Source: Rhodoferax sp. WC2427 (GTDB lineage: Bacteria; Pseudomonadota; Gammaproteobacteria; Burkholderiales; Burkholderiaceae_C). Taken from it: a stretch of 64,000 nt of DNA. Below are positions 1 through 64,000 of this stretch, piece by piece. The translations under genes and the position numbers were made by a program. Location of the stretch: assembly GCF_040822085.1 (NCBI RefSeq), contig NZ_CP162006.1, forward strand, positions 1,736,001 through 1,800,000, written 5' to 3'. The notes below the pieces were generated by a model that did no database searches, was not told the origin of the DNA, and saw only the letters and a program-made list of their open reading frames with translations. The number at the start of each line of letters is the position of its first letter. Position 1 is the stretch's first letter.

Positions 1-1678
1 GCAGGGCGCGGGCGCTGCGGCTGCCTGCGTTTTTGACCATCTGGGCCTCGTCCAGAACCACCAGGTGGAAGTGCTGCGCCGCCAGCGCATCCATGTCGCG
101 CCACAGCAGCGGGTAGGTGGTCAGCACCAGGTCGTGCGCCGCCATCTGGCCAAACAAGGTCGCGCGGTCCGGGCCCTGCAGCGTCAGCAGGCGCAGGCCG
201 GGGGCCATGCGGCGGGCTTCGGCCTGCCAGTTGAAGATCAGCGAGGTGGGCAGCACCACCAGCGCGGGCAGGTCCAGCCGACCGGCCTGCTTTTCCACCA
301 GCACATGGGCCAGTGCCTGCGCGGTTTTGCCCAGGCCCATGTCGTCGGCCAGAATGCCGCCCAGGCTGTGGGCGCACAGGTACTGCAGCCAGGCCAGGCC
401 CTCCAACTGGTAGGGGCGCAACTGCACCTGCAGGCCGTCGGGTGCGGCTACCGGCCGGGGCGCGCCCAGGGCTTTGAGGCGCTTGGCCAGGCTGGCCAAT
501 CCCAGGTCGCCTTCGAGCTGCCAGGCGTTCTGCGGGCCCACGCGGTGCGCGTCCAGCAGCCCGGCGCGCAGGGCTTCCAGCCGCCGTGCCTCCCACGCGC
601 CCAGGCGCAGCAGGCCGTTGTTTTGGTGGCGTAGCGGGTCGGTGAGCAGATCGACCATCGCGCCGACGATGGCCTTCAGCGGGGCCGCCGGTGCGTCGAT
701 GCGGCGGCCACCGGGTGCGCGCAGGCTGATCACCGCATGGTCGTCGATGGCGGCAATCTGGTCGGCATGCAGCCAGCGGCTGTCGCGCTGCAGCAGGTTG
801 GCCAGCATGGGGGCCAGGTCCAGGGTTTCGCCGTCGATCTCGATGCCTAAGCTCAGCAGCCACGCGCCTTCGCGCTCGGGCAGGCGCAGCTTTTGTACGC
901 CGCGCGCGGGGGGTACCAGCGGCTCGGCCAGTTCCTTGGACGCGATCTCGCCAGTGTCGGGGTGGACCACCAGCTTCCAGCGCTGCACCGGCACACTTTC
1001 ATGCGCAAAGCCGGGTTGCACGGCCACCGCCCAGCCTTTTGCCTGCAGGCGCGGCACCTGGTCGGCCCAGAAGTCGCCAAAGAAGGCCTCTTGCGCCAGC
1101 GTCCACACGGGGCCCAGGTCGGGCCGGTCATCTCGGCTACGCCACTGGAAGCTGTGCGCGGCCACCGGCACCAGGCCCATCTCCCACACCAAATCGATGG
1201 CATCGGCCTCGGCCGCCAGGTCGCGCTGTATCTGCACCACCGGGCCGCCGGTGTCGAACAGCTCCTGCACCGCGGCGGGGCGGTTGTTCAGGATGGAGGT
1301 GGGGGCGGGCGTGCTCCAGCGATGGCCGCCGTCGGTGCGATAGGTCCAGTCGATGCGCGTCAGCGTTACGCTGTCGCCGCGCGGCCCCAGCTTGCCCTGG
1401 GGTTTGAGCCCCAGCAGCCCGTCGCCCCGGCCCAGGGTGAGCAAGGTGATGCGCGGGCGGAAGTGGGCGGGGAGGGTGCCGGGGTCGGTTTCTGGCGCTG
1501 CGGGTGCCGCCTCGGGTGGCCTATCTTGCCGCAGCAATGCCATCACCCGCGCGGCATCGGCATCTGCCAGGGTGGGCAGGCCCTTGAGAGTCGCCGCGTC
1601 GGCCTGGTTGCGCAGCGCATCGACCCAGGCGGCGACGGCGCGGCTAGTGGACGGCGTGGACGTATTCGAGCGGGGCAT
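1..1678 (-). CDS. SNF2-family DEAD/DEAH-box helicase, N-terminal part (cut by window edge)
   Basis: Translating the minus strand from the ATG at 1678 gives an open frame that leaves the window without a stop, about 559 residues. Near residues 444-452 it has GGILADDMGLGKT, the Walker A motif typical of SNF2/Swi2 ATPases, and around residue 541 a VVLDEAQMVKN DEAQ-type Walker B box. The ~400 residues before the ATPase are a poorly conserved N-terminal region, as in bacterial HepA-like SNF2 proteins. The second RecA lobe lies outside the window. These proteins are ATP-driven DNA/RNA-polymerase remodellers; the exact role here is unknown. No strong Shine-Dalgarno precedes the ATG, so the start is tentative. 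It is transcribed away from the secretion island. Confidence 0.85.
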   Translation of the reverse strand, partial: MPRSNTSTPSTSRAVAAWVDALRNQADAATLKGLPTLADADAARVMALLRQDRPPEAAPAAPETDPGTLPAHFRPRITLLTLGRGDGLLGLKPQGKLGPRGDSVTLTRIDWTYRTDGGHRWSTPAPTSILNNRPAAVQELFDTGGPVVQIQRDLAAEADAIDLVWEMGLVPVAAHSFQWRSRDDRPDLGPVWTLAQEAFFGDFWADQVPRLQAKGWAVAVQPGFAHESVPVQRWKLVVHPDTGEIASKELAEPLVPPARGVQKLRLPEREGAWLLSLGIEIDGETLDLAPMLANLLQRDSRWLHADQIAAIDDHAVISLRAPGGRRIDAPAAPLKAIVGAMVDLLTDPLRHQNNGLLRLGAWEARRLEALRAGLLDAHRVGPQNAWQLEGDLGLASLAKRLKALGAPRPVAAPDGLQVQLRPYQLEGLAWLQYLCAHSLGGILADDMGLGKTAQALAHVLVEKQAGRLDLPALVVLPTSLIFNWQAEARRMAPGLRLLTLQGPDRATLFGQMAAHDLVLTTYPLLWRDMDALAAQHFHLVVLDEAQMVKNAGSRSARAL

Positions 1679-1900
1679 GGTGGGATTGTGCTGCCTGGCC
1701 GCAGGGCGTTTCTCAAGGCTGCGACGGGCGGGGTTACCGGCCAATCAGCGTACGCTGTCTATAGCGACAAATGAACCGCCGAAGTCGGTGCCAATTCGGA
1801 CTTTCGACCAAATAGGTGCGGTCGATAATGTGAGCGTTGTCCAGAGACTATCGCGCCACAAGCGCTCTCGCAACCACAAGATTTCCCCCGCGCCGACCCT

Positions 1901-3394
1901 ATGACCGTTCCCATCCGCAACGCCGTCCGATGGACCGCCACCCAGCCGACGCGGCCCAGCCGCTGGCGTGGTGTCTCGGCGACGCTGTTGATCCCCGTGC
2001 TGGCGCTGTTCGGTTGCGCGCAGAACACGCAATTCAATCGCCCCACGTTGCCGGTGCCCGCGGCCTGGCCTGGCGCGGTGGTTACGGCAGCAGCCTCGAA
2101 CGGCATGGCGCCAGCCGAGCCGCGTGAAGCCGTTAAAACCCACTGGCGCTATTTCTTCAACGACCCCCGATTACAGGCACTGATCGCCACTGCACTGGTG
2201 CAGAACCGCGACCTGCGCGTGGCGGCCGCCCGCGTCGAGGAGGCGCGCGCCCAATGGGGCATCGTCAAGGCCGACCAGCTGCCCACGGTGAACCTGCTGG
2301 GCCAGGCCAGCTTCACCCGCGCACAGGACGACCTGAACACCAGCGCCAGCAACCAGCGCTTCGATCTGACCTTGTCCGCCGTGTCTTACGAGGTTGACTT
2401 CTGGGGCCGGCTGGCCGGTCTGTCGGATGCGGCCCGGCGCAGCTATTTGGCCACCGAGGAAGCGCGCCGCGCCGTGCACCTGTCGCTGGTGGCCGACGTG
2501 GCCACGGCCTACTACACCCAATTGCAGATGGTCGACCTGACCCGGCTAGCCCGAGCTACGGTGGCCTCGCGCGAGGAAACGCTGGCCCTCGTGACCCAGG
2601 GCCGGAACATCGGCGCCGCCTACGACTTTGAACTCGAACAGGCGCAAGGCTTGCTCGAAGGCTCGCGCGCCAACCTGGCTGCTCTTGACCACCAGCGGAC
2701 CGTGGCGACCAACCTGCTTAACTACCTGGTGGGCGGCGACACGACCGAACTGCCAGTCGGCAAGCCTCTAGACCAGCAAGGCCTGGACACGGCGCTGGTG
2801 CCCGGCCTGCCCGGCGAGGTGCTCTTGCAGCGGCCCGACGTGATGGCCGCCGAGCAGCGTCTGCTCGCGGCCCATACCAACATCGACGCGGCCCGCGCCG
2901 CCTTCCTGCCCAAAATATTGCTGACCGCTGGCCTGGGTGCCGCCAGCTCCGGCCTGAGCAGCCTCTTCAAGGCGGGCGCCTGGGCTTTCCAGCCAGTCAT
3001 CTCGCTGCCGCTGTTCGATGCCGGCCGCACCGAGGGCAACCTGGACGTGGCCAAGGCGCGCAAGGTAGTGGCCGTCGCAGATTACGAGAAGACCATCCAG
3101 CTGGCATTCCGCGAGGTGGCCGATCAATTGTCCGCACGCTCCTCGCTGGCTTCGCAGATGCGCTCGTCCACCGCCAACCTGAAGGCGCAGCAGCGTCGAC
3201 TGCTGATTTCGCGCGCCCGCTACGATGGTGGCATGACCGGCTACCTGGAGGTGCTGGAAAGCGAACGCGAGTTGGTGGCCGCCCAGCAGATCGACGCCCA
3301 GGTGCGCCGCGCCCAGCTCGAATCGGCGGCGCTGCTGTACAAAGCGCTGGGCGGCGGCACGCAAGGCAACGAGACGACACTCTCGGCTCGCTGA
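1901..3394 (+). CDS. Outer-membrane factor lipoprotein (TolC/NodT family), probable type I secretion channel
   Basis: This 497-aa protein has a basic, hydrophobic N-terminal signal ending in a lipobox (LFGC, Cys about residue 39), so it is predicted to be lipidated in the outer membrane. The rest shows the two long alpha-helical OEP halves of NodT-type efflux outer-membrane proteins, including the conserved LLQRPDVMAAEQRL and SLPLFDAGRTEGN segments. Family members form trimeric channels that dock to periplasmic adaptors of RND pumps or type I secretion systems. No RND pump is nearby, whereas HlyB/HlyD-type genes lie at 18.9-22.4 kb, so it is inferred to be the exit channel for the giant repeat protein. 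It is followed after 53 bp by the GT41 gene. Confidence 0.85.
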   Translation: MTVPIRNAVRWTATQPTRPSRWRGVSATLLIPVLALFGCAQNTQFNRPTLPVPAAWPGAVVTAAASNGMAPAEPREAVKTHWRYFFNDPRLQALIATALVQNRDLRVAAARVEEARAQWGIVKADQLPTVNLLGQASFTRAQDDLNTSASNQRFDLTLSAVSYEVDFWGRLAGLSDAARRSYLATEEARRAVHLSLVADVATAYYTQLQMVDLTRLARATVASREETLALVTQGRNIGAAYDFELEQAQGLLEGSRANLAALDHQRTVATNLLNYLVGGDTTELPVGKPLDQQGLDTALVPGLPGEVLLQRPDVMAAEQRLLAAHTNIDAARAAFLPKILLTAGLGAASSGLSSLFKAGAWAFQPVISLPLFDAGRTEGNLDVAKARKVVAVADYEKTIQLAFREVADQLSARSSLASQMRSSTANLKAQQRRLLISRARYDGGMTGYLEVLESERELVAAQQIDAQVRRAQLESAALLYKALGGGTQGNETTLSAR

Positions 3395-3447
3395 ACGCAA
3401 GCTCCAACTCGCCAAGCCTGCCCACATCTCCGGAATCACCCTAATCC

Positions 3448-5337
3448 ATGTCCGTCACCGACACCCTCATCCGCGCCATCGGCCTGCAGAACGAGCGCCA
3501 GCCCGAGGCCGCCTCGGAGCTGTTCAATGAAGTTCTGGCGGTCGATGAGCACAACGCCGCCGCGCTGTATTCGCTGGCGGTGATCGTGATGCAGGCCGGC
3601 GACGCGGCGGGCGCGCTGGCACTGTCGGCGCGTGGCCTGCAACACAACCCGCAGTTCGCTCCGCTGCATTACGTACACGGAGCAGTGCTGCAAGCGCTGG
3701 ACCGCAGAGACGAGGCACTGCAAAGCTTCGATGCGGCGCTGGCCCTGCAGCCCGACTATGTGGAGGCGCTGTTGAACAGCGGCGTGCTGCTGCGCAACAT
3801 GTTCCGCCACCAGGAGGCGCTTGAGCGCTTCAACCGTGTGGTCACCATCGATCCTAACCATGTCACGGCGTTGGGTAACTTCGGCATTTTGCTGACTGAA
3901 TTCAAGCAGAGCGAACAAGCTATCAAGGCCTTCGAGCGGCTGTTGGCCTTGGCGCCTGGCTACGACTATGCACCCGGCTTGCTGTTTTACGAACGCATGC
4001 ATATCTGCGACTGGCGCGGCTTCGACGAGCTGACCCAGCGCCTGGTCGAGGGCGTGCGAGCCGGCCAGCGGGCCTGCAAGTCGCTGGCCTTCATGTCGGC
4101 ATCGGACCAAGCCGCCGACCACCTCCTGGCCGCCAAGACCTTCGCCGCCCATTACTGCCCGCCGAAGCCGGTGGCGTTTTGGCGTGGCGAGCGCTACCGG
4201 CACAGCAAGATCCGCCTGGCCTATGTGTCGCCCGACTTCCGCGAACACCCGGTCGGCCACCTGATGGCAGGCGTGTTCGAGCAGCACGACAAGGGTCGCT
4301 TCGAGACCATCGCCATCTCGCTGGGCATCGACGACCAGAGTCGACTGAGGGCGCGCATGGTAGGCGCCTTCGACCACTTCATCGACGCACGTGGCATGGG
4401 CTCCGAAGAGGTGGCGCGCAAGATGCGCGAGATGGAAGTTGATATCGCCGTGGACTTGGGCGGGTACACGAGCGACACCCGTACCGATATCTTCGCCTAC
4501 CGGCCTGCGCCGGTGCAGGTCAATTACCTTGGTTACCCGGGCACCATGGGCACGCCGTTCCACGACTACATCATTGCCGACCGATACACCATTCCGCCTG
4601 AGCATCAGACCCTGTACACCGAGCGCGTGGTCTACCTGCCCGACACCTACCTGCCCACTGACAACAGCGTGCAGATCGCCGACAACACACCGTCCCGGGC
4701 GGAGTGCGGCCTGCCCGAAGCCGGCTTCGTGTTCTGCTCGTTCAGTCATGACTACAAAATCTCGCCGCCGGTGTTCGGCGTGTGGATGCATCTGCTGGCC
4801 CAGGTGCCGGGCAGCGTGCTGTGGTTGGTGTCGCGTGGCGAAGTGGCCCAGCGCAACCTGCGCGCGGCGGCCGAAGCCCGCGGCATCGACCCTGCGCGCC
4901 TAGTGTTCGCGGGCCGCGTGCCGCGGGTAGAGGACCACCTTGCCCGCTATCGCCAAGCCGACCTGTTCCTCGACACGCATCCCTACAACGCGCACACCAC
5001 CGCGGCCGATGCGCTGATGGCCGGCCTGCCGGTTGTTACCTGCATGGGCGGCTCGTTTCCCTCGCGGGTGGCGGGCAGCCTGCTGCATGCTCTGGGGGTG
5101 CCCGAACTGGTGACGCAGTCGCTTGAAGGCTACGAAGCACTGGCCCTGGGCCTGGCGCGCGACCCTCAGGGCCTGGCCGCGCTGAAAGCCAAAATTGCGG
5201 CTAATCAGAACACCCATTCGCTGTTTGATACGGCCCGCTTCTGCATTAACCTCGAAGCAGTCTACATCGCCATGTGGCGCACCCAGGAGCTGGGCAACGT
5301 GGCCGATGCCCTTGCACCAGCCCGCAACACCAATTGA
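3448..5337 (+). CDS. TPR-containing O-GlcNAc transferase-like glycosyltransferase (GT41/SPINDLY family)
   Basis: The 629-aa product begins with about five tetratricopeptide repeats (residues 1-170). From about residue 250 on it continues into a GT41 catalytic region. Recognisable OGT-type segments are YVSPDFREHPVGHL, VDLGGYTSDTR, VQVNYLGYPGTMG, LVFAGRVP and, near residue 511, HPYNAHTTAADALMAGLPVV, which forms the nucleotide-sugar site. GT41 enzymes transfer GlcNAc or related sugars from UDP-sugars to Ser/Thr of proteins, with the TPRs recruiting substrate. The gene lies between the outer-membrane factor and a methyltransferase, in an island whose main product is a Thr-rich giant protein. Glycosylation of that protein is therefore a reasonable inference, but sugar and target are not proven. 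It has no signal peptide and is cytoplasmic. Confidence 0.9.
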   Translation: MSVTDTLIRAIGLQNERQPEAASELFNEVLAVDEHNAAALYSLAVIVMQAGDAAGALALSARGLQHNPQFAPLHYVHGAVLQALDRRDEALQSFDAALALQPDYVEALLNSGVLLRNMFRHQEALERFNRVVTIDPNHVTALGNFGILLTEFKQSEQAIKAFERLLALAPGYDYAPGLLFYERMHICDWRGFDELTQRLVEGVRAGQRACKSLAFMSASDQAADHLLAAKTFAAHYCPPKPVAFWRGERYRHSKIRLAYVSPDFREHPVGHLMAGVFEQHDKGRFETIAISLGIDDQSRLRARMVGAFDHFIDARGMGSEEVARKMREMEVDIAVDLGGYTSDTRTDIFAYRPAPVQVNYLGYPGTMGTPFHDYIIADRYTIPPEHQTLYTERVVYLPDTYLPTDNSVQIADNTPSRAECGLPEAGFVFCSFSHDYKISPPVFGVWMHLLAQVPGSVLWLVSRGEVAQRNLRAAAEARGIDPARLVFAGRVPRVEDHLARYRQADLFLDTHPYNAHTTAADALMAGLPVVTCMGGSFPSRVAGSLLHALGVPELVTQSLEGYEALALGLARDPQGLAALKAKIAANQNTHSLFDTARFCINLEAVYIAMWRTQELGNVADALAPARNTN

Positions 5338-5359
5338 CCCCCTGAATGGAGAAAACGCC

Positions 5360-5854
5360 TTGACTAAAACCCTCGACCTCGGTTGTGGCCCCAACCCCAA
5401 CAACCCGTTCCACGCCGAGGAAATATTCGGCGTCGACATCCGCGCGGACATCGGCGTAAACATTGCTGGCGCCGACCTGGCCATCGAACCTATACCGTAC
5501 GCGGACGACATGTTTGAATACGTCACGGCCTTCCAGTTCATCGAGCATGTGCCGCGGGTGATTTACGCGCCGAGCCACCGCAACCCGTTCGTGTTGCTAA
5601 TGAACGAAATCTACCGTGTACTGAAGGTGGGCGGCGTGTTCCTGTCGGTCACGCCGGCGTACCCGCACACGGCGGCATTCCAGGACCCGACGCACGTGAA
5701 CATCATCACCGAGGAAACCTTCACCTGCTACTTCGATGACACCAACCGCTGGGCCAAGATCTACGGCTTTAACGGCCATTTCAAGATCTTGCGCCAGGAA
5801 TGGATGGGCGCCAACCTGGTGACGCAAATGCAGAAGGTGCTGCCGACCGCCTGA
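5360..5854 (+). CDS. Small SAM-dependent methyltransferase (class I)
   Basis: The gene starts at TTG (5360), preceded by a good GGAGAAA ribosome site; no ATG in this frame gives a sensible start, and the preceding ATG (5345) stops after five codons. The 164-aa protein opens at once with the SAM-binding motif I LDLGCGPNP. It then has a motif-II-like acidic stretch and the EFIEH-like/EIYRVLKVGGVF segments of Methyltransf_11-type enzymes, so it is a compact Rossmann methyltransferase. The start is 22 bp after the GT41 stop, which suggests one transcript. Such enzymes are common in glycan gene clusters, where they methylate sugars; that role here is inference. It runs convergently towards the CgeB-like gene. 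Confidence 0.8.
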   Translation: MTKTLDLGCGPNPNNPFHAEEIFGVDIRADIGVNIAGADLAIEPIPYADDMFEYVTAFQFIEHVPRVIYAPSHRNPFVLLMNEIYRVLKVGGVFLSVTPAYPHTAAFQDPTHVNIITEETFTCYFDDTNRWAKIYGFNGHFKILRQEWMGANLVTQMQKVLPTA

Positions 5855-5870
5855 AGGCATTCAGGTCGTC

Positions 5871-7079
5871 TTAAAAGGCGTCGATAGCCTTGGCGATGGT
5901 CTGTCCCAGCAACCCGTAGCCCGAGTTGGCCAAAATGTCGCGTTGCACGTGTTCGATCAAAGCGGCGCGTTCGTGGGCATGGGCCGGGTTCGAGAAATAG
6001 CTGGTCCGGTCAGCCAATTCGGCCAGCGTGCGAAATGAGATTTCCGCATGGGCTGAGGTCAGCGCTGCCAGGCCCTCCCGGGCATCGGTCAGGCACAGCC
6101 CACCGGCCATGAACACATCGTGCACCCGGTTCACCACCGCATGGTCGAACTGCAACGACGAGATGTTGATGTTCACCCGGCGGCGATGGAAGACCCGCTG
6201 CAACGCCGCAGGGTCGTAGACCGCCGGGTGGTAAGAAACACCGTGCCGGACAACCTGTAGGCTGCGGTTTACCTTGTGCAGGTAGGCGGGGTCGCCGCCA
6301 AAAATTTCCAGCGGCGCGATGCCACATTCCTCGAACACCCAGCCGCGAAAAGGCAGCGTCTGACCGGTGATCTCATTGCGCAGCCACTGCGCCTGCGCCA
6401 CCCGCAGCAGAGTCTGGTCCGAAGCGTGGCCAATGCCGTCGATGGCCTGATCGGCATAGGCTTTGACTAACGGCTCCAGCGGGCTGGCGAAGTCGGCCCG
6501 CCGGGCTGCTATCACATCGTCGACCAGCTTCAGGAAACGCGGCGACGAACCGTCCGGCGGATACAGGCCGCTGGGCACGACATGGCCGACGAAGCTGGTT
6601 CCAAAATCGAAGCCATAGAGTTCGGGCGGAACGGGATAGGTGTCGCTGGCGTGCGAGACCAGTTGGACATTGGCAATGCCCACAGCGTGCAGGTCAGCCA
6701 CGTTGTCTGCCTCGATGCAAAGGTGGGCTGACCGCTCTGCCACCCGCAGCCAGGCGTGCAATTTGGCCACGCCGTCCAGGAGGCTCATCCCACCGAGGAT
6801 GGCGTCCTGGTGAAGAAAAATCAGCTGGCCAGGAAAGTGCTCGAAGAAAAAGGTGCCGCTGCCTGGTTGCCTGGACTGGATCACCTGGCTGGAAGCATTT
6901 GACACGTACACCGCGCCGTTCTGACCCTTCAGAAAATCGGCGAAGCTGTCGCTGTTGAAGCCGTCCGGTTTGATGATCATTACGTTGAAACCCAGGCGCT
7001 GCAGTTCGGCACCCAGAGCGTGAGCGATGCGCCGGTAGATCGGCGTGTGCGACTCTTCGATGTAGACGGTCCGGGCCAT
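5871..7079 (-). CDS. CgeB-like glycosyltransferase
   Basis: The chosen start is the ATG at 7079 (MARTVYIEESH), 7 bp after the upstream glycosyltransferase stop; a longer frame upstream reads the other gene out of frame and is ignored. The 402-aa protein has a Rossmann-like N half. Its C-terminal segment NINISSLQFDHAVVNRVHDV followed by AGGLCLTD is characteristic of the CgeB/Glyco_trans_1_2 (GT-B) family. CgeB relatives are found in glycosylation clusters for surface proteins and spore coats. With the DUF5672 gene it probably extends or modifies a glycan on the island's surface protein (inference). It has no signal peptide or membrane segment and is likely cytoplasmic. Confidence 0.75.
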   Translation of the reverse strand: MARTVYIEESHTPIYRRIAHALGAELQRLGFNVMIIKPDGFNSDSFADFLKGQNGAVYVSNASSQVIQSRQPGSGTFFFEHFPGQLIFLHQDAILGGMSLLDGVAKLHAWLRVAERSAHLCIEADNVADLHAVGIANVQLVSHASDTYPVPPELYGFDFGTSFVGHVVPSGLYPPDGSSPRFLKLVDDVIAARRADFASPLEPLVKAYADQAIDGIGHASDQTLLRVAQAQWLRNEITGQTLPFRGWVFEECGIAPLEIFGGDPAYLHKVNRSLQVVRHGVSYHPAVYDPAALQRVFHRRRVNINISSLQFDHAVVNRVHDVFMAGGLCLTDAREGLAALTSAHAEISFRTLAELADRTSYFSNPAHAHERAALIEHVQRDILANSGYGLLGQTIAKAIDAF

Positions 7080-7086
7080 CGTGGTC

Positions 7087-7869
7087 TCAGGCCAAGGCCG
7101 ACAAATGTGGCAATGCGGCGGCGCCCTGTGGCCCGAGCAAAGACAGCCAGAAGGCCGGGTCGTACTTCCACCAGGCGTGCCCGCCCATCGGGGGCGACTG
7201 CGGGTTGAGGCCGAGGTAGCGCTCGGCCTGTAGCTCCAGCGCAAAGGTGGCGGCGGTCAGCTCGTTGGGCAACACGAAGTCGAGAGACAACGAACCCATC
7301 ACACCAAAGAACAGGTCTTCGCTCGAGCCGGCCTGCTCGAACACCGTCACCGCTTCGGGAAACTCATGCAGTAGCGCAACGCTTTTGCGGATGCGCCGCA
7401 GGCTCAGCCCGCCGTTGCCGACATGGGCTTGCACCTTGCGCCCACGCGGCCCATCGAACTTGCCCAGGTTGACGAACAGTTCGAACGCGTCGGGCCATGG
7501 CGCGCCAACGTAGTCATAAGGCCGCCCGCACCACAGGTCGAGATCGTCGCGCAGCAAGATAGCGTCGGTCTGCAGGATCAGCATGAATTCGAACTCGGCG
7601 AAACCCTGGTAGAAAGCCGGTGACAACAGCAATCGGCTGTAGCCCTGAACCGTGGCGAAGCTGGCATCGTCATAACGGCGTAGCGTGATGTCGGGGAACT
7701 CGGCAGCATAACGGGTGAAGTCGAGCGATGCGGGGCCGACGAAGAATACCTGCCGGCCCGGTGCCAGCTGCGCCAGCGAATGCCGCAGCGAGAAGCTTTC
7801 GAGCGCGCTGAGTCTGGCCTTGTAGGTAGGCACTACTATGGCGACGGATGCGGCGGTAGAAATAGTCAT
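7087..7869 (-). CDS. DUF5672-type glycosyltransferase
   Basis: This 260-aa protein begins with a GT-A-like strand (VAIVVPTYK) and carries the segments LMLILQTDAILLRDDLDLW-like and YDYVGAPW. It also has a GNGGLSLRR motif and a later SEDLFFGVM acidic motif. These are the hallmarks of the DUF5672 family, which resembles GT-A glycosyltransferases: the D-x-D-like acidic residue binds metal/nucleotide sugar and GNGG/SED form the active site. It lies 200 bp downstream of the giant gene on the same strand and 7 bp before the CgeB-like gene, so these two are surely cotranscribed. The donor sugar and acceptor are not visible from sequence. Confidence 0.75.
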   Translation of the reverse strand: MTISTAASVAIVVPTYKARLSALESFSLRHSLAQLAPGRQVFFVGPASLDFTRYAAEFPDITLRRYDDASFATVQGYSRLLLSPAFYQGFAEFEFMLILQTDAILLRDDLDLWCGRPYDYVGAPWPDAFELFVNLGKFDGPRGRKVQAHVGNGGLSLRRIRKSVALLHEFPEAVTVFEQAGSSEDLFFGVMGSLSLDFVLPNELTAATFALELQAERYLGLNPQSPPMGGHAWWKYDPAFWLSLLGPQGAAALPHLSALA

Positions 7870-8068
7870 GGCACTGAAACGGCGGTTTTGCTGGGCATGG
7901 CATATGTTGCCTGATTCGGCTTGACAACGGTTCGCTAAAAGCCGGGCCCAGTCGCCTCGTTTCCGCCGTTCGGACCGTGGTTGAAGCCGAACCGAAGGCC
8001 GAAAGTAGTTGTGGCGGCCAGGGCCCCTTCTGGAGTCCGGGCCGTCACAGCCGACGTCCTCTTGTACT

Positions 8069-11000
8069 CTAGCCTTTGCCGTTGCCTGCCGCCAGGATAC
8101 CTTGGTGGATTGGGTCCTGGCCCGGCAGGCTCAGGGATTTGCCCAGCGTTGCCGCCGACATCGTGGCATGGCTTACCGTCGACTGTCCGTTCGCGTCGAA
8201 CTGCTTCATGGCGTCGACCATGCCGCCGATGGCCAGGGCCGCCGGGCCTTGCATAGCGCCGGCGATGCGGCTCGTGTCCAGCCCGCCGGTGCCCGTCGGG
8301 GTTTCGCCCGAGCCCGCCGCTCCGCCAAAGCTGCTGATGGCCTGCGCCAGGCTGCTGACCCGGCTGCGCAGATTGTCGGCGGGCGCCGGTGCGTCGACGG
8401 TCGGCTTGGCCACATCCACCGGTGCCAGCCAGCCGGTCGCCGCCAGTGCCGGGGTCGGCGCAGTGGTGGCGACGCTGGCGGCGGCCGTGGCCTCGGCCAC
8501 CGAGACGGTTTGGGACTTGTCGGCCACAAACCAGACGTCGGCCGCCTGGTGCGAAACGCCGTCGGTGGTTTCGTAGGAAGAGGTCAGGCCGACCAGGTTG
8601 CCGTTGTCCTTGCTCAGGTCCTTCAAGGTCGACAGGCTCAGACTGGCGATGTTCAGCGAGGCCAGGGTCTTCAACTCGTCGGCCTGGCTCACGCCGTCCG
8701 AGTTGCTGTCGACCCAGACCCGCAGGTCGGAGAAGGCCGCGTCGGACGCGTTGACCACACCGTTGCCGTCTAGGTCGAGCTCGCGCAGCGCGGCGTAGCC
8801 GTCGGTCGCTTTCGCACCTGAGGCCATCGTGGTCGACGAGCCGAACAGCTCGGAACCGTCGTTGATCTGGCCGTCATGGTTGCGGTCGAGCACCAGCAAA
8901 CCGTCGCCGCCGCTGACCCAGCCGGTGTTGACCGCATGCCCTTCGGCGAACAGGTCGAACTTCACGCCGTTCTGGATACTTTGCGTGTTGATGCCGTTGC
9001 CGTCCAGGTCCAGGATGATTGGCGTGCCGAGCTTGAGGAACGGTGCCTGCGTGGTGGTGAAAGCCTGTGTCTGCGTGGTGGTGAAGGCCTCGAACTGGAT
9101 CGCGGTCAGGGCCGTAAGCTGCGACGTGGTCAGGGCCACGATGGCGCTGGTGGTCAGGGCGCGCAACTGCGTGCTTTGCAGCACCTGCACGTCGACCGTC
9201 TCGAAGGCTGCGACCTGGGTGGTCGTCAGTACGGCGATATCGGTAGTGGTCAGCACCCGCACCTGGCTGGTCGAAAGCGCGGCGATCTGGCTGGTGTTAA
9301 AGGCCTGCACCTGCGCCGTGGTCAGCGCGGCGATGCCGGCCGTGGTCAGGGCCTGCACTTGCGCCGTGGTCAATGCGGCCACGTCGGCCGTGGTTAGAGC
9401 CACCACCTGGGTGGTCCTGAGCGCGGCCACGTCGGTGGTCTCGATCGCTGCGACCTGGGTGGTGGTCAGCGCTGCGACTTGCACTGTCGTCAGAGCCTGC
9501 ACCTGGCTGGTGGTAAAGGCGAGCACCTGGCTGGTGGTCAATGCCTGCACCTGCGTAGTGTTCAGCGTAGCCACGCCAGCCGTGGTCAGTGCCTGCACCT
9601 GGGCGGTGGAGAGCACCGCCACATCGGCGGTGTTCAGCGCGCCGACCTGGGTGGTCTTGAGCGCGGCGATGTCGGTTGTCTCGATGGCGGCGACCTGGGT
9701 CGTCGTTAGTGCGGCGATGGCGGCGGTGCTCAGCACCTCGACCTGGCTGGTTTTCAAAGCTACGATCTGCGCGGTGGTCAGCACCTGCACCTGAGCCGTG
9801 GTCAGCGCAGCGACACCACCAGTGGTCAGGGCCTGTACCTGGGCCGTGGTCAGGACTGCTACGTCTGTGGTCTCCAGTGCCTGGACCTGGGTGGTCTTGA
9901 GTGCGGCCACGTCGATAGTCTCGATGGCTGCGACCTGAGTGGTCGTTAGCGCGGCTATGGCGGCGGTGCTCAGCGAGGCAATGCCCGCCGTGGTGAAGCC
10001 GGCGATCTGCGCGGTGGTCAGCGCCTGCGTCTGGGCTGTGTTGAGCACGGCAACCTGGGTGGTTCGCAGCGCGGCGATATCCACGACTTCGATGGCGGCC
10101 ACCTGGGTCGTAGTCAGGGCCGCGACCGCGGAGGCGCTCAGCACCTCGATCTGGGTGCTCTTCAGGGCCACGATTTGGGCTGTCGTCAGCGCCTGGGCCT
10201 GGGCCGTGTTCAGCGCCGCGATGCCAGCGGTGGTCAGGGCCTGGACTTGGGCGGTGTTCAGCACCGCCACGTCGGCGGTGTTCAGTGCCACTACCTGGGT
10301 GGTGCGTAGCGCGGCGATGTCGCTGGTTTCGATGGCGGCGACTTGCGTCGTGGTCAGCGCGGCGACCGCTGCCGTGGTCAGCGCCTGCACCTGGTCGGTC
10401 TTCAGCGCCACGATCTGGGCCGTGTTCAGGGCCTGGGCCTGGCTGGTGGTCAGTACAACAACGTTGGCGGTGGTCAACGCGGCGACCTGGGCGGTGGTGA
10501 GCACCGCCACGTCGGCGGTGTTCAGCGCGACGATTTGTGAGGTGCGCAGAGCCCCGATGTCGGTAGTCTCGATCGCCGCCACCTGGGTGGTGGTCATGGC
10601 GGCGATACCGGCCGTCGTCAGAGCGGCGATGCCGGCCGTGGTCAGGGCGACCACCTGCGCGGTGGTCAGCGACACCACCTGGGCCGTGGTCAGCACGCCG
10701 ACCTGGCTGGTGGTCAGCGCGGCGATGTCGCTGGTCTCGATGGCCGCGACCTGGGCGGTGGTCAGCGCGGCGATGCCAGCGGTGGTCAGGGCCTGGATCT
10801 GGGTGGTCTTCAGCGCAGCGATCTGGCCTGTGGTCAGCGCCTGGGCTTGCGCAGTCGTGAGTGCGGCGATGCTGGCGGTGGTCAACGCGTCAACCTGGGC
10901 GGTGGTCAACGCGGCGATATCGGCCGTGTTCAAGGCCACCACTTGTGTCGTCCTCAATGCAGCGATGTCGGTAGCCTCGATGGCGGCTACCTGGGTGGTG

Positions 11001-14000
11001 GTCAGCGCGGCCACCGAGGCCGTGGTCAGCGCCTGCACCTGGTTGGTCGTGAGGCCGACGATCTGCGCCGTGGTCAGCGCCTGCACCTGCGCGGTGGTCA
11101 GAGCGGCGACGCCGGCGGTGGTGATAGCCCCGACCTGCGCGGTGGTCAGCACGGCCAGGTCGGTGGTTTCAAACGCCGCCACCTGGGTGGTGCGCAAAGC
11201 GCCGATGTCGACGGTCTCGATGGCTGTGACCTGCACGCTGGTCAGCGCCGCGATGCCGGCCGTTGTCAGCGAAGCGATGCCGTTCGTGGTCAGGGCCACG
11301 ATCTGGGCAGTGGTCAGCGACGCCACCTGGGACGTGGTCAGCGCGGCGATCTGCGTGGTTCTGAGGGCAGCGATGTCGCTGGTTTCGATGGCGGCGACCT
11401 GCGCCGTGTTCAGCGCCGCCACGGCAGAGGTCGACAGCACTTCGACCTGGCTGGTCTTCAGCGCCACGATCTGCGCGGTTGTCAGCGCCTGGGCTTGGGC
11501 CGTGGTCAGCGCGGCGATGCCAGCGGTGGTCAGTGCCTGGACCTGGGCGGTGTTCAGTACGGCCACGTCGGCGGTGTTCAGTGCGCCGATCTGCGTAGTC
11601 CTGAGGGCCACGATGTCGCTGGTCTCGATGGCGGCGACCTGTGTCGTGGTCAACGCGGCGATAGCGGCGGTGGTCAGTACTTCGATTTGCGCGCTCTTCA
11701 GGGCCACGATCTGGGCCGTCGTCAGCGCCTGGGCCTGGGCTGTGTTCAGTGCGGCGATGCCGGCCGTGGTCAGGGCCTGGACCTGCGCGGTGTTCAGTAC
11801 GGCCACGTCGGCGGTGTTCAGCGCGCCGACCTGGGTGGTCTTCAGCGCTGCGACGTCGTTGGTCTCGATGGCGGCCACCTGCGTGGTCGATAAGGCGGCG
11901 ATTCCGGCCGTGGTTAGCGACGATATTCCGGCCGTGGTCAGCGCCACCACTTGCGCCGTGGTCAGGGCGGCGACCTGGGCGGTGGTCAATACAGCCACCT
12001 GGTTGGTCTCGAGCGCGGCGATGTCGCTGGTCTCGATAGCCGCAACCTGGGCGGTCGTCAAAGCGGCCACGGCGGCCGTGGTCAGGGCTTCTATCTGGCT
12101 GGTCTTAAGCGCCACAATCTGTGCGGTGGTCAGCGCCTGTGCCTGGGTGGTGTTTAGAGCACCGACACCGGCGGTGGTCAAGGCGGCGACCTGGGCCGTC
12201 GTCAACACCGCGATATCGGCTGTATTCAGGGCACCAACCTGGGTGGTCTTCAATGCAGCGATGTCGGTGGTCTCGATGGCGGCGACCTGGGCGGTGGTCA
12301 AGGCGGCAATACCGGCCGTGGTCAACGCGGCGATGCCAGCCGTGGTCAGCGCCACGACCTGGGCCGTGGTCAGCGCCTGAACCTGGGTTGTCGTTAGCGA
12401 GCTGATCTGGGCGGTGGTCAGCGCAGCCACGTCGGTGGTCTCGATGGCGGCGACCTGGGCCGTGGACAAGACCGTCATCTCGCTGGTTGTCAGCGCCTGG
12501 ATCTGGTTGGTCTTCAGCGCCACGATCTGGTCGGTGCCCAGCGCGCGCACCTGTGCCGTCGTCAGCGCTGCAATGCCGGCGGTGGTTAGCGCCTGTACCT
12601 GTGTGCTGGTCAGTGCGGCCACATCCGTTGTGTTCAGCGCGGCGACCTGGGTGGTCTTCAGCGCGGCGATGTCGGTGGTCTCGATGGCCACGACCTGGGC
12701 CGTTGTCAGCGCGGCGATGGCAGCGGTGGACAAAGCCTGCACCTGGTCGGTCTTCAGCGCCACGATCTGCGCGGTGGTCAGCGCCTGGGCCTGGGCCGTG
12801 GTCAGCGTAGCCACGCCGGAGGTGGTCAGTGCCTGTACCTGTGTGCTGGTCAGCACGGCGACGTCGGCGGTGTTCAGTGCGGCGACCTGGGTGGTCTTGA
12901 GGGCCGCGATATCGACTGCCTCGATGGCTGCGATTTGGGTGGTGGTAAGCGCGCCGATGGCGGTGGTCGACAGCACTTCGATTTGGTTCGTCTTCAGCGC
13001 GACGATCTGGGAGGTGGTCAGCGCCTGAGCCTGTGTGGTCGTCAGCGAGGCCACGCCCGCCGTGGTCAGCGCCTGCAACTGGGCCGTCGTCAGCGCTGCG
13101 ACATCGGCGGTGTTCAGCGCGGCGACCTGTGTGGTCTTGAGGGCCGCGATGTCGCTGGTCTCAATGGCGGCGACCTGGGTGGTCGTCAACGCGGCAATGC
13201 TGGCAGTGGTCAGCGCGGCGATGCCAGCGGTGGTCAGTGCAACGATCTGGGCGGTGGTCAGCGCCTGGGTCTGCGCGGTGTTCAGCACGCCCACCTGGGC
13301 CGTCGTCAACACGGCGATGTCGCTGGTCTCGATGGCCGCGACCTGGGTCGTTTTCAGGGCGCCGATGCCGGCCGTGGTCAGAGCCTGGAACTGGTTGGTC
13401 TTGAGGGCAACGATCTGCGTCGTGGTTATTGCTTCAACCTGCGCGGTTGTGAGCGCGGCCACGCTGGCCGTCGTCAGCGCGGTCACTTGCGCGGTGTTCA
13501 GTACGGCAATGTCGGCGGTGTTCAGCGCGCGGACCTGGGTGGTCTCCAGCGCGGCGATGTCGCTGGTCTCGATGGCGGCGACTTGCGTCGTGGTCAACGC
13601 GGCGATAGCGGCGGTGGTCAGCACCTCGATCTGGGTGCTCTTCAGGGCCACGATCTGGGCTGTCGTCAGCGCCTGGGCCTGGGCCGTGTTCAGCGCGGCG
13701 ATGCCGGCCGTGGTCAGGGCCTGGACCTGCGCGGTGTTCAGTACGGCCACGTCGGCGGTGTTCAGCGCGCCGACCTGGGTGGTCTTCAGCGCTGCGACGT
13801 CGTTGGTCTCGATGGCGGCCACCTGGGTGGTGGTCATGGCGGCGATTCCGGCCGTCGTCAGAGCGGCGATGCCGGCCGTGGTCAGGGCGACCACCTGCGC
13901 GGTGGTCAGCGACACCACCTGGGCCGTGGTCAGCACGCCGACCTGGCTGGTGGTCAGCGCGGCGATGTCGCTGGTCTCGATGGCCGCGACCTGGGCGGTG

Positions 14001-16375
14001 GTCAGCGCGGCGATGCCAGCGGTGGTCAGGGCCTGGATCTGGGTGGTCTTCAGCGCAGCGATCTGGCCTGTGGTCAGCGCCTGGGCTTGCGCAGTCGTGA
14101 GTGCGGCGATGCTGGCGGTGGTCAACGCGTCAACCTGGGCGGTGGTCAACGCGGCGATATCGGCCGTGTTCAAGGCCACCACTTGTGTCGTCCTCAATGC
14201 AGCGATGTCGGTAGCCTCGATGGCGGCTACCTGGGTGGTGGTCAGCGCGGCCACCGAGGCCGTGGTCAGCGCCTGCACCTGGTTGGTCGTGAGGCCGACG
14301 ATCTGCGCCGTGGTCAGCGCCTGCACCTGCGCGGTGGTCAGAGCGGCGACGCCGGCGGTGGTGATAGCCCCGACCTGCGCGGTGGTCAGCACGGCCAGGT
14401 CGGTGGTTTCAAACGCCGCCACCTGGGTGGTGCGCAAAGCGCCGATGTCGACGGTCTCGATGGCTGTGACCTGCACGCTGGTCAGCGCCGCGATGCCGGC
14501 GGTCGTCAACGCGGCGATGCCAGCGGTGGTCAGCCCGGCGACCTGGGCCGTGGTCAGGGCCTGGACCTGAGCGGTGTTCAGGGCGCCGACTTGGCTGGTC
14601 TTCAGGGCGGCGACATCGAGGGTCTCGATGGCCAGGACCTGGGTGGTGGTGAGCGCGCTAACGGCGGCGGTTGACAGCACCTCGACCTGGCTGGTCTTCA
14701 GCGCCACGATCTGGGCAGTGGTCAACGCTTGGGCCTGGGCGGTGGTCAAGGCGGCTACACCAGCGGTGGTGACGGCCTGCACCTGGGCGGTTGTCAGGGC
14801 GGCTACGCCGGCGGTGGTCAGGGCCGCGACCTGGGTGGTCTTCAACGCGGCGATGTCGCTGGTTTCGATGGCGGCGACCTGCGTCGTCGTCAAGGCGGCG
14901 ATCGCATTGGTGGTAAGCGCAACGACCTGGTCGGTCTTTAGAGCAACGATCTGCGCCGTTGTCAGGGCCTGGGTCTGGGCGGTGTTCAGAGTAGCTACGC
15001 TACCGGTCGTCAGCGCCTGCACCTGGGCGGTGGTAAGCACAGCGACATCGGCGGTGTTCAGTACGGCGACCTGGGTTGTCTTCAGCGCGGCGATGTCGGT
15101 AGTCTCGATGGCGGCGACCTGGGCGGTGCTCAGCGCGGCGATGCCGGCCGTGGTGACCGCGGCGATACCGGCCGTGGTCAGCGCCACCACTTGCGCGGTG
15201 GTCAGCGACTGCACCTGGGAGGTGGTCAGCGCACCAACCTGGGTGGTCGTGAGTGCCGCGACATCGCGGGTCTCAATGGCCGCCACTTGGGCGGTGGTCA
15301 GCGCAGCCACGCCGGCGGTGGTGATGGCCTGGATTTGGCTGGTCAGCAATGCGCCGATCTGCGTAGTCGTCAGCGCCTGGGCCTGCGCGGTGGTCAGTGC
15401 TGCTACGCTGGCGGTGGTCAGCGCTCCGACCTGGGTGGTCGTCAACACGGCCACGTTGCTGGTGTTCAGCGCGGTGACCTGGCTGGTCCTGAGCGCGGCG
15501 ATGTCGGTGGTTTCGATCGCGGCCACCTGGGCCGTGGTCAGGGCAGAGATGGCCGATGTCGTCAGCGACTGAACCTGACCGGTGGTGAGCGCGACAACCT
15601 GGGCGGTGGTCAGCGCTTGGGCCTGTGCCGTGCTCAGCGTGGCTACGCTGGCGGTGGTGAGTGCGGCCACCTGGGCCGTGCTCAGCACCGCCACGTCGGC
15701 CGTGTTCAGCACCGCCACCTGGGTGGTCTTGAGCGCGGATATGTCGACCGCTTCAATGGCAGCCACCTGGGTGGTGGTCAGCGCCGCGATGCTGGTGGTG
15801 GTCAATGAGGAAATACCGGACGTCGTCAAACCGACGATCTGCGCGGTGGTCAGCGCTTGGGCCTGTGCGGTGTTCAGCACGGCGACCTGGCTGGTGGTCA
15901 GCGCGGCCACGTCGGTGGTCTCGATGGCGGCCACCTGGGTGGTGGTCAGCGCGGCCACGCTGGCCGTGGTCAGCGCCTGGATCTGGCTGGTGCGCAAGGC
16001 CACGATCTGGCTGGTGTTCAACGCCTGCGCCTGGGCCGTGGTGAGCGCGGCGACTTCAGCCGTGGTCAGGGCGGAGACTTGCGACGTGGTCAGGGCGCCG
16101 ATCTGCGCCGTGGTCAGTACCGCGGTCTGCGATGTCTTGAGCGCGGCGATGTCGTCGGTCGCGAAAGCGGCGACCTGCGTCGTCGTTAATGCGGCGATAC
16201 CAGCGGTGGTAAATGCTGAGACTTGGTTCGTCTTGAACGCTGGAATCTGTGTGGTGGTTAAAGCCTGGATCTGCGCGGTGGTGAGGGACGCGATGTCATC
16301 GGTCGTGAATGCCTGGATCTGTGTGGTCGTCAGCGCCGCGATGACGTCTGTTGAAAAGCCGCTTACGTTACTCAT
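8069..16375 (-). CDS. Giant octapeptide-repeat protein with C-terminal EF-hand-type calcium-binding domain, predicted type I secretion substrate
   Basis: The 2768-aa product has no N-terminal signal peptide. Residues 6-2445 are 305 consecutive octads of the pattern A-L-T-T-A-Q-V-A, without a single insertion or deletion. Thr at octad position 4 is nearly invariant, and positions 3, 5 and 6 vary. About every 7 or 10 octads a marker octad AIETxD(I/V)A occurs. Residues 2446-2768 carry four DxDxDG-like loops (about 2456, 2497, 2534, 2556), including LDRNHDGQINDGSELFG, a module common near the C-terminus of RTX/type I substrates, and then an Ala/Gly/Ser-rich tail. A good ribosome site (AGGGGA, 5 bp before ATG) fixes the start. 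HlyB, HlyD and outer-membrane genes in the same island support secretion by C-terminal signal. Function (adhesin, sheath or S-layer-like) is unknown. Confidence 0.9.
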   Translation of the reverse strand: MSNVSGFSTDVIAALTTTQIQAFTTDDIASLTTAQIQALTTTQIPAFKTNQVSAFTTAGIAALTTTQVAAFATDDIAALKTSQTAVLTTAQIGALTTSQVSALTTAEVAALTTAQAQALNTSQIVALRTSQIQALTTASVAALTTTQVAAIETTDVAALTTSQVAVLNTAQAQALTTAQIVGLTTSGISSLTTTSIAALTTTQVAAIEAVDISALKTTQVAVLNTADVAVLSTAQVAALTTASVATLSTAQAQALTTAQVVALTTGQVQSLTTSAISALTTAQVAAIETTDIAALRTSQVTALNTSNVAVLTTTQVGALTTASVAALTTAQAQALTTTQIGALLTSQIQAITTAGVAALTTAQVAAIETRDVAALTTTQVGALTTSQVQSLTTAQVVALTTAGIAAVTTAGIAALSTAQVAAIETTDIAALKTTQVAVLNTADVAVLTTAQVQALTTGSVATLNTAQTQALTTAQIVALKTDQVVALTTNAIAALTTTQVAAIETSDIAALKTTQVAALTTAGVAALTTAQVQAVTTAGVAALTTAQAQALTTAQIVALKTSQVEVLSTAAVSALTTTQVLAIETLDVAALKTSQVGALNTAQVQALTTAQVAGLTTAGIAALTTAGIAALTSVQVTAIETVDIGALRTTQVAAFETTDLAVLTTAQVGAITTAGVAALTTAQVQALTTAQIVGLTTNQVQALTTASVAALTTTQVAAIEATDIAALRTTQVVALNTADIAALTTAQVDALTTASIAALTTAQAQALTTGQIAALKTTQIQALTTAGIAALTTAQVAAIETSDIAALTTSQVGVLTTAQVVSLTTAQVVALTTAGIAALTTAGIAAMTTTQVAAIETNDVAALKTTQVGALNTADVAVLNTAQVQALTTAGIAALNTAQAQALTTAQIVALKSTQIEVLTTAAIAALTTTQVAAIETSDIAALETTQVRALNTADIAVLNTAQVTALTTASVAALTTAQVEAITTTQIVALKTNQFQALTTAGIGALKTTQVAAIETSDIAVLTTAQVGVLNTAQTQALTTAQIVALTTAGIAALTTASIAALTTTQVAAIETSDIAALKTTQVAALNTADVAALTTAQLQALTTAGVASLTTTQAQALTTSQIVALKTNQIEVLSTTAIGALTTTQIAAIEAVDIAALKTTQVAALNTADVAVLTSTQVQALTTSGVATLTTAQAQALTTAQIVALKTDQVQALSTAAIAALTTAQVVAIETTDIAALKTTQVAALNTTDVAALTSTQVQALTTAGIAALTTAQVRALGTDQIVALKTNQIQALTTSEMTVLSTAQVAAIETTDVAALTTAQISSLTTTQVQALTTAQVVALTTAGIAALTTAGIAALTTAQVAAIETTDIAALKTTQVGALNTADIAVLTTAQVAALTTAGVGALNTTQAQALTTAQIVALKTSQIEALTTAAVAALTTAQVAAIETSDIAALETNQVAVLTTAQVAALTTAQVVALTTAGISSLTTAGIAALSTTQVAAIETNDVAALKTTQVGALNTADVAVLNTAQVQALTTAGIAALNTAQAQALTTAQIVALKSAQIEVLTTAAIAALTTTQVAAIETSDIVALRTTQIGALNTADVAVLNTAQVQALTTAGIAALTTAQAQALTTAQIVALKTSQVEVLSTSAVAALNTAQVAAIETSDIAALRTTQIAALTTSQVASLTTAQIVALTTNGIASLTTAGIAALTSVQVTAIETVDIGALRTTQVAAFETTDLAVLTTAQVGAITTAGVAALTTAQVQALTTAQIVGLTTNQVQALTTASVAALTTTQVAAIEATDIAALRTTQVVALNTADIAALTTAQVDALTTASIAALTTAQAQALTTGQIAALKTTQIQALTTAGIAALTTAQVAAIETSDIAALTTSQVGVLTTAQVVSLTTAQVVALTTAGIAALTTAGIAAMTTTQVAAIETTDIGALRTSQIVALNTADVAVLTTAQVAALTTANVVVLTTSQAQALNTAQIVALKTDQVQALTTAAVAALTTTQVAAIETSDIAALRTTQVVALNTADVAVLNTAQVQALTTAGIAALNTAQAQALTTAQIVALKSTQIEVLSASAVAALTTTQVAAIEVVDIAALRTTQVAVLNTAQTQALTTAQIAGFTTAGIASLSTAAIAALTTTQVAAIETIDVAALKTTQVQALETTDVAVLTTAQVQALTTGGVAALTTAQVQVLTTAQIVALKTSQVEVLSTAAIAALTTTQVAAIETTDIAALKTTQVGALNTADVAVLSTAQVQALTTAGVATLNTTQVQALTTSQVLAFTTSQVQALTTVQVAALTTTQVAAIETTDVAALRTTQVVALTTADVAALTTAQVQALTTAGIAALTTAQVQAFNTSQIAALSTSQVRVLTTTDIAVLTTTQVAAFETVDVQVLQSTQLRALTTSAIVALTTSQLTALTAIQFEAFTTTQTQAFTTTQAPFLKLGTPIILDLDGNGINTQSIQNGVKFDLFAEGHAVNTGWVSGGDGLLVLDRNHDGQINDGSELFGSSTTMASGAKATDGYAALRELDLDGNGVVNASDAAFSDLRVWVDSNSDGVSQADELKTLASLNIASLSLSTLKDLSKDNGNLVGLTSSYETTDGVSHQAADVWFVADKSQTVSVAEATAAASVATTAPTPALAATGWLAPVDVAKPTVDAPAPADNLRSRVSSLAQAISSFGGAAGSGETPTGTGGLDTSRIAGAMQGPAALAIGGMVDAMKQFDANGQSTVSHATMSAATLGKSLSLPGQDPIHQGILAAGNGKG
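10578..11260 (-). repeat. 683-bp duplicated segment inside the octad tract, copy A
   Basis: By eye this stretch matches 13818-14500 base for base except one position (10607 A versus 13847 T). The offset is 3240 bp, exactly five 648-bp superunits. The identity includes synonymous sites, so it is a recent duplication or gene conversion, not selection on protein sequence. Confidence 0.9.
13818..14500 (-). repeat. 683-bp duplicated segment inside the octad tract, copy B
   Basis: Partner of 10578-11260 at +3240 bp. Just upstream of it, around 13705-13820, a second near-identical stretch matches 11761-11876 at an offset of 1944 bp, three superunits. Both copies keep the reading frame and the 10/7 block phase. 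Confidence 0.9.
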
Positions 16376-16810
16376 GACGATCCCCTAAAGCTGACTCAAT
16401 TGTAACAATTGTAAATAAATGGAACTGTATCAGACAATTTGACGTTTTCGGGCGGGCGCCGTTGGTGGGGGCTCCGGCCAGCAGCGCCGAAATTTTGTGT
16501 GTCATTGGTTGAACCTTTGTCTTGGCGCCTCCAGATCGGATCCCGCCCTACCTACTTTGACGGCAGAAAAATTGATAACTTGAATGCAAATTTCAAAAAA
16601 TCTAACAAAAAAAATCAATTTGCAGTTTAATTTTTTCAATTTAGTGACAGGTCAAGCTTTAAATGCTCGAAAAACAATGGAATTGCAGCTTTTTCGATTT
16701 ATTTTCAGAAATATGCTTTGTAGGCAATTACAAACTCGTTGTAAGTGATAGCCCGAAGGCAATAAAAAACCATTTTGTGTACAAATATTTAGCAGTAGAG
16801 ATCGCTTCAG
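16376..16810. other. AT-rich control region upstream of the giant gene
   Basis: This 435-bp gap is strikingly AT-rich compared with the high-GC genes around it, especially 16555-16800 with long A and T runs. It contains a spaced inverted repeat TGCAAATT (16585-16592) / AATTTGCA (16617-16624). Next to the giant gene there is a doubled TTACAATTG (minus strand, 16397-16414). Two short open frames here have no ribosome site or recognisable protein. In proteobacteria such islands of low GC upstream of surface-protein genes are often bound by H-NS/MvaT-type silencers; that is inference here. Confidence 0.6.
16408..16437 (-). promoter_or_regulatory. Candidate sigma-70 promoter of the giant gene
   Basis: On the minus strand TTGTCT (16432-16437) is followed after 18 bp by TACAAT (16408-16413). 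These match the -35 box at 4 of 6 and the -10 box at 5 of 6 positions. A second TACAAT lies 9 bp further on (16399-16404) within a direct repeat TTACAATTG-TTACAATTG. Transcription would begin about 25-30 bp before the strong ribosome site at 16381-16386. Prediction only. Confidence 0.35.
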
Positions 16811-18721
16811 TTACAAAAGGTTTGAGCTGGTGCGGACCTGCTTCCATGCGGTCGCCCGGCGCGTTGCTTCTAGCAGCTGCGGTGGCGTGAGGCGCGCGGT
16901 TGATCGCTCACAGTTGGCGAGCGCAGCGTTGTCACCAGCCTGACTTGCCAGCACGAACCAGGTATGTGCCTCAATGGCATCGGCTGCCACACCTTCACCG
17001 GTGGCGTACATCAGCCCAAGCCTGGCCTGCGCCGCCGGAATACCCTGCGCAGCCGCCTTCAGAAGCCAGCCGAACGCCGTCTCAAGGCTGCGCTTTGTGC
17101 CCTGGCCAGTGGCATGGGCCACCGCCAGGTTGTACTGGGCCTCGGGGTCGCCATGCTCCGCAGCCTGCAACCAGCAGGCCAGCGCCCGTTCCGGGTTTTG
17201 GGAGCGGGCATACAACACGCCCAGTGTTGCCTGGGCTGGGACGAAGTCGAGATCGGCCGCCTTTTGGCACCACACGAAGGCCTGCCGCAGATCCTGCTTC
17301 AGTCCCTCGCCGCCGCTGGCATACATAGAACCCAGATTCCACAAGGCCTTGGCATCACCTTGTTGGGCGGCTTTCGAAAACCACACCAGTGCCTGCTGAA
17401 AGTCTTTGGGCAATCCGACACCGCTCAGGTACGCCGCACCCAGCGCCGACTGTGCCGGAGCATAGGCCTGGTCAGCCGCGCGGCGGTGCCAGTCGAATGC
17501 CGCAACGAGGTCGCGCCCGACACCCTTGCCCAAGGCGTACTGTTGGCCGAGCATGTACTGGCCTTCGGCCATGCCTAAGCCGGCGGCGCGCCGGAAGCAT
17601 TCGACCGACATTACCTCCAGCCCGTTACTGAACAGATGGCCCAACGTAAGCAGCGCCCGGGCATCATTTTGCGCGGCTGCCCGCATGTACCAGGACATGC
17701 CTAGGAAATAGTCTGAGTGCTCCGCGCCTCCCGGCTGGGCTGACGAATACAGCCGGCCCAATGCGAACTGCGCGGCGCTGTCACCGTGCTCGGCGGCTTT
17801 ACGGTACCAGTGCAAAGCTTCGTCTCGCTGACCAGCCTGTTCCAGCAGTTTGGCCAGCGCAGCCTGGGAGGGCGCATGATCCTGGCCCGCGGCGAGCGCA
17901 TACCATTCTCGCGCCCGTTCCGGATCGCATCGCACGCCCAAGCCGAGTTCGTGGATCAATCCCAGGTGGTAGCGCCCGTCGGCCTCAAAGGGGTCGGCCA
18001 CATTCAGCCAGCGCTCCTGGCCGTGATTGATGCCAGGGGCACCTGCGGGCTTACGGCCACGGCCTCGACTCTTCAAGCGGTTATCGTTGGCTTCCAGCAT
18101 GGTAAGCGCCACATGGGCTGCCGGAAAATTCTGTTCCGCGGCACGTCCGTACCAGAATGCCGCCTTGTCCAGATCCCGCCCGATACCTCGGCCTTCCGCG
18201 TACAGTCCGCCCAGCGCATACTCGGCACCGGCCAGACCCTGGTCCGCCGCCTGGCGGTACCAGTGCTGCGCCTGCGAATATTGTTGCAGAACGCCGACGC
18301 CCGCAGCAAATGCTTCGCCTAACGCTAGTTGTGCCTGCGCCACGCCAAACTCGGCGGCCTTGGCAAAACATTGCGTAGACAGCACGTCGTGATGCGCGGC
18401 ATGCAACCTGCCGAGCCGCCAGATAGCTTTCGAATGACCCTGGTCCGCTGCCTTCTGGAACCAGTGGAATGCCTGGAAATCGTCTTTCTCAACTGCGGAG
18501 CCGGCGGCGTAGCGTGTTCCCATTAAGTATTGGGCGGTGGCTAGCCCACGCTCGGCCGCCTTCCTGATCCACTGCAGCGCCTGCTCGATGTCCTGCTCCA
18601 CGCCCACGCCGTTGGCGTACATCAGACCAAGCTCGTACTGTGACTCGATGATGCCGATGCGAGCCTCTTTGAGGGTCTCTTTGAAGCTACGCCTATCGCG
18701 TGCGCTACTCGATGTGGTCAT
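16811..18721 (-). CDS. Sel1-repeat (SLR) protein
   Basis: The 636-aa protein is made almost entirely of Sel1-like repeats, about 36 residues each, with recurring motifs such as A-Q-Y-x-L-G-x-x-Y-A-x-G and A-x-x-W-x-x-K-A-A-x-Q-G. There is no signal peptide or membrane segment. Sel1/TPR-like alpha-solenoids act as protein-binding scaffolds. Lying between hlyD and the giant gene on the same strand, it may be a chaperone or scaffold that keeps the giant substrate unfolded or brings glycosyltransferases to it; this is speculation from position. The gaps on both sides (163 and 435 bp) leave room for its own promoter. Confidence 0.85.
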   Translation of the reverse strand: MTTSSSARDRRSFKETLKEARIGIIESQYELGLMYANGVGVEQDIEQALQWIRKAAERGLATAQYLMGTRYAAGSAVEKDDFQAFHWFQKAADQGHSKAIWRLGRLHAAHHDVLSTQCFAKAAEFGVAQAQLALGEAFAAGVGVLQQYSQAQHWYRQAADQGLAGAEYALGGLYAEGRGIGRDLDKAAFWYGRAAEQNFPAAHVALTMLEANDNRLKSRGRGRKPAGAPGINHGQERWLNVADPFEADGRYHLGLIHELGLGVRCDPERAREWYALAAGQDHAPSQAALAKLLEQAGQRDEALHWYRKAAEHGDSAAQFALGRLYSSAQPGGAEHSDYFLGMSWYMRAAAQNDARALLTLGHLFSNGLEVMSVECFRRAAGLGMAEGQYMLGQQYALGKGVGRDLVAAFDWHRRAADQAYAPAQSALGAAYLSGVGLPKDFQQALVWFSKAAQQGDAKALWNLGSMYASGGEGLKQDLRQAFVWCQKAADLDFVPAQATLGVLYARSQNPERALACWLQAAEHGDPEAQYNLAVAHATGQGTKRSLETAFGWLLKAAAQGIPAAQARLGLMYATGEGVAADAIEAHTWFVLASQAGDNAALANCERSTARLTPPQLLEATRRATAWKQVRTSSNLL

Positions 18722-18884
18722 TGCGGCGTTCTTAGCGTTGGGTTCTTCAGGATGTATTCAAGCGTGGAGGCGAGTAGATTTCGTAGGGAGCGGGCCGAGA
18801 TCCCATCGAGAAACGGGGCTGTACCCCAGTACGGTGACGACCGCAGATACGAGATTGGTCCGCACAGTAGAAATACTATTGCCC

Positions 18885-20282
18885 TCAGGGTTCGCGAATG
18901 GCTTCGTTCATGCCCTTCGTTAGCGGCCAGGCCAAATAGGAGATGACCGAGCGCTCGCCGACCACGATCTCGGCGGCCATCGTCATGCCGGGCAAGAGTC
19001 GCGCGCTTTCCTTCATATTCTTCAGCGGTGTCGGCTCTAGCCTGATGCGGCTCACATAAAAAGCGTCGGCGCCCGATTTCACGGCCGCATCCCGGCGGAA
19101 CGCATCCTCGCTGATGGTGCGTACGTGCGCCGACAGCGTGCCGTGGCGCTGGAACGGATAGGCGTCGAGCTTCACATGCACCGGGTCCCCGACCTTGATG
19201 TAACCCACATCGGCGGACTCGATCTGTACCTCGGCCTCGAGCACCACGTTGAGCGGCACCAGAGTAAAAAAAGTCTCAGCCTCCCGGACGATGGAGCCCG
19301 GCGATAGCTTGGCGATCTCCAACACCACTGCGTCCACCGGCGCTGACAAGGTGACCAGTTTCTGCCGGCGATCGGCCTTTTGCAGTTGTTCCTTCAGCGA
19401 GTCGCGCTCGCGCGAAACCTGCAGCATATCCTCCATGGTCTTCTGCCGCCAGCCCTTCTCGAAGGCCATTTTTTCGGCCTCGAAAGATGCTAGTTCGCGC
19501 CGTAGCTCCTGTTCGTGGTTCACTACCTGCTCCAAGTCCCGCTGGACTTCCTTGGTGCGCTGCTGCGCCTCCAGCAACTGCAGCGGTGCGCCGAACTTCT
19601 GGGCCACCATCTTTTCCTGCATGGCCTCTATTTCCTTCAATGAGCGCAGTCGCGAATCCACGAACTGTTGGTCGCGCCGGTTGGTCGACAGCGCAGCCCG
19701 CAGCTTGGCGACGTTTTCGGTCAGTTTCAATTGCTGCGCGCGGTAGTTGGCCTTGCGCTCGTTGAGCAGGCTAGCCTGCAGGAGGCCATCCACATCGGTG
19801 GCGACTTTTTGCTGGCTGTTGTCACCGGCCAGTTCTAGTGCCAGGCCGTCGATCTGGGTCTCCAGGCTGGCTAGACGCTGGCGCAACTGCGACTCGTCGG
19901 CTTGGACGAAGGTTGCGTCCAGCGAGGCCAGACGCTCGCCCCGCTTTACGATCTGGCCGATGCGCACGTCCACGCTCTGCACCACCGCTGTCTCCAGCGG
20001 CTGAACTACCACGTTGGGCAAAGGATTCACTAATCGACCCTGGGCGATGACCACTTGGTCAACCTTTGACACGCTGGCCCAAACAACGAAGGCGATGAAT
20101 CCAAGAACCAGCACGTGCAGTGTGACCTGGGCGAACTTCGGCACCGGGCTGCGCTCGATCTCATCGGCATCTGGCAGGTATTCGACGATGGTGCGGCCGG
20201 GCGGGGAGACTCCCTTTCCCCAAGGCAGCCATCGTTTAGAACCCTTGGTCGGCTTCATAGGTGGCTTGTTTGCTGATTCCAT
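18885..20282 (-). CDS. HlyD-family type I secretion periplasmic adaptor
   Basis: The protein (465 aa from the ATG at 20282; a TTG at 20303 would add seven residues) has one transmembrane helix at about residues 49-70. A short lipoyl-like strand region follows, then a long coiled coil (about 130-290) and the C-terminal beta-barrel with the HlyD signature-like segment GMTMAAEIVVGERSVISYL near the end. Family members bridge the inner-membrane ABC exporter and the TolC channel. Its start overlaps the end of the ABC exporter gene by 28 bp, so they are translationally coupled. It fits a complete type I machine with the gene at 1901. Confidence 0.9.
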   Translation of the reverse strand: MESANKPPMKPTKGSKRWLPWGKGVSPPGRTIVEYLPDADEIERSPVPKFAQVTLHVLVLGFIAFVVWASVSKVDQVVIAQGRLVNPLPNVVVQPLETAVVQSVDVRIGQIVKRGERLASLDATFVQADESQLRQRLASLETQIDGLALELAGDNSQQKVATDVDGLLQASLLNERKANYRAQQLKLTENVAKLRAALSTNRRDQQFVDSRLRSLKEIEAMQEKMVAQKFGAPLQLLEAQQRTKEVQRDLEQVVNHEQELRRELASFEAEKMAFEKGWRQKTMEDMLQVSRERDSLKEQLQKADRRQKLVTLSAPVDAVVLEIAKLSPGSIVREAETFFTLVPLNVVLEAEVQIESADVGYIKVGDPVHVKLDAYPFQRHGTLSAHVRTISEDAFRRDAAVKSGADAFYVSRIRLEPTPLKNMKESARLLPGMTMAAEIVVGERSVISYLAWPLTKGMNEAIREP

Positions 20283-22399
20283 AATTGTTGGTAGGTTTCG
20301 CAACGCGTGAGCAGTTCGGAATGGGTTCCGCTGTCGACCAGCCGACCCTGCTGCATTACCAGGATGGCATTGGCGTTAACCAGGGTCGAAAGGCGATGCG
20401 AGATCATCACCACCGTGCGGCCAACGGCGATCCGCGACAGGTTGCGAATGAAGATGGCCTCGCTCTCGGGGTCGAGCGCGCTGGCGGCCTCGTCCAGCAC
20501 CAGGATGCGCGGCTTGGTCAGCAGCGAACGCGAGATCGACAGGCGCTGCTTCTGCCCGCCTGAAAGGTTGGATGCATTTTCCTCCAACATGGTGTTGTAG
20601 CCCTGCGGGAGGCGTTCGATGAATTCGGCCGCGCCGGCAGCCTCGGCCGCCGCGACGATCTCCTCGAAATTGGCCTCGGGTCGGGCTGCCGAAATGTTCT
20701 CTCGAACCGTTCCTCGAAATAAGAAGTTCTCTTGCAGCACCACGCCGATCTGCCGGCGTAGGTGGGCCAGCTCGATCTCGCGTGCATCGGTGCGGTCAAA
20801 GCGAACGATGCCCTCCTGGACGCCGTACAAACCCTGGATCAGCTTGGTCAGCGTGGTTTTGCCCGAGCCGCTACGGCCGACGATGCCTACCACGGTGCCC
20901 GCCTTGATGGTGAAGCTGGCGCGGTCCAACGCGGCATTGCTGGAGCCCGGATATCGGAAGGTTACCTCATCGAACGATATCTCGCCGGCAAGCTCAGGCC
21001 GCAGACCACCCGCGCCGACGCGGCCTTCGGAGGGCCGGTTCATTACCTCGCCGAGCATACGCACTGAAAGGGCCGTTTCCTGGTACTCGTTTACCAAGCC
21101 GACGATGGCAATCAGCGGCGCCACCACCCGCCCCGAAAGCATCTGGAATCCGATCAGCGCACCCACGGTCAAGGTCTGGTCAAACACGTCCTGCGCACCG
21201 ACGACGATGATGACCACCGGCAGCAGCTTGCCAAGAAGGTCCGTGATGGCACCGCCTGTGATCGCGATCTTGCCTACCCTGAAGTGCATGTTGATGGACT
21301 GGGCTGAGCGCTGGTCCCACAGGCGGCGCTGCGCTGGCTCGATGGCCAGGGCCTTAACCGTGCGCATGCCGTGGATGGTCTCGACCATCATCGACTGGCG
21401 CTCGCCTTCGGCGTTGTACAGGTCACGCAGTCGGCGGTTGAAACTCGGCACCATGGCCGCCACCACACCACAGATCAGACAGGTGAACGCCAGAGTGATC
21501 AGTGCCAGCTTGGCCGAGTAAGCGAACAGGATCGGCAGAAACAGGAACAGCGAGGTCGCATCGAGCACAGAGAAAAACATGCGCCCTGTCAGGAAGGCGC
21601 GGATCTTCTCAACCTGCTGCATGTGGCGGGTGATGACACCGGCGGTAGTGGTCTCGAAATAGTCAATGGGCAATGACAGCAGGTGTGCAAATGTTCGTCG
21701 GGTCAACCGCATGTCAATCTTGTTACTGGCCGACAGCGTGAGTATCTGCCGCAGGAAGCCGAACAGTGCGTCGAGCACCAGCGCCATCACGATGCCGACA
21801 CCCAGTACCCATAAAGTGGAAATGCTCTGGTGCACCAGCACCTTGTCGATCACCAACTGGAAAAAAATCGGTGAGGCCAGCGCCAGCACGTGCATAGCCA
21901 GCGCGGCGATGGCAATATCGCGAAGTGCCGCCTTCTGCTTCATTATTTCGGGGATGAACCAGCGAAAGCCAAATTTCCGGTCTGGTTCGGGCAGGTTGTT
22001 CTGTCGTTTCAGTAAGTAGACATCGCCCTTCCACATCAGACAGAACTTTTCTTGTTCGATTTGCAGCACGTCGGTGGGCCGGTCGGCAAGCGGATTCAGG
22101 ATGGCCACCTGGCTGATGCCGTTCATGTGTGCGCTGACCACGATGACCGAGGTGTTGTCGGCCAGCCGCGCGATCAGCGGAAAAACCCCACCTTGGGCCT
22201 GCAGGTTGACCCATGAAAGTTTGTCGGCCTTGGCCTTAAGGCCAATGTCAGACGCGATGCGCAGCACCGTCGCTGGCGGCGGCTCAACAGCTGCCAACGC
22301 ATAGTCCTCTATCAGTCGCTCAGGATTGATCGGCAGGCCATGATGCTGGGCTATCGCGGCTAAACATTGAATGGTGGAATGCGGGAATCGATCTGTCAT
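20255..22399 (-). CDS. Type I secretion ABC exporter (HlyB type, degenerate C39-like domain)
   Basis: Using the ATG at 22399 (MTDRFPHST) gives 714 aa, the normal HlyB length; the frame stays open upstream to 22603. Residues 1-120 form a C39 peptidase-like domain. The position of the catalytic Cys appears to be Ser (in HSTIQCL) and the usual His is missing, so it should bind but not cleave substrate, as in HlyB. Five or six transmembrane helices follow, then the ATPase: Walker A GRSGSGKTT (about 510), LSGGQKQRLS (about 611), Walker B ILVLDEAASALD (about 631) and H-loop (about 665). It is the first gene of the minus-strand run hlyB-hlyD-Sel1-giant. A non-cleaving exporter agrees with a C-terminal secretion signal. 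Confidence 0.92.
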   Translation of the reverse strand: MTDRFPHSTIQCLAAIAQHHGLPINPERLIEDYALAAVEPPPATVLRIASDIGLKAKADKLSWVNLQAQGGVFPLIARLADNTSVIVVSAHMNGISQVAILNPLADRPTDVLQIEQEKFCLMWKGDVYLLKRQNNLPEPDRKFGFRWFIPEIMKQKAALRDIAIAALAMHVLALASPIFFQLVIDKVLVHQSISTLWVLGVGIVMALVLDALFGFLRQILTLSASNKIDMRLTRRTFAHLLSLPIDYFETTTAGVITRHMQQVEKIRAFLTGRMFFSVLDATSLFLFLPILFAYSAKLALITLAFTCLICGVVAAMVPSFNRRLRDLYNAEGERQSMMVETIHGMRTVKALAIEPAQRRLWDQRSAQSINMHFRVGKIAITGGAITDLLGKLLPVVIIVVGAQDVFDQTLTVGALIGFQMLSGRVVAPLIAIVGLVNEYQETALSVRMLGEVMNRPSEGRVGAGGLRPELAGEISFDEVTFRYPGSSNAALDRASFTIKAGTVVGIVGRSGSGKTTLTKLIQGLYGVQEGIVRFDRTDAREIELAHLRRQIGVVLQENFLFRGTVRENISAARPEANFEEIVAAAEAAGAAEFIERLPQGYNTMLEENASNLSGGQKQRLSISRSLLTKPRILVLDEAASALDPESEAIFIRNLSRIAVGRTVVMISHRLSTLVNANAILVMQQGRLVDSGTHSELLTRCETYQQLWNQQTSHL

Positions 22400-22597
22400 G
22401 GTCAATTCCAAATGGAATAGCCTGCATTTCATCATGTGAGCGACGGCCTGATCGGTTGATGAAGACCGGATTACCGAGTCACTTCTCGGGCGATTTTCGC
22501 CAAGGGCCCTAAGGTGCAGCGCTTCGAGCGCGGTTTGCAAGGAATGCTTTGCAGATCCATCGAGATACGTAATATTGTCTAAGCGTGCGACCGCACC

Positions 22598-23173
22598 TTG
22601 CACCAGATGGGCGCTGCGGAGATGTACAGGGCGGACCCGAGTCCAGTCGATGGTGGAGCAGACCGGGTCGTCGAGACCGAAAGGTGGACCACCACGGTAT
22701 CTCGAACAATGCAGGCCCGTACCCGTGACTGGGAAACCGAACGGCGTGCGAACGGGGCGGCTGGGTATTTCCGCACGCTATCGCTACCCGCATTCAAGGC
22801 ATCGGCCGAACGCGACCAGGAAATCCTTGGCATCGCGCCTTTGCCAGGCACTGCCGTCACCGATTTCAACCGGCGACTCGCTGTTCTGCTGGCTGCCGAC
22901 CCGCCAGACTTGGAGAGCGATGACCGCAAGTGGGTCTGCCTGGACGTTGCTCTCACCTTGTTCGCCGAGTTGGTCAAAGGTGCCGACACTCTTGGCGTGG
23001 TGCCGCTAGACAGATCGATTACATACGAAAGGTCAAGGGAGGGCGGTTTCGTTCAGGTCGGCCTTCGGGCCGCTGCGACAGAGCGGTGGAGTGCAGACGG
23101 GACCTTTGCGCTGTATTTGGGTAAGTTGCCTCCACGCTGCCACAAACAAAAAAGCCTGCTACGAATTAAGTAG
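22598..23173 (+). CDS. Hypothetical protein (uncertain gene)
   Basis: An open frame of up to 191 codons, with possible ATG starts at 22598, 22622 and 22709. The part after residue 40 looks protein-like, with alternating hydrophobic and charged residues and no repeats, but I recognise no family. It is divergent from hlyB. A point against it is that its last codons and stop run into the hairpin that terminates tRNA-Lys. No clear ribosome site is visible. It could be a remnant gene at the island edge. Confidence 0.35.
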   Translation: MHQMGAAEMYRADPSPVDGGADRVVETERWTTTVSRTMQARTRDWETERRANGAAGYFRTLSLPAFKASAERDQEILGIAPLPGTAVTDFNRRLAVLLAADPPDLESDDRKWVCLDVALTLFAELVKGADTLGVVPLDRSITYERSREGGFVQVGLRAAATERWSADGTFALYLGKLPPRCHKQKSLLRIK

Positions 23174-23180
23174 CAGGCTT
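23152..23180 (-). terminator. Rho-independent terminator of tRNA-Lys
   Basis: A perfect 11-bp inverted repeat (AAGCCTGCTAC, loop of 7, GTAGCAGGCTT) is followed on the minus strand by a T-rich run (complement of 23143-23153). It begins 25 bp after the tRNA 3' end, so it ends the tRNA transcript. Confidence 0.85.
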
Positions 23181-23204
23181 CTGTGTGCCCATAAGGCTTA
23201 AAAG

Positions 23205-23280
23205 TGGTGGGTCCTGACAGATTCGAACTGTCGACCTACGGATTAAGAGTCCGCTGCTCTACCAACTGAGCTAAGAACCC
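23205..23280 (-). tRNA. tRNA-Lys (anticodon CUU)
   Basis: The 76-nt minus-strand sequence folds as a cloverleaf. The acceptor 5' end is GGGTTCT, the D-loop contains AGCTCAGTTGGTAGAGC, the anticodon loop is CTCTTAA (anticodon CTT) on a GCGGA/TCCGT stem, and the T-arm has GTTCGAATC. The 3' CCA is encoded. CUU reads the AAG lysine codon. It sits next to the right end of the type I secretion island; tRNA 3' ends are frequent integration sites, but I saw no second copy of the 3' end at the left edge. Confidence 0.95.
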
Positions 23281-23585
23281 ACTTTTAAACTGGTGCCGGT
23301 TCAGTAGATAAATCCACTGTGGCAAGCCCGCTATTATGCACTAAATCACGGCGTTTTAAGAGGCTCGATCTGGCTTTGGCGAATAAGTGGATAGAAATTT
23401 GGTTGCTACTCTCATTTTTATAGCTTGTTATGCTTTTGGAATAAGCGCTGGAGGCCATTTTCATTAAAATTTCTCTCAACCAAGGAAAGTCTGGCGCTTT
23501 GGGCCTGGGCGGTGCTTGCGCCACAATGCGTTGACAGTGTGGGCCCAGCGTGGGCGCACGGGGTCGTGGACCACAGAGGGGCGCT
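23281..23585. other. Intergenic region between tRNA-Lys and the sugar kinase, with a dispersed repeat
   Basis: This 305-bp gap holds the tRNA promoter (not clearly identified) and, at about 23421-23467, a copy of the dispersed palindromic repeat family with the tell-tale AATAAGCGCTGGAGGCC core. A GAGGGG ribosome site for the kinase lies at its right end. No gene is seen. Confidence 0.6.
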
Positions 23586-24533
23586 ATGGGTGAGATTTGG
23601 GGAGTGCACAGTCGCGCGGATGCGCCGGGATGGGTGCCGCGGATCAGTACGGTCGGGCATGCGGCGCTGGACCATTGTTTTGACATTGCGGCGTTTCCGC
23701 ACCAGCCGACTAAAACCCCGGCCCAGCAGTACCGCATGGTGTCGGGTGGCATGGCGGCCAATGCCGCCATTGCGGCGACCCGGTTGGGCGCGCGCGTGGG
23801 GCTGTTCGGGGCGGTGGGCGATGACGAGGCCGGGCAGTTTCTGGCGCGGCGGGTGCAGGGCCTGGGCGTGGACTGTGCCGGCTTGCAGCGGGTGCCGGGG
23901 GCGACCTCGTCGATCTCGGCGGTGGTGATCGATGCGCACGGCGAGCGGCAGATCTTCAACTGCCGGGGCGATGCGCTGCGCAAGGCGCTGCCCATGGACG
24001 TGTCGGGCCTGCAGGGGTCGGACGTGGTGATGGTCGACCCGCGCTGGATGGCCGGTGCCCTGGCGGCCCTGCACTGGACGCGCGCCGCGGGAGTGCTGAG
24101 CGTGCTCGACGGCGACCTGTCGCCCCAGGAAGATTTGCAAACCCTCAGCGCGCTGGCCGACTGGTCGGTATTTTCCGAGTCGGGCCTGGCGGCGTTCGCT
24201 CCGGGCGTGCCGATTGTGTCGGCACTGCAAGCCGGGCTGGATGCCGGAACCCAGGTGGCGGTGGTCACCCTGGGCCCGCGCGGCGTGCGCTGGATGCGGC
24301 GCGGTGGCCCACTGCACAGCATTGATGCCTTTGCGGTGAAGGCGGTGGACACCAATGGTGCGGGCGATGTCTTCCACGCGGCACTGGCCGTGGCCTTGGC
24401 GCAAGGGCAGGGCGACCGCGACGCGATCCGCTTTGCCGCCGCTGCCGCGGCACTGAAATGCCTGCGCACCGGCGGCGTGGGCAACGGGCCTGACCGCCAG
24501 GAGCTGGACCAGTTTCTGGCCGCAAACAGTTGA
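23586..24533 (+). CDS. PfkB-family carbohydrate kinase
   Basis: Starting at the ATG at 23586, which has a strong GAGGGG ribosome site, gives 315 aa, normal for ribokinase-like enzymes. It contains the N-terminal SGGMAANAAIAATRLG glycine-rich segment and, near the C-terminus, the catalytic signature VDTNGAGDVFHAAL, with Asp as base and GAGD forming the anion hole. PfkB kinases phosphorylate sugars or nucleosides with ATP; the substrate cannot be told from sequence. Its stop overlaps the nudB start, so the two are coupled. A frame further upstream (to 23550) lacks a ribosome site. Confidence 0.88.
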   Translation: MGEIWGVHSRADAPGWVPRISTVGHAALDHCFDIAAFPHQPTKTPAQQYRMVSGGMAANAAIAATRLGARVGLFGAVGDDEAGQFLARRVQGLGVDCAGLQRVPGATSSISAVVIDAHGERQIFNCRGDALRKALPMDVSGLQGSDVVMVDPRWMAGALAALHWTRAAGVLSVLDGDLSPQEDLQTLSALADWSVFSESGLAAFAPGVPIVSALQAGLDAGTQVAVVTLGPRGVRWMRRGGPLHSIDAFAVKAVDTNGAGDVFHAALAVALAQGQGDRDAIRFAAAAAALKCLRTGGVGNGPDRQELDQFLAANS

Positions 24534-24976
24534 GCCAGTTCAAAATCCCCGAGTCGGTGCTGGTGGTGATTCACACCGCCGCGCTGGACGTGCTGCTGAT
24601 CCGCCGCGCCGATGCCGAAGACTTTTGGCAGTCCGTCACCGGCAGCAAGGACACGCCCGACGAGGATTTGCGCGACACCGCCGTGCGCGAGGTGGCCGAA
24701 GAAACCGGCATCCAGTCCCTGCCCGGCCAGTTGCGCGACTGGCACCTGGACAATATCTACACCATCTACCCCCAGTGGCTGCACCGCTACGCACCCGGCG
24801 TGCGGCACAACCGTGAGCACTTGTTCAGCCTGCAGGTGCCCGACGGCACGCCGGTGGTGCTAAGCCCACGCGAGCATACGGCCTACCAATGGTTGCCGTA
24901 CCATGCGGCTGCACGTGCCTGTTTTTCACCCTCTAACGCCGAGGCCATTCTGATGCTTCCTCGCTTTTGCCCATGA
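24530..24976 (+). CDS. nudB: Dihydroneopterin triphosphate diphosphatase (Nudix)
   Basis: The 148-aa protein is of typical NudB length and starts SQFKIPESVLVVIH, close to the family N-terminus. The Nudix box covers about residues 41-63, GSKDTPDEDLRDTAVREVAEETGI, with its REVAEE core. NudB removes pyrophosphate from dihydroneopterin triphosphate in folate synthesis. The only sensible start is TTG at 24530, overlapping the kinase stop (TTGA), which implies coupled translation. Its own stop overlaps the next ATG (ATGA). Confidence 0.85.
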   Translation: MSQFKIPESVLVVIHTAALDVLLIRRADAEDFWQSVTGSKDTPDEDLRDTAVREVAEETGIQSLPGQLRDWHLDNIYTIYPQWLHRYAPGVRHNREHLFSLQVPDGTPVVLSPREHTAYQWLPYHAAARACFSPSNAEAILMLPRFCP

Positions 24977-25701
24977 CAATCCTTCGGGTGGCCACCTACA
25001 ACATCCACAAAGGCGTGCAGGGCCTGGGGCCGACCCGGCGGCTGGAGATCCACAACCTGGGCCACGCCGTGGAGCAGCTGGATGCCGACATCATTTGTCT
25101 GCAAGAGGTGCGCAAGCTCAACCGCAGCGAACAAAAATACTTTACCCACTGGCCCGATCTGCCGCAGGCCGACTACCTGGCGCCCGAGGGCTTTGAAGCG
25201 GTGTACCAGACCAATGCCGTCACCCGCCACGGCGAGCATGGCAACGCCTTGCTGTCGCGCTGGCCGGTGGTGTGGCACAAGCACGAGGACATGTCGGACC
25301 ACCGCTTCGAGCAGCGTGGCCTGCTGCACGTGCATGTGGAGGCGCACGGCGTGCCCATCCATGTGATCGTGGTGCACCTGGGGCTGATTCCGGCCAGCCG
25401 GGCACGCCAGGTGCAGCAGCTTGCCGCCTACATCGCCCGCGACGTGCCGCCCGATGCGCCCTTGATCGTGGCAGGCGACTTCAACGACTGGGGCAGCCAG
25501 ATGCGCCATGCGTTGAACCGCATCCACATGTACGCGTTCGACAAGCCCGGCGTGCGCACCTACCCCTCGCGCCTGCCGCTGGCGCAGCTGGACTACGTGT
25601 ACGCCCGGGGCATGAAACCGGTGGGGCTCGAGGTGCCACGCGGGCGCATCTGGTGGCGCATGTCGGACCACCTGCCGCTGCTGGCAGAGTTCGACATTTG
25701 A
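24973..25701 (+). CDS. Endonuclease/exonuclease/phosphatase (EEP) family protein
   Basis: The start is the ATG at 24973 in an ATGA overlap with nudB; the product is 242 aa. EEP motifs are all present: ATYNIHKG near the start, DIICLQEVR with the metal-binding Glu, VVHLGL, GDFNDWG and the C-terminal SDHLPLLAEF with the catalytic Asp-His. The fold is that of metal-dependent phosphodiesterases (nucleases, lipid phosphatases). Being locked between nudB and a cardiolipin synthase suggests a possible role in phospholipid turnover, but its substrate is unknown. It has no signal peptide. Confidence 0.88.
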   Translation: MTILRVATYNIHKGVQGLGPTRRLEIHNLGHAVEQLDADIICLQEVRKLNRSEQKYFTHWPDLPQADYLAPEGFEAVYQTNAVTRHGEHGNALLSRWPVVWHKHEDMSDHRFEQRGLLHVHVEAHGVPIHVIVVHLGLIPASRARQVQQLAAYIARDVPPDAPLIVAGDFNDWGSQMRHALNRIHMYAFDKPGVRTYPSRLPLAQLDYVYARGMKPVGLEVPRGRIWWRMSDHLPLLAEFDI

Positions 25702-25706
25702 GCCGC

Positions 25707-26933
25707 ATGCCGCGCCCCCGTCCACGCCTGCGCAGTGGCCATGGCATCGATCTGCTCGAAGGCAGCCGCGCCTTTTTCCCGGCCGTGGTGTCGGCCATGG
25801 ACGCGGCCCAGCATGCGGTGCGGCTGGAAACCTATATTTTTGACTGCACCGGCGCCGGTGCCGACGTGGCCGAAGCGCTGCTGCGTGCCGCCCGGCGCGG
25901 CGTGCAGACCTGCGTGGTGGTGGACGGCCTGGGCACCGGCACGCTGCCCGAGGAATGGCGCAATCGCTTTGCCGCCGCCGGCGTGCAATGGCGGGTGTAC
26001 TCGCCAGTGAGCCTATGGGCCCTGCTGCTGCCCACGCGCTGGCGGCGGCTGCACCGCAAGCTGTGTGTGGTCGATAGTGGGTGGGATGGCGCGGTGGCCT
26101 TCTGCGGGGGCATCAACATCCTGGACGACTTCCACGACCCCAACTTCGGTGCCCTGGACGCGCCGCGCTTTGACTTTGCAGTGCGCATCACCGGCCCCAT
26201 CGTGGCCCATATCGACACCACCATGCAGGTGCTGTGGCGGCGGCTGCAGGCCGTGCGAGACCTGCGCCAGCACAAGCTGCAAGAGGCGGTGCAAGTGCTG
26301 TTGTCGGCCAGACCGCGCAGCGGTCCTGCTCCGGAAACCATCGCTGGTGATGCCCCATCCACCAGCGCCGCACTGGTTTTACGTGACAATTTGCGCAGCC
26401 GGACCCGGATCGAGCATGCCTACCTGCGGGCCATCGCCGGGGCCCGGCACGAGATCATCATTGCCAATGCCTACTTCGTGCCCGGCTTTCGCCTGCGCCA
26501 GGCCCTGGTGGCCGCAGCCGAGCGTGGCGTGCGGGTGCAGTTGCTGCTGCAGGGCAAGTACGAATACTTCATGCAGTTCTACGCCGCGCGGCCGGTGTAC
26601 GGCGTGCTGCTGGGCGCGGGCGTGGAGATCCACGAATACGCGCCCAGCTTTCTGCATGCCAAGGTGGCGGTGGTGGACGGCCACTGGGCCACCGTGGGCT
26701 CAAGCAACCTCGACCCGCTGAGCCTGCTGCTGGCCCGCGAAGCCAATGTGGTGGTGGAAGATACGGCCTTTACCGCCGCACTGCGCGAACGCCTGCTGCA
26801 GGCCATGGCAGAAGGAGGCCAGATGATGGACCCCGCCACCTACGCCAGCCGCCCGCTGCGCCAGCGCGCCCTGGAATACCTGGCCATGCTGGTGATGCGC
26901 CTGGCCCTGCTGGTGACGGGCAAGCGGTACTGA
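25707..26933 (+). CDS. clsB: Cardiolipin synthase B-type phospholipase D family protein
   Basis: The start at the ATG at 25707 gives 408 aa; a TTG at 25698 overlapping the preceding stop is an alternative. Two HKD half-sites are seen: RLHRKLCVVD around residue 120 and FLHAKVAVVDGHWATVGSSN around residue 315. Together they make the active site that transfers phosphatidyl groups through a phosphohistidine intermediate. Length and the GSSNLDPLS motif fit ClsB rather than the longer membrane-anchored ClsA. The C-terminus has a hydrophobic stretch that may touch the membrane. It is the last gene of the PfkB-nudB-EEP-clsB run. Confidence 0.85.
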   Translation: MPRPRPRLRSGHGIDLLEGSRAFFPAVVSAMDAAQHAVRLETYIFDCTGAGADVAEALLRAARRGVQTCVVVDGLGTGTLPEEWRNRFAAAGVQWRVYSPVSLWALLLPTRWRRLHRKLCVVDSGWDGAVAFCGGINILDDFHDPNFGALDAPRFDFAVRITGPIVAHIDTTMQVLWRRLQAVRDLRQHKLQEAVQVLLSARPRSGPAPETIAGDAPSTSAALVLRDNLRSRTRIEHAYLRAIAGARHEIIIANAYFVPGFRLRQALVAAAERGVRVQLLLQGKYEYFMQFYAARPVYGVLLGAGVEIHEYAPSFLHAKVAVVDGHWATVGSSNLDPLSLLLAREANVVVEDTAFTAALRERLLQAMAEGGQMMDPATYASRPLRQRALEYLAMLVMRLALLVTGKRY

Positions 26934-26980
26934 GGGCTGCCGGGGTTGCCCCCTGGCAGCGCGATCACAGGGGAATCGAG

Positions 26981-27042
26981 TGCTACTTTTTTTGTAGCTG
27001 CTCGTGCTCTTGCCATCAGCGCAAGAGGCCAATTTCATTGGT
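26981..27042. repeat. Dispersed palindromic repeat copy
   Basis: Contains TGCTAC, a T run, GTAGCTGCT, CGTGCTCTTGCCATCAGCGC and AAGAGGCCAATTTCATT. The order of elements matches the copy inside xdhA and the interrupted copy at 30.3 kb. It lies between clsB and phoD. Confidence 0.75.
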
Positions 27043-27130
27043 AAATGCAGGCCCTGCGTCATACCGATGACATGTTGGGTTTCCAGAATGTGGCCCAGCC
27101 CTTCTTTGATCCACTACCTAAAGACCTGCC

Positions 27131-28723
27131 ATGGACCGCCGCACATTTCTGAACGCCACCACCGCCCTCACGGGCGCCACCGTGGTGGCCCCGCTGAGCA
27201 GCTTTGCCCAGTCCGCCCCCGCCACCATCACCCGCGACAACATGCGCCCGCAAATGGCGCAGGGCGTGCAAAGTGGTGACCCCCGGGCGGATGCCGCCAT
27301 GGTCTGGACCCGCAGTGACCGCCCGGCCCGCATGTGGGTCGATTGGTCGACCACCGCCAGCCTGGCCAACCCCACCCGGGTGCGCGGCCCCTACCTGATG
27401 GAGGGCAGCGACTTCACCGGCCGCCTGGACCTGGCCGGCCTGCCCGCCGGGCAAGAGATCTTTTACCGCGTGGTGCTGCAAGACCTGCACAACGAGCGCG
27501 TGCTGTCCGAGCCGGTGCGCGGCCACCTGCGCCTGCCTGCCGCAGCGGGCAGTAAAGCGGTGCGCGACGTGCGTTTCACCTGGAGCGGCGACACCGCGGG
27601 CCAGGGCTTTGGCATCAACGAGGCCTGGGGCGGCATGTCGATCTACGAGCAGATGCGCAAGGTCAACCCCGACTTCTTTTTGCACAGCGGCGACACCATC
27701 TACGCCGACGGCCCCATCAGCGCCCAGGTCAAACTGCCCGACGGCACGCTGTGGAACAACATCGTCACCGAAGAGGTCAGCAAGGTGGCTGAGACCCTGA
27801 ACGACTACCGGGGCCGCCACCGCTACAACCTGCTGGATGCCAACATCCGCCGCATGGCCGCCGACGTGCCGCAAATCTGGCAATGGGACGACCACGAAGT
27901 CACCAACAACTGGTCGGACGCCAAAGACCTGCGCGGCGACGCCCGCTATACCCAGAAAAACATCCCCCTGCTCACCGCCTACGGTGCCCAGGCGTTCCAC
28001 GAATACGCGCCCCTGCGCCGCACCGCCGATGTGGAGAGCCAGCGCGTCTACCGCTACCTGCCCCAGGGCCCGCTGCTGGACATGTTTGTGGTCGACATGC
28101 GCAGCTACCGCGGCCCCAACAGCGCCAACCTGCAAACCGCCGAGACCGCCGACAGCGCCTTCATGGGCCGCCCGCAGGTGGACTGGCTGCTGGACGGCCT
28201 GAAACAATCCAAAGCCGTGTGGAAAGTGATTGCCGCCGACATGCCCATCAGCCTGCATGTACCCGACGGCAAGGACGCCGAAGGCCGCGACAAATGGGAA
28301 GCCATTGCCAACGGTGACGACGGCCAGCCCCTGGGCCGCGAGATCGAAATCGCCCGCCTGCTGCGCGAGATCAAGCGCGCCGGCATCCAGAACGTGGTGT
28401 GGCTCACCGCCGACGTGCACTACACCGCCGCCCACTACTTCGACCCCAACAAGGCCCAGTTCAGCGACTTCGCGCCGTTCTGGGAATTCGTCTCGGGTCC
28501 GCTGAACGCAGGCAGCTTCGGCCCCTGCAAGGTGGACGGTACCTTTGGCATGCAGGTGGCCTACCAGAAGGCCCCGCCAGAGCAGAACACCGCCCCCAGC
28601 GGCGGCTTCCAGTTCTTTGGCCAGGTGGACATCGACGCCAAAACCCGCGCCATGACGGTCACTTTGAAAGACCTGACCGGGGCCTCGCTGTACGCCAAGG
28701 TGCTGGAGCCGCAGCCAGCCTAA
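27131..28723 (+). CDS. phoD: PhoD-family alkaline phosphatase/phosphodiesterase, Tat-exported
   Basis: The 530-aa protein begins MDRRTFLNATTAL, a twin-arginine (RRTFL) signal with an Ala-rich c-region ending near residue 27. It therefore should be exported folded to the periplasm. A PhoD_N beta-domain follows (about 35-130), then the metallophosphatase with SGDTAGQG, HSGDTIYADG, WDDHEVTNN and a late WLTADVHYTAAHYFDP motif, which bind iron and calcium in the family. PhoD releases phosphate from organic phosphoesters. It stands alone and meets the DMT gene tail to tail with a 4-bp overlap of the stops. No Pho box was recognised in the short upstream gap. Confidence 0.9.
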   Translation: MDRRTFLNATTALTGATVVAPLSSFAQSAPATITRDNMRPQMAQGVQSGDPRADAAMVWTRSDRPARMWVDWSTTASLANPTRVRGPYLMEGSDFTGRLDLAGLPAGQEIFYRVVLQDLHNERVLSEPVRGHLRLPAAAGSKAVRDVRFTWSGDTAGQGFGINEAWGGMSIYEQMRKVNPDFFLHSGDTIYADGPISAQVKLPDGTLWNNIVTEEVSKVAETLNDYRGRHRYNLLDANIRRMAADVPQIWQWDDHEVTNNWSDAKDLRGDARYTQKNIPLLTAYGAQAFHEYAPLRRTADVESQRVYRYLPQGPLLDMFVVDMRSYRGPNSANLQTAETADSAFMGRPQVDWLLDGLKQSKAVWKVIAADMPISLHVPDGKDAEGRDKWEAIANGDDGQPLGREIEIARLLREIKRAGIQNVVWLTADVHYTAAHYFDPNKAQFSDFAPFWEFVSGPLNAGSFGPCKVDGTFGMQVAYQKAPPEQNTAPSGGFQFFGQVDIDAKTRAMTVTLKDLTGASLYAKVLEPQPA

Positions 28724-29610
28724 CGTTGCCGTACCTCGGCAGCCATGACGACTGCCAGTCCGGCCAGCACACCGCCCAGGCCGATCCATGCGCCCGGCGT
28801 GGTCTGCTCGTGCAGCACGGCCACCGCCAGGCCAAAGGCCACCAGCGGCTCGCCCAGGGCCAGCGTCACCGCGGTGGCGCTGGACACCCAGCGCAGCGCG
28901 AAGCTGAACAGCAAATACGCCATCCCGGTGGCCACCACGCCCAGATAGCCCACCACCAGCACGTCGGTGGCCGTGGCGCTGAACGGCCCGGACACCGCCA
29001 GCGCCACCGGCACCGCCACCAGCGCCGCCGCGCCAAACACGCACAGCGTCACCGTGGCGGGGGGGGCGGCGCGCACCAGCCCCTGGTTCAGCACCGCGTA
29101 GGCCGCGTAGCTCAAACCGGCAGCCAGGCACAGCAGCGTGCCGTGCAGGCTCACCGCATGGTCGGCCCCGCCGCCCAGCACCATCAGCGTGCCCCCGGCC
29201 ACCGCCAGCAGCGTGCCCAGCCACCAGGCCGGGCGCGGGATGTGCCGGGTCCACAGCCATTGCAGCACGCCCGCCCAGACCGGCCCGCTGCCCAGCGCCA
29301 CCGCCGTGCCGATCGCCACGCCATTGGCCCGGACCCCGGCAAAAAACGCCAGGTTGTAGCCCGCCACGCACAGGCCCGCCAGCAGCACCCGGCCCCAAGG
29401 CAGCGCCCGCAGATCGCCCGCCCAGCGGCTGCGCGGCACGGACAGAAGCCCGTAGACCGCAAAGAACCCCGAGGCCACCACCAGCCGCAGCGCGCCGATC
29501 CAGTAGGCCGATAAATGGGGGGGTGCCAGGCTTTGCGCGGTGCCGGTGGTGCCCCAGAGCACGGCGGCGGCCAGCACCATCAGGCTGCCGAGTAGGGTTT
29601 TGTTGTGCAT
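28720..29610 (-). CDS. DMT-superfamily (EamA) membrane transporter
   Basis: The 296-aa protein has ten predicted hydrophobic helices in two EamA halves of five. Its N-terminus, LAAAVLWGTTGTAQSLAP, is characteristic of drug/metabolite exporters. The second half ends LGEPLVAFGLAVAVLHE followed by a Gly-rich helix. EamA proteins export amino acids, sugars or metabolites; the substrate is not evident. The AraC-type regulator 54 bp upstream on the same strand probably controls it. Confidence 0.88.
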   Translation of the reverse strand: MHNKTLLGSLMVLAAAVLWGTTGTAQSLAPPHLSAYWIGALRLVVASGFFAVYGLLSVPRSRWAGDLRALPWGRVLLAGLCVAGYNLAFFAGVRANGVAIGTAVALGSGPVWAGVLQWLWTRHIPRPAWWLGTLLAVAGGTLMVLGGGADHAVSLHGTLLCLAAGLSYAAYAVLNQGLVRAAPPATVTLCVFGAAALVAVPVALAVSGPFSATATDVLVVGYLGVVATGMAYLLFSFALRWVSSATAVTLALGEPLVAFGLAVAVLHEQTTPGAWIGLGGVLAGLAVVMAAEVRQR

Positions 29611-29664
29611 GCCGCCATGGTGGGGCAGGGCGGCTGGGCAAATGTAGAGAAACTCTTGAGGTGG

Positions 29665-30315
29665 TCAGCGACGCAGCGCACGGGCGCCCACGCCATGGTC
29701 GCGCTTGAGGGCATAGGCCAGGGCGCTGGCGCTGCGGTAGCCCACCTGCAGCGCGGCGGTGTCCAGTGGCATGCCGCCCTGCACCAGGGCCATCGCCCGC
29801 TGCAGCCGCCGGGTACGCAGATAGCTTTGCGGCGGGCTGCCGGTCAGCTCCAGCAGGCGGGCGTGGAAGCGCTGCGGGCTCAGATGGAACAGCGCGGCCA
29901 TGCGGGCCGTCGTCCAGGGTGCGTGCAGTTCGGCATCCAGGGCGGCATCCAGGGCGGCCAGCGTGATACCGCGGCGCTGCAAAACCTGCGGCGCCTGCAG
30001 CAGGTCGGCCAGCGCCAGGTCCGGGCGCAGTGGCGGCACGGCAAAGCGCTTGACCCGTTCCAGGCCGGGTTGCGCGGGCAGGTCCAGCACCCACATGCGG
30101 GTGTGGGCCGCGGCCTCAAAACCGTGCACCATCCCGGCCGGCACGATCACCCCGCAGGCTGTGTCCGCAAAACAGGCCCGCCCACCAATCTCCAGCTCCA
30201 TGCGGCCCTGCAGGGCAAACATGATCTGCACATGGTCGTGCGCATGGGCCTGGTGCTCGCCGCTGTAGCGGCGCACATCCCAGTGGGGAGCAGGGGCGCT
30301 GGGCAAGGTTTGCAT
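29665..30315 (-). CDS. AraC-family transcriptional regulator with N-terminal cupin
   Basis: From the ATG at 30315 the protein has 216 aa; a GTG three bases earlier is also possible. Residues 15-85 form an AraC-type cupin ([21 protein letters not shown]) that should bind a small effector. The C-terminal 100 residues carry two helix-turn-helix motifs: [21 protein letters not shown], and [20 protein letters not shown] for the second. It is smaller than typical AraC proteins. It probably regulates the DMT transporter gene downstream. Confidence 0.88.
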
Positions 30316-30322
30316 CACATTT

Positions 30323-30650
30323 AGGAGCTGCTTGTGCTGATGGAATGGGCGTTAGAACGTGTTCAAGGTCTTTTTAGGGCCGCGCAGGTGCCTGTTCGGG
30401 ATGCGCAGTTAGGCGCAAAACCCAAGCCAAGGCTTCTGCCTTGGCTGGTTTTGTAACGACACTGAGCGCCCGAAAAGGCACCTGCCCTTCGGGTTGGGGT
30501 GAAATCGGGCGATTTGTTTGCCAGAGCCCTTGCATGGGCGGGGAGCCCATGCTGCGGTCTCCGACAACCAACTCATCCCGATTGCACCCCAACGCGGCCC
30601 TAAAAAGACCTTGAACACGTTCTTACTGGCCATTTTGGCTATAACTTTGC
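30323..30650. repeat. Dispersed palindromic repeat split by the MITE-like element
   Basis: The left part (AGGAGCTGCTTGTGCTGATGGAATGGGCG, about 30323-30351) and the right part (CTGGCCATTTTGGCTAT from 30626) join, after removal of 30355-30622 and one TTA, into a sequence of the same length and order as the repeat at 26981-27042. The right part overlaps the last codons and stop of xdhB. Confidence 0.65.
30355..30622. mobile_element. MITE-like non-autonomous element, 268 bp, with about 30-bp perfect terminal inverted repeats and a TTA target duplication
   Basis: The left end GAACGTGTTCAAGGTCTTTT... (30355-30384) is the exact reverse complement of 30593-30622, and weaker matching (TCGGGATG) continues inward. 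Both sides are flanked by TTA (30352-30354, 30623-30625), fitting a 3-bp target duplication. Inside is an open frame of 72 codons (30374-30592, minus strand) with no known domain; no transposase is encoded. It sits 16 bp beyond the xdhB stop, in the place where xdhC would usually follow, and could act as a terminator or hairpin for xdhAB mRNA. Confidence 0.8.
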
Positions 30651-32959
30651 CTGCAGCGCCCACAGCACATTTTCTGCCGTGGCCGGAGCCGCCAGCTGCA
30701 CCACGGCGCCGTCACCACGTGCCGAGGCAATCGCCTCTTTCAGCGCCTCGAACACGCTGATGGCCAGCATGAAGGGCGGCTCGCCCACGGCTTTGCTGCC
30801 GCCTACGTTGTCCTCGCGGTTGGGCTGCTCCCACAGGTCGACCTTGAAGTGGGCCGGGATGTCGCCGGTGGCGGGGATTTTGTAGGTGCTGGGGGCGTGG
30901 GTGCTCAAGTAGCCCTTGGCGTTCCACACCAGCTGCTCGGTGGTCAGCCAGCCCATGCCCTGGATGAAACCGCCTTCGACCTGGCCGATGTCGATGGCGG
31001 GGTTGATGCTGGTGCCTGCGTCATACAGGATGTCGATTTTCAGCACGCGGCTCTCACCCGTGAGGGTGTCGATGGCCACCTCGGTGCAGGCCGCGCCGTA
31101 GGCGAAGTAGTAGAACGGGCGGCCGGTCAGCGTGGCCTTGTCGTAATGGATCTTGGGCGTGCGGTAGAAGCCGTCGCTCCACAGCTGGATGCGGTTGGCA
31201 TAGGCCTGCTGCACCAGGCTGGCAAACGGGCGGCTGGTGGTGGGGGTGATGACCTGGCCGCCCTTGAACTGCACGGCCCCGGCACCGCAATGGTCCAGCC
31301 CGGCGGCAAACGCGGCCAGGTTGTCGCGCACGTTGCGGGCGGCGTACTGGGCGGCGCGGCCATTGAGGTCGGTGCCGCTGCTGGCGGCGGTGGCCGAGGC
31401 GTTGGGCACCTTGCTGGTGTCGGCCGCGGTGGCCAGCACGCTGGCGAAGGGCACGCCCAGCTCGTCGGCCACGATCTGCGCCACCTTGGTGTTCAGGCCC
31501 TGGCCCATCTCGGTGCCGCCGTGGTTCACCTGCACGCTGCCGTCGGTGTAGACATGCACCAGCGCACCGGCCTGGTTGAACAGCGTGGCGGTGAACGAGA
31601 TGCCGAACTTCACCGGCGTGATGCTGATGCCGCGCTGGATCACCGGGTTGGCCGCATTCCACGCCGCAATCGCCTGCCTGCGCTCTTGGTAGGCCGAAGT
31701 CTGCTCTATTTCTGAGAGCATCGGGTGCAGGATGTTGTCTTCCACCTGCATCTGGTAGTGGGTGGTGTTGCGGGTGGGGTTGGGCGTGTCGGCCGCGTCG
31801 TACAGGTTGTGGCGGCGCACGGCCAGCGGGTCCAGCCTGAGCTGCCGCGCGATCTCGCCCAAGATGGTTTCGATCACGATCACGCCCTGCGGCCCGCCAA
31901 AGCCGCGGAAGGCGGTGTGGCTCTGGGTGTGGGTTTTGACGCGGTAGGAGGCGATGTCTACATCGGCCAAAAAGTAGGCGTTGTCGGCGTGGAACACGGC
32001 GCGGTCGGCCACCGGGCCGCTGAGGTCGGCGCTGAAGCCGCAATTGGCCAGCATGGTGAGCTGCAGGCCGCAGACCAGGCCCGCGTCGTCATAGCCCACG
32101 GTGTAGTCGTAGGCAAACGGGTGGCGCTTGCCGGTGACCATGAAATCGTCGTCGCGGTCGAAACGCAGCTTGATGGGGCGGTGCAGCTTTTTCGCCGCCA
32201 CGGCAGCCCACACGGCCAGGTGCCCGGCCTGGGTTTCCTTGCCGCCAAAGCCACCGCCCATGCGGCGGCATTCCACCCGCACGGCGTTGTTGCCAATCGC
32301 CAGCGCGTGCGACACCCAGTGCTGCACTTCACCGGGATGCTGGGTGCTGGAGTAGACCAGCCATTGGCCCTGCTCCTGTGGCAGCACGTAGGCGACCTGG
32401 CCCTCCAGGTAAAAGTGCTCTTGTCCGCCCACTTCCAGCTGGCCGCTGAGGGTGTGCGGGGCACGGGCCAAGGCCGCAGCCGCATCGCCCCGGCGCACGA
32501 AGACGGGCGGCAGCACATAACTTTGCGCGGCATGGGCTGAGCGCACGTCCAGCAGCGCGGGCAGGGCTTCGATGTCCAGCTGGACGGCTCGGGCGGCGGC
32601 GCGGGCCTGCATCACGGTGTCGGCCACCACCACGCCGATGACCTGGCCAATGTGCTGCACCCGGTCGCTGGCAAAAATGGGTTCGTCGTGCGAGAAAGCG
32701 GCCAGCACGGTGTCGCCGGGGATGTCGCTGCACAGCACCACCGCGTGCACGCCGGGCATCGCCAGCGCGGCGGCGGTGTCCACGTTTTTCAACAGGCCGT
32801 GGGCCACGGTAGACAAGATGGGCGCGGCCTGCAGTGTGCCGCGCACCTCGGGCATGTCGTCCACGTACTGGGCTGCGCCCGCCACCTGGGCGCGGGCGCT
32901 TTCGTGGGGCGGGCTGGTGCCCATGCTGGCCAGGGAGATGCTGAGTTTGTCGGGGGCGT

Positions 32960-32963
<4 letters not shown>
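30639..32963 (-). CDS. xdhB: Xanthine dehydrogenase, molybdenum-binding large subunit
   Basis: The 774-aa protein matches bacterial XdhB along its length. It has the N-terminal aldehyde-oxidase a/b hammerhead (residues about 20-130), the molybdopterin loop AFRGFGGPQG, GGGFGGKE, and the catalytic Glu in AVGEPPFML near the C-terminus. With XdhA it oxidises hypoxanthine to xanthine and urate, using NAD+. Its ATG overlaps the xdhA stop (ATGA), so the two are coupled. No xdhC (cofactor-insertion chaperone) follows; the MITE-like element comes directly after the stop. The final codon and stop lie within a dispersed repeat remnant. Confidence 0.95.
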
Positions 32964-34420
<1,457 letters not shown>

Positions 34421-34632
34421 GGTGGGGTCGTCCTTTTCACTTGAAGCAGCTTTTTTGGCTCGGCGTGCCCTGCAGCCGAGCCCATGCAAGCCGGGCCATT
34501 CGGGGTGAGCGCTGCATGCAATAGTTACACCACCCATTTTGGTGCATTGCAGCACTGTCAAAACGCTGTTGCCGGTTAGGATACGCGGGCTCTTCCGCCT
34601 GTGTACGGCCATTGTTCGCAATTTTGTGCGGT

Positions 34633-34648
34633 TGGCACTGAGCTTGCT
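34633..34648 (+). promoter_or_regulatory. Candidate sigma-54 (RpoN) promoter of the purine importer operon
   Basis: TGGCACTGAGCTTGCT matches the consensus TGGCACGN4TTGCW at every defined position but one, with the invariant GG and GC doublets 10 bp apart. Transcription would start near 34660, leaving a leader of about 100 nt. Sigma-54 control would link purine uptake to nitrogen limitation through NtrC. Confidence 0.55.
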
Positions 34649-34686
34649 GCGGTATCTGCATGGCTGTCGGGGTTTTGCGTTGATTT

Positions 34687-34745
34687 GCTATTTAAAATAT
34701 AGCTTCTTGTGCCGATACCGTAAGCGATAGAACCATTATTTTTAT
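34687..34745. repeat. Dispersed palindromic repeat copy in the importer leader
   Basis: GCTATTTAAAATATAGCTTC, then TTGTGCCGATACCGTAAGCGATAGAACC. It keeps the TAGCT...TAAGCG order of the family but ends differently from most copies. It would be transcribed as part of the importer leader. Confidence 0.5.
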
Positions 34746-34763
34746 AAAAATGAGTCTCACCGA

Positions 34764-36308
34764 ATGGCACCACCCAGACTGCAACTGACAAACATCACCA
34801 AGCGCTATCCGGCGGTGGTAGCCAACAGCAACGTGTCGTTGACGGTGCAGCCCGGCGAGGCGCATGCGGTGCTGGGCGAAAACGGCGCGGGCAAGTCCAC
34901 GCTGATGAAGATCATCTACGGATCGGTCAAGCCCGACGAAGGCACCGTGCTGTTCAACGGGCAGCCGGTGCACATCCGCAACCCGCAGGAGGCGCGGGCG
35001 CTGGGCATCAGCATGGTGTTCCAGCATTTCAGCCTGTTCGACACCCTGACGGTGGCCGAAAACGTGTGGCTGGGCCTGGACAAAAGCCTGAGCCTGGCCG
35101 AGGTGACGCAGCGCATCACCGCCAAGGCCAGCGCCTACGGCCTGGACATCGACCCCAGCCGCCCGGTGCACACCCTGGCCGTGGGCGAGATGCAGCGGGT
35201 GGAGATCATCCGCGCGCTGCTCACCAACCCCAAGCTGCTGATTCTGGACGAGCCCACCTCGGTGCTGACTCCGCAGGCAGTGGAAAAGCTGTTTGTGGTG
35301 CTCAAGCAATTGGTGTCCGAAGGCTGCAGCATCCTCTACATCAGCCACAAGCTGCACGAGATCCGCGAACTCTGCACCGCCTGCACGGTGTTGCGCGGCG
35401 GCACCGTCACCGGCGTGTGCAACCCGGCGCAGGAAACCAATGCCTCGCTGAGCCGCTTGATGATCGGCGCCGAGCCGCCCGCGCTGGAGCACCGGGTGGT
35501 CAAAACCGGGGCTACCGTGCTGCAGGTGCAGGGCCTGAACCTGCCGCGCGAAGACCAGTTTGGTGTGGAGCTGGAGGGCATTGCCCTGCAGGTGCGTGCG
35601 GGCGAGGTGGTGGGCATTGCCGGTGTGTCGGGCAACGGCCAGCGCGAGCTGCTGTACGCGCTGTCGGGCGAAGACACCCGCTGCGACGCCAACATGGTGC
35701 AGGTGGCGGGCCAGCCGGTGGGCAAGTTGGGGCCGCAGCGGCGGCGCGCCATGGGCCTGCATTTTGTGCCCGAAGAGCGGCTGGGCCGGGGTGCCGTGCC
35801 TACGCTGGGCCTGGCGCACAACCTGATGCTCACGCGCTCGGACGCCATCACCTCCAGCGGCTGGATCCGGCTGGGCGTGCTGCAGGCCCAGGCGCAAAGC
35901 ATCATCGACCGCTTCAAGGTCAAAGCCGGTGGGCCGAACGCGGCGGCCAAGTCGCTGTCGGGCGGCAATTTGCAAAAGTTCATTGTGGGCCGCGAGATCG
36001 ATGCCAAGCCCACGCTGCTGATCGTCTCGCAGCCCACCTGGGGGGTGGACGTGGGCGCGTCGGCGCAGATCCGCGGCGAGATTCTGGCCCTGCGCGATGC
36101 CGGCTGTGCGGTGCTGGTGGTCAGCGAAGAGCTGGACGAGTTGTTTGAAATATGCGATAGGCTGCACGTCATTGCCAAGGGGCGGCTGTCGCCCTCGGTG
36201 GCGCGCGCCCAGGCCACCGTGGCACAGATTGGAGAATGGATGAGCGGTTTGTGGACGACTTCAGTGGCATCGTCGGTACCTGGGGAGGCGGCCCATGCTC
36301 AAGCTTGA
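34764..36308 (+). CDS. BMP-type purine/nucleoside ABC importer, double ATPase
   Basis: The 514-aa protein has two ABC modules. The first has Walker A GENGAGKST (about residues 36-44), LAVGEMQRVEI as a signature-like motif and Walker B LLILDEPTSVL. The second starts around residue 265 and has SLSGGNLQKFIVGRE. Its own Walker A is altered (GVSGNGQREL), as is usual for the second half of this family (NupA/YufO). It powers uptake of purines or nucleosides with the two permeases and the BMP lipoprotein downstream. Its stop overlaps the next start by 14 bp. It faces xdhAB, so substrate is probably (hypo)xanthine, guanine, adenine or their nucleosides. Confidence 0.9.
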   Translation: MAPPRLQLTNITKRYPAVVANSNVSLTVQPGEAHAVLGENGAGKSTLMKIIYGSVKPDEGTVLFNGQPVHIRNPQEARALGISMVFQHFSLFDTLTVAENVWLGLDKSLSLAEVTQRITAKASAYGLDIDPSRPVHTLAVGEMQRVEIIRALLTNPKLLILDEPTSVLTPQAVEKLFVVLKQLVSEGCSILYISHKLHEIRELCTACTVLRGGTVTGVCNPAQETNASLSRLMIGAEPPALEHRVVKTGATVLQVQGLNLPREDQFGVELEGIALQVRAGEVVGIAGVSGNGQRELLYALSGEDTRCDANMVQVAGQPVGKLGPQRRRAMGLHFVPEERLGRGAVPTLGLAHNLMLTRSDAITSSGWIRLGVLQAQAQSIIDRFKVKAGGPNAAAKSLSGGNLQKFIVGREIDAKPTLLIVSQPTWGVDVGASAQIRGEILALRDAGCAVLVVSEELDELFEICDRLHVIAKGRLSPSVARAQATVAQIGEWMSGLWTTSVASSVPGEAAHAQA

Positions 36309-37470
36309 AGCCCGGCCCCAGCCGTCCAAGTTCTGGGGCTATGCCTCGCCCATCCTGGCGCTGCTGGTCACGGTGGTGATCGGCGTGGCCCTGTTTCTGG
36401 CGCTGGGCAAAGACCCGGCCAAGGGCCTGCAGGTGTTCTTTTGGGAGCCCATCAAGTCACCCTATGCCTTGGGCGAGCTGATGGTCAAGGCCACGCCGCT
36501 GCTGATCATTGCGCTGGGGTTGGCGGTGTGCTTTCGTTCCAACGTGTGGAACATCGGGGCCGAGGGCCAGTACCTGATCGGGGCCATTTTTGCCAGCGGC
36601 GTGGCGTTGCTGGCCGACAAGGACACCACCGGCTGGATCGTGCTGCCGATTCTGCTGGCCGGGGTGCTGGGCGGAATGCTGTGGGCGTCCATCACGGCGT
36701 TGCTGCGCGACAAGTTCAACGCCAGCGAAATTCTGGTCAGCCTGATGCTGGTCTACGTGGCCGTGCTGGTGCTGAGCTACATGGTGGACGGTCCCTGGAA
36801 AGACCCGCTGGGCCACAACTTTCCGCAAACCAAGAACTTCGAGGCCATCACCCGCATCCCCCGCCTGTTCAAGGGCTCGCGGGTCAGCATTGGCTTGCTG
36901 ATTGCGCTGGTGGGCGTGGCGGGTCTGTGGGTGTTCCTGTTCCGCACCCGGGCGGGCTTTGCCCAGCAGGTGGGCGGGCTGGCACCAGCCGCGGCGCGCT
37001 ATGCCGGGTTTTCCTCGCGCAAGGCTTTGTGGATTGCGTTGCTGACCTCGGGCGGTGCCGCCGGGCTGGCCGGGGCGCTGGAAGTGGCCGGGCCGCTGGG
37101 CCAGCTCACGCCCTACGTGCCTGCGGGTTACGGCTTTGCGGCCATCATCGTGGCCTTTGTGGGTCGGCTGCACCCGGTGGGCATGGTGTTTTCTGCGGTG
37201 CTGATGAGCATGTTCTACATCGGCGGCGAGCTGGCGCAGTCGCGCCTGGGCCTGCCGAAATCATTGACCGGGGTGTTCCAGGGGCTGCTGCTGTTTAGCC
37301 TGCTGGCCTGTGACACCTTGATCGCGTATCGGCTCACCCCCAGGCTGCGCGCACTGCGTGTCGCTGCGCCAACCCCCTTGCAGGGGGCAACACCAGTGGT
37401 CCGGCAAAGCCGGTCCCACGGTGTTTCACCGACAGACACTGTCGTCAAAAAAAGTGATGGGAGCTATTGA
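36295..37470 (+). CDS. Purine/nucleoside ABC importer permease 1
   Basis: This 391-aa BPD_transp_2 permease has eight to ten hydrophobic helices and conserved NVWNIGAEGQYLIGAIFA and DKFNASEILVSLML segments typical of NupB/YufP. The last 35 residues or so (after the RLTPRLRAL segment) look unlike a permease. They are encoded by a hairpin-rich repeat (37350-37440) that seems to have replaced or extended the original end. The next permease starts one base after its stop, so expression is tightly coupled. Confidence 0.9.
   Translation: MLKLEARPQPSKFWGYASPILALLVTVVIGVALFLALGKDPAKGLQVFFWEPIKSPYALGELMVKATPLLIIALGLAVCFRSNVWNIGAEGQYLIGAIFASGVALLADKDTTGWIVLPILLAGVLGGMLWASITALLRDKFNASEILVSLMLVYVAVLVLSYMVDGPWKDPLGHNFPQTKNFEAITRIPRLFKGSRVSIGLLIALVGVAGLWVFLFRTRAGFAQQVGGLAPAAARYAGFSSRKALWIALLTSGGAAGLAGALEVAGPLGQLTPYVPAGYGFAAIIVAFVGRLHPVGMVFSAVLMSMFYIGGELAQSRLGLPKSLTGVFQGLLLFSLLACDTLIAYRLTPRLRALRVAAPTPLQGATPVVRQSRSHGVSPTDTVVKKSDGSY
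37350..37440. repeat. Hairpin-rich repeat forming the 3' end of the permease gene
   Basis: It contains CCCCC-TTGCA-GGGGG (37373-37387) and CCGGC-AAA-GCCGG (37401-37413), within a GCGCCAACCCCCTTGCAGG... context. I recall this context as a common dispersed intergenic sequence in Comamonadaceae, but that is from memory and unverified. It is read in frame as the C-terminal tail of permease 1. Confidence 0.5.
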
Positions 37471-38391
37471 ATGGAATCGCATTTCTTGCTCTTCGGGGCC
37501 ATGCTGAATGCTGGCACGGTGCTGGCGCTGGCGGCCCTGGGCCTGCTGATCAACGAGAAGGCCGGTGTGGTGAACCTGGGGGCCGAGGGCATGATGCTGT
37601 GCGCCGCCATTGCCGGGTTTGCCACCGTGGTCAACACCGGTAGCGACTGGCTGGGCTTTGCCGCCGGGGCCGGTGCGGGCGCGGCGCTGGCGGCCATTTT
37701 TGGCGTGCTGGTGATCTGGCTCAACACCAACCAGTACGCCACCGGCCTGGCGCTGAGCCTGTTTGGCGCGGGCTTTTCGGCCTTTGCCGGGATCCAGTAC
37801 GTGCAGGCCAAGCTGCCCGAGCGGGTGCAGTTCAAGGTGCCGGTGCTGGGCGATATTCCGCTGGTTGGCCCGGCGCTGTTCCACCAGCATCCGCTGGTCT
37901 ACATCACCATGCTGCTGGTGGGCGGCTTGGTCTGGTTCTTGTACCGCACGCGGGCCGGGCTGGTGCTGCGCGCCGTGGGCGAGTCGCCCGAGTCGGCCCA
38001 CGCGCTGGGCTACCCGGTGCGGCGTATCCGCTTCATGGCGGTGCTGACCGGTGGCGCGCTGTGTGGTCTGGCGGGGGCTTTCATTTCGCTGGCTTACACG
38101 CCGCTGTGGGTCGAGAACATGGTGGCCGGGCGGGGCTGGATCGCTCTGGCCCTGACCACCTTCGCCACCTGGCGGCCCGCCCGCGTGCTGATGGGGGCCT
38201 ACCTGTTTGGCGGCGTGACCATGCTGGCGTTTGCCATGCAGGGCGCGGGGGTGGATATCCCCACCCAGTTCTTGAGCATGCTGCCGTATCTGGCGCCCAT
38301 CGTGGTGCTGGCCATCATCTCGCGCAACCCGGGGTGGATCCGCATCAACATGCCTGCCTCGCTGGGAAAACCGTTCTACCCCGGCTCATAA
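37471..38391 (+). CDS. Purine/nucleoside ABC importer permease 2
   Basis: The 306-aa protein has eight or nine hydrophobic helices and the motif EKAGVVNLGAEGMMLCAA near the N-terminus, typical of NupC/YufQ permeases. The GMML/GESPESAHALGYPV segment is the cytoplasmic loop that couples to the ATPase. It follows permease 1 with no gap. Together the two form the heterodimeric channel of the importer. Confidence 0.92.
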   Translation: MESHFLLFGAMLNAGTVLALAALGLLINEKAGVVNLGAEGMMLCAAIAGFATVVNTGSDWLGFAAGAGAGAALAAIFGVLVIWLNTNQYATGLALSLFGAGFSAFAGIQYVQAKLPERVQFKVPVLGDIPLVGPALFHQHPLVYITMLLVGGLVWFLYRTRAGLVLRAVGESPESAHALGYPVRRIRFMAVLTGGALCGLAGAFISLAYTPLWVENMVAGRGWIALALTTFATWRPARVLMGAYLFGGVTMLAFAMQGAGVDIPTQFLSMLPYLAPIVVLAIISRNPGWIRINMPASLGKPFYPGS

Positions 38392-38449
38392 TCATTTTGT
38401 TACATAGTTTCACCCTGTCTCCTTTTTTCAACCCGTCGAAAGAGCTTTC

Positions 38450-39613
38450 ATGACTGCAATGAAGAAACGTACCTTGATCCAACTCGCTGCCGCATCCGCG
38501 GTGGCTGCGGCCCTGGTGGGCTGTGGCAAGAAGGAAGAGCCCGCGCCTGCGCCCGCTGCGGCCCCTGCGTCGGCCCCGGTGGCCGAGGCACCTCCACCCA
38601 AGCCCGAGCCTCTCAAGATCGCGTTTGCCTACCTCGGCCCGGTGGGCGACGGCGGCTGGACCTATGCCCACGACCGCGGCCGCCTGGCGCTGGAAAAAGA
38701 GCTGGGCGACAAGATCGTCACCAGCTACGTGGAAAACGTGCCCGAGTCGGCCGACGCCGAACGCGTGTTCCGCGACATGGTGGGCCAGGGCAACAAGCTG
38801 GTCTTCGGCACCACCTTTGGCTACATGGAGCCCATGCTCAAGGTGGCCGCCGACTCCAAAGACATCAAGTTTGAAAACGCCACCAGCTACAAAACCGCTG
38901 AAAACGTGCGCACTTTTGATAGCCGCACGTATGAGGGCGCGTACATGGCCGGTGTGATTGCGGGCTCGATGACCAAGACCAACGTGCTGGGCATCGTTGG
39001 CTCGGTGCCGATCCCTGAAGTGATCCGCAACATCGACAGCTTCACCCTGGGCGCGCAAAGCGTGAACCCGAAGATCAAGACCAAGGTGGTCTGGGTCAAC
39101 GAATGGTTCAGCCCCCCCAAGGAAACCGAAGCCGCCACCTCGCTGATCAACGGCGGTGCCGACATCCTGTTCCAGAACACCGACTCCTCGGCTGTGCTGA
39201 AGACCGCCGAGAGCAAGGGCAAGCGCGCCTTTGGCTGGGATTCCGACATGTCGGCCTACGGTCCTAAAGCCCATCTGGCCTCCAGCATCATCAACTGGGG
39301 CCCGTACTACATCAAGGCCACCAAGGACGCGCTTGACGGCAAGTGGGCCACCGGCCAAAGCTGGTACGGCGTGAAGGAAGGCGCCATCGACGTGGTCTCC
39401 ATCGCCGAAGACGTGCCCGCCGCCACCAAGGCCAAGATCGACGAGATCAAAAAGGGCCTGGCCGACGGCAGCTTCTCCATCTGGAAGGGCCCCATCATGG
39501 GCCAGAACGGCAAGGAAGTGGTTGCCAAGGATGTGGTCGCTGACGATGCCTTCCTGCAAGGCATCAACTTCTACGTCAAGGGCGTAGAGGGCAAGGTTCC
39601 CGGCGGAAAGTAA
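38450..39613 (+). CDS. BMP-family substrate-binding lipoprotein of the purine importer
   Basis: The 387-aa protein has a lipoprotein signal ending LVGC (Cys about residue 24) and a Pro/Ala-rich linker. A PnrA/BmpA-type binding domain follows, with AFAYLGPVGDGGWTYAHDRG, FGTTFGYMEP and a late WSWYGVKEGAIDV-like stretch. BMP proteins bind purine nucleosides or bases between two lobes and hand them to the permeases. It is last in the transporter genes and followed by a clear terminator, so the downstream Rieske gene probably relies on read-through or its own promoter. An ATG nine bases later is an alternative start. Confidence 0.92.
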   Translation: MTAMKKRTLIQLAAASAVAAALVGCGKKEEPAPAPAAAPASAPVAEAPPPKPEPLKIAFAYLGPVGDGGWTYAHDRGRLALEKELGDKIVTSYVENVPESADAERVFRDMVGQGNKLVFGTTFGYMEPMLKVAADSKDIKFENATSYKTAENVRTFDSRTYEGAYMAGVIAGSMTKTNVLGIVGSVPIPEVIRNIDSFTLGAQSVNPKIKTKVVWVNEWFSPPKETEAATSLINGGADILFQNTDSSAVLKTAESKGKRAFGWDSDMSAYGPKAHLASSIINWGPYYIKATKDALDGKWATGQSWYGVKEGAIDVVSIAEDVPAATKAKIDEIKKGLADGSFSIWKGPIMGQNGKEVVAKDVVADDAFLQGINFYVKGVEGKVPGGK

Positions 39614-39660
39614 GCCGGGCTGGAGGCACACCCTCCATCGCACCTTTACGCGCACCCAAA

Positions 39661-39683
39661 AGCCGCTCTTGGAGCGGCTTTTT
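39661..39683 (+). terminator. Rho-independent terminator after the BMP lipoprotein gene
   Basis: An 8-bp perfect stem AGCCGCTC / GAGCGGCT with a 3-nt loop is followed by five T. It lies 48 bp after the stop of the importer operon. Confidence 0.85.
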
Positions 39684-39718
39684 CGTTTGGGCATGCTCTT
39701 TGCTGATACCTTCACACG

Positions 39719-41757
<2,039 letters not shown>

Positions 41758-41760
41758 AAT

Positions 41761-41812
41761 TGGCTGCTAGCGCTTATACGATGGGCGTGAGGAGCTACTG
41801 AAACTGTAGCAT
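41761..41812. repeat. Dispersed palindromic repeat copy
   Basis: GGCTGCTAGCGCTTATACGA, then GGGCGTGAGGAGCTACTGAA and ACTGTAG. It begins a few bases after the adenine deaminase stop and could serve as a transcript-end hairpin. Confidence 0.6.
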
Positions 41813-41931
41813 TCCGGAATCTTTTTTTTACCGATTCCGGCTACCTTCGTTTACACAATCCTGTGTGCCTGGACCCCTGAAGTGCCGCTACGATGTTGGG
41901 CCGCAACCCCCAACAAGCACAAAGGAACGCC

Positions 41932-43668
41932 ATGACGGACCGCAAAGACCCGGCAGACAAGTCTTCTCTGGAACCCACCTCGGACCCCACCCCCACCACC
42001 TCCACCACCTCCACCACCCCTGCGCAGCCCGAGCTCAGCCGCCGGTTCTTTTTGGGCGGCATGGCGACCCTGGGCGTGGGGGCTTCGGCCTCGCTGGCGG
42101 CCTGCGCTACCCCGGGCCATGGACCGGTGGCCCCGCTGGACGCGGCGGCGCTGGACCGGGCGCTGCAGAAAAACGTGAAGACCGTGGTGGTGCTCTACGC
42201 CGAGAACCGCAGCTTCAACAACCTGTTTGCCAACTTTCCCGGCCTGGAAAAGCCGCTGTCGTCGCTCAAGCCCGCCGACTACCAGCAGCGCGACCGCGAC
42301 GGCTCGCTGCTGGCCACACTGCCGCCCACCTGGGGCGGGGTGAACCAGACAGGCCCGCAGGCCGTGGAGGGCGTAACCTATGCCTCGGGCATCCAGTACC
42401 AAACCAACCTGCCCAACGCCCCGCATGTGCTCAAAGGGCCGCAGGGCGAAGCGCTGCCGCTGGGCCTGGTCACCCGCGATCTGGTGCACGCCTTCTTTCG
42501 CAACCAGATGCAGATCAACGGTGGCAAGAACGACGGCTTTGTGGCCTGGGGCGACGCGGGCGGGCTGACCATGGGCTACTACGGCGACACCGCCTACAAC
42601 CTGCGGCTGTGGGACCTGGCGCGCGAGTTTGTGCTGTGCGACAACTTCTTCCAGGGCGTGTTTGGCGGCTCGTTCCTGAACCACCAGTACCTGGTGTGCG
42701 GCACCGTGCCGTTCTACCCGCATCTGGCCACGTCACCCGCCCGCCTGCAGGTGGCCCGGCTGGCCAGCGACGACCCCACCGACTTCCGCCTGCAGCCGCT
42801 GGAAACCAGCCCGGCCAGCGCCATGGCCGGCCCGCCCCAGTACGGCCCTTACCTGCTCACGCCGGACGGCTACGCCGTCAACACCATGGCCCCGCCGTAC
42901 TGGCCCAGCTGGTCGCGCGACCCGGCCCGGCCCGACTACGCCGACGCCAGCCAGCCCAGCACCCTGGTGCCGCAGGTGCACGCCCACATTGGCGACATGC
43001 TGGACAAAAAGGGCGTGGACTGGGCCTGGTACGGCGGCGCCTGGCAGGCCACGCTGGACGCCTACAAGGACTCGCAGGGCATTCCCAAGATCCCCAACTT
43101 CCAGTACCACCACCAGCCGTTCAACTACTTCCAAAACCTCGGCCCCGAGCACCCGGTGGCCCGCAAAAAGCACCTGCGCGATGGCGGCCTGGGCGACGAA
43201 AGCCGTACCAACCACTTTCTGGCCGATGCCCAAGCCGGTCGCCTGCCTGCGGTGACCTTCTACAAACCCCAGGGCAACCTGAACATGCACGCAGGCTATG
43301 CCGACATCGCCGCGGGCGACCGGCATATCGCCCACGCCATCAAAGTGCTGCGCGCCAGCCCGCAATGGGACAACATGGTGCTGGTCGTCACCGTGGACGA
43401 AAACGGCGGCTGGTGGGACCACGTGGCCCCGCCCCAGGGCGACCGCTGGGGCCCCGGCACCCGGGTGCCCGCGCTGGTGGTGTCGCCGTTTGCCCGCAAA
43501 GGCACGGTGGACCACACCATCTACGACACCGGCTCCATCCTGCGCCTGGTCACCCGGGTGTTCGGCCTGGACAAGCTCGACGGCCTGCAGCAGCGCGACG
43601 CCGCCATGCGCGCCCGCGGCCAGCAGCCCATGGGCGACCTGACCAACGCCTTGCAGTTTCCCGCCTAG
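41932..43668 (+). CDS. Tat-exported acid phosphatase / phospholipase C-type phosphoesterase (AcpA-like)
   Basis: The start is the ATG at 41932 with ribosome site AAAGGA; the protein has 578 aa. After a polar, Thr/Pro-rich lead of about 30 residues, SRRFFLGGMATLGVG forms a twin-arginine signal, so it is exported folded. The mature part belongs to the phosphoesterase family PF04185: VVVLYAENRSFNNLF near the start, with the nucleophile region, and VVTVDENGGWWDHV near the end. Members hydrolyse phosphomonoesters or phospholipids. The substrate is unknown; an adjacent Ala-Cys (SLAAC) could also be a lipobox. It appears to be a single-gene unit. Confidence 0.85.
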   Translation: MTDRKDPADKSSLEPTSDPTPTTSTTSTTPAQPELSRRFFLGGMATLGVGASASLAACATPGHGPVAPLDAAALDRALQKNVKTVVVLYAENRSFNNLFANFPGLEKPLSSLKPADYQQRDRDGSLLATLPPTWGGVNQTGPQAVEGVTYASGIQYQTNLPNAPHVLKGPQGEALPLGLVTRDLVHAFFRNQMQINGGKNDGFVAWGDAGGLTMGYYGDTAYNLRLWDLAREFVLCDNFFQGVFGGSFLNHQYLVCGTVPFYPHLATSPARLQVARLASDDPTDFRLQPLETSPASAMAGPPQYGPYLLTPDGYAVNTMAPPYWPSWSRDPARPDYADASQPSTLVPQVHAHIGDMLDKKGVDWAWYGGAWQATLDAYKDSQGIPKIPNFQYHHQPFNYFQNLGPEHPVARKKHLRDGGLGDESRTNHFLADAQAGRLPAVTFYKPQGNLNMHAGYADIAAGDRHIAHAIKVLRASPQWDNMVLVVTVDENGGWWDHVAPPQGDRWGPGTRVPALVVSPFARKGTVDHTIYDTGSILRLVTRVFGLDKLDGLQQRDAAMRARGQQPMGDLTNALQFPA

Positions 43669-43698
43669 GAGCCTAGGCAAGATTTTTGGATAAAAAAG

Positions 43699-43731
43699 GC
43701 TGCTTGCGCTTATTCCGTAAGCGTAAGCAGC
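43699..43731. terminator. Bidirectional hairpin between converging genes (dispersed repeat copy)
   Basis: GCTGCTTGCGCTTA (43699-43712), loop TTCCG, and TAAGCGTAAGCAGC (43718-43731) form a 14-bp stem with one mismatch. A T/A-rich run on its left gives a U-tract for the minus-strand transcript. It is part of a dispersed repeat copy spanning about 43690-43745 and reaches the stop of the RpiR-type regulator. Confidence 0.65.
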
Positions 43732-44372
43732 TATTGAATCCGTAGCGAGTGCCGGGCGCTCTGGACGGCTTGCGCCAGGGCCAGGCCCGCCGGAATGCCC
43801 TGCAGGCCCTGGCCCAAGGGGGGCGTACAGAGGTGGGCATGGTGCAGGGGGCTGGCATCGGGCGCATCGCTGATGCGCACCACCGGGATGCCCTGGGGCG
43901 CGGCCGCGCTCTCGGTGGCCAGCGCCACCCACAGCAGCACATCGCCCGGTTCCGGCTGCCACGGCAGAGGCGGCCGCCACTGCACCTGCAGCCCGGCCAC
44001 GCGCAGCATGTCGGCATAGCACTGTGCGACCTGGGTGGTGGCCGCACTGGCCTGCAACCACACGGTGCGGGCCTGGGCCAACAGGTGGGCGGCCAGGCCG
44101 AACGCGTTGACGGTGTCGCCGTCGACCTGCGGTGGCACACCGGCCTCTGTCAAAAACGCCATCTTGAAATCCAGAAAGCCACGGAACCCGTAGCGCTTGG
44201 CCAGGCGCACCACGGTGACGGGTTGGGTCTCGCAGCGCAGCGCCACGTCCTGGATGCGGCACAGGTGCAGCTGCCGCGCATGCTGCAGGCAGTAGTGGGC
44301 CACCTGCTGCAGCTTGGGGCTCAGGCTGGGCAGGTTGCGGGTGATGCGCGCCTCCAGGGCGGTGGCCTGCAT
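43731..44372 (-). CDS. RpiR/MurR-family transcriptional regulator
   Basis: From the ATG at 44372 the protein has 213 aa. The N-terminal 80 residues form the RpiR helix-turn-helix (QDVALRCETQPVTVVRLAKRYGFRG... type). The remaining part is a short SIS-like domain, about 50-60 residues smaller than usual (family 270-290 aa), so its sugar-phosphate binding may be altered. It follows the dehydrogenase gene by 5 bp as the last gene of the minus-strand catabolic operon and may sense a sugar-phosphate or keto-inositol intermediate. Confidence 0.8.
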   Translation of the reverse strand: MQATALEARITRNLPSLSPKLQQVAHYCLQHARQLHLCRIQDVALRCETQPVTVVRLAKRYGFRGFLDFKMAFLTEAGVPPQVDGDTVNAFGLAAHLLAQARTVWLQASAATTQVAQCYADMLRVAGLQVQWRPPLPWQPEPGDVLLWVALATESAAAPQGIPVVRISDAPDASPLHHAHLCTPPLGQGLQGIPAGLALAQAVQSARHSLRIQ

Positions 44373-44377
44373 GGGGT

Positions 44378-45388
44378 TCAGGCCGTGACAGGTTGGCCGT
44401 TTTGCAATGCTACCGGCTTGCCCAGCTTGGCCGACAGCGTGGCGGCTTCGGCCACGGCCAGGGCATTGATGCCGTCTTTCAACGTGACGGGCAGGGCGCT
44501 GCCTGACTCCAGGGCGGCGATGAAGGCCGTCCATTCGGCCTTGTAGGCGCGCATGTAGCGCTCCAGAAAGAAGAACTCGGGCTTGGCGCTGACCGCGCCG
44601 CCGGTGGTGACCTTGGTGACGGTGTGCTCCAGCACATTGTTGGCGGTCAATAGGCCTTCGGAGCCCAGCAGTTCCACGCGCTGGTCGTAGCCGTACACGG
44701 CGCGGCGGCTGTTCTTGATGGCGGCGATGCGGCCATCGGCCCAACGCAGGGTGATGACGGCGGTATCCACATCGCCCGCTTCGCCGATGTCCGGGTCCAC
44801 GATGCTGGAGGCAATGGCCGATACGGTTTCCGGCAGGCCGCCAAACAGCCAGCAGGCCATGTCGAAGTCGTGGATGGCCATGTCGCGAAACAGCCCGCCG
44901 GACACCTTGATGTACGACACCGGCGGTGGCGCGGGGTCGAACGAAGTGATGGACAGCAGCTCGCCCTTGCCGATTTCACCGGCATCCAGTGCGCGCTTCA
45001 AGGCCGCAAACTGGGGGTCGAAACGGCGGTTGAAGCCAATCATCACGGGCCGCCCGCAGTCTTTCACGGCTTCCTGGCAGGCCAGGGCACGGGTCAGGTC
45101 CAGGTCCACCGGCTTTTCGCACAGCACGGCCTTGCCCGCGGCGGTGGCGGCTTCGATCAGGTGGGAATGGGTGTCGGTGGAGGTGGCGATCAGCACCGCG
45201 TCGATGCTGGGGTCGTTCAGGATGTCTTGCGTGCTGCGGGCCACTGCCCCGCAGGTGGCGGCCAGTTTTTCGGCCGACGGCATGTGCACATCGGAGATGG
45301 CCACCAACTGGCACAAGGGGTGGCTGGTGATGCTTTGGGCGTGCACATTGCCGATGCGGCCTGCGCCGAGAAGACCAATTTTGAACAT
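44378..45388 (-). CDS. Inositol 2-dehydrogenase-like oxidoreductase (IolG/MocA type)
   Basis: The start is the ATG at 45388 (MFKIGLLGAGRIG, ribosome site AAGGA); the protein has 336 aa. The N-terminal Rossmann fold has GAGRIGNVH and the nicotinamide-site Lys in CEKPVDLD. The C-terminal Gfo/Idh/MocA domain has SGGLFRDMAIHDFDMACWL with the catalytic Asp/His pair. It should oxidise a cyclitol such as myo- or scyllo-inositol, or a related polyol, with NAD+. With the MocC-, MocE- and oxygenase-like genes upstream it forms a rhizopine-like catabolic set, in which MocA has this role. Confidence 0.88.
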   Translation of the reverse strand: MFKIGLLGAGRIGNVHAQSITSHPLCQLVAISDVHMPSAEKLAATCGAVARSTQDILNDPSIDAVLIATSTDTHSHLIEAATAAGKAVLCEKPVDLDLTRALACQEAVKDCGRPVMIGFNRRFDPQFAALKRALDAGEIGKGELLSITSFDPAPPPVSYIKVSGGLFRDMAIHDFDMACWLFGGLPETVSAIASSIVDPDIGEAGDVDTAVITLRWADGRIAAIKNSRRAVYGYDQRVELLGSEGLLTANNVLEHTVTKVTTGGAVSAKPEFFFLERYMRAYKAEWTAFIAALESGSALPVTLKDGINALAVAEAATLSAKLGKPVALQNGQPVTA

Positions 45389-45437
45389 GGGGATTCCTTG
45401 AAAAAGTAAGGGAGGGGTGGGGTGAAAGAAAACGGTT

Positions 45438-46226
45438 TCAGGCGGGGAGGGTGAAGGCGGCGCGGAAGGCTTCCAAAGCCGCTTCGGGGTCGCCCGAGGC
45501 AAAGGCTTCCATGCCCACCGGGCCGCGGTAGCCCATGGCATGCAGCGCGCGGGCAATGCCGGGGTAGTTGATTTCGCCGGTGCCGGGCTCCATGCGGCCG
45601 GGCACGTCGGCCACCTGCACTTCGCCAATCCATGGCAGGCAGCGTTGGCACAACTCGACCAGGTTGCCTTCGCCAATCTGGGCGTGGTACAGGTCCAGAT
45701 TCAGGCGCAGGCGCGGGTGGTTCACGGCGGACACCAGGGCCAGGGTGTCTTCGGCCCGGCCAAAGGGCACGCCGGGGTGGTCTACCGGCAGGTTCAGGTT
45801 CTCCAGGGTGAAGGTCACGCCCTCGGCATCGGCCAGGTCGGCGATGCGGGCCAGGGTGTCGCGGGCCTTGAGCCACATCGCACCGGTAACCACCTGCACC
45901 GGCGTGACGGGCAGGCCGCCATCGCCCAGGCCGGTGCCATGCAGGTTCAGCCGCGCCACGCCCAGGCGCTTGCCCACTTGGGCCGTCTCGCGTGCGGTGC
46001 GCAGCAGCTCGGCCGCGCCCTCGTCGTCGGTCAGGCGGCCGCGCAGGTAGCCGTTCATGATGGAGAAGCTGGCGCCGGATTTTTCCAGTTGGGCCAGGTC
46101 GTGCTCGGGCCAGTTCCACAGGCCGACCTGGAAGCCCATCTCGGTGAGGCGCTGCACGCGCCACTGCATGGGTTTGTCGCGCCACAGCATTTCGGCGCAG
46201 GCGGCGAGGGTGAATGCGTTTGTCAT
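45438..46226 (-). CDS. Hydroxypyruvate isomerase/MocC-like TIM-barrel enzyme
   Basis: The ATG at 46226 (MTNAFTLAACAEMLW) gives 262 aa, typical of the Hyi/AP_endonuc_2 TIM-barrel family. Metal-ligand segments are visible: FTLENLN (Glu), LNLDLYHAQIGEG (Asp/His), and VQVADVPGRMEPGTGEINY, close to the hydroxypyruvate isomerase C-terminal pattern. Such enzymes isomerise hydroxypyruvate or inosose-type keto sugars. Its place between a MocA-like dehydrogenase and a MocE-like ferredoxin suggests the MocC role. It lies 6 bp after the ferredoxin gene. Confidence 0.82.
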   Translation of the reverse strand: MTNAFTLAACAEMLWRDKPMQWRVQRLTEMGFQVGLWNWPEHDLAQLEKSGASFSIMNGYLRGRLTDDEGAAELLRTARETAQVGKRLGVARLNLHGTGLGDGGLPVTPVQVVTGAMWLKARDTLARIADLADAEGVTFTLENLNLPVDHPGVPFGRAEDTLALVSAVNHPRLRLNLDLYHAQIGEGNLVELCQRCLPWIGEVQVADVPGRMEPGTGEINYPGIARALHAMGYRGPVGMEAFASGDPEAALEAFRAAFTLPA

Positions 46227-46231
46227 AGGTT

Positions 46232-46543
46232 TCAGATTTCGATGTGGATGCGGCCGTTTTCGACCTTGGTGGGGAAAGTTTTCAGGTTCACGCAGACCGG
46301 GGCGCGCCGGGCTTCGCCGGTGCGGTAGTCGAACGCGCCGCTGTGCTTGGGGCACTCGACCTCATGGTCCATGACCAGGCCGTCGGCCAGGTGCACGTTC
46401 TCGTGGGTGCAGAGCCCGGCGGTGCAGTAGTAGCTATCGTCCGGGCTGCGGAAGATGGCGAAGGTTTTGCTGGCGTGGTCGAAGCGGATGGCCTCTTCGG
46501 GCTCCACGGCGTCCGCAGCGCAGGCGTTGATCCATTCGGGCAT
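46232..46543 (-). CDS. Rieske [2Fe-2S] ferredoxin (MocE-like)
   Basis: This 103-aa stand-alone Rieske protein has the cluster ligands CTHENVHL and CPKHSGAFD with normal spacing, and no signal or membrane segment. Small Rieske ferredoxins pass electrons from a reductase to an oxygenase. The oxygenase is probably the sterol-desaturase-type gene 21 bp upstream. The pair resembles mocE and mocD of rhizopine catabolism. No ferredoxin reductase (MocF-like) is in the window. Confidence 0.88.
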   Translation of the reverse strand: MPEWINACAADAVEPEEAIRFDHASKTFAIFRSPDDSYYCTAGLCTHENVHLADGLVMDHEVECPKHSGAFDYRTGEARRAPVCVNLKTFPTKVENGRIHIEI

Positions 46544-46564
46544 GGTGTGTGTTCCTTGGTCGGT

Positions 46565-47581
46565 TTAAGTGGAAGGTGTTTCTGCGTTCATCCGGGCGCG
46601 CTTTTTGTCGAAGCGGGCCTGCATGCGGGCTTCGCCTGCCGGGGAGCCGTCGTGCCAGGTGCCGAACAGCATGTCCAGCGGCACCAGCTGGTCGCCGCCG
46701 TAGTTCACCTCGAAATACTTGTGGTGCAGGTAGTGCGCATAGGCCGAGCTGTCAAAGGCCACGCCGTCGGCCACCTCCACCTTGTCAAAACCGATGTGGC
46801 CATTGAGCGCGCCAAAGCCCGCAATGTGCAACTGGAACAGCGCGATGATGGGGTTGGACGGAATCACCAGGTGCCACAGCGCCACCGCGTGGTACAGGAA
46901 GGCCTCCACCGGGTGCATGGACAGCGAGGACCAGGGCGTGGGGTTCACCGAGTTGTGGTGGATGGCGTGCACCCACTTGTAGCCCAGGCGGGTGTGCATG
47001 GCCCAGTGGATGAAGAAGAAGTGCGTCTCGTGGATCACCGGGGCCAGTAGCACCAGCGCCGCCAGCCAATAAGGGTTGTCTGCCCACGCTAGCCAGGGCA
47101 CGTAGCCATTGGCAAAGCACCACAGAAACAGCACTTCCACCACGGTCCACAGGGGGATAGCAACGCAAAAGCTGCGCAAGAAGTTGTCGATGTTCTGGCT
47201 CTTGAACCAGAACACGTCGGAGGGCTGGTCGGCCGGAAACTTGCCGTTGAACTTGAAGGCTGTGCCCTGGCGGCGGCGCACATAGAGCTGGACTTCAAAA
47301 GCACCGTACAGCACAAACACGGCGGCAGCGTTCACGGCGTACAGCCACAGCGCCCAGCCCCAGCCCAAGGTCTTCATCGTCTCCACATCCGGCACCACGG
47401 CGTACCAGTACAGCAGGGCGCTGGCCATGTGCAAGGCGTTCCAGGGCCAGACATACGAGACCAGCCAGCGCAGGACCTTGCCCAGGTTGAAGGGCCGCAC
47501 CCATAGGGCGGCGGGTTCCAGCGCCTGGTACGGGGCCCAGTCGCCGCGCTTATTGCGTTTACCGAGTTGCGAGTCGTCCAT
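46565..47581 (-). CDS. Sterol desaturase/fatty-acid hydroxylase-type di-iron oxygenase
   Basis: The 338-aa protein has several hydrophobic helices and the His boxes of the membrane di-iron hydroxylase family: HETHFFFIHWAMH, HAIHHNS and HYLHHKYFEVNYGG. These enzymes hydroxylate or demethylate with electrons from a ferredoxin. It is the first gene of the minus-strand run oxygenase-ferredoxin-isomerase-dehydrogenase-RpiR. In rhizopine (methyl-scyllo-inosamine) breakdown an oxygenase plus ferredoxin removes the O-methyl group, so a similar job on a methylated cyclitol is the favoured guess. A 14-bp operator candidate lies 39 bp before its start. Confidence 0.85.
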   Translation of the reverse strand: MDDSQLGKRNKRGDWAPYQALEPAALWVRPFNLGKVLRWLVSYVWPWNALHMASALLYWYAVVPDVETMKTLGWGWALWLYAVNAAAVFVLYGAFEVQLYVRRRQGTAFKFNGKFPADQPSDVFWFKSQNIDNFLRSFCVAIPLWTVVEVLFLWCFANGYVPWLAWADNPYWLAALVLLAPVIHETHFFFIHWAMHTRLGYKWVHAIHHNSVNPTPWSSLSMHPVEAFLYHAVALWHLVIPSNPIIALFQLHIAGFGALNGHIGFDKVEVADGVAFDSSAYAHYLHHKYFEVNYGGDQLVPLDMLFGTWHDGSPAGEARMQARFDKKRARMNAETPST

Positions 47582-47619
47582 GGAAGTTCCTGAGGGTCAA
47601 AGACTGGGGTTTCATGAAA

Positions 47620-47633
47620 TGCAACCGGGTGCA
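47620..47633. promoter_or_regulatory. Operator candidate 1 (upstream of the oxygenase operon)
   Basis: TGCAACCGGGTGCA is a 14-bp near-palindrome, one base from TGCAACCGGTTGCA, with the central CG typical of LacI-family operators. It lies 39 bp before the oxygenase ATG, over the expected promoter. It is the reverse complement of the site at 49040-49053. Confidence 0.65.
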
Positions 47634-47761
47634 AAACATGGCAAAATTTTTTAGAAATTAAGTGCGAAATTTAGATTTTTCGAATTAATTTTCCAATGCC
47701 GCCATCATTGCACAGCAGCAATCTGATTTTTATAAGGGTTTTCGATAGGATTTACCGGTTT

Positions 47762-47775
47762 TGCACTCGGGTGCA
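47762..47775. promoter_or_regulatory. Operator candidate 2 (upstream of the LacI gene)
   Basis: TGCACTCGGGTGCA has perfect TGCAC/GTGCA arms. It lies about 60 bp before the LacI-type regulator gene, which suggests autoregulation and, together with site 1, a shared divergent control region with an AT-rich centre (47640-47720). Confidence 0.6.
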
Positions 47776-47834
47776 CATCGATGGCAGGCGGATAGACTGA
47801 CACTACACGCCTTGAACTACGTTTGCCCCACACC

Positions 47835-48851
47835 ATGCACCCCGACCATCCGAATAAAAAAGTCACGGCCAGTGATGTGGCCGAGCGCGCCGGTGTCTCC
47901 AAATGGACCGTGTCGCGCGCCTTTACTGACGGGGCCTCCATCGCCCCCGAGGTGCGTGACCGCGTCCGGGTGCTGGCCACCGAGATGGGTTATTCGCCCA
48001 ATCTGCTGGCCCGCAGCCTGTCGACCCGCAGCACCGGCCTGATCGCGCTGGTGGTGGACGAGTTGGGTAACCCCAATCAGCTGGTGTCCTTGAACGAGGC
48101 CACCCGCCAGCTCCAGGCGCGGGGTCTGAGCACCCTGCTGCTGAACACCAGCCCCGAGTACCGGCCTGCGATGGCGCTGCGCCTAGCAGACCAGTTCCAG
48201 GTGGACGGCATCATGTTCTTGGGCACCACGCTGACGCGGGATTTGATTGAATTGGCGCAGCGCATCAAGCACATCCCGCTGGTGGTCATCATGCGCAACA
48301 GTGGGCAGGCCGATATTCCCTTCGTCAGCACCGATGGCTATGCTGCGGGCGCGGAGATTGCCAATCTGTTTCTGGCGCAGGGCTACCGGCGCATTGGCTA
48401 CATGGCGGGGCCGATGTCCGAGCGCACCGAGCTGCGGCGTCTGGAGGGCTTTCGGGACCGGCTCAGCGCATGTGGCATGTCTTTGACCACGGTGCTGGAA
48501 ACCATGCACTACCGTCGCGAGGAGGGCATGCACGCGCTGCAACGCTACCTGGCATCTACGCCCCGTGATGTGCGCCTGGAAGCGCTGTTCTGTGAAAACG
48601 ACATTCTGGCCATCGGTGCCATGGACGCGCTGGTGGCCGCCAACGCCCAGCGCAAGATCGCCATCGTCGGCTTTGACGACATCGAGATGGCCGCGTCTCC
48701 CAGCTACCAGCTCACCACCTTCCGCCAGCCGGTGGACTACCTGGTGGGCGAGGCCATTCGGCTGATCGTCGAGCCCGCCAGCGCTGCGTCCCGGGCGCTC
48801 ATGGCCCCGGGTTCCTTGGTGCTGCGCGACTCGCACCGGCGGCAAGACTAG
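47835..48851 (+). CDS. LacI-family transcriptional repressor
   Basis: The first ATG (47835) gives 338 aa; a TTG 12 bp earlier is possible. The N-terminal DNA-binding region TASDVAERAGVSKWTVSRAF and the hinge helix (PNLLARSLSTRSTG) are classic LacI. The effector domain is of the periplasmic-binding-protein fold, with the conserved VGFDDIEMA and QPVDYLVGEA ends. Divergent from the oxygenase operon and upstream of the sugar importer, with repeated operator-like sites at both, it probably represses the whole cluster until the cyclitol-type substrate appears. Confidence 0.9.
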   Translation: MHPDHPNKKVTASDVAERAGVSKWTVSRAFTDGASIAPEVRDRVRVLATEMGYSPNLLARSLSTRSTGLIALVVDELGNPNQLVSLNEATRQLQARGLSTLLLNTSPEYRPAMALRLADQFQVDGIMFLGTTLTRDLIELAQRIKHIPLVVIMRNSGQADIPFVSTDGYAAGAEIANLFLAQGYRRIGYMAGPMSERTELRRLEGFRDRLSACGMSLTTVLETMHYRREEGMHALQRYLASTPRDVRLEALFCENDILAIGAMDALVAANAQRKIAIVGFDDIEMAASPSYQLTTFRQPVDYLVGEAIRLIVEPASAASRALMAPGSLVLRDSHRRQD

Positions 48852-48858
48852 GGTTTTT

Positions 48859-48872
48859 TGCGTCCGGGTGCA
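48859..48872. promoter_or_regulatory. Operator candidate 3 (after the LacI stop)
   Basis: TGCGTCCGGGTGCA keeps the CCGGGTGCA half and a weaker left arm. It lies 8 bp after the LacI gene and 181 bp before site 4. It could be an auxiliary site for looping, a common arrangement in this regulator family. Confidence 0.45.
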
Positions 48873-49039
48873 AGCCCGCAGGACTGCCTGGGCTGAGGCT
48901 ATTGCGACCATGGCAGGCTAAAACAGGCCTTTCGCCCCGTTATTTTTGAAAATATCCATTTTTTACAGTGGTGTATTGAAAGTTTATTTCCACGGGCAAA
49001 CACCTAGATGGGTTTTGCGGGATGTTGGCTACAGTGGCT

Positions 49040-49053
49040 TGCACCCGGTTGCA
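49040..49053. promoter_or_regulatory. Operator candidate 4 (upstream of the sugar importer)
   Basis: TGCACCCGGTTGCA is the exact reverse complement of site 1. It lies 65 bp before the ATG of the sugar-binding protein, in the right place to control the importer operon. Confidence 0.65.
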
Positions 49054-49118
49054 TTACGGCAGCCGGTGGGCTTCACACCCGTTTTCGCCATCCACACAAG
49101 ACACACGAGGAGATCAAC

Positions 49119-50099
49119 ATGCACGCTGTACAACGTACCCTGAAACGGGTGGCCGCCGCCGCCATCATGGCCACCCTGGCCACCACGGCCATGGCGGCAG
49201 GGCCCAAAATTTTCGTGATCGGCGGCAAGGCCGACGATCCGTTCTGGTCGCGGGTCAAAAAGGGTGCCGACGACGCGGCCCTGGTGGTCAAGGCCGCGGG
49301 CGGCACGGTCACCTGGATGGGCCCACAGACCTACGACAACCTCGGCCCCGATGCGGCCAAGCTGATCCGCTCGGCCCTGAGCCAGAAGCCCGATGCCATC
49401 GTCGGCCCCGACTGGGTGCCCGAAGCCATGGATGCGGCCTTCAAGGAAGTGGTGGCGGCCGGTGTGCCGCTGATCATCTACAACTCCGGCGGCATGGAGG
49501 CCGCCAAGCGCCTGGGTGCCCAGAACTACGTGGGCAGTGAAGAGTACGTGGCGGGCACGGGTGGCGGCGAATACTTTGCCCGCAACGGTGCCAAGTTCGT
49601 GCTGTGCATCAACACCCAGCCCGGCTCCACCAACCAGGAGGCGCGCTGCAAAGGCGTGGCCGATGGCATGGCCAAGGGTGGCGGCAAGAGCGTGCAGTTG
49701 CCCCTGCCATCTTCGGCCTTCGGCAACCCCACGGCGGTGGCCCAGGCCATCAAGGCCGCGCTGCAAAAAGACCCCAGTGTCGATGGCGTGATCACCATCG
49801 GCGCCAACGATGCCAACAGCGCCGCCAACGGCATCAGCCAGGGCGGCTTCACCAAGCGGGTGAAGCTGGGCACCTTTGACATCGACCCCACCAACCTGCA
49901 GCGCATCAAAGCGGGCACCCAGCTCTTCTGCATCGACCAACAACCCTACCTGCAGGGCTACCTGGCGGTGTCTATGCTCAACGCCTATGTGCAGTACGGC
50001 CTGAAAGTGCCGACCGCGCCCATCCTGACCGGCCCCGGCATCGTCGACGCGTCCAACGTGGATGCCACCGTGGCGGGTGCCGCCGCCGGAGCCCGCTAA
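49119..50099 (+). CDS. Sugar ABC importer, periplasmic binding protein (RbsB/MocB-like)
   Basis: The ATG at 49119 is preceded by GAGGAG; the protein has 326 aa with a cleavable signal ending TAMAAG (residues 1-28). The mature protein is a Peripla_BP_4-type sugar binder, with KIFVIGGKADDPFWSRVKKG and, later, VDGVITIGANDANSAAN. Proteins of this group bind pentoses, hexoses or cyclitols such as inositol. It starts a three-gene importer operon controlled by a LacI-operator-like site. In rhizopine clusters MocB fills this role. Confidence 0.9.
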   Translation: MHAVQRTLKRVAAAAIMATLATTAMAAGPKIFVIGGKADDPFWSRVKKGADDAALVVKAAGGTVTWMGPQTYDNLGPDAAKLIRSALSQKPDAIVGPDWVPEAMDAAFKEVVAAGVPLIIYNSGGMEAAKRLGAQNYVGSEEYVAGTGGGEYFARNGAKFVLCINTQPGSTNQEARCKGVADGMAKGGGKSVQLPLPSSAFGNPTAVAQAIKAALQKDPSVDGVITIGANDANSAANGISQGGFTKRVKLGTFDIDPTNLQRIKAGTQLFCIDQQPYLQGYLAVSMLNAYVQYGLKVPTAPILTGPGIVDASNVDATVAGAAAGAR

Positions 50100-50169
50100 C
50101 CGACGTATGGCGGGGCGCAGCCTGGATGGCTGGGCCCCGTCCCCCTCCCATGACCACTTCGAGCCCACC

Positions 50170-51249
50170 ATGAACCCGCACACCTCCATGTCAGCGTCTG
50201 CCGCCAGCGCGCCAGATGCGCCCACGCGCCCAGGCCGCACGCCCTGGTCTTTTGGCGCACTGCTGCGCCGCCCCGAAACCGGCTCCTTCATCGGGCTGGT
50301 GGCGGTCTTTGTCTTTTTCTCCATCTTCGGTGGAGCCACCTTTTTGTCCGCCGGGGGTGCCGCCAGCTGGCTGAACATCGCCGCCGAGCTGGGCATCATC
50401 GCCTTGCCGGTGGGCCTGCTGATGATTGCAGGCCAGCTGGACCTGTCGATCGGCAGCGTGATCCCGGCCAGCTCCATGACCATTGCCATCGTCTCCGGCC
50501 ACTTCGGCCTGCCCATGCCGGTGGGCATGGCTGCGGCACTGGGCCTGGGGCTGGCGGTAGGCTGGCTCAACGGCTACCTGGTGGTGCGTACCGATCTGCC
50601 GTCCTTCGTGGTCACTCTGGCCACCTTGTTTGCGGTGGCGGGTTTGACGCTGGGCCTGTCGGTGATCGTGGCCGGCAGCACCAGCGTGGCCCTGGTCAGC
50701 GCGCCTATCTACAAGATGCTGTTTGGCGATTTCATCGACGGCAAGTTCGAGGTCGTTTTGCTGTGGTGGCTGGCCGCCATCGGCCTGGTCAGCTATATCC
50801 TGAGCTACTCCAAATACGGCAACTGGATTCTGGCGCTGGGCGGCGACAAGGTCAGCGCGCGCAACGCGGGCATTCCTACCGACAAGCTCAACATCGCGTT
50901 GTACATGTCCAGCGGCTTTTGCGCGGCGTTTGTGGGCATGTGCCAGGCCATTCTGTACAACAGCGCGCAAGTGTCTGCCGGGCAGTCCTTCATCTTCAAT
51001 TCCATCATCGCGGTGGTCATCGGTGGCGTATTCCTCACCGGGGGCTACGGCTCGGTGCTGGGCATCGTGCTAGGCACGGTCACCTTCGCCATCGTCAATC
51101 AGGGCATTTACTACACCGGCTTTGATGCCAACTGGGCCAGCCTGATCATTGGCGTGCTGCTCCTGGCCGCCGTGCTGCTCAACAACACCTTCCGCACCCT
51201 GGCGCTGGCCCACTCCAAGCCGCGCACCACGACAAAGGCTTTGAAATGA
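50170..51249 (+). CDS. Sugar ABC importer permease (RbsC/FrcC-like)
   Basis: From the ATG at 50170 the protein has 359 aa with about ten hydrophobic helices of the BPD_transp_2 family. The segments LIAGQLDLSIGSVI-like and LALGGDKVSARNAGIPTDKL, the ATPase-coupling loop, are characteristic of ribose/fructose-type permeases. It lies 70 bp after the binding protein and overlaps the ATPase by 4 bp (ATGA). Confidence 0.9.
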   Translation: MNPHTSMSASAASAPDAPTRPGRTPWSFGALLRRPETGSFIGLVAVFVFFSIFGGATFLSAGGAASWLNIAAELGIIALPVGLLMIAGQLDLSIGSVIPASSMTIAIVSGHFGLPMPVGMAAALGLGLAVGWLNGYLVVRTDLPSFVVTLATLFAVAGLTLGLSVIVAGSTSVALVSAPIYKMLFGDFIDGKFEVVLLWWLAAIGLVSYILSYSKYGNWILALGGDKVSARNAGIPTDKLNIALYMSSGFCAAFVGMCQAILYNSAQVSAGQSFIFNSIIAVVIGGVFLTGGYGSVLGIVLGTVTFAIVNQGIYYTGFDANWASLIIGVLLLAAVLLNNTFRTLALAHSKPRTTTKALK

Positions 51250-52046
51250 CCGCCTCCACTTCCCAATCCACCCCTTTGCTCCAGCTCAAAGGTGTCCACA
51301 AATCCTTCGGCCCGGTTGATGTGCTGCACGACATTTCACTGGACGTGCATGCCGGTGAAGTGCTGTGCCTGCTGGGCGACAACGGGGCGGGCAAGTCCAC
51401 CCTGATCCGCCTGCTGTCTGGTGTGCACAAGCCCACCTCGGGCCAGATGCTGATGAATGGCAAGCCGGTGCTGTTCGAGAACCCGCGCGAGGCCAGCAAC
51501 CATGGCATTGCCACGGTGCACCAGTTTGGCGGCACTTTTCCGCTGATGAGCATTGGCCGCTCGTTCTTCGTGGGGGCCGAGCCCACCAAGCGCTGGGGCC
51601 CGTTCGAGGTGTTTGACCGCGAGTACGCCAACGGCGTGGCGGTGCGCGAGATGCGCGAACTGGGCATCACCCGCATCGACGACGGCGACCGGCTGGTAGG
51701 CGGGTTGTCGGGCGGCGAGCGCCAGGCCCTGGCCATTGCCCGCGCCGTGCACTTCGGTGCCCATGTCTTGATTCTGGACGAGCCCACCGCCGCGCTGGGC
51801 GTGAAAGAGGCCGCCCACGTGCTGCGCATCGTGCAGCAGGCGCGCAAAAAAGGTATCGCCGTCATCTTCATCACCCACCAGGTCATGCATGCCCTGACCG
51901 TGGGCGACCACTTCGCGGTGCTGATCCGGGGGGCCAAGGCCGCCGACTTCCGCAAAGGCGAAAAGACCCGCGAGGAAGTCACCGACCTCATGGCCGGTGG
52001 CGAAGCCATGGCGGACCTGGAAGCCGAGATCGAAAGCCAGATGTAG
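51246..52046 (+). CDS. Sugar ABC importer ATPase, single-domain (FrcA-like)
   Basis: The 266-aa protein has one complete ABC module: Walker A LGDNGAGKSTLI, signature LSGGERQALAIA, Walker B LILDEPTAAL and H-loop ITHQ. Most importers for ribose, xylose or inositol use a fused double ATPase of about 500 aa; a single module like this is found in the fructose-type FrcABC importers, where it works as a homodimer. It is the last gene of the operon. Confidence 0.9.
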   Translation: MTASTSQSTPLLQLKGVHKSFGPVDVLHDISLDVHAGEVLCLLGDNGAGKSTLIRLLSGVHKPTSGQMLMNGKPVLFENPREASNHGIATVHQFGGTFPLMSIGRSFFVGAEPTKRWGPFEVFDREYANGVAVREMRELGITRIDDGDRLVGGLSGGERQALAIARAVHFGAHVLILDEPTAALGVKEAAHVLRIVQQARKKGIAVIFITHQVMHALTVGDHFAVLIRGAKAADFRKGEKTREEVTDLMAGGEAMADLEAEIESQM

Positions 52047-52063
52047 GCTGGAAAATGCGGTGG

Positions 52064-52120
52064 GCAGCTATGCTTCTAAAAGAATAGCTGCTCACGCCCA
52101 TTGAATAAGCGCTAGAGGCC
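52064..52120. repeat. Dispersed palindromic repeat copy
   Basis: GGCAGCTATGCTTCTAAAAG, then AATAGCTGCTCACGCCCATT and GAATAAGCGCTAGAGGCC. It is one of the fullest copies and lies between the convergent ATPase and lyase genes. Confidence 0.75.
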
Positions 52121-52130
52121 TAAAAGTCTC

Positions 52131-53030
52131 TTAAATAATGCGTTTGGCCAGCAGCGCCCGGCCCACGCGCGAGGCCGAGGCACGGCCCAGCTGGGCGTTG
52201 ATCCAGTCGCCGCAGTCCACCAGCCGGTCCAGGTCGATGCCGGTGTCGGCGCCCAAGCGGTGCAGCAGATACACCACGTCCTCGGTGGCCACATTACCGG
52301 TGGCCCCCTTGGCATACGGGCAGCCGCCCAGGCCGCCCACCGAGCTGTCGAAGGCCCGCAGGCCAAACTGGTACGAGGCGTACACGTTGGCAATCGCCAT
52401 GCCGTAGGTGTCGTGGTAGTGGCCTGCCAACTGGGCCACGGGCACCTGCTGCGCCACCGCCTCCAGCATGCGCAGCACCGCGTCGGGCGTGCCCACGCCG
52501 ATGGTGTCGCCCAGCGAGACCTCGTAGCAGCCCATGGACAGCAGTTGCCCTGCGACATCGGCCACACGCTGGGGGGCTACATCGCCCTCGTACGGGCAGC
52601 CCAGCACGCAGGACACATAGCCGCGCACCCGCACGCCCCGGGCCTGGGCGGCGGCCATCAGCGGGGCGAAGCGGGCCAGGGATTCGGCGATGGAGCAGTT
52701 GATGTTCTTTTGCGAAAACGCCTCGGAGGCGGCTGCGAACACGGCTACGTGGTCGGCCCCGGCCGCCACCGCCGCCTCAAAGCCCTGCAGGTTGGGGGTC
52801 AGCACCGGGTAGGTCACACCAGGGCGGCGCACCAGGCCGCGCAGCACCTCGGCGGCATCGCCCATTTGCGGCACCCACTTGGGCGATACGAAGGATGTCG
52901 CCTCGATCTCGCGCAGCCCGGCATCGGCCAGGCGCTGGATCAGCTCCAGCTTGCTGGCGGTAGAGACGGGCTGCTTTTCGTTTTGCAGGCCGTCGCGCGG
53001 GCCCATCTCGATGATGCGGACGTAGGTCAT
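52131..53030 (-). CDS. Hydroxymethylglutaryl-CoA lyase
   Basis: The 299-aa protein is of normal HMG-CoA lyase length. It has the family's [11 protein letters not shown] at the N-terminus, [14 protein letters not shown], the catalytic Cys region [19 protein letters not shown] and the C-terminal [15 protein letters not shown] signature. It splits HMG-CoA into acetoacetate and acetyl-CoA, the last step of leucine breakdown. Its start overlaps the end of the biotin carboxylase gene by 4 bp. It is the last gene of the leucine/isovaleryl-CoA operon. Confidence 0.93.
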
Positions 53031-55015
53031 TCAGTCGCCTCAAAATCCACCAAATCTACCCCATCGCCCACCTGTTCCCCGGCGCTGAAATAGAAAGCTT
53101 TGACGATGCCCTTGGCGGGGGCGTGGATGGTGTGCTCCATCTTCATGGCTTCCAGCACCAGCAGGGGCGTGCCTTTTTCTACCGAGGCACCTACGGTGGC
53201 CAGCAGGGCAATCACCTTGCCGGGCATGGGTGCGTGGATCCCGCCGTGGGCATCGTCGCCGCCTTCGCCGTGCAGCAGCTCCACCTTCGTCAGTGCCCAG
53301 CTTTGGCCGTGGCAGAACACGTGAAGGTGCGCGTCTTGGGCCACCACCGTGGCGGTGAGTCGGCGGTCGCCCAACTGCACTTGCTGCACTTGGAATGCGC
53401 TGGTGCGGCGGGCCAGCACGGGGTCACCGCCCAGGCCCAGCAGCACGCCATCGACCACCACCTCGGCGGTGACCCGCTGCTCGGTGTCGCCACAGCGCAG
53501 GGGAATGGTTTGCTGCGATGTGCCGTTGAGCCGCCAGCCGTCCAGCACGCGCCAGGGCGAGTCGGGTTCCATGGCGGGCAGGGCGGCGGCGTCCTTTTGG
53601 CTTTGCAGCACGCTTAAAGCGGCCAGCATCCATACGTCGGCGGGCACGGCCTCGGCCAGTGCGGGGAACAGGTGTTCCTGCTCGCGTTCGATCAGTGCCG
53701 TGTCCAATTTGGCCTGGGCAAACGACGGGGTGGTCACCAGGCGCTGCAGGAAGGCCACGTTGTTGGCCACGCCGACGACTTGGTAGTCGGCCAGCGCCTG
53801 GCGCATGCGGGCCAGGGCCTGGGTGCGGTCGGCATCCCAGACGATGAGCTTGGCGATCATCGGGTCGTAGTGGGGTGTGATGTTGTCGCCTTGCTCTACC
53901 CCGGTATCGACGCGCACATGGGCGGAAGCGGAGGGGGGCTGCAGATGGCTGAGGCGGCCGGTGGAGGGCAAGAAGCCCTTGTCCGGGTCTTCGGCGTAGA
54001 TGCGCGCCTCGATGGCGTGGCCGGACAGCACCAGTTGCTCTTGCGCCAACGGCAGGGGTTCGCCCGAGGCCACACGCAGCTGCCACTCCACCAGGTCCAG
54101 CCCGGTAATCATCTCGGTCACCGGGTGCTCTACCTGCAGCCGGGTGTTCATCTCCATGAAGTAGAAGGCACCGTCCTGGTGGGCGATGAACTCCACCGTG
54201 CCTGCGCCCACGTAGCCCACGGCCAGGGCGGCGTTGACGGCGGCCGTGCCCATGGCGGCACGGCGCTCGGGCGTCATGCCGGGGGCGGGGGCTTCTTCCA
54301 GCACCTTCTGGTGGCGGCGCTGCACCGAGCAGTCGCGCTCAAACAAATACACGCAGTGGCCCAGGCTGTCGCCAAACACCTGGATTTCGATGTGGCGCGG
54401 CTGCAGCACGTACTTTTCGATCAGCACATGGTCGTTGCCAAAGGCGCTGAGGGCTTCGCGCTGGCACGACACGAGCGCTGCGGCAAAGTCTGCCGCCGCA
54501 TCCACCCGGCGCATGCCCTTGCCACCGCCGCCCGCGCTGGCTTTGATCAGCACCGGGTAGCCGATTTTCTCGGCCTGCGCGGCCAGAAAGCCGGGCTCCT
54601 GGTGGTCGCCGTGGTAGCCGGGGGTCAGGGGTACACCGGCTTTTTCCATCAGGGTCTTGGCCGCAGACTTGCTGCCCATGGCGCGGATGGCCGCGGCGGG
54701 CGGGCCGATGAAGACCACCCCGGCCTGGGCGCAGGCATCGGCAAAGTCGGCGTTCTCGGACAAAAAGCCGTAGCCGGGGTGCACGGCCTGGGCACCGGTT
54801 TGTAGCGCGGCGGCCAGGATCTTGTCGGCCACCAGGTACGACTCGCGGGCCGCCGCCGGGCCGATGCACACGGCCTCGTCGGCCAGACGTACATGGCGGG
54901 CATTGGCATCGGCCTCGGAGTAGACCGCCACGGTGCGGATGCCCATGCGGCGGGCGGTTTGGATGACCCGGCAGGCGATCTCTCCGCGATTGGCAATGAG
55001 GATTTTGTTAAACAT
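53027..55015 (-). CDS. 3-Methylcrotonyl-CoA carboxylase, biotin-containing subunit
   Basis: The 662-aa protein contains biotin carboxylase N domain (residues 1-110, [15 protein letters not shown]), ATP-grasp (about 115-320, with [12 protein letters not shown]) and the C domain. A linker follows, and a C-terminal biotinyl domain with the carrier Lys in EAMKMEH at about residue 624. It carboxylates biotin for the carboxyltransferase subunit encoded two genes upstream. Length and place in the liu operon fit LiuD/MccA rather than acetyl- or propionyl-CoA carboxylase. Confidence 0.92.
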
Positions 55016-55024
55016 ATTTTTTCC

Positions 55025-55807
55025 TTACGGCACCCAGGAGGGCGCGCGCTTTTCAAGAAAGGCCGCCAGGCCTTCGCGGGCCTCGGGCGTGGCGCGCAGG
55101 CGGGCGATGCGCTGGGCGGTGTCTTCCACCAAGGCATCGTCGATGGGGTGGTTGGCGACGGCACGGATCAGCGCGGTGGCGGCGGCTTGCGCACCGGAGC
55201 CACCGGCCTGCAAAGCCGCCAGCAGGGTGTGCACGGTGGCATCCAGCGCCTCGGGTGCGGCAATTTCGTGGGCCAGGCCCAGGGCCAGGGCGCGTTCGGC
55301 GCTGATGCGCTCTGCCGTCTGGAAGTAGCGGTAGGCCTGGCGTTCGCCGATGGCGCGCAGCACGTAGGGGCTGATGGCCGCGGGGATGATGCCAAAGCGC
55401 ACTTCCGAGGTGGCGAACTGCGCCTTGCTGGAAGCCACGCAGATGTCGCACGCGGCAGCCAGGCCCATGCCGCCGCCCAATGCCGCACCGTGCACGCGGG
55501 CGATGGTGGGCGTAGCCATGCAGGACAGGGTGCGGAACAGATTCGCCAGCTGGCGCGCATCGTCCACGTTTTTCTCCAGCGTGGCCGCGCCCTGGCGCTG
55601 CATCCAGCCCAGGTCGGCCCCGGCCGAAAAGCTTTTGCCCCGGCCCGCCAGCACCACGGCGCGTACGGCGGGGTCGGCATCCAGCGCCCGCAGGGCCAGG
55701 GTCAGCTCGGTGATGAGGGTTTCGTCAAAGGCGTTGTGGACCTCGGGCTTGTTCATCCACAGCCAGGCGGCGCTGCCCTGGTGTTCGATTTCTAGGGTGG
55801 TGTACAT
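55025..55807 (-). CDS. 3-Methylglutaconyl-CoA hydratase (enoyl-CoA hydratase family)
   Basis: From the ATG at 55807 the protein has 260 aa and a crotonase fold. The oxyanion-hole segments are GKSFSAGADLGWMQ and ARVHGAALGGGMGLAAACDI, and FGIIPAAISPYV follows, a pattern seen in methylglutaconyl-CoA hydratases of liu operons. It hydrates 3-methylglutaconyl-CoA to HMG-CoA. It sits between the two methylcrotonyl-CoA carboxylase subunit genes with gaps of 7-9 bp. Confidence 0.9.
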   Translation of the reverse strand: MYTTLEIEHQGSAAWLWMNKPEVHNAFDETLITELTLALRALDADPAVRAVVLAGRGKSFSAGADLGWMQRQGAATLEKNVDDARQLANLFRTLSCMATPTIARVHGAALGGGMGLAAACDICVASSKAQFATSEVRFGIIPAAISPYVLRAIGERQAYRYFQTAERISAERALALGLAHEIAAPEALDATVHTLLAALQAGGSGAQAAATALIRAVANHPIDDALVEDTAQRIARLRATPEAREGLAAFLEKRAPSWVP

Positions 55808-55814
55808 AACAAGC

Positions 55815-57422
55815 TCACATGCGGAAGATGCCGAACTGGGTGGGCTGGATGGGCGCATTCAGCGCCGCCGCCAGCGACAGACCCAGCACGCGCCGGGTTT
55901 GCGCCGGGTCCACCACGCCGTCGTCCCACAGCCGGGCGGTGGCGTAGTAGGGGTGGCCCTGCAACTCGTATTGGGCGCGGATGGGGTCTTTGAAAGCGGC
56001 TTCGTCCTCGGCCGACCACTGGCCGCCCTTGGCTTCGATACCCTCGCGCTTCACCGTGGCCAGCACGCCCGCGGCCTGCTCGCCGCCCATCACGCTGATG
56101 CGTGCGTTGGGCCACATCCATAGGAAGCGGGGCGAATAGGCCCTGCCACACATGCCGTAGTTGCCCGCGCCAAAGCTGCCGCCCACCAGCATGGTGATCT
56201 TGGGCACATTGGCGGTGGCCACGGCGGTGACCATCTTGGCGCCGTCTTTGGCGATGCCGCCGTTTTCCACCTTGCGGCCAATCATGAAGCCGGTGATGTT
56301 CTGCAAAAACACCAGCGGAATGCCGCGCTGCGCGCACAGCTCGATGAAATGCGCGCCCTTCTGGGCCGACTCGGAAAACAGAATACCGTTGTTGGCGATG
56401 ATGCCCACCGGCATGCCGTACAGCCGGGCAAAGCCGGTAACCAGGGTGCTGCCATAGCGGGCCTTGAACTCGTCAAAGCGCGAGCCGTCCACGGTGCGGG
56501 CGATGAGTTCGCGCACGTCGTAGGGCTTGCGCGCGTCCAGCGGCACCACGCCGTAGATTTCTGCAGGGTCGTACAGCGGCTCTTCGCTGGATTCCAGCTT
56601 CACCGTGAAGGGTTTTTGCCGGTTCAGGTTGGCGACGATGTTGCGGGCGATGAGCAGGGCGTGCGCGTCGTTGTCGGCCAGGTGGTCGGCCACGCCGGAG
56701 ATGCGGGTGTGCACGTCGCCCCCGCCCAGGTCTTCGGCGGTAACGACTTCGCCGGTGGCGGCTTTCACCAGCGGCGGGCCGCCCAGGAAGATGGTGCCCT
56801 GGTTCTTGACGATGATGGTTTCGTCGCTCATGGCGGGCATGTAGGCCCCGCCTGCGGTGCACGAGCCCATCACCACGGCGATTTGCGCGATGCCCATGGC
56901 GCTCATCTGGGCCTGGTTGTAGAAGATGCGGCCAAAGTGGTCGCGGTCGGGGAAGACTTCGTCCTGGCGCGGTAAAAAGGCCCCGCCCGAATCCACCAGG
57001 TAGATACAGGGCAGGTGGTTTTGCATGGCGATTTCTTGCGCCCGCAGATGCTTCTTGACCGTGAGCGGGTAGTAGGTGCCGCCTTTCACGGTGGCGTCGT
57101 TGGCCACCACCATGCATTCCACGCCGTTTACCCGGCCCACGCCGGTGATCAGCCCGGCGGCGGGGGCCTCGCCGTCGTACAGGCCGTAGGCCGCGAGCTG
57201 CCCCACCTCCAAAAACGGCGTGCCGGGGTCGATCAGCTGGGCCACGCGGTCGCGCGGCAGCAGCTTGCCGCGCGCGGTGTGGCGCTGGCGGGCCACCTCG
57301 CCGCCGCCCAGGGCGGCCTCGGCGGCTTTGGCGCGCAGGTCTTGCACCAGGGTGCGCATGGCCGTGGCGTTGGCCTGGAAGTCGGCGGAGCGCACGTTGA
57401 GCTGGGATGCGAGTATGTTCAT
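55815..57422 (-). CDS. 3-Methylcrotonyl-CoA carboxylase, carboxyltransferase subunit
   Basis: The start at the ATG at 57422, overlapping the acyl-CoA synthetase stop, gives 535 aa, the usual length. It has both carboxyltransferase halves, with [41 protein letters not shown], [13 protein letters not shown] and [15 protein letters not shown] motifs. It moves the carboxyl group from biotin to 3-methylcrotonyl-CoA. It pairs with the biotin subunit at 53027-55015. Confidence 0.93.
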
Positions 57423-59083
57423 GCCGTCTTTTCCTCGTTCAGCCCGAGCTGCTCTTTCATGGCATCGCGGATCTTGTACTTCTGGATCTTGCCCGTCACC
57501 GTCATGGGGAACGCGTCGACGAAGCGGATGTATTTGGGCACCTTGTAGTGCGCGATCTGCGCTTTGCAGAAGTCGCGGATCTCGTCTTCGGTGGCGCTCT
57601 GCCCCGGCTTGGGGATGATCCACGCGCACAGCTCTTCACCGTAGCGCTTGTCGGGCAGGCCGACCACCTGCACGTCCTGTACCTTGGGGTGGCGGTACAG
57701 GAATTCTTCGATCTCGCGCGGGTAGATGTTCTCGCCGCCACGGATCACCAGGTCCTTGATGCGGCCCACAATATTGACATAGCCCTCGGCGTCCATGGTG
57801 GCCAGGTCGCCGGTGTGCATCCAGTGCCCGGTGTCGATGGCCTCGCGGGTCTTTGCTTCGTCTTCCCAGTAGCCGTGCATCACCGAATAGCCGCGCGTGC
57901 AGAGCTCGCCCGGCGTACCGCGCGGCACCATGGCACCGGTGTCGGGGTCGATGATCTTGATCTCCAGGTGCGGCTGCACCGTGCCCACCGTCGACACGCG
58001 CTGGGCCAGCGGCGTGTCGGTGCTGCTCTGGCAGCTCACCGGGCTGGTCTCGGTCATGCCATAGGCGATGGTGATCTGCGACAGGTGCATCTGCTCGACC
58101 ACGCGCTTCATCACCTCGGTCGGGCAGGGCGAGCCCGCCATGATGCCGGTGCGCAGTGTAGAGAGGTCGAACGCGCCGAAGCGCGGGTGGTCGAGCTCGG
58201 CGATGAACATCGTCGGCACGCCGTGCAGCCCGGTGCACTTTTCGGCTTGCACTGCTTCCAGCACCGTGAGCGGGTCGAAGCCGTCGCTCGGGTAGACGAT
58301 GGTGGCGCCGTGGGTGAGGCAGGCCAGGTTGCCCAGCACCATGCCGAAGCAGTGGTACAGCGGCACGGGGATGCACAGCCGGTCGGCGGGCGTAAGCTGC
58401 ATGCATTCGCCGATGAAGAAGCCGTTGTTGAGGATGTTGCGGTGCGTTAGCGTGGCACCCTTGGGAAAGCCCGTGGTGCCGCTGGTGAACTGGATGTTGA
58501 CCGGGTCGGTGGCCTGCAGGCTGCTGCCGATCTGCGCAATGCGCGGGTCGTCGGGCTGGCCGCTGGCCAGCAGGTCGGAGAAGCGCCGCATGCCTGGCTG
58601 GTCCGTTTCGCCGTCACGGTCGATCCACGCGGTATGGCGCAGCAACGGCAGGCGCTGGGGCCCCAGTTCGCGCAGCATGTCCAGGTAGTCGCTGGTCTTG
58701 AAGCGGGCCATCGTGACCAGCGCCTTGACGCCCACCTTGTTGAGCGCGTATTCGAGCTCCGAGGTGCGGTACGCCGGGTTGATGTTGACCAGGATGATGC
58801 CGACCTTGGCGGTGGCGATCTGCATCAGCACCCAGGCCACATTGTTGTGCGACCAGATGCCTACGCGGTCGCCGGGCACCAGGCCCAGGTTCAGCAGGGC
58901 GCTGGCGAGGCGGTTCGCGGCAACTTGCAGTTCGCGGTAGCTGAAGCGGCGGGCTTCGTGTCGGCTTACCAGGGCCTCGCGCTCGGGCTGCCGGGCGACC
59001 ATGTCGTCAAAGAAAGCGCCGATCGTCTGCTCGATCAGCGGTACCGCGGTGGCGCCTTGGGCGTAGCTGGGGGTCGGTGCCAT
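57419..59083 (-). CDS. Acyl-CoA synthetase (AMP-binding)
   Basis: The ATG at 59083, with AGGG ahead, gives 554 aa; a GTG at 59098 overlapping the upstream stop is the alternative. The adenylation motifs are [16 protein letters not shown] (P-loop), [29 protein letters not shown] and the catalytic Lys near [11 protein letters not shown]. It activates a carboxylic acid with ATP and CoA. In liu operons such a ligase (LiuE- or AtuH-like) may activate isovalerate, medium-chain or terpenoid acids. Being between ivd and the carboxylase suggests a branched-chain acid. Confidence 0.88.
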
Positions 59084-59094
59084 GGTTTTGGCCC

Positions 59095-60282
59095 TCACGC
59101 GGTTTCGTTAAACAGCTCGCGGCCGATCAGCATGCGGCGGATTTCGCTGGTGCCCGCGCCGATCTCGTACAGCTTGGCATCGCGCCAGAGGCGGGGCGTG
59201 GGGTATTCGTTGGTGTAGCCGTTGCCGCCCAGGATCTGGATCGCCTCCCCCGCCATCCAGGTGGCTTTTTCGGCCAGGTACAGGATGGCCCCGGCGGCAT
59301 CCTTGCGCAGCGTGCGGGCGTGGTCGGTCCGGTCGCAGGCGGTGGCCACGGCATAGCCGTAAGCGCGGCAGGCCTGCCAGGTGGTGTACATGTCGGCCAG
59401 CTTGCCCTGCATCAGCTGGAATTCGCCGATGCTTTGGCCGAACTGCTTGCGGTCGTGCACATAGGGCAGCACCACGTCCATGCAGGCTGCCATGATGCCC
59501 AAAGGCCCGCCGCAGAGCACGGTGCGCTCGTAGTCCAGGCCTGACATCAGCACCTTGACGCCGTTACCCACCCCACCCAGCACGTTCTCGGCGGGGACTT
59601 CGCAGTCCTCGAAGAACACCGGGTAGGTGTTGGAGCCGCGCATGCCCAGTTTGTCCAGCTTGGCACCGAAGCCCAGGCCTTTGAAGCCTTTTTCGATGAT
59701 GAAGGCGGTCATGCCCCGGGCACCGGCCTGCAGGTCGGTCTTGGCGTAGACCACCAGGGTGTCGGCGTCGCCGCCGTTGGTGATCCACATCTTGGAGCCG
59801 TTGAGCACATAGCGGTCGCCCCTTTCTCCATGAACCAAGTCGGCGCGCAGCTGCATGCTGACCACGTCGGAGCCCGCATTGGGCTCGCTCATGGCCAGGG
59901 CCCCCACGTGCTCGCCGTTGACCAGTCGGGGCAGGTAGCGGTCTTTTTGCGCCGGGGTGCCGTTGCGGTGGATCTGGTTGACGCACAGGTTGGAGTGCGC
60001 GCCGTAGCTCAGGCCGACCGAGGCCGAGGCACGCGACACCTCTTCCATGGCCACCATGTGGGCCAGGTAGCCCATTTCGGTGCCGCCGTACTGCTCCGAC
60101 ACCGTCATGCCATGCAGGCCCAGGCTGCCCAGCTTTTGCCACAGGTCGGCGGGGAACAGGTTGTCGCGGTCGATGGCGGCGGCGCGCGGGGCGATTTCGG
60201 CGGCGGCAAAGCTCTGCACGGTGTCGCGCAGCATCTCGATGGTGTCGCCAAGGTGGAACGCAAGGGAAGGCAGGTGGGCCAT
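59095..60282 (-). CDS. Isovaleryl-CoA dehydrogenase
   Basis: The ATG at 60282 has a strong GAGGAG ribosome site; the protein has 395 aa with all acyl-CoA dehydrogenase domains. The FAD/substrate signature is [18 protein letters not shown], and the C-terminal part carries [13 protein letters not shown]. The catalytic Glu of isovaleryl-CoA dehydrogenases lies in a mid-protein helix ([16 protein letters not shown]), as expected for IVD. It converts isovaleryl-CoA to 3-methylcrotonyl-CoA. It is the first gene of the six-gene operon and faces the AraC regulator. Confidence 0.92.
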
Positions 60283-60337
60283 GGGGTGTCTCCTCAAATA
60301 GTTGCCGATAGTTTCATCCCTCGGCGCGGACAATGGT

Positions 60338-60370
60338 TGCCAATGTGGTTGCAAATCGTGCCAATGTTGG
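60338..60370. promoter_or_regulatory. Direct-repeat operator candidate for the AraC regulator of the leucine operon
   Basis: TGCCAATGTGG (60338-60348) and TGCCAATGTTGG (60359-60370) are direct repeats 21 bp apart, two helical turns, the normal geometry for two AraC-family subunits. A weaker TTGCCGAT follows the ivd start at 60302. The site lies in the 101-bp gap between the divergent ivd and AraC genes. Confidence 0.55.
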
Positions 60371-60383
60371 CTAGCCTCGGGGC

Positions 60384-61406
60384 ATGCCACCTCGTTCGCC
60401 AGCGCCTGCAGCCGCACCCCCCCGCGCCGCCACCCCCGTCGCCTTTGTGAAGGCGGTGTTGCTGGCCTATGCGCGCTACGGCCAAGACCCCGGTCCGGCC
60501 TTGCAGGCCGCACAAATTGCGCCAGCCCTGTTGGCCGATCCACAGGCCTGCATCACGGCGGCGCAAATGGAGACGCTGTGCAATACCGCCATGCGGGCGC
60601 TGGACGACGAAGCCCTGGGCTGGTTCTCGCGCAAGCTGCCCTGGGGCAGTTACGGCCTGTTGTGCCGGGCCTCGCTGGGTGCCCCCAACCTGGGGGTGGC
60701 CATCAAGCGCTGGTGCCGCCACCACCGCCTGCTGACCGATGACCTGGAGCTGGCGCTGCGCGTCGAGGGCGACGAGGCGGTGCTGGCGCTGACCGAGCGG
60801 CGAGACTTTGGCCCGCTGCGCGAGTTTTGTCTGGTGACCAGCCTGCGCTACCTGCACGGCTATGCCTGCTGGGCCATCGACTCGCGCATCCCGCTGCGCG
60901 CAGTGGTGTTTCCGTTCCCGGAGCCCGCGCATGGGCAGGTGTATCCGCTGATCTTTCCGGGGCCTACGGTGTTTGGCGCGCCACAGGCGGGCTTTCGCTT
61001 CGACGCCCGTTACCTGGGCCTGGCCCTGCGGCGCGACGAACCGGCCCTGCAAACCATGCTGGAGCGGGCGCTGCCCTTGACCGTGCTGCAGTACCGGCAC
61101 GACCGGTTGCTGCAGCAGAGCGTGCGGGCGCTGCTGCGTACCCGCTCCGGCGAGCTGCGCAATGCCGAGGCCCTGGCCATGGCGCTGGGCCTGTCAACCC
61201 GCAGCCTGCACCGGCAACTGCAGCTGGAAGGCGTGTCGCTGCAGGCGCTGCGCGACGAGGTGCGCCGCGAAGTGGCGGTGGACCTGCTGCGCCGTACCGA
61301 CTGGCCGGTGAAGCAGGTGGCGCACACGGTGGGTTTTTTGAACGAAAAGAGCTTTTCGCGGGCTTTCAAGGCCTGGACCGGGCTTGCGCCCAGCGAGATG
61401 CGCTGA
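60384..61406 (+). CDS. AraC-family regulator (Arabinose_bd-type), probable activator of the leucine operon
   Basis: The 340-aa protein has the OruR/ArgR-like N-terminal domain (PF12625 type; [20 protein letters not shown]). The C-terminal helix-turn-helix pair is [20 protein letters not shown] and [20 protein letters not shown]. Relatives respond to amino-acid or acyl metabolites. It is divergent from isovaleryl-CoA dehydrogenase with a 101-bp gap holding a matching direct repeat, so it probably activates that operon and controls itself. Confidence 0.9.
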
Positions 61407-61409
61407 GAC

Positions 61410-62171
61410 TCAGGCGGCAGCTTGGGCCACCATCCGGGCGCCTATAGCCGCAAATTCGGCCACGCCCGAATCCCGCAGCACCGCGCCCACCTTCTGTAGA
61501 TAGGCCGGGGTGGCGGTCAGCGGTACTTTTTCCAGCCACTGCAGCGCTTCCGGCAGCCGCCCGCGAGCGGCCAGCATGCCCGCATAGTTGAACTGGCCGC
61601 GGAAGTCGCCACCCTGGGCGGCTTCCTGATAGCAAAAGAAAGCGGCTTCCATGTCTTTCTCCACCACCAGCCCATCTTCGTAGTAGCGGCCGATCTTGGT
61701 CATGGACTTGGCGTGGCCCAGGTCGGCGGCCTGGCGGTACAGCTGCAGCGCGGCGGCATGGTCTTGCGGCACGCTTTTGCCCTCGGCATGCTGGTTGGCC
61801 AGGTTGTACAGCCCGGCGTCCAGCCCCTGGCTGGCGGCTTTTTTGTACCAGGCCACGGCGGCAAACAGGTCGATGGGCGCGCCCCAGCCGTTTTCCAGGC
61901 AGCGCCCGGCCATGTTCATGCCGATGGCGTGGCCTTGTTCGGCAGCCTGTAAAAACCAGTGCAGGGCCTGGGCCGGGTTGCGTTCTACGCCGTGGCCGTC
62001 CAGCAGCCACTGGCCCAACACGGCCTGTGCGTTGGCGCGGCCCAGGGTGGCCGCGGCGGTGATCCAGGGGGCGGCCTGCTCGGCGGGGCCTGACAGCACT
62101 GCAGTCCATTCGGCAGGACTGACGCGGGACAGGGCCTCGGCGCTGGTGGGGATGGGGGGCAGGGCGGTCAT
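61410..62171 (-). CDS. Sel1-repeat protein
   Basis: The 253-aa protein contains about five Sel1-like repeats (HWFLQAAEQGHAIGMNMAGR, WYKKAASQGLDAGLYNLANQ and others) preceded by a short Pro/Ser-rich start. It has no signal peptide. It is shorter than, and not clearly a paralogue of, the Sel1 protein of the secretion island. It converges on the AraC gene with a 3-bp gap. Its partner is unknown. Confidence 0.85.
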   Translation of the reverse strand: MTALPPIPTSAEALSRVSPAEWTAVLSGPAEQAAPWITAAATLGRANAQAVLGQWLLDGHGVERNPAQALHWFLQAAEQGHAIGMNMAGRCLENGWGAPIDLFAAVAWYKKAASQGLDAGLYNLANQHAEGKSVPQDHAAALQLYRQAADLGHAKSMTKIGRYYEDGLVVEKDMEAAFFCYQEAAQGGDFRGQFNYAGMLAARGRLPEALQWLEKVPLTATPAYLQKVGAVLRDSGVAEFAAIGARMVAQAAA

Positions 62172-62222
62172 GGGCGGTGCAGATGAGATAAATGGTCCGA
62201 ATTATGCGTAAGCTATTGGCCT

Positions 62223-63506
62223 ATGAAAGCTTACCGCGCCTCCATCCTCCGTTTTGCCCCCGACCACTCGGCCATTTTTGAAGAAGACGGCCTGCTGGTG
62301 GTCGGCCCGGATGCGTCGGGCACCCGGCGGGTGCAGGCCGTGGGGCCATACCGCACGCTCGGCCCCAAATACCCGGGTTTGCCGGTCGAACACCTGCCGG
62401 GGCGCATCCTGGCACCGGGCTTTGTGGACATGCACATCCACTACCCGCAAACCGACATCATCGGCTCGCCCGCCGACGGCCTGCTGCCGTGGCTGGAGAA
62501 CTACACTTTTCCTGCAGAAAAACAGTTCTCTGCGCCAGCCCATGCTGAAGAAGTAGCTCGTTTTTTTGTAGCAGAGCTGCTGCGCAACGGTGTGACCACG
62601 GCGCTGGCCTTTGCCACTTCGCACCCGGCGTCGGTGAACGCCTTGTTTGCCGAGGCGCAGAAAAACCACATGCGCCTGATCACCGGCAAGGTGCTGCAAG
62701 ACCGCAATTCCCCCGACGGCGTGCGCGACGATACCGAGCAAAGTCTGCTCGACACCGAGGCGTTGATCCAGCGCTGGCACGGCGTGGACCGCCTGGGCTA
62801 CGCCATCACGCCGCGGTTTGCGCCCACCAGCACGCCCGCCCAGTTGCGCGGTGCGGGCGCGCTGGCGGCCCAGTACCCCGAGGTGTGGGTGCAGTCCCAC
62901 GTGGCCGAAAACCTGGGCGAGATCGCCTGGGCCAAAGAGCTGTTTCCCGATGCGCGCAGCTACCTGGGCGTGTACGCGGATTTTGGCCTGCTGCGCCCGC
63001 GCGCCGTGTACGCCCACTGCATCCACTTTGACGATGCCGACCGCGCCCTGATGCGCGACACGGGTACCGTGGCGGCCATCAGCCCGACCAGCAACCTGTT
63101 TCTGGGCAGCGGCTTTTTCGACTACGAGGGCGCAGACCGCATCGGCTTTGGCTACGGCCTGGCCAGCGACGTGGGCGGCGGTACCAGCTTCAGCCCGTTT
63201 CACACCATGCGCGCGGCCTACTACGTGGGCCGCGAGGGGCAAACCAAGCCCGGCCTGTCGCTCAGTCCGCAAAACCTGTGGTGGCAGCACACGGCAGGGG
63301 CAGCCAAGGCGCTGGGCCTGGACGGCGTGGTGGGCAACCTGGCGGTGGGTTGCGAGGCCGATTTCCTGGTGCTGAACCCGCAGGCCACGCCCTTGCTGGC
63401 CCGCAAGGCGGCACGGGCGCAGAGCCTGGACGAACTGCTGTTCGGCCTCATCATCCTGGCCGATGACCGGGCGGTGGAGCGCACGGTGATCTCCCAGGCC
63501 AAATAG
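62223..63506 (+). CDS. guaD: Guanine deaminase
   Basis: The 427-aa amidohydrolase has the metal motif VDMHIHYPQTD, the active-site helix EEVARFFVAELLRNGVTTAL, SHVAENLGEI, YAHCIHFDDAD and the second-metal Asp in SDVGGGTSFS; all fit GuaD. It converts guanine to xanthine and ammonia, feeding XdhAB encoded 28 kb away. The codons for residues about 108-120 are unusually T-rich and resemble part of the dispersed repeat, but the amino acids are those conserved in the family. Confidence 0.93.
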   Translation: MKAYRASILRFAPDHSAIFEEDGLLVVGPDASGTRRVQAVGPYRTLGPKYPGLPVEHLPGRILAPGFVDMHIHYPQTDIIGSPADGLLPWLENYTFPAEKQFSAPAHAEEVARFFVAELLRNGVTTALAFATSHPASVNALFAEAQKNHMRLITGKVLQDRNSPDGVRDDTEQSLLDTEALIQRWHGVDRLGYAITPRFAPTSTPAQLRGAGALAAQYPEVWVQSHVAENLGEIAWAKELFPDARSYLGVYADFGLLRPRAVYAHCIHFDDADRALMRDTGTVAAISPTSNLFLGSGFFDYEGADRIGFGYGLASDVGGGTSFSPFHTMRAAYYVGREGQTKPGLSLSPQNLWWQHTAGAAKALGLDGVVGNLAVGCEADFLVLNPQATPLLARKAARAQSLDELLFGLIILADDRAVERTVISQAK

Positions 63507-63515
63507 ACCGTTAGT

Positions 63516-63566
63516 GCTTGTAACGTATGTGCATATAGCTATTACTTTGGTAGCGATGGGCGTGTC
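63516..63566. repeat. Dispersed palindromic repeat copy (degenerate)
   Basis: GCTTGTAACGTATGTGCATA, then TAGCTATTACTTTGGTAGCG and ATGGGCG. It keeps the TAGCTAT...TAGCGATGGGCG elements only. It lies between guaD and dcd. Confidence 0.45.
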
Positions 63567-63604
63567 GGCGCGTTACAATCGTGGCCAACCTCAGAGACTG
63601 CCCA

Positions 63605-64000
63605 ATGACTATCAAAAGCGACAAGTGGATTCGCCGCATGGCCGAGCAAACCGGGATGATCGAGCCGTTTGAACCCGGCCAGATTCGCGAACGCGACGGC
63701 CACAAGATCATCAGCTACGGGACCAGCAGCTACGGCTACGACATCCGCTGTGCGCCCGAATTCAAGGTGTTCACCAACATCCACAGCACCGTGGTCGATC
63801 CCAAGAACTTCGACGAAAAGAGTTTTGTCGATTTTTCGGGCGACAGCTGCATCATTCCGCCCAACAGCTTTGCGCTGGCCCGCACGGTCGAGTACTTCCG
63901 CATTCCACGCAATGTGCTCACCATTTGCCTGGGCAAAAGCACCTACGCGCGCTGCGGCATCATTGTCAACGTGACCCCGTTCGAGCCCGAGTGGGAGGGT
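63605..64000 (+). CDS. dcd: dCTP deaminase, N-terminal part (cut by window edge)
   Basis: Translation from the ATG at 63605 gives 132 residues that closely follow Dcd: [48 protein letters not shown] and [20 protein letters not shown] with the catalytic Glu still to come. Dcd (about 188 aa) deaminates dCTP to dUTP for thymidylate synthesis. The last 55 or so residues are beyond the window. Confidence 0.95.

Follow-up and report, generated by a model that had tools for sequence, protein, structure and literature searches.

A gene in the window, the 64,000-nucleotide stretch of DNA analysed here, encodes a 2768-residue protein built largely of octads, which we read as an exported α-solenoid rod that bears lengthwise stripes, is probably O-glycosylated and would serve as a surface or matrix fibre. 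We consider this reading, taken as a whole, reasonably probable. It is assembled from computed results, namely the octads, their predicted helices, the period and stripes of the array, the homology of a C-terminal module and the neighbouring genes, from which we infer export and glycosylation. The gene and its array lie as follows.

8069..16375, minus strand: gene of the 2768-aa repeat protein, an ORF with a same-genus ortholog of 2762 aa
9041..16360 (7320 bp; residues 6-2445), minus strand: octad array of PF20080 (ALTTAQ) repeats, predicted short-helix solenoid, from Pfam, octad grammar and AlphaFold2
9425..15928 (octads 19-289), minus strand: 31 AIE marker octads, a single acidic stripe if a turn takes 3.375 octads, from spacing, spectrum and circular analysis

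The plus strand is interrupted by stops in the same frame; that the ORF runs on the minus strand had been missed in the original prediction. All 305 octads stand in a single register without indel and match the grammar [AVSGT][LIFVM]x[TSAV]xx[VIATLFM]x, drawn up after inspecting the octads themselves, whereas the best register in residue shuffles (n = 200) reached no more than 41 of 304. The octad number, the length of 7320 bp and the lack of indels foreseen from the sequence therefore hold. The octads had also been called perfect, which is true of their length but not of their sequence: exact ALTTAQVA occurs 7 times, 162 octads are distinct, and identity to the octad consensus averages 5.3 of 8 residues. 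Framework positions are 2 (L, I, F, V or M), 4 (T in 290 octads) and 7 (V or I in 276), and Thr makes up 22.8% of the array, frequently in pairs. The 30 spacings between AIE markers are only 7 or 10 octads, as expected of the 10+10+7 superunits proposed earlier, yet the order 10, 10, 7 is broken in one stretch (10, 10, 10, 7, 10, 7), whose total is still 2 × 27 = 54 octads. Within the limits of the present data, the array appears to be genuine rather than the assembly artefact that had been named as a possible refutation: a same-genus genome holds 305 octads, all in register and gap-free, at 80% amino acid identity, and the window genome is a single 4.78-Mb contig.

The repeat protein matches the Pfam family PF20080 (ALTTAQ repeat) in 88 stretches with 1812.7 bits, against a curated cut-off of 26.4. 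In Pfam, this family consists of a name and a 38-position profile. The octads also align with residues 2-110 (109 residues) of HeliScrew4, a solved protein of 120 aa (PDB 9zem), at E 5.5e-14. The original statement that no protein of this architecture had been described is superseded by these two matches. As far as our searches reach, the family has a name and we found no described function for it: open-access literature searches yielded no paper on ALTTAQ/PF20080 and HeliScrew4 and, under short-helix solenoids and threonine-rich type I adhesins, nothing on the ALTTAQ family, while NCBIfam profiles gave no match to the repeat protein. What is already known is the Pfam name and profile; what this analysis adds is a turn length near 3.4 octads, the striping and the link to GT41. 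Pfam matches to Fibrinogen_BP and LRR_EndoS exceeded their cut-offs and were taken as composition effects. A database search with residues 1-500, in which scoring was confined to the 7992 candidates with the most shared words, returned 173 large proteins of diverse architectures; source names among the 120 listed include filamentous haemagglutinin family, Ig-like domain and VCBS repeat proteins. Among 14 named control genomes, the repeat occurred in one, Caulobacter vibrioides.

AlphaFold2 was applied to residues 366-797 (window positions 13985-15280; 54 octads) with an input alignment, A2, of 31 ungapped rows from the window and its relatives, obtained by removing the gapped rows (L044, the second L020 row and L052) from the MAFFT alignment A1. 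Every one of the 54 octads is predicted as a helix of 4-6 residues plus a linker (mean pLDDT 97.3, pTM 0.83), in agreement with the earlier suggestion of a solenoid of very short helices with T-T-A-Q at the helix start. As a rule the predicted helix starts at octad position 4 and ends at position 1 of the following octad. Position 3, which is T, N or S in 222 of the 305 octads, thereby comes to lie at the N-cap, and the Q, D or E present at position 6 in 240 of them fits the capping-box rule for helix starts in this model. In the model of the C-terminal part, 16 octads among the last 17 hold the 8-residue rhythm, with the remaining one shifted.

In a Foldseek search of solved entries to April 2026, no close fold was found for the octad model. 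Mesothelin (7ued) ranked first with E 1.0e-3 and TM 0.26, which marks it solely as the nearest solved fold, and we do not treat it as a true relative; HeliScrew4 (9zem) was absent among the best 50 rows (entries to 2026-04-08). ARM-type chains, among which we count the engineered proteins 4rv1 and 4hxt by assumption, gave middling Z. The ARM repeat has 42 residues, and against 45 ARM-type chains (45 of the best 50 rows, four mesothelin rows and 7qlr being left out) the model advances by 28.1 ± 0.7 residues per ARM repeat of that length. The resulting rough estimate of the turn, 3.51 octads (range 3.32-3.87), drawn from middling structural matches, broadly agrees with the 3.375 octads read from the sequence below and lies slightly above that value.

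Export and glycosylation are suggested by the genes on either side of the array.

1901..3394, plus strand: outer-membrane efflux protein of NodT type, possible exit channel (PF02321; TIGR01845 above cut-off)
3448..5337, plus strand: TPR + GT41 glycosyltransferase of OGT type (PF13844, E 2.3e-85, and TPR profiles)
5871..7244, minus strand: glycosyltransferase-like ORF (PF13524)
7087..7869, minus strand: DUF5672 protein (PF18922; 3 of 68 loci)
16811..18721, minus strand: Sel1-repeat protein, 636 aa (in the same-genus relative; 1 of 68 wider loci)
18885..20303, minus strand: HlyD-type membrane-fusion protein, type I secretion (PF13437; TIGR01843 above cut-off)
20255..22603, minus strand: HlyB-type ABC transporter, type I secretion (PF00664, PF00005; best NCBIfam match TIGR01846, at 635.6 bits under its 725.55 cut-off)

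The secretion genes and the GT41 gene had gone unmentioned in the original prediction. The HlyB-, HlyD-type and Sel1 genes lie upstream of the repeat gene on the same strand, which places the repeat protein beside a type I system (18885-22603), as would suit a type I substrate. Its octads start at residue 6, so that no signal peptide is evident. The same-genus relative likewise has the secretion genes, in the same order, and the Sel1, GT41 and outer-membrane genes. In both species the NodT-type gene, a possible exit channel, adjoins the GT41 gene; no homolog of it, nor of the PF13524 ORF, was reported among the 68 wider loci, and the DUF5672 protein had no tblastn match in the relative's stretch. 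At E 1e-5 or better, HlyB-like proteins were found in 19 and HlyD-like proteins in 13 of the 68 loci, and 13 and 9 loci, respectively, had one at ≥35% identity; these counts are to be read in the light of the many contigs that end early.

The best solved relatives of the GT41 enzyme are O-GlcNAc transferases (OGT 7ntf, E 4.4e-107; XcOGT 2vsn, E 5.6e-97), and the HP, YK and HTT..D motifs, which presumably have catalytic roles in OGT, align with those of OGT. Two minus-strand ORFs opposite or beside its gene (3436-4791 and 4900-5541) were set aside, their tblastn matches being taken as GT41. In the window the GT41 gene is convergent to the repeat gene and lies about 2.7 kb past the repeat-gene stop rather than directly downstream. 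GT41 homologs occur in 37 of the 68 related loci, and in 24 of these 37 the gene lies no more than 2 kb downstream, on the strand of the repeat gene, in loci whose titles include Marinimicrobia and Riflebacteria besides Proteobacteria; among the 48 loci having 4 kb of downstream DNA, 21 show this arrangement. At genome level the enrichment is modest: 11 of 12 ALTTAQ genomes hold GT41 against 26 of 48 genomes without ALTTAQ (60 genomes, the window's included; Fisher p 0.015, within family 0.026). Listed GT41 and ALTTAQ matches are 2.3-15.2 kb apart in 9 of the 12 ALTTAQ-bearing genomes; in the remaining three they are about 25 kb apart on one contig (G018), the listed matches are on different contigs (G035), or GT41 is lacking (G031).

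These data bear on the strongest alternative, in which the same rod is exported unglycosylated, the GT41 enzyme serves another substrate such as flagellin, and the stripes bind protein or mineral. It would accommodate the fetched flanks of 31 of the 68 loci, in which no GT41 homolog was found, and the one ALTTAQ genome without GT41, and FlmG illustrates that related enzymes can serve flagellins (PMC7591256). It does not readily explain why the gene follows so closely on the same strand in loci titled under several phyla, nor why the 6 listed of the 8 GT41 matches in the window genome occupy two places, which makes a chance neighbourhood unlikely. We regard the unglycosylated rod as a serious but rather unlikely account and prefer the glycosylated one.

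The order of the octads points to a screw. In the spectrum of octads 9-299, the five strongest peaks lie at 9.0, 2.08, 2.46, 5.40 and 3.37 octads (27/3, 27/13, 27/11, 27/5 and 27/8) and equal, after folding, multiples 1-5 of 8/27, a pattern as expected if residues were set by their angle on a screw of 27/8 octads per turn. The hierarchy of repeats is accordingly best read as geometry, with a putative turn of 27/8 = 3.375 octads, or 27 residues. Three, two and eight such turns take up close to 10, 7 and 27 octads; at these spacings an octad type would stay on the same face and form a lengthwise stripe, and the 10+10+7 super-repeat would follow from the same near-coincidence; the original prediction, which described this order, gave no reason for it. 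At 3.375 octads per turn, the 31 AIE markers reach a circular R of 0.98. Random spacings (10,000 draws) never exceeded 0.58, and 10,000 re-orderings of the actual spacings, whose mean was 0.87, likewise never reached the observed value. The markers had been suggested as possible kinks or binding sites; they do appear as regular sites, on one stripe along one putative face, but kinks are not evident. Acidic, basic, small-residue, Gln and Asn/Asp classes run along the array when the octads are wrapped at 27/8 per turn:

120-147 degrees: E3/D6
160-173 degrees: K3 with Q/E8
187-213 degrees: Gly or Ser at position 6
227-253 degrees: K/R3
267-293 degrees: Ala/Gly/Ser at position 6
307-333 degrees: Q8
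347-0 degrees: N3/D6

A rival explanation holds that the 10+10+7 order is mere duplication history of a 10-octad unit, structurally meaningless and free to drift. The 27-octad block is indeed consistent with 10+10+7 copies of a single unit, identity between octads of the array is highest at lags 27, 10 and 17, and a 653-bp stretch has been copied inside the array. Azimuth bins that stand side by side are 10 or 17 octads apart, so that duplicated 10-octad units would yield part of the striping. Shuffling the order of all octads destroys block copying, and a copied block permits few periods in the band of interest; we therefore relied on a block-preserving control, in which octads are re-ordered inside the copied block, identically in every copy. 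For the window array, 19 of 300 versions re-ordered in this way had their fundamental at 3.33-3.47 octads and none of the 300 reached the observed score.

The same question was put to 63 runs of at least 40 octads from related loci, the window included. They were collected with a looser octad-run finder, the first finder having given no run in 17 of 60 sequences; the runs are interrelated, with up to three per locus, and so cannot be counted as independent, and the lag counts are raised by tandem copying. The best repeat lag was 17 in 25 runs, 24 in 13, 27 in 7, 34 in 6 and another value in 12, and in 60 of the 63 it fell no more than 1/8 turn from a whole number of turns at 3.40 octads, as would 17 of the 59 possible lags. 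The harmonic fundamental lay at 3.33-3.47 octads in 47 of the 63 runs and outside this band in 16, 8 of them near 2.67 and one (L010) at 2.51. Against 60 octad-order shuffles, 57 runs exceeded all shuffles, 55 of these at 3.33-3.47 (the other two being L015 at 3.32 and L049 at 3.50), and six (L010, L016, L028, L029, L060 and L062) had no peak between 2.9 and 4.1 octads above the shuffles. Under the block-preserving control, applied to 62 runs (window in, L010 out), 46 had their fundamental at 3.33-3.47 against 11.3 expected.

Pairs of E3/D6 octads give the same picture in the 37 homolog runs counted without the window. Their maxima, at lags 7 (230 pairs), 10 (236), 14 (101), 17 (318), 20 (119), 24 (219), 27 (228), 31 (68), 34 (297) and 37 (73), equal round(3.4n), that is, whole turns, whereas counts at lags 8, 9, 11, 16, 18 and 23 are low (21, 22, 13, 16, 20 and 13). 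The one-turn lags 3 and 4 are rare (32 and 27), and a minor additional peak at lag 5 (58) stems chiefly from L010 and two other runs. A spacing of 7 was found in 29 of these runs and of 10 in 28, against 8 in 2 and 9 in 1.

Comparison with the same-genus ortholog adds a measure of constraint. At dS 0.73 and dN/dS 0.17, 28 of the 31 marker places are kept, plus one at octad 299, and octad positions 4, 2 and 6 are best conserved between the two species (94, 93 and 92% identical). The internal copy is represented by two features.

13848..14500 (octads about 79-105), minus strand: 653-bp exact repeat, identical to 10608-11260, likelier source copy
10608..11260 (octads about 214-240), minus strand: 653-bp exact repeat, second copy, probably overwritten, from comparison with the relative

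The stretch corresponds to about 27 octads or 8 turns, and the copies are 135 octads apart. The second copy is less like the relative in 8 of 9 compared 72-bp windows; because it is the more divergent one and the relative has an array of equal length without the 653-bp identity, gene conversion is likelier than duplication, and the second copy was probably overwritten in this way.

Duplication history as the whole explanation appears improbable. Relatives with other block lengths (17, 24 and 34) retain a nearly equal period, the order inside the block matters (46 of 62 runs against 11.3 expected), marker lags fall on whole turns, the irregular series 10, 10, 10, 7, 10, 7 still totals 54 octads, and the sister species, despite a dS of 0.73, has the same octad number and shares 28 of the 31 marker places. 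We therefore retain the screw as the reading of the hierarchy.

Two features follow the array, the first of which, an FrpC-like module, the original prediction had missed.

8516..9022 (residues 2452-2620), minus strand: Ca-binding module homologous to the FrpC self-processing module (PDB 6sjw, Foldseek, alignment A3)
8072..8515 (residues 2621-2768), minus strand: C-terminal tail, candidate uncleaved type I secretion signal

The module matches PDB 6sjw at E 6.6e-38, and its AlphaFold2 model at a Foldseek TM of 0.84 (target-normalised), which together establish homology. Pro, two Trp aligned with W451 and W519 of FrpC, and the Ca-loop residues are kept, which might suggest a clip-and-link exoprotein that cuts itself and cross-links to its neighbours. 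In FrpC of Neisseria meningitidis, the cleaved bond is Asp414-Pro415 (PMC7078468). The window module has Thr before this Pro, and Thr or Ser, never Asp, precedes it in all 26 motif-matched homolog ORFs, a count that covers ORFs with the motif pattern and not homologs such as L015 and L054, and in all 24 rows of A3 (24 of the 27 module stretches, window and L088 counted, with L053, L058 and L059 left out). With no Asp before Pro, clip-and-link is not expected, and we consider it very improbable. RTX nonapeptide repeats (PF00353) gave no Pfam match in the repeat protein at E up to 1. The tail is modelled at low confidence: from model residue 321 onward, ten-residue blocks have mean pLDDT values of 33-55 with some helices drawn. 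The module motif is absent from many homolog ORFs, among them L013, L021, L033, L039, L046, L049, L055 and L075, which finish in octad-like sequence instead.

A β-solenoid or amyloid-like Thr-rich fibre, for example of ice-binding type, as the original prediction had offered for an alternative, might be suggested by the 22.8% Thr, the LRR_EndoS profile match and weak matches to variable lymphocyte receptors, but is hardly credible given that the modelled octads consist only of helices and linkers at pLDDT 97 and that the solved protein matched in sequence is named HeliScrew4.

The exported, glycosylated rod that we favour would work as follows. Each octad would form a short helix and a linker, with about 27 residues (3.375 octads) per α-solenoid turn. 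The rise per turn of an α-solenoid is near 1 nm, and 305 octads would give about 90 turns and thus a rod of roughly 90 nm. The neighbouring TPR-GT41 enzyme would attach O-linked sugars to some of its Thr residues in the cytoplasm, much as FlmG does to flagellins; we take FlmG to be a TPR + GT41 enzyme as well. The HlyB/HlyD-type system would then export the rod with its C-terminus leading, and outside the cell Ca2+ would fold the FrpC-like module at the first-exported end, which may cap the rod; lacking the Asp at which FrpC is cleaved, the module should not cut itself. The finished rod, striped and bearing sugar, would act as a surface or matrix fibre.

More tentatively, and as an idea we put forward without expecting it to hold in full, ALTTAQ arrays might constitute a genetically written surface pattern, in which a near-fixed turn of about 3.4 octads, super-repeats in whole turns (7, 10, 14, 17, 20, 24, 27 and 34), duplication and gene conversion that keep to these lengths and extend the stripes, and glycosylation of at least one stripe by GT41 before export are combined. 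If true, the ALTTAQ family would represent a new class of exported, glycan-bearing α-solenoid rods, and the unit of GT41, rod and export system would add a kind of bacterial surface glycoprotein. An unexplained repeat family is hereby turned into testable claims on its fold, its 27-residue turn, its stripes readable from sequence and a candidate modifying enzyme, and a regular rod with faces determined by the choice of octads would be of interest to structural biologists and protein designers.

Several known systems share parts of this design. HeliScrew4 likely has the same local fold, judged from the sequence match alone, and differs in having octads of LTPEQ type where the window protein has LTTAQ type. 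Mesothelin, with 24 short helices in nine layers (PMC10035497), and the ARM/HEAT α-solenoids are likewise solenoids of short helices. The FrpC self-processing module is a homologous Ca-binding module but, unlike that of the window protein, has Asp before the Pro. As glycosyltransferases that modify exported surface proteins, FlmG and the HMW1C-like enzymes resemble the proposed GT41-rod unit. FlmG is described as a modular flagellin O-glycosyltransferase of a cytoplasmic O-glycosylation pathway in Caulobacter (PMC7591256); its substrates as reported there are flagellins, whereas the putative substrate in the window is a short-helix solenoid beside a type I system. HMW1C-like enzymes glycosylate the exported HMW1 adhesin (PMC3012730, PMC3983070), and since they act, according to these sources, on Asn of an adhesin of the two-partner pathway, they form a looser parallel than FlmG.

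Within the octad array, the sequence at window 13848-14500 is identical to that at 10608-11260 over 653 bp, a size close to that of one 27-octad unit. This internal identity is not present in the same-genus relative, and the array lengths are equal in both genomes. Further open frames lie across the array and beyond the end of the repeat gene:

Window 9939-12380, plus strand: open frame of 813 aa, antisense to the octads
Window 5871-7869: DUF5672 gene and glycosyltransferase-like ORF, which come after the repeat gene

The antisense frame is probably a by-product of the repeat combined with high GC. As for the two genes beyond the repeat gene, neither was detected in the corresponding stretch of the same-genus relative, and DUF5672 was found at just three of the 68 loci compared (L016, L023 and L042). 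Elsewhere in the window genome, a second place with GT41 matches (G000:C1:506599-511509) holds several of them within one open frame of 2034 aa.

Among the related loci, three Magnetococcales arrays depart from the period of 3.4 octads, the corresponding peak being weak in L025 and absent from L029 and L060. Their best harmonic lies at about 2.67, with 10 octads as the best lag in L025 and L029; these arrays perhaps represent a different pattern on the same screw.

In one related genome, an ALTTAQ open frame (G018:C22:4384-21705) encodes 6123 residues, more than twice the size of the window's repeat protein. Among the matches listed, at least three ALTTAQ proteins (P0012, P0056 and P0078) have the mesothelin family, PF06060, as a further precomputed match, and a fold search with the predicted structure likewise returned mesothelin as the nearest solved fold to the modelled octads.
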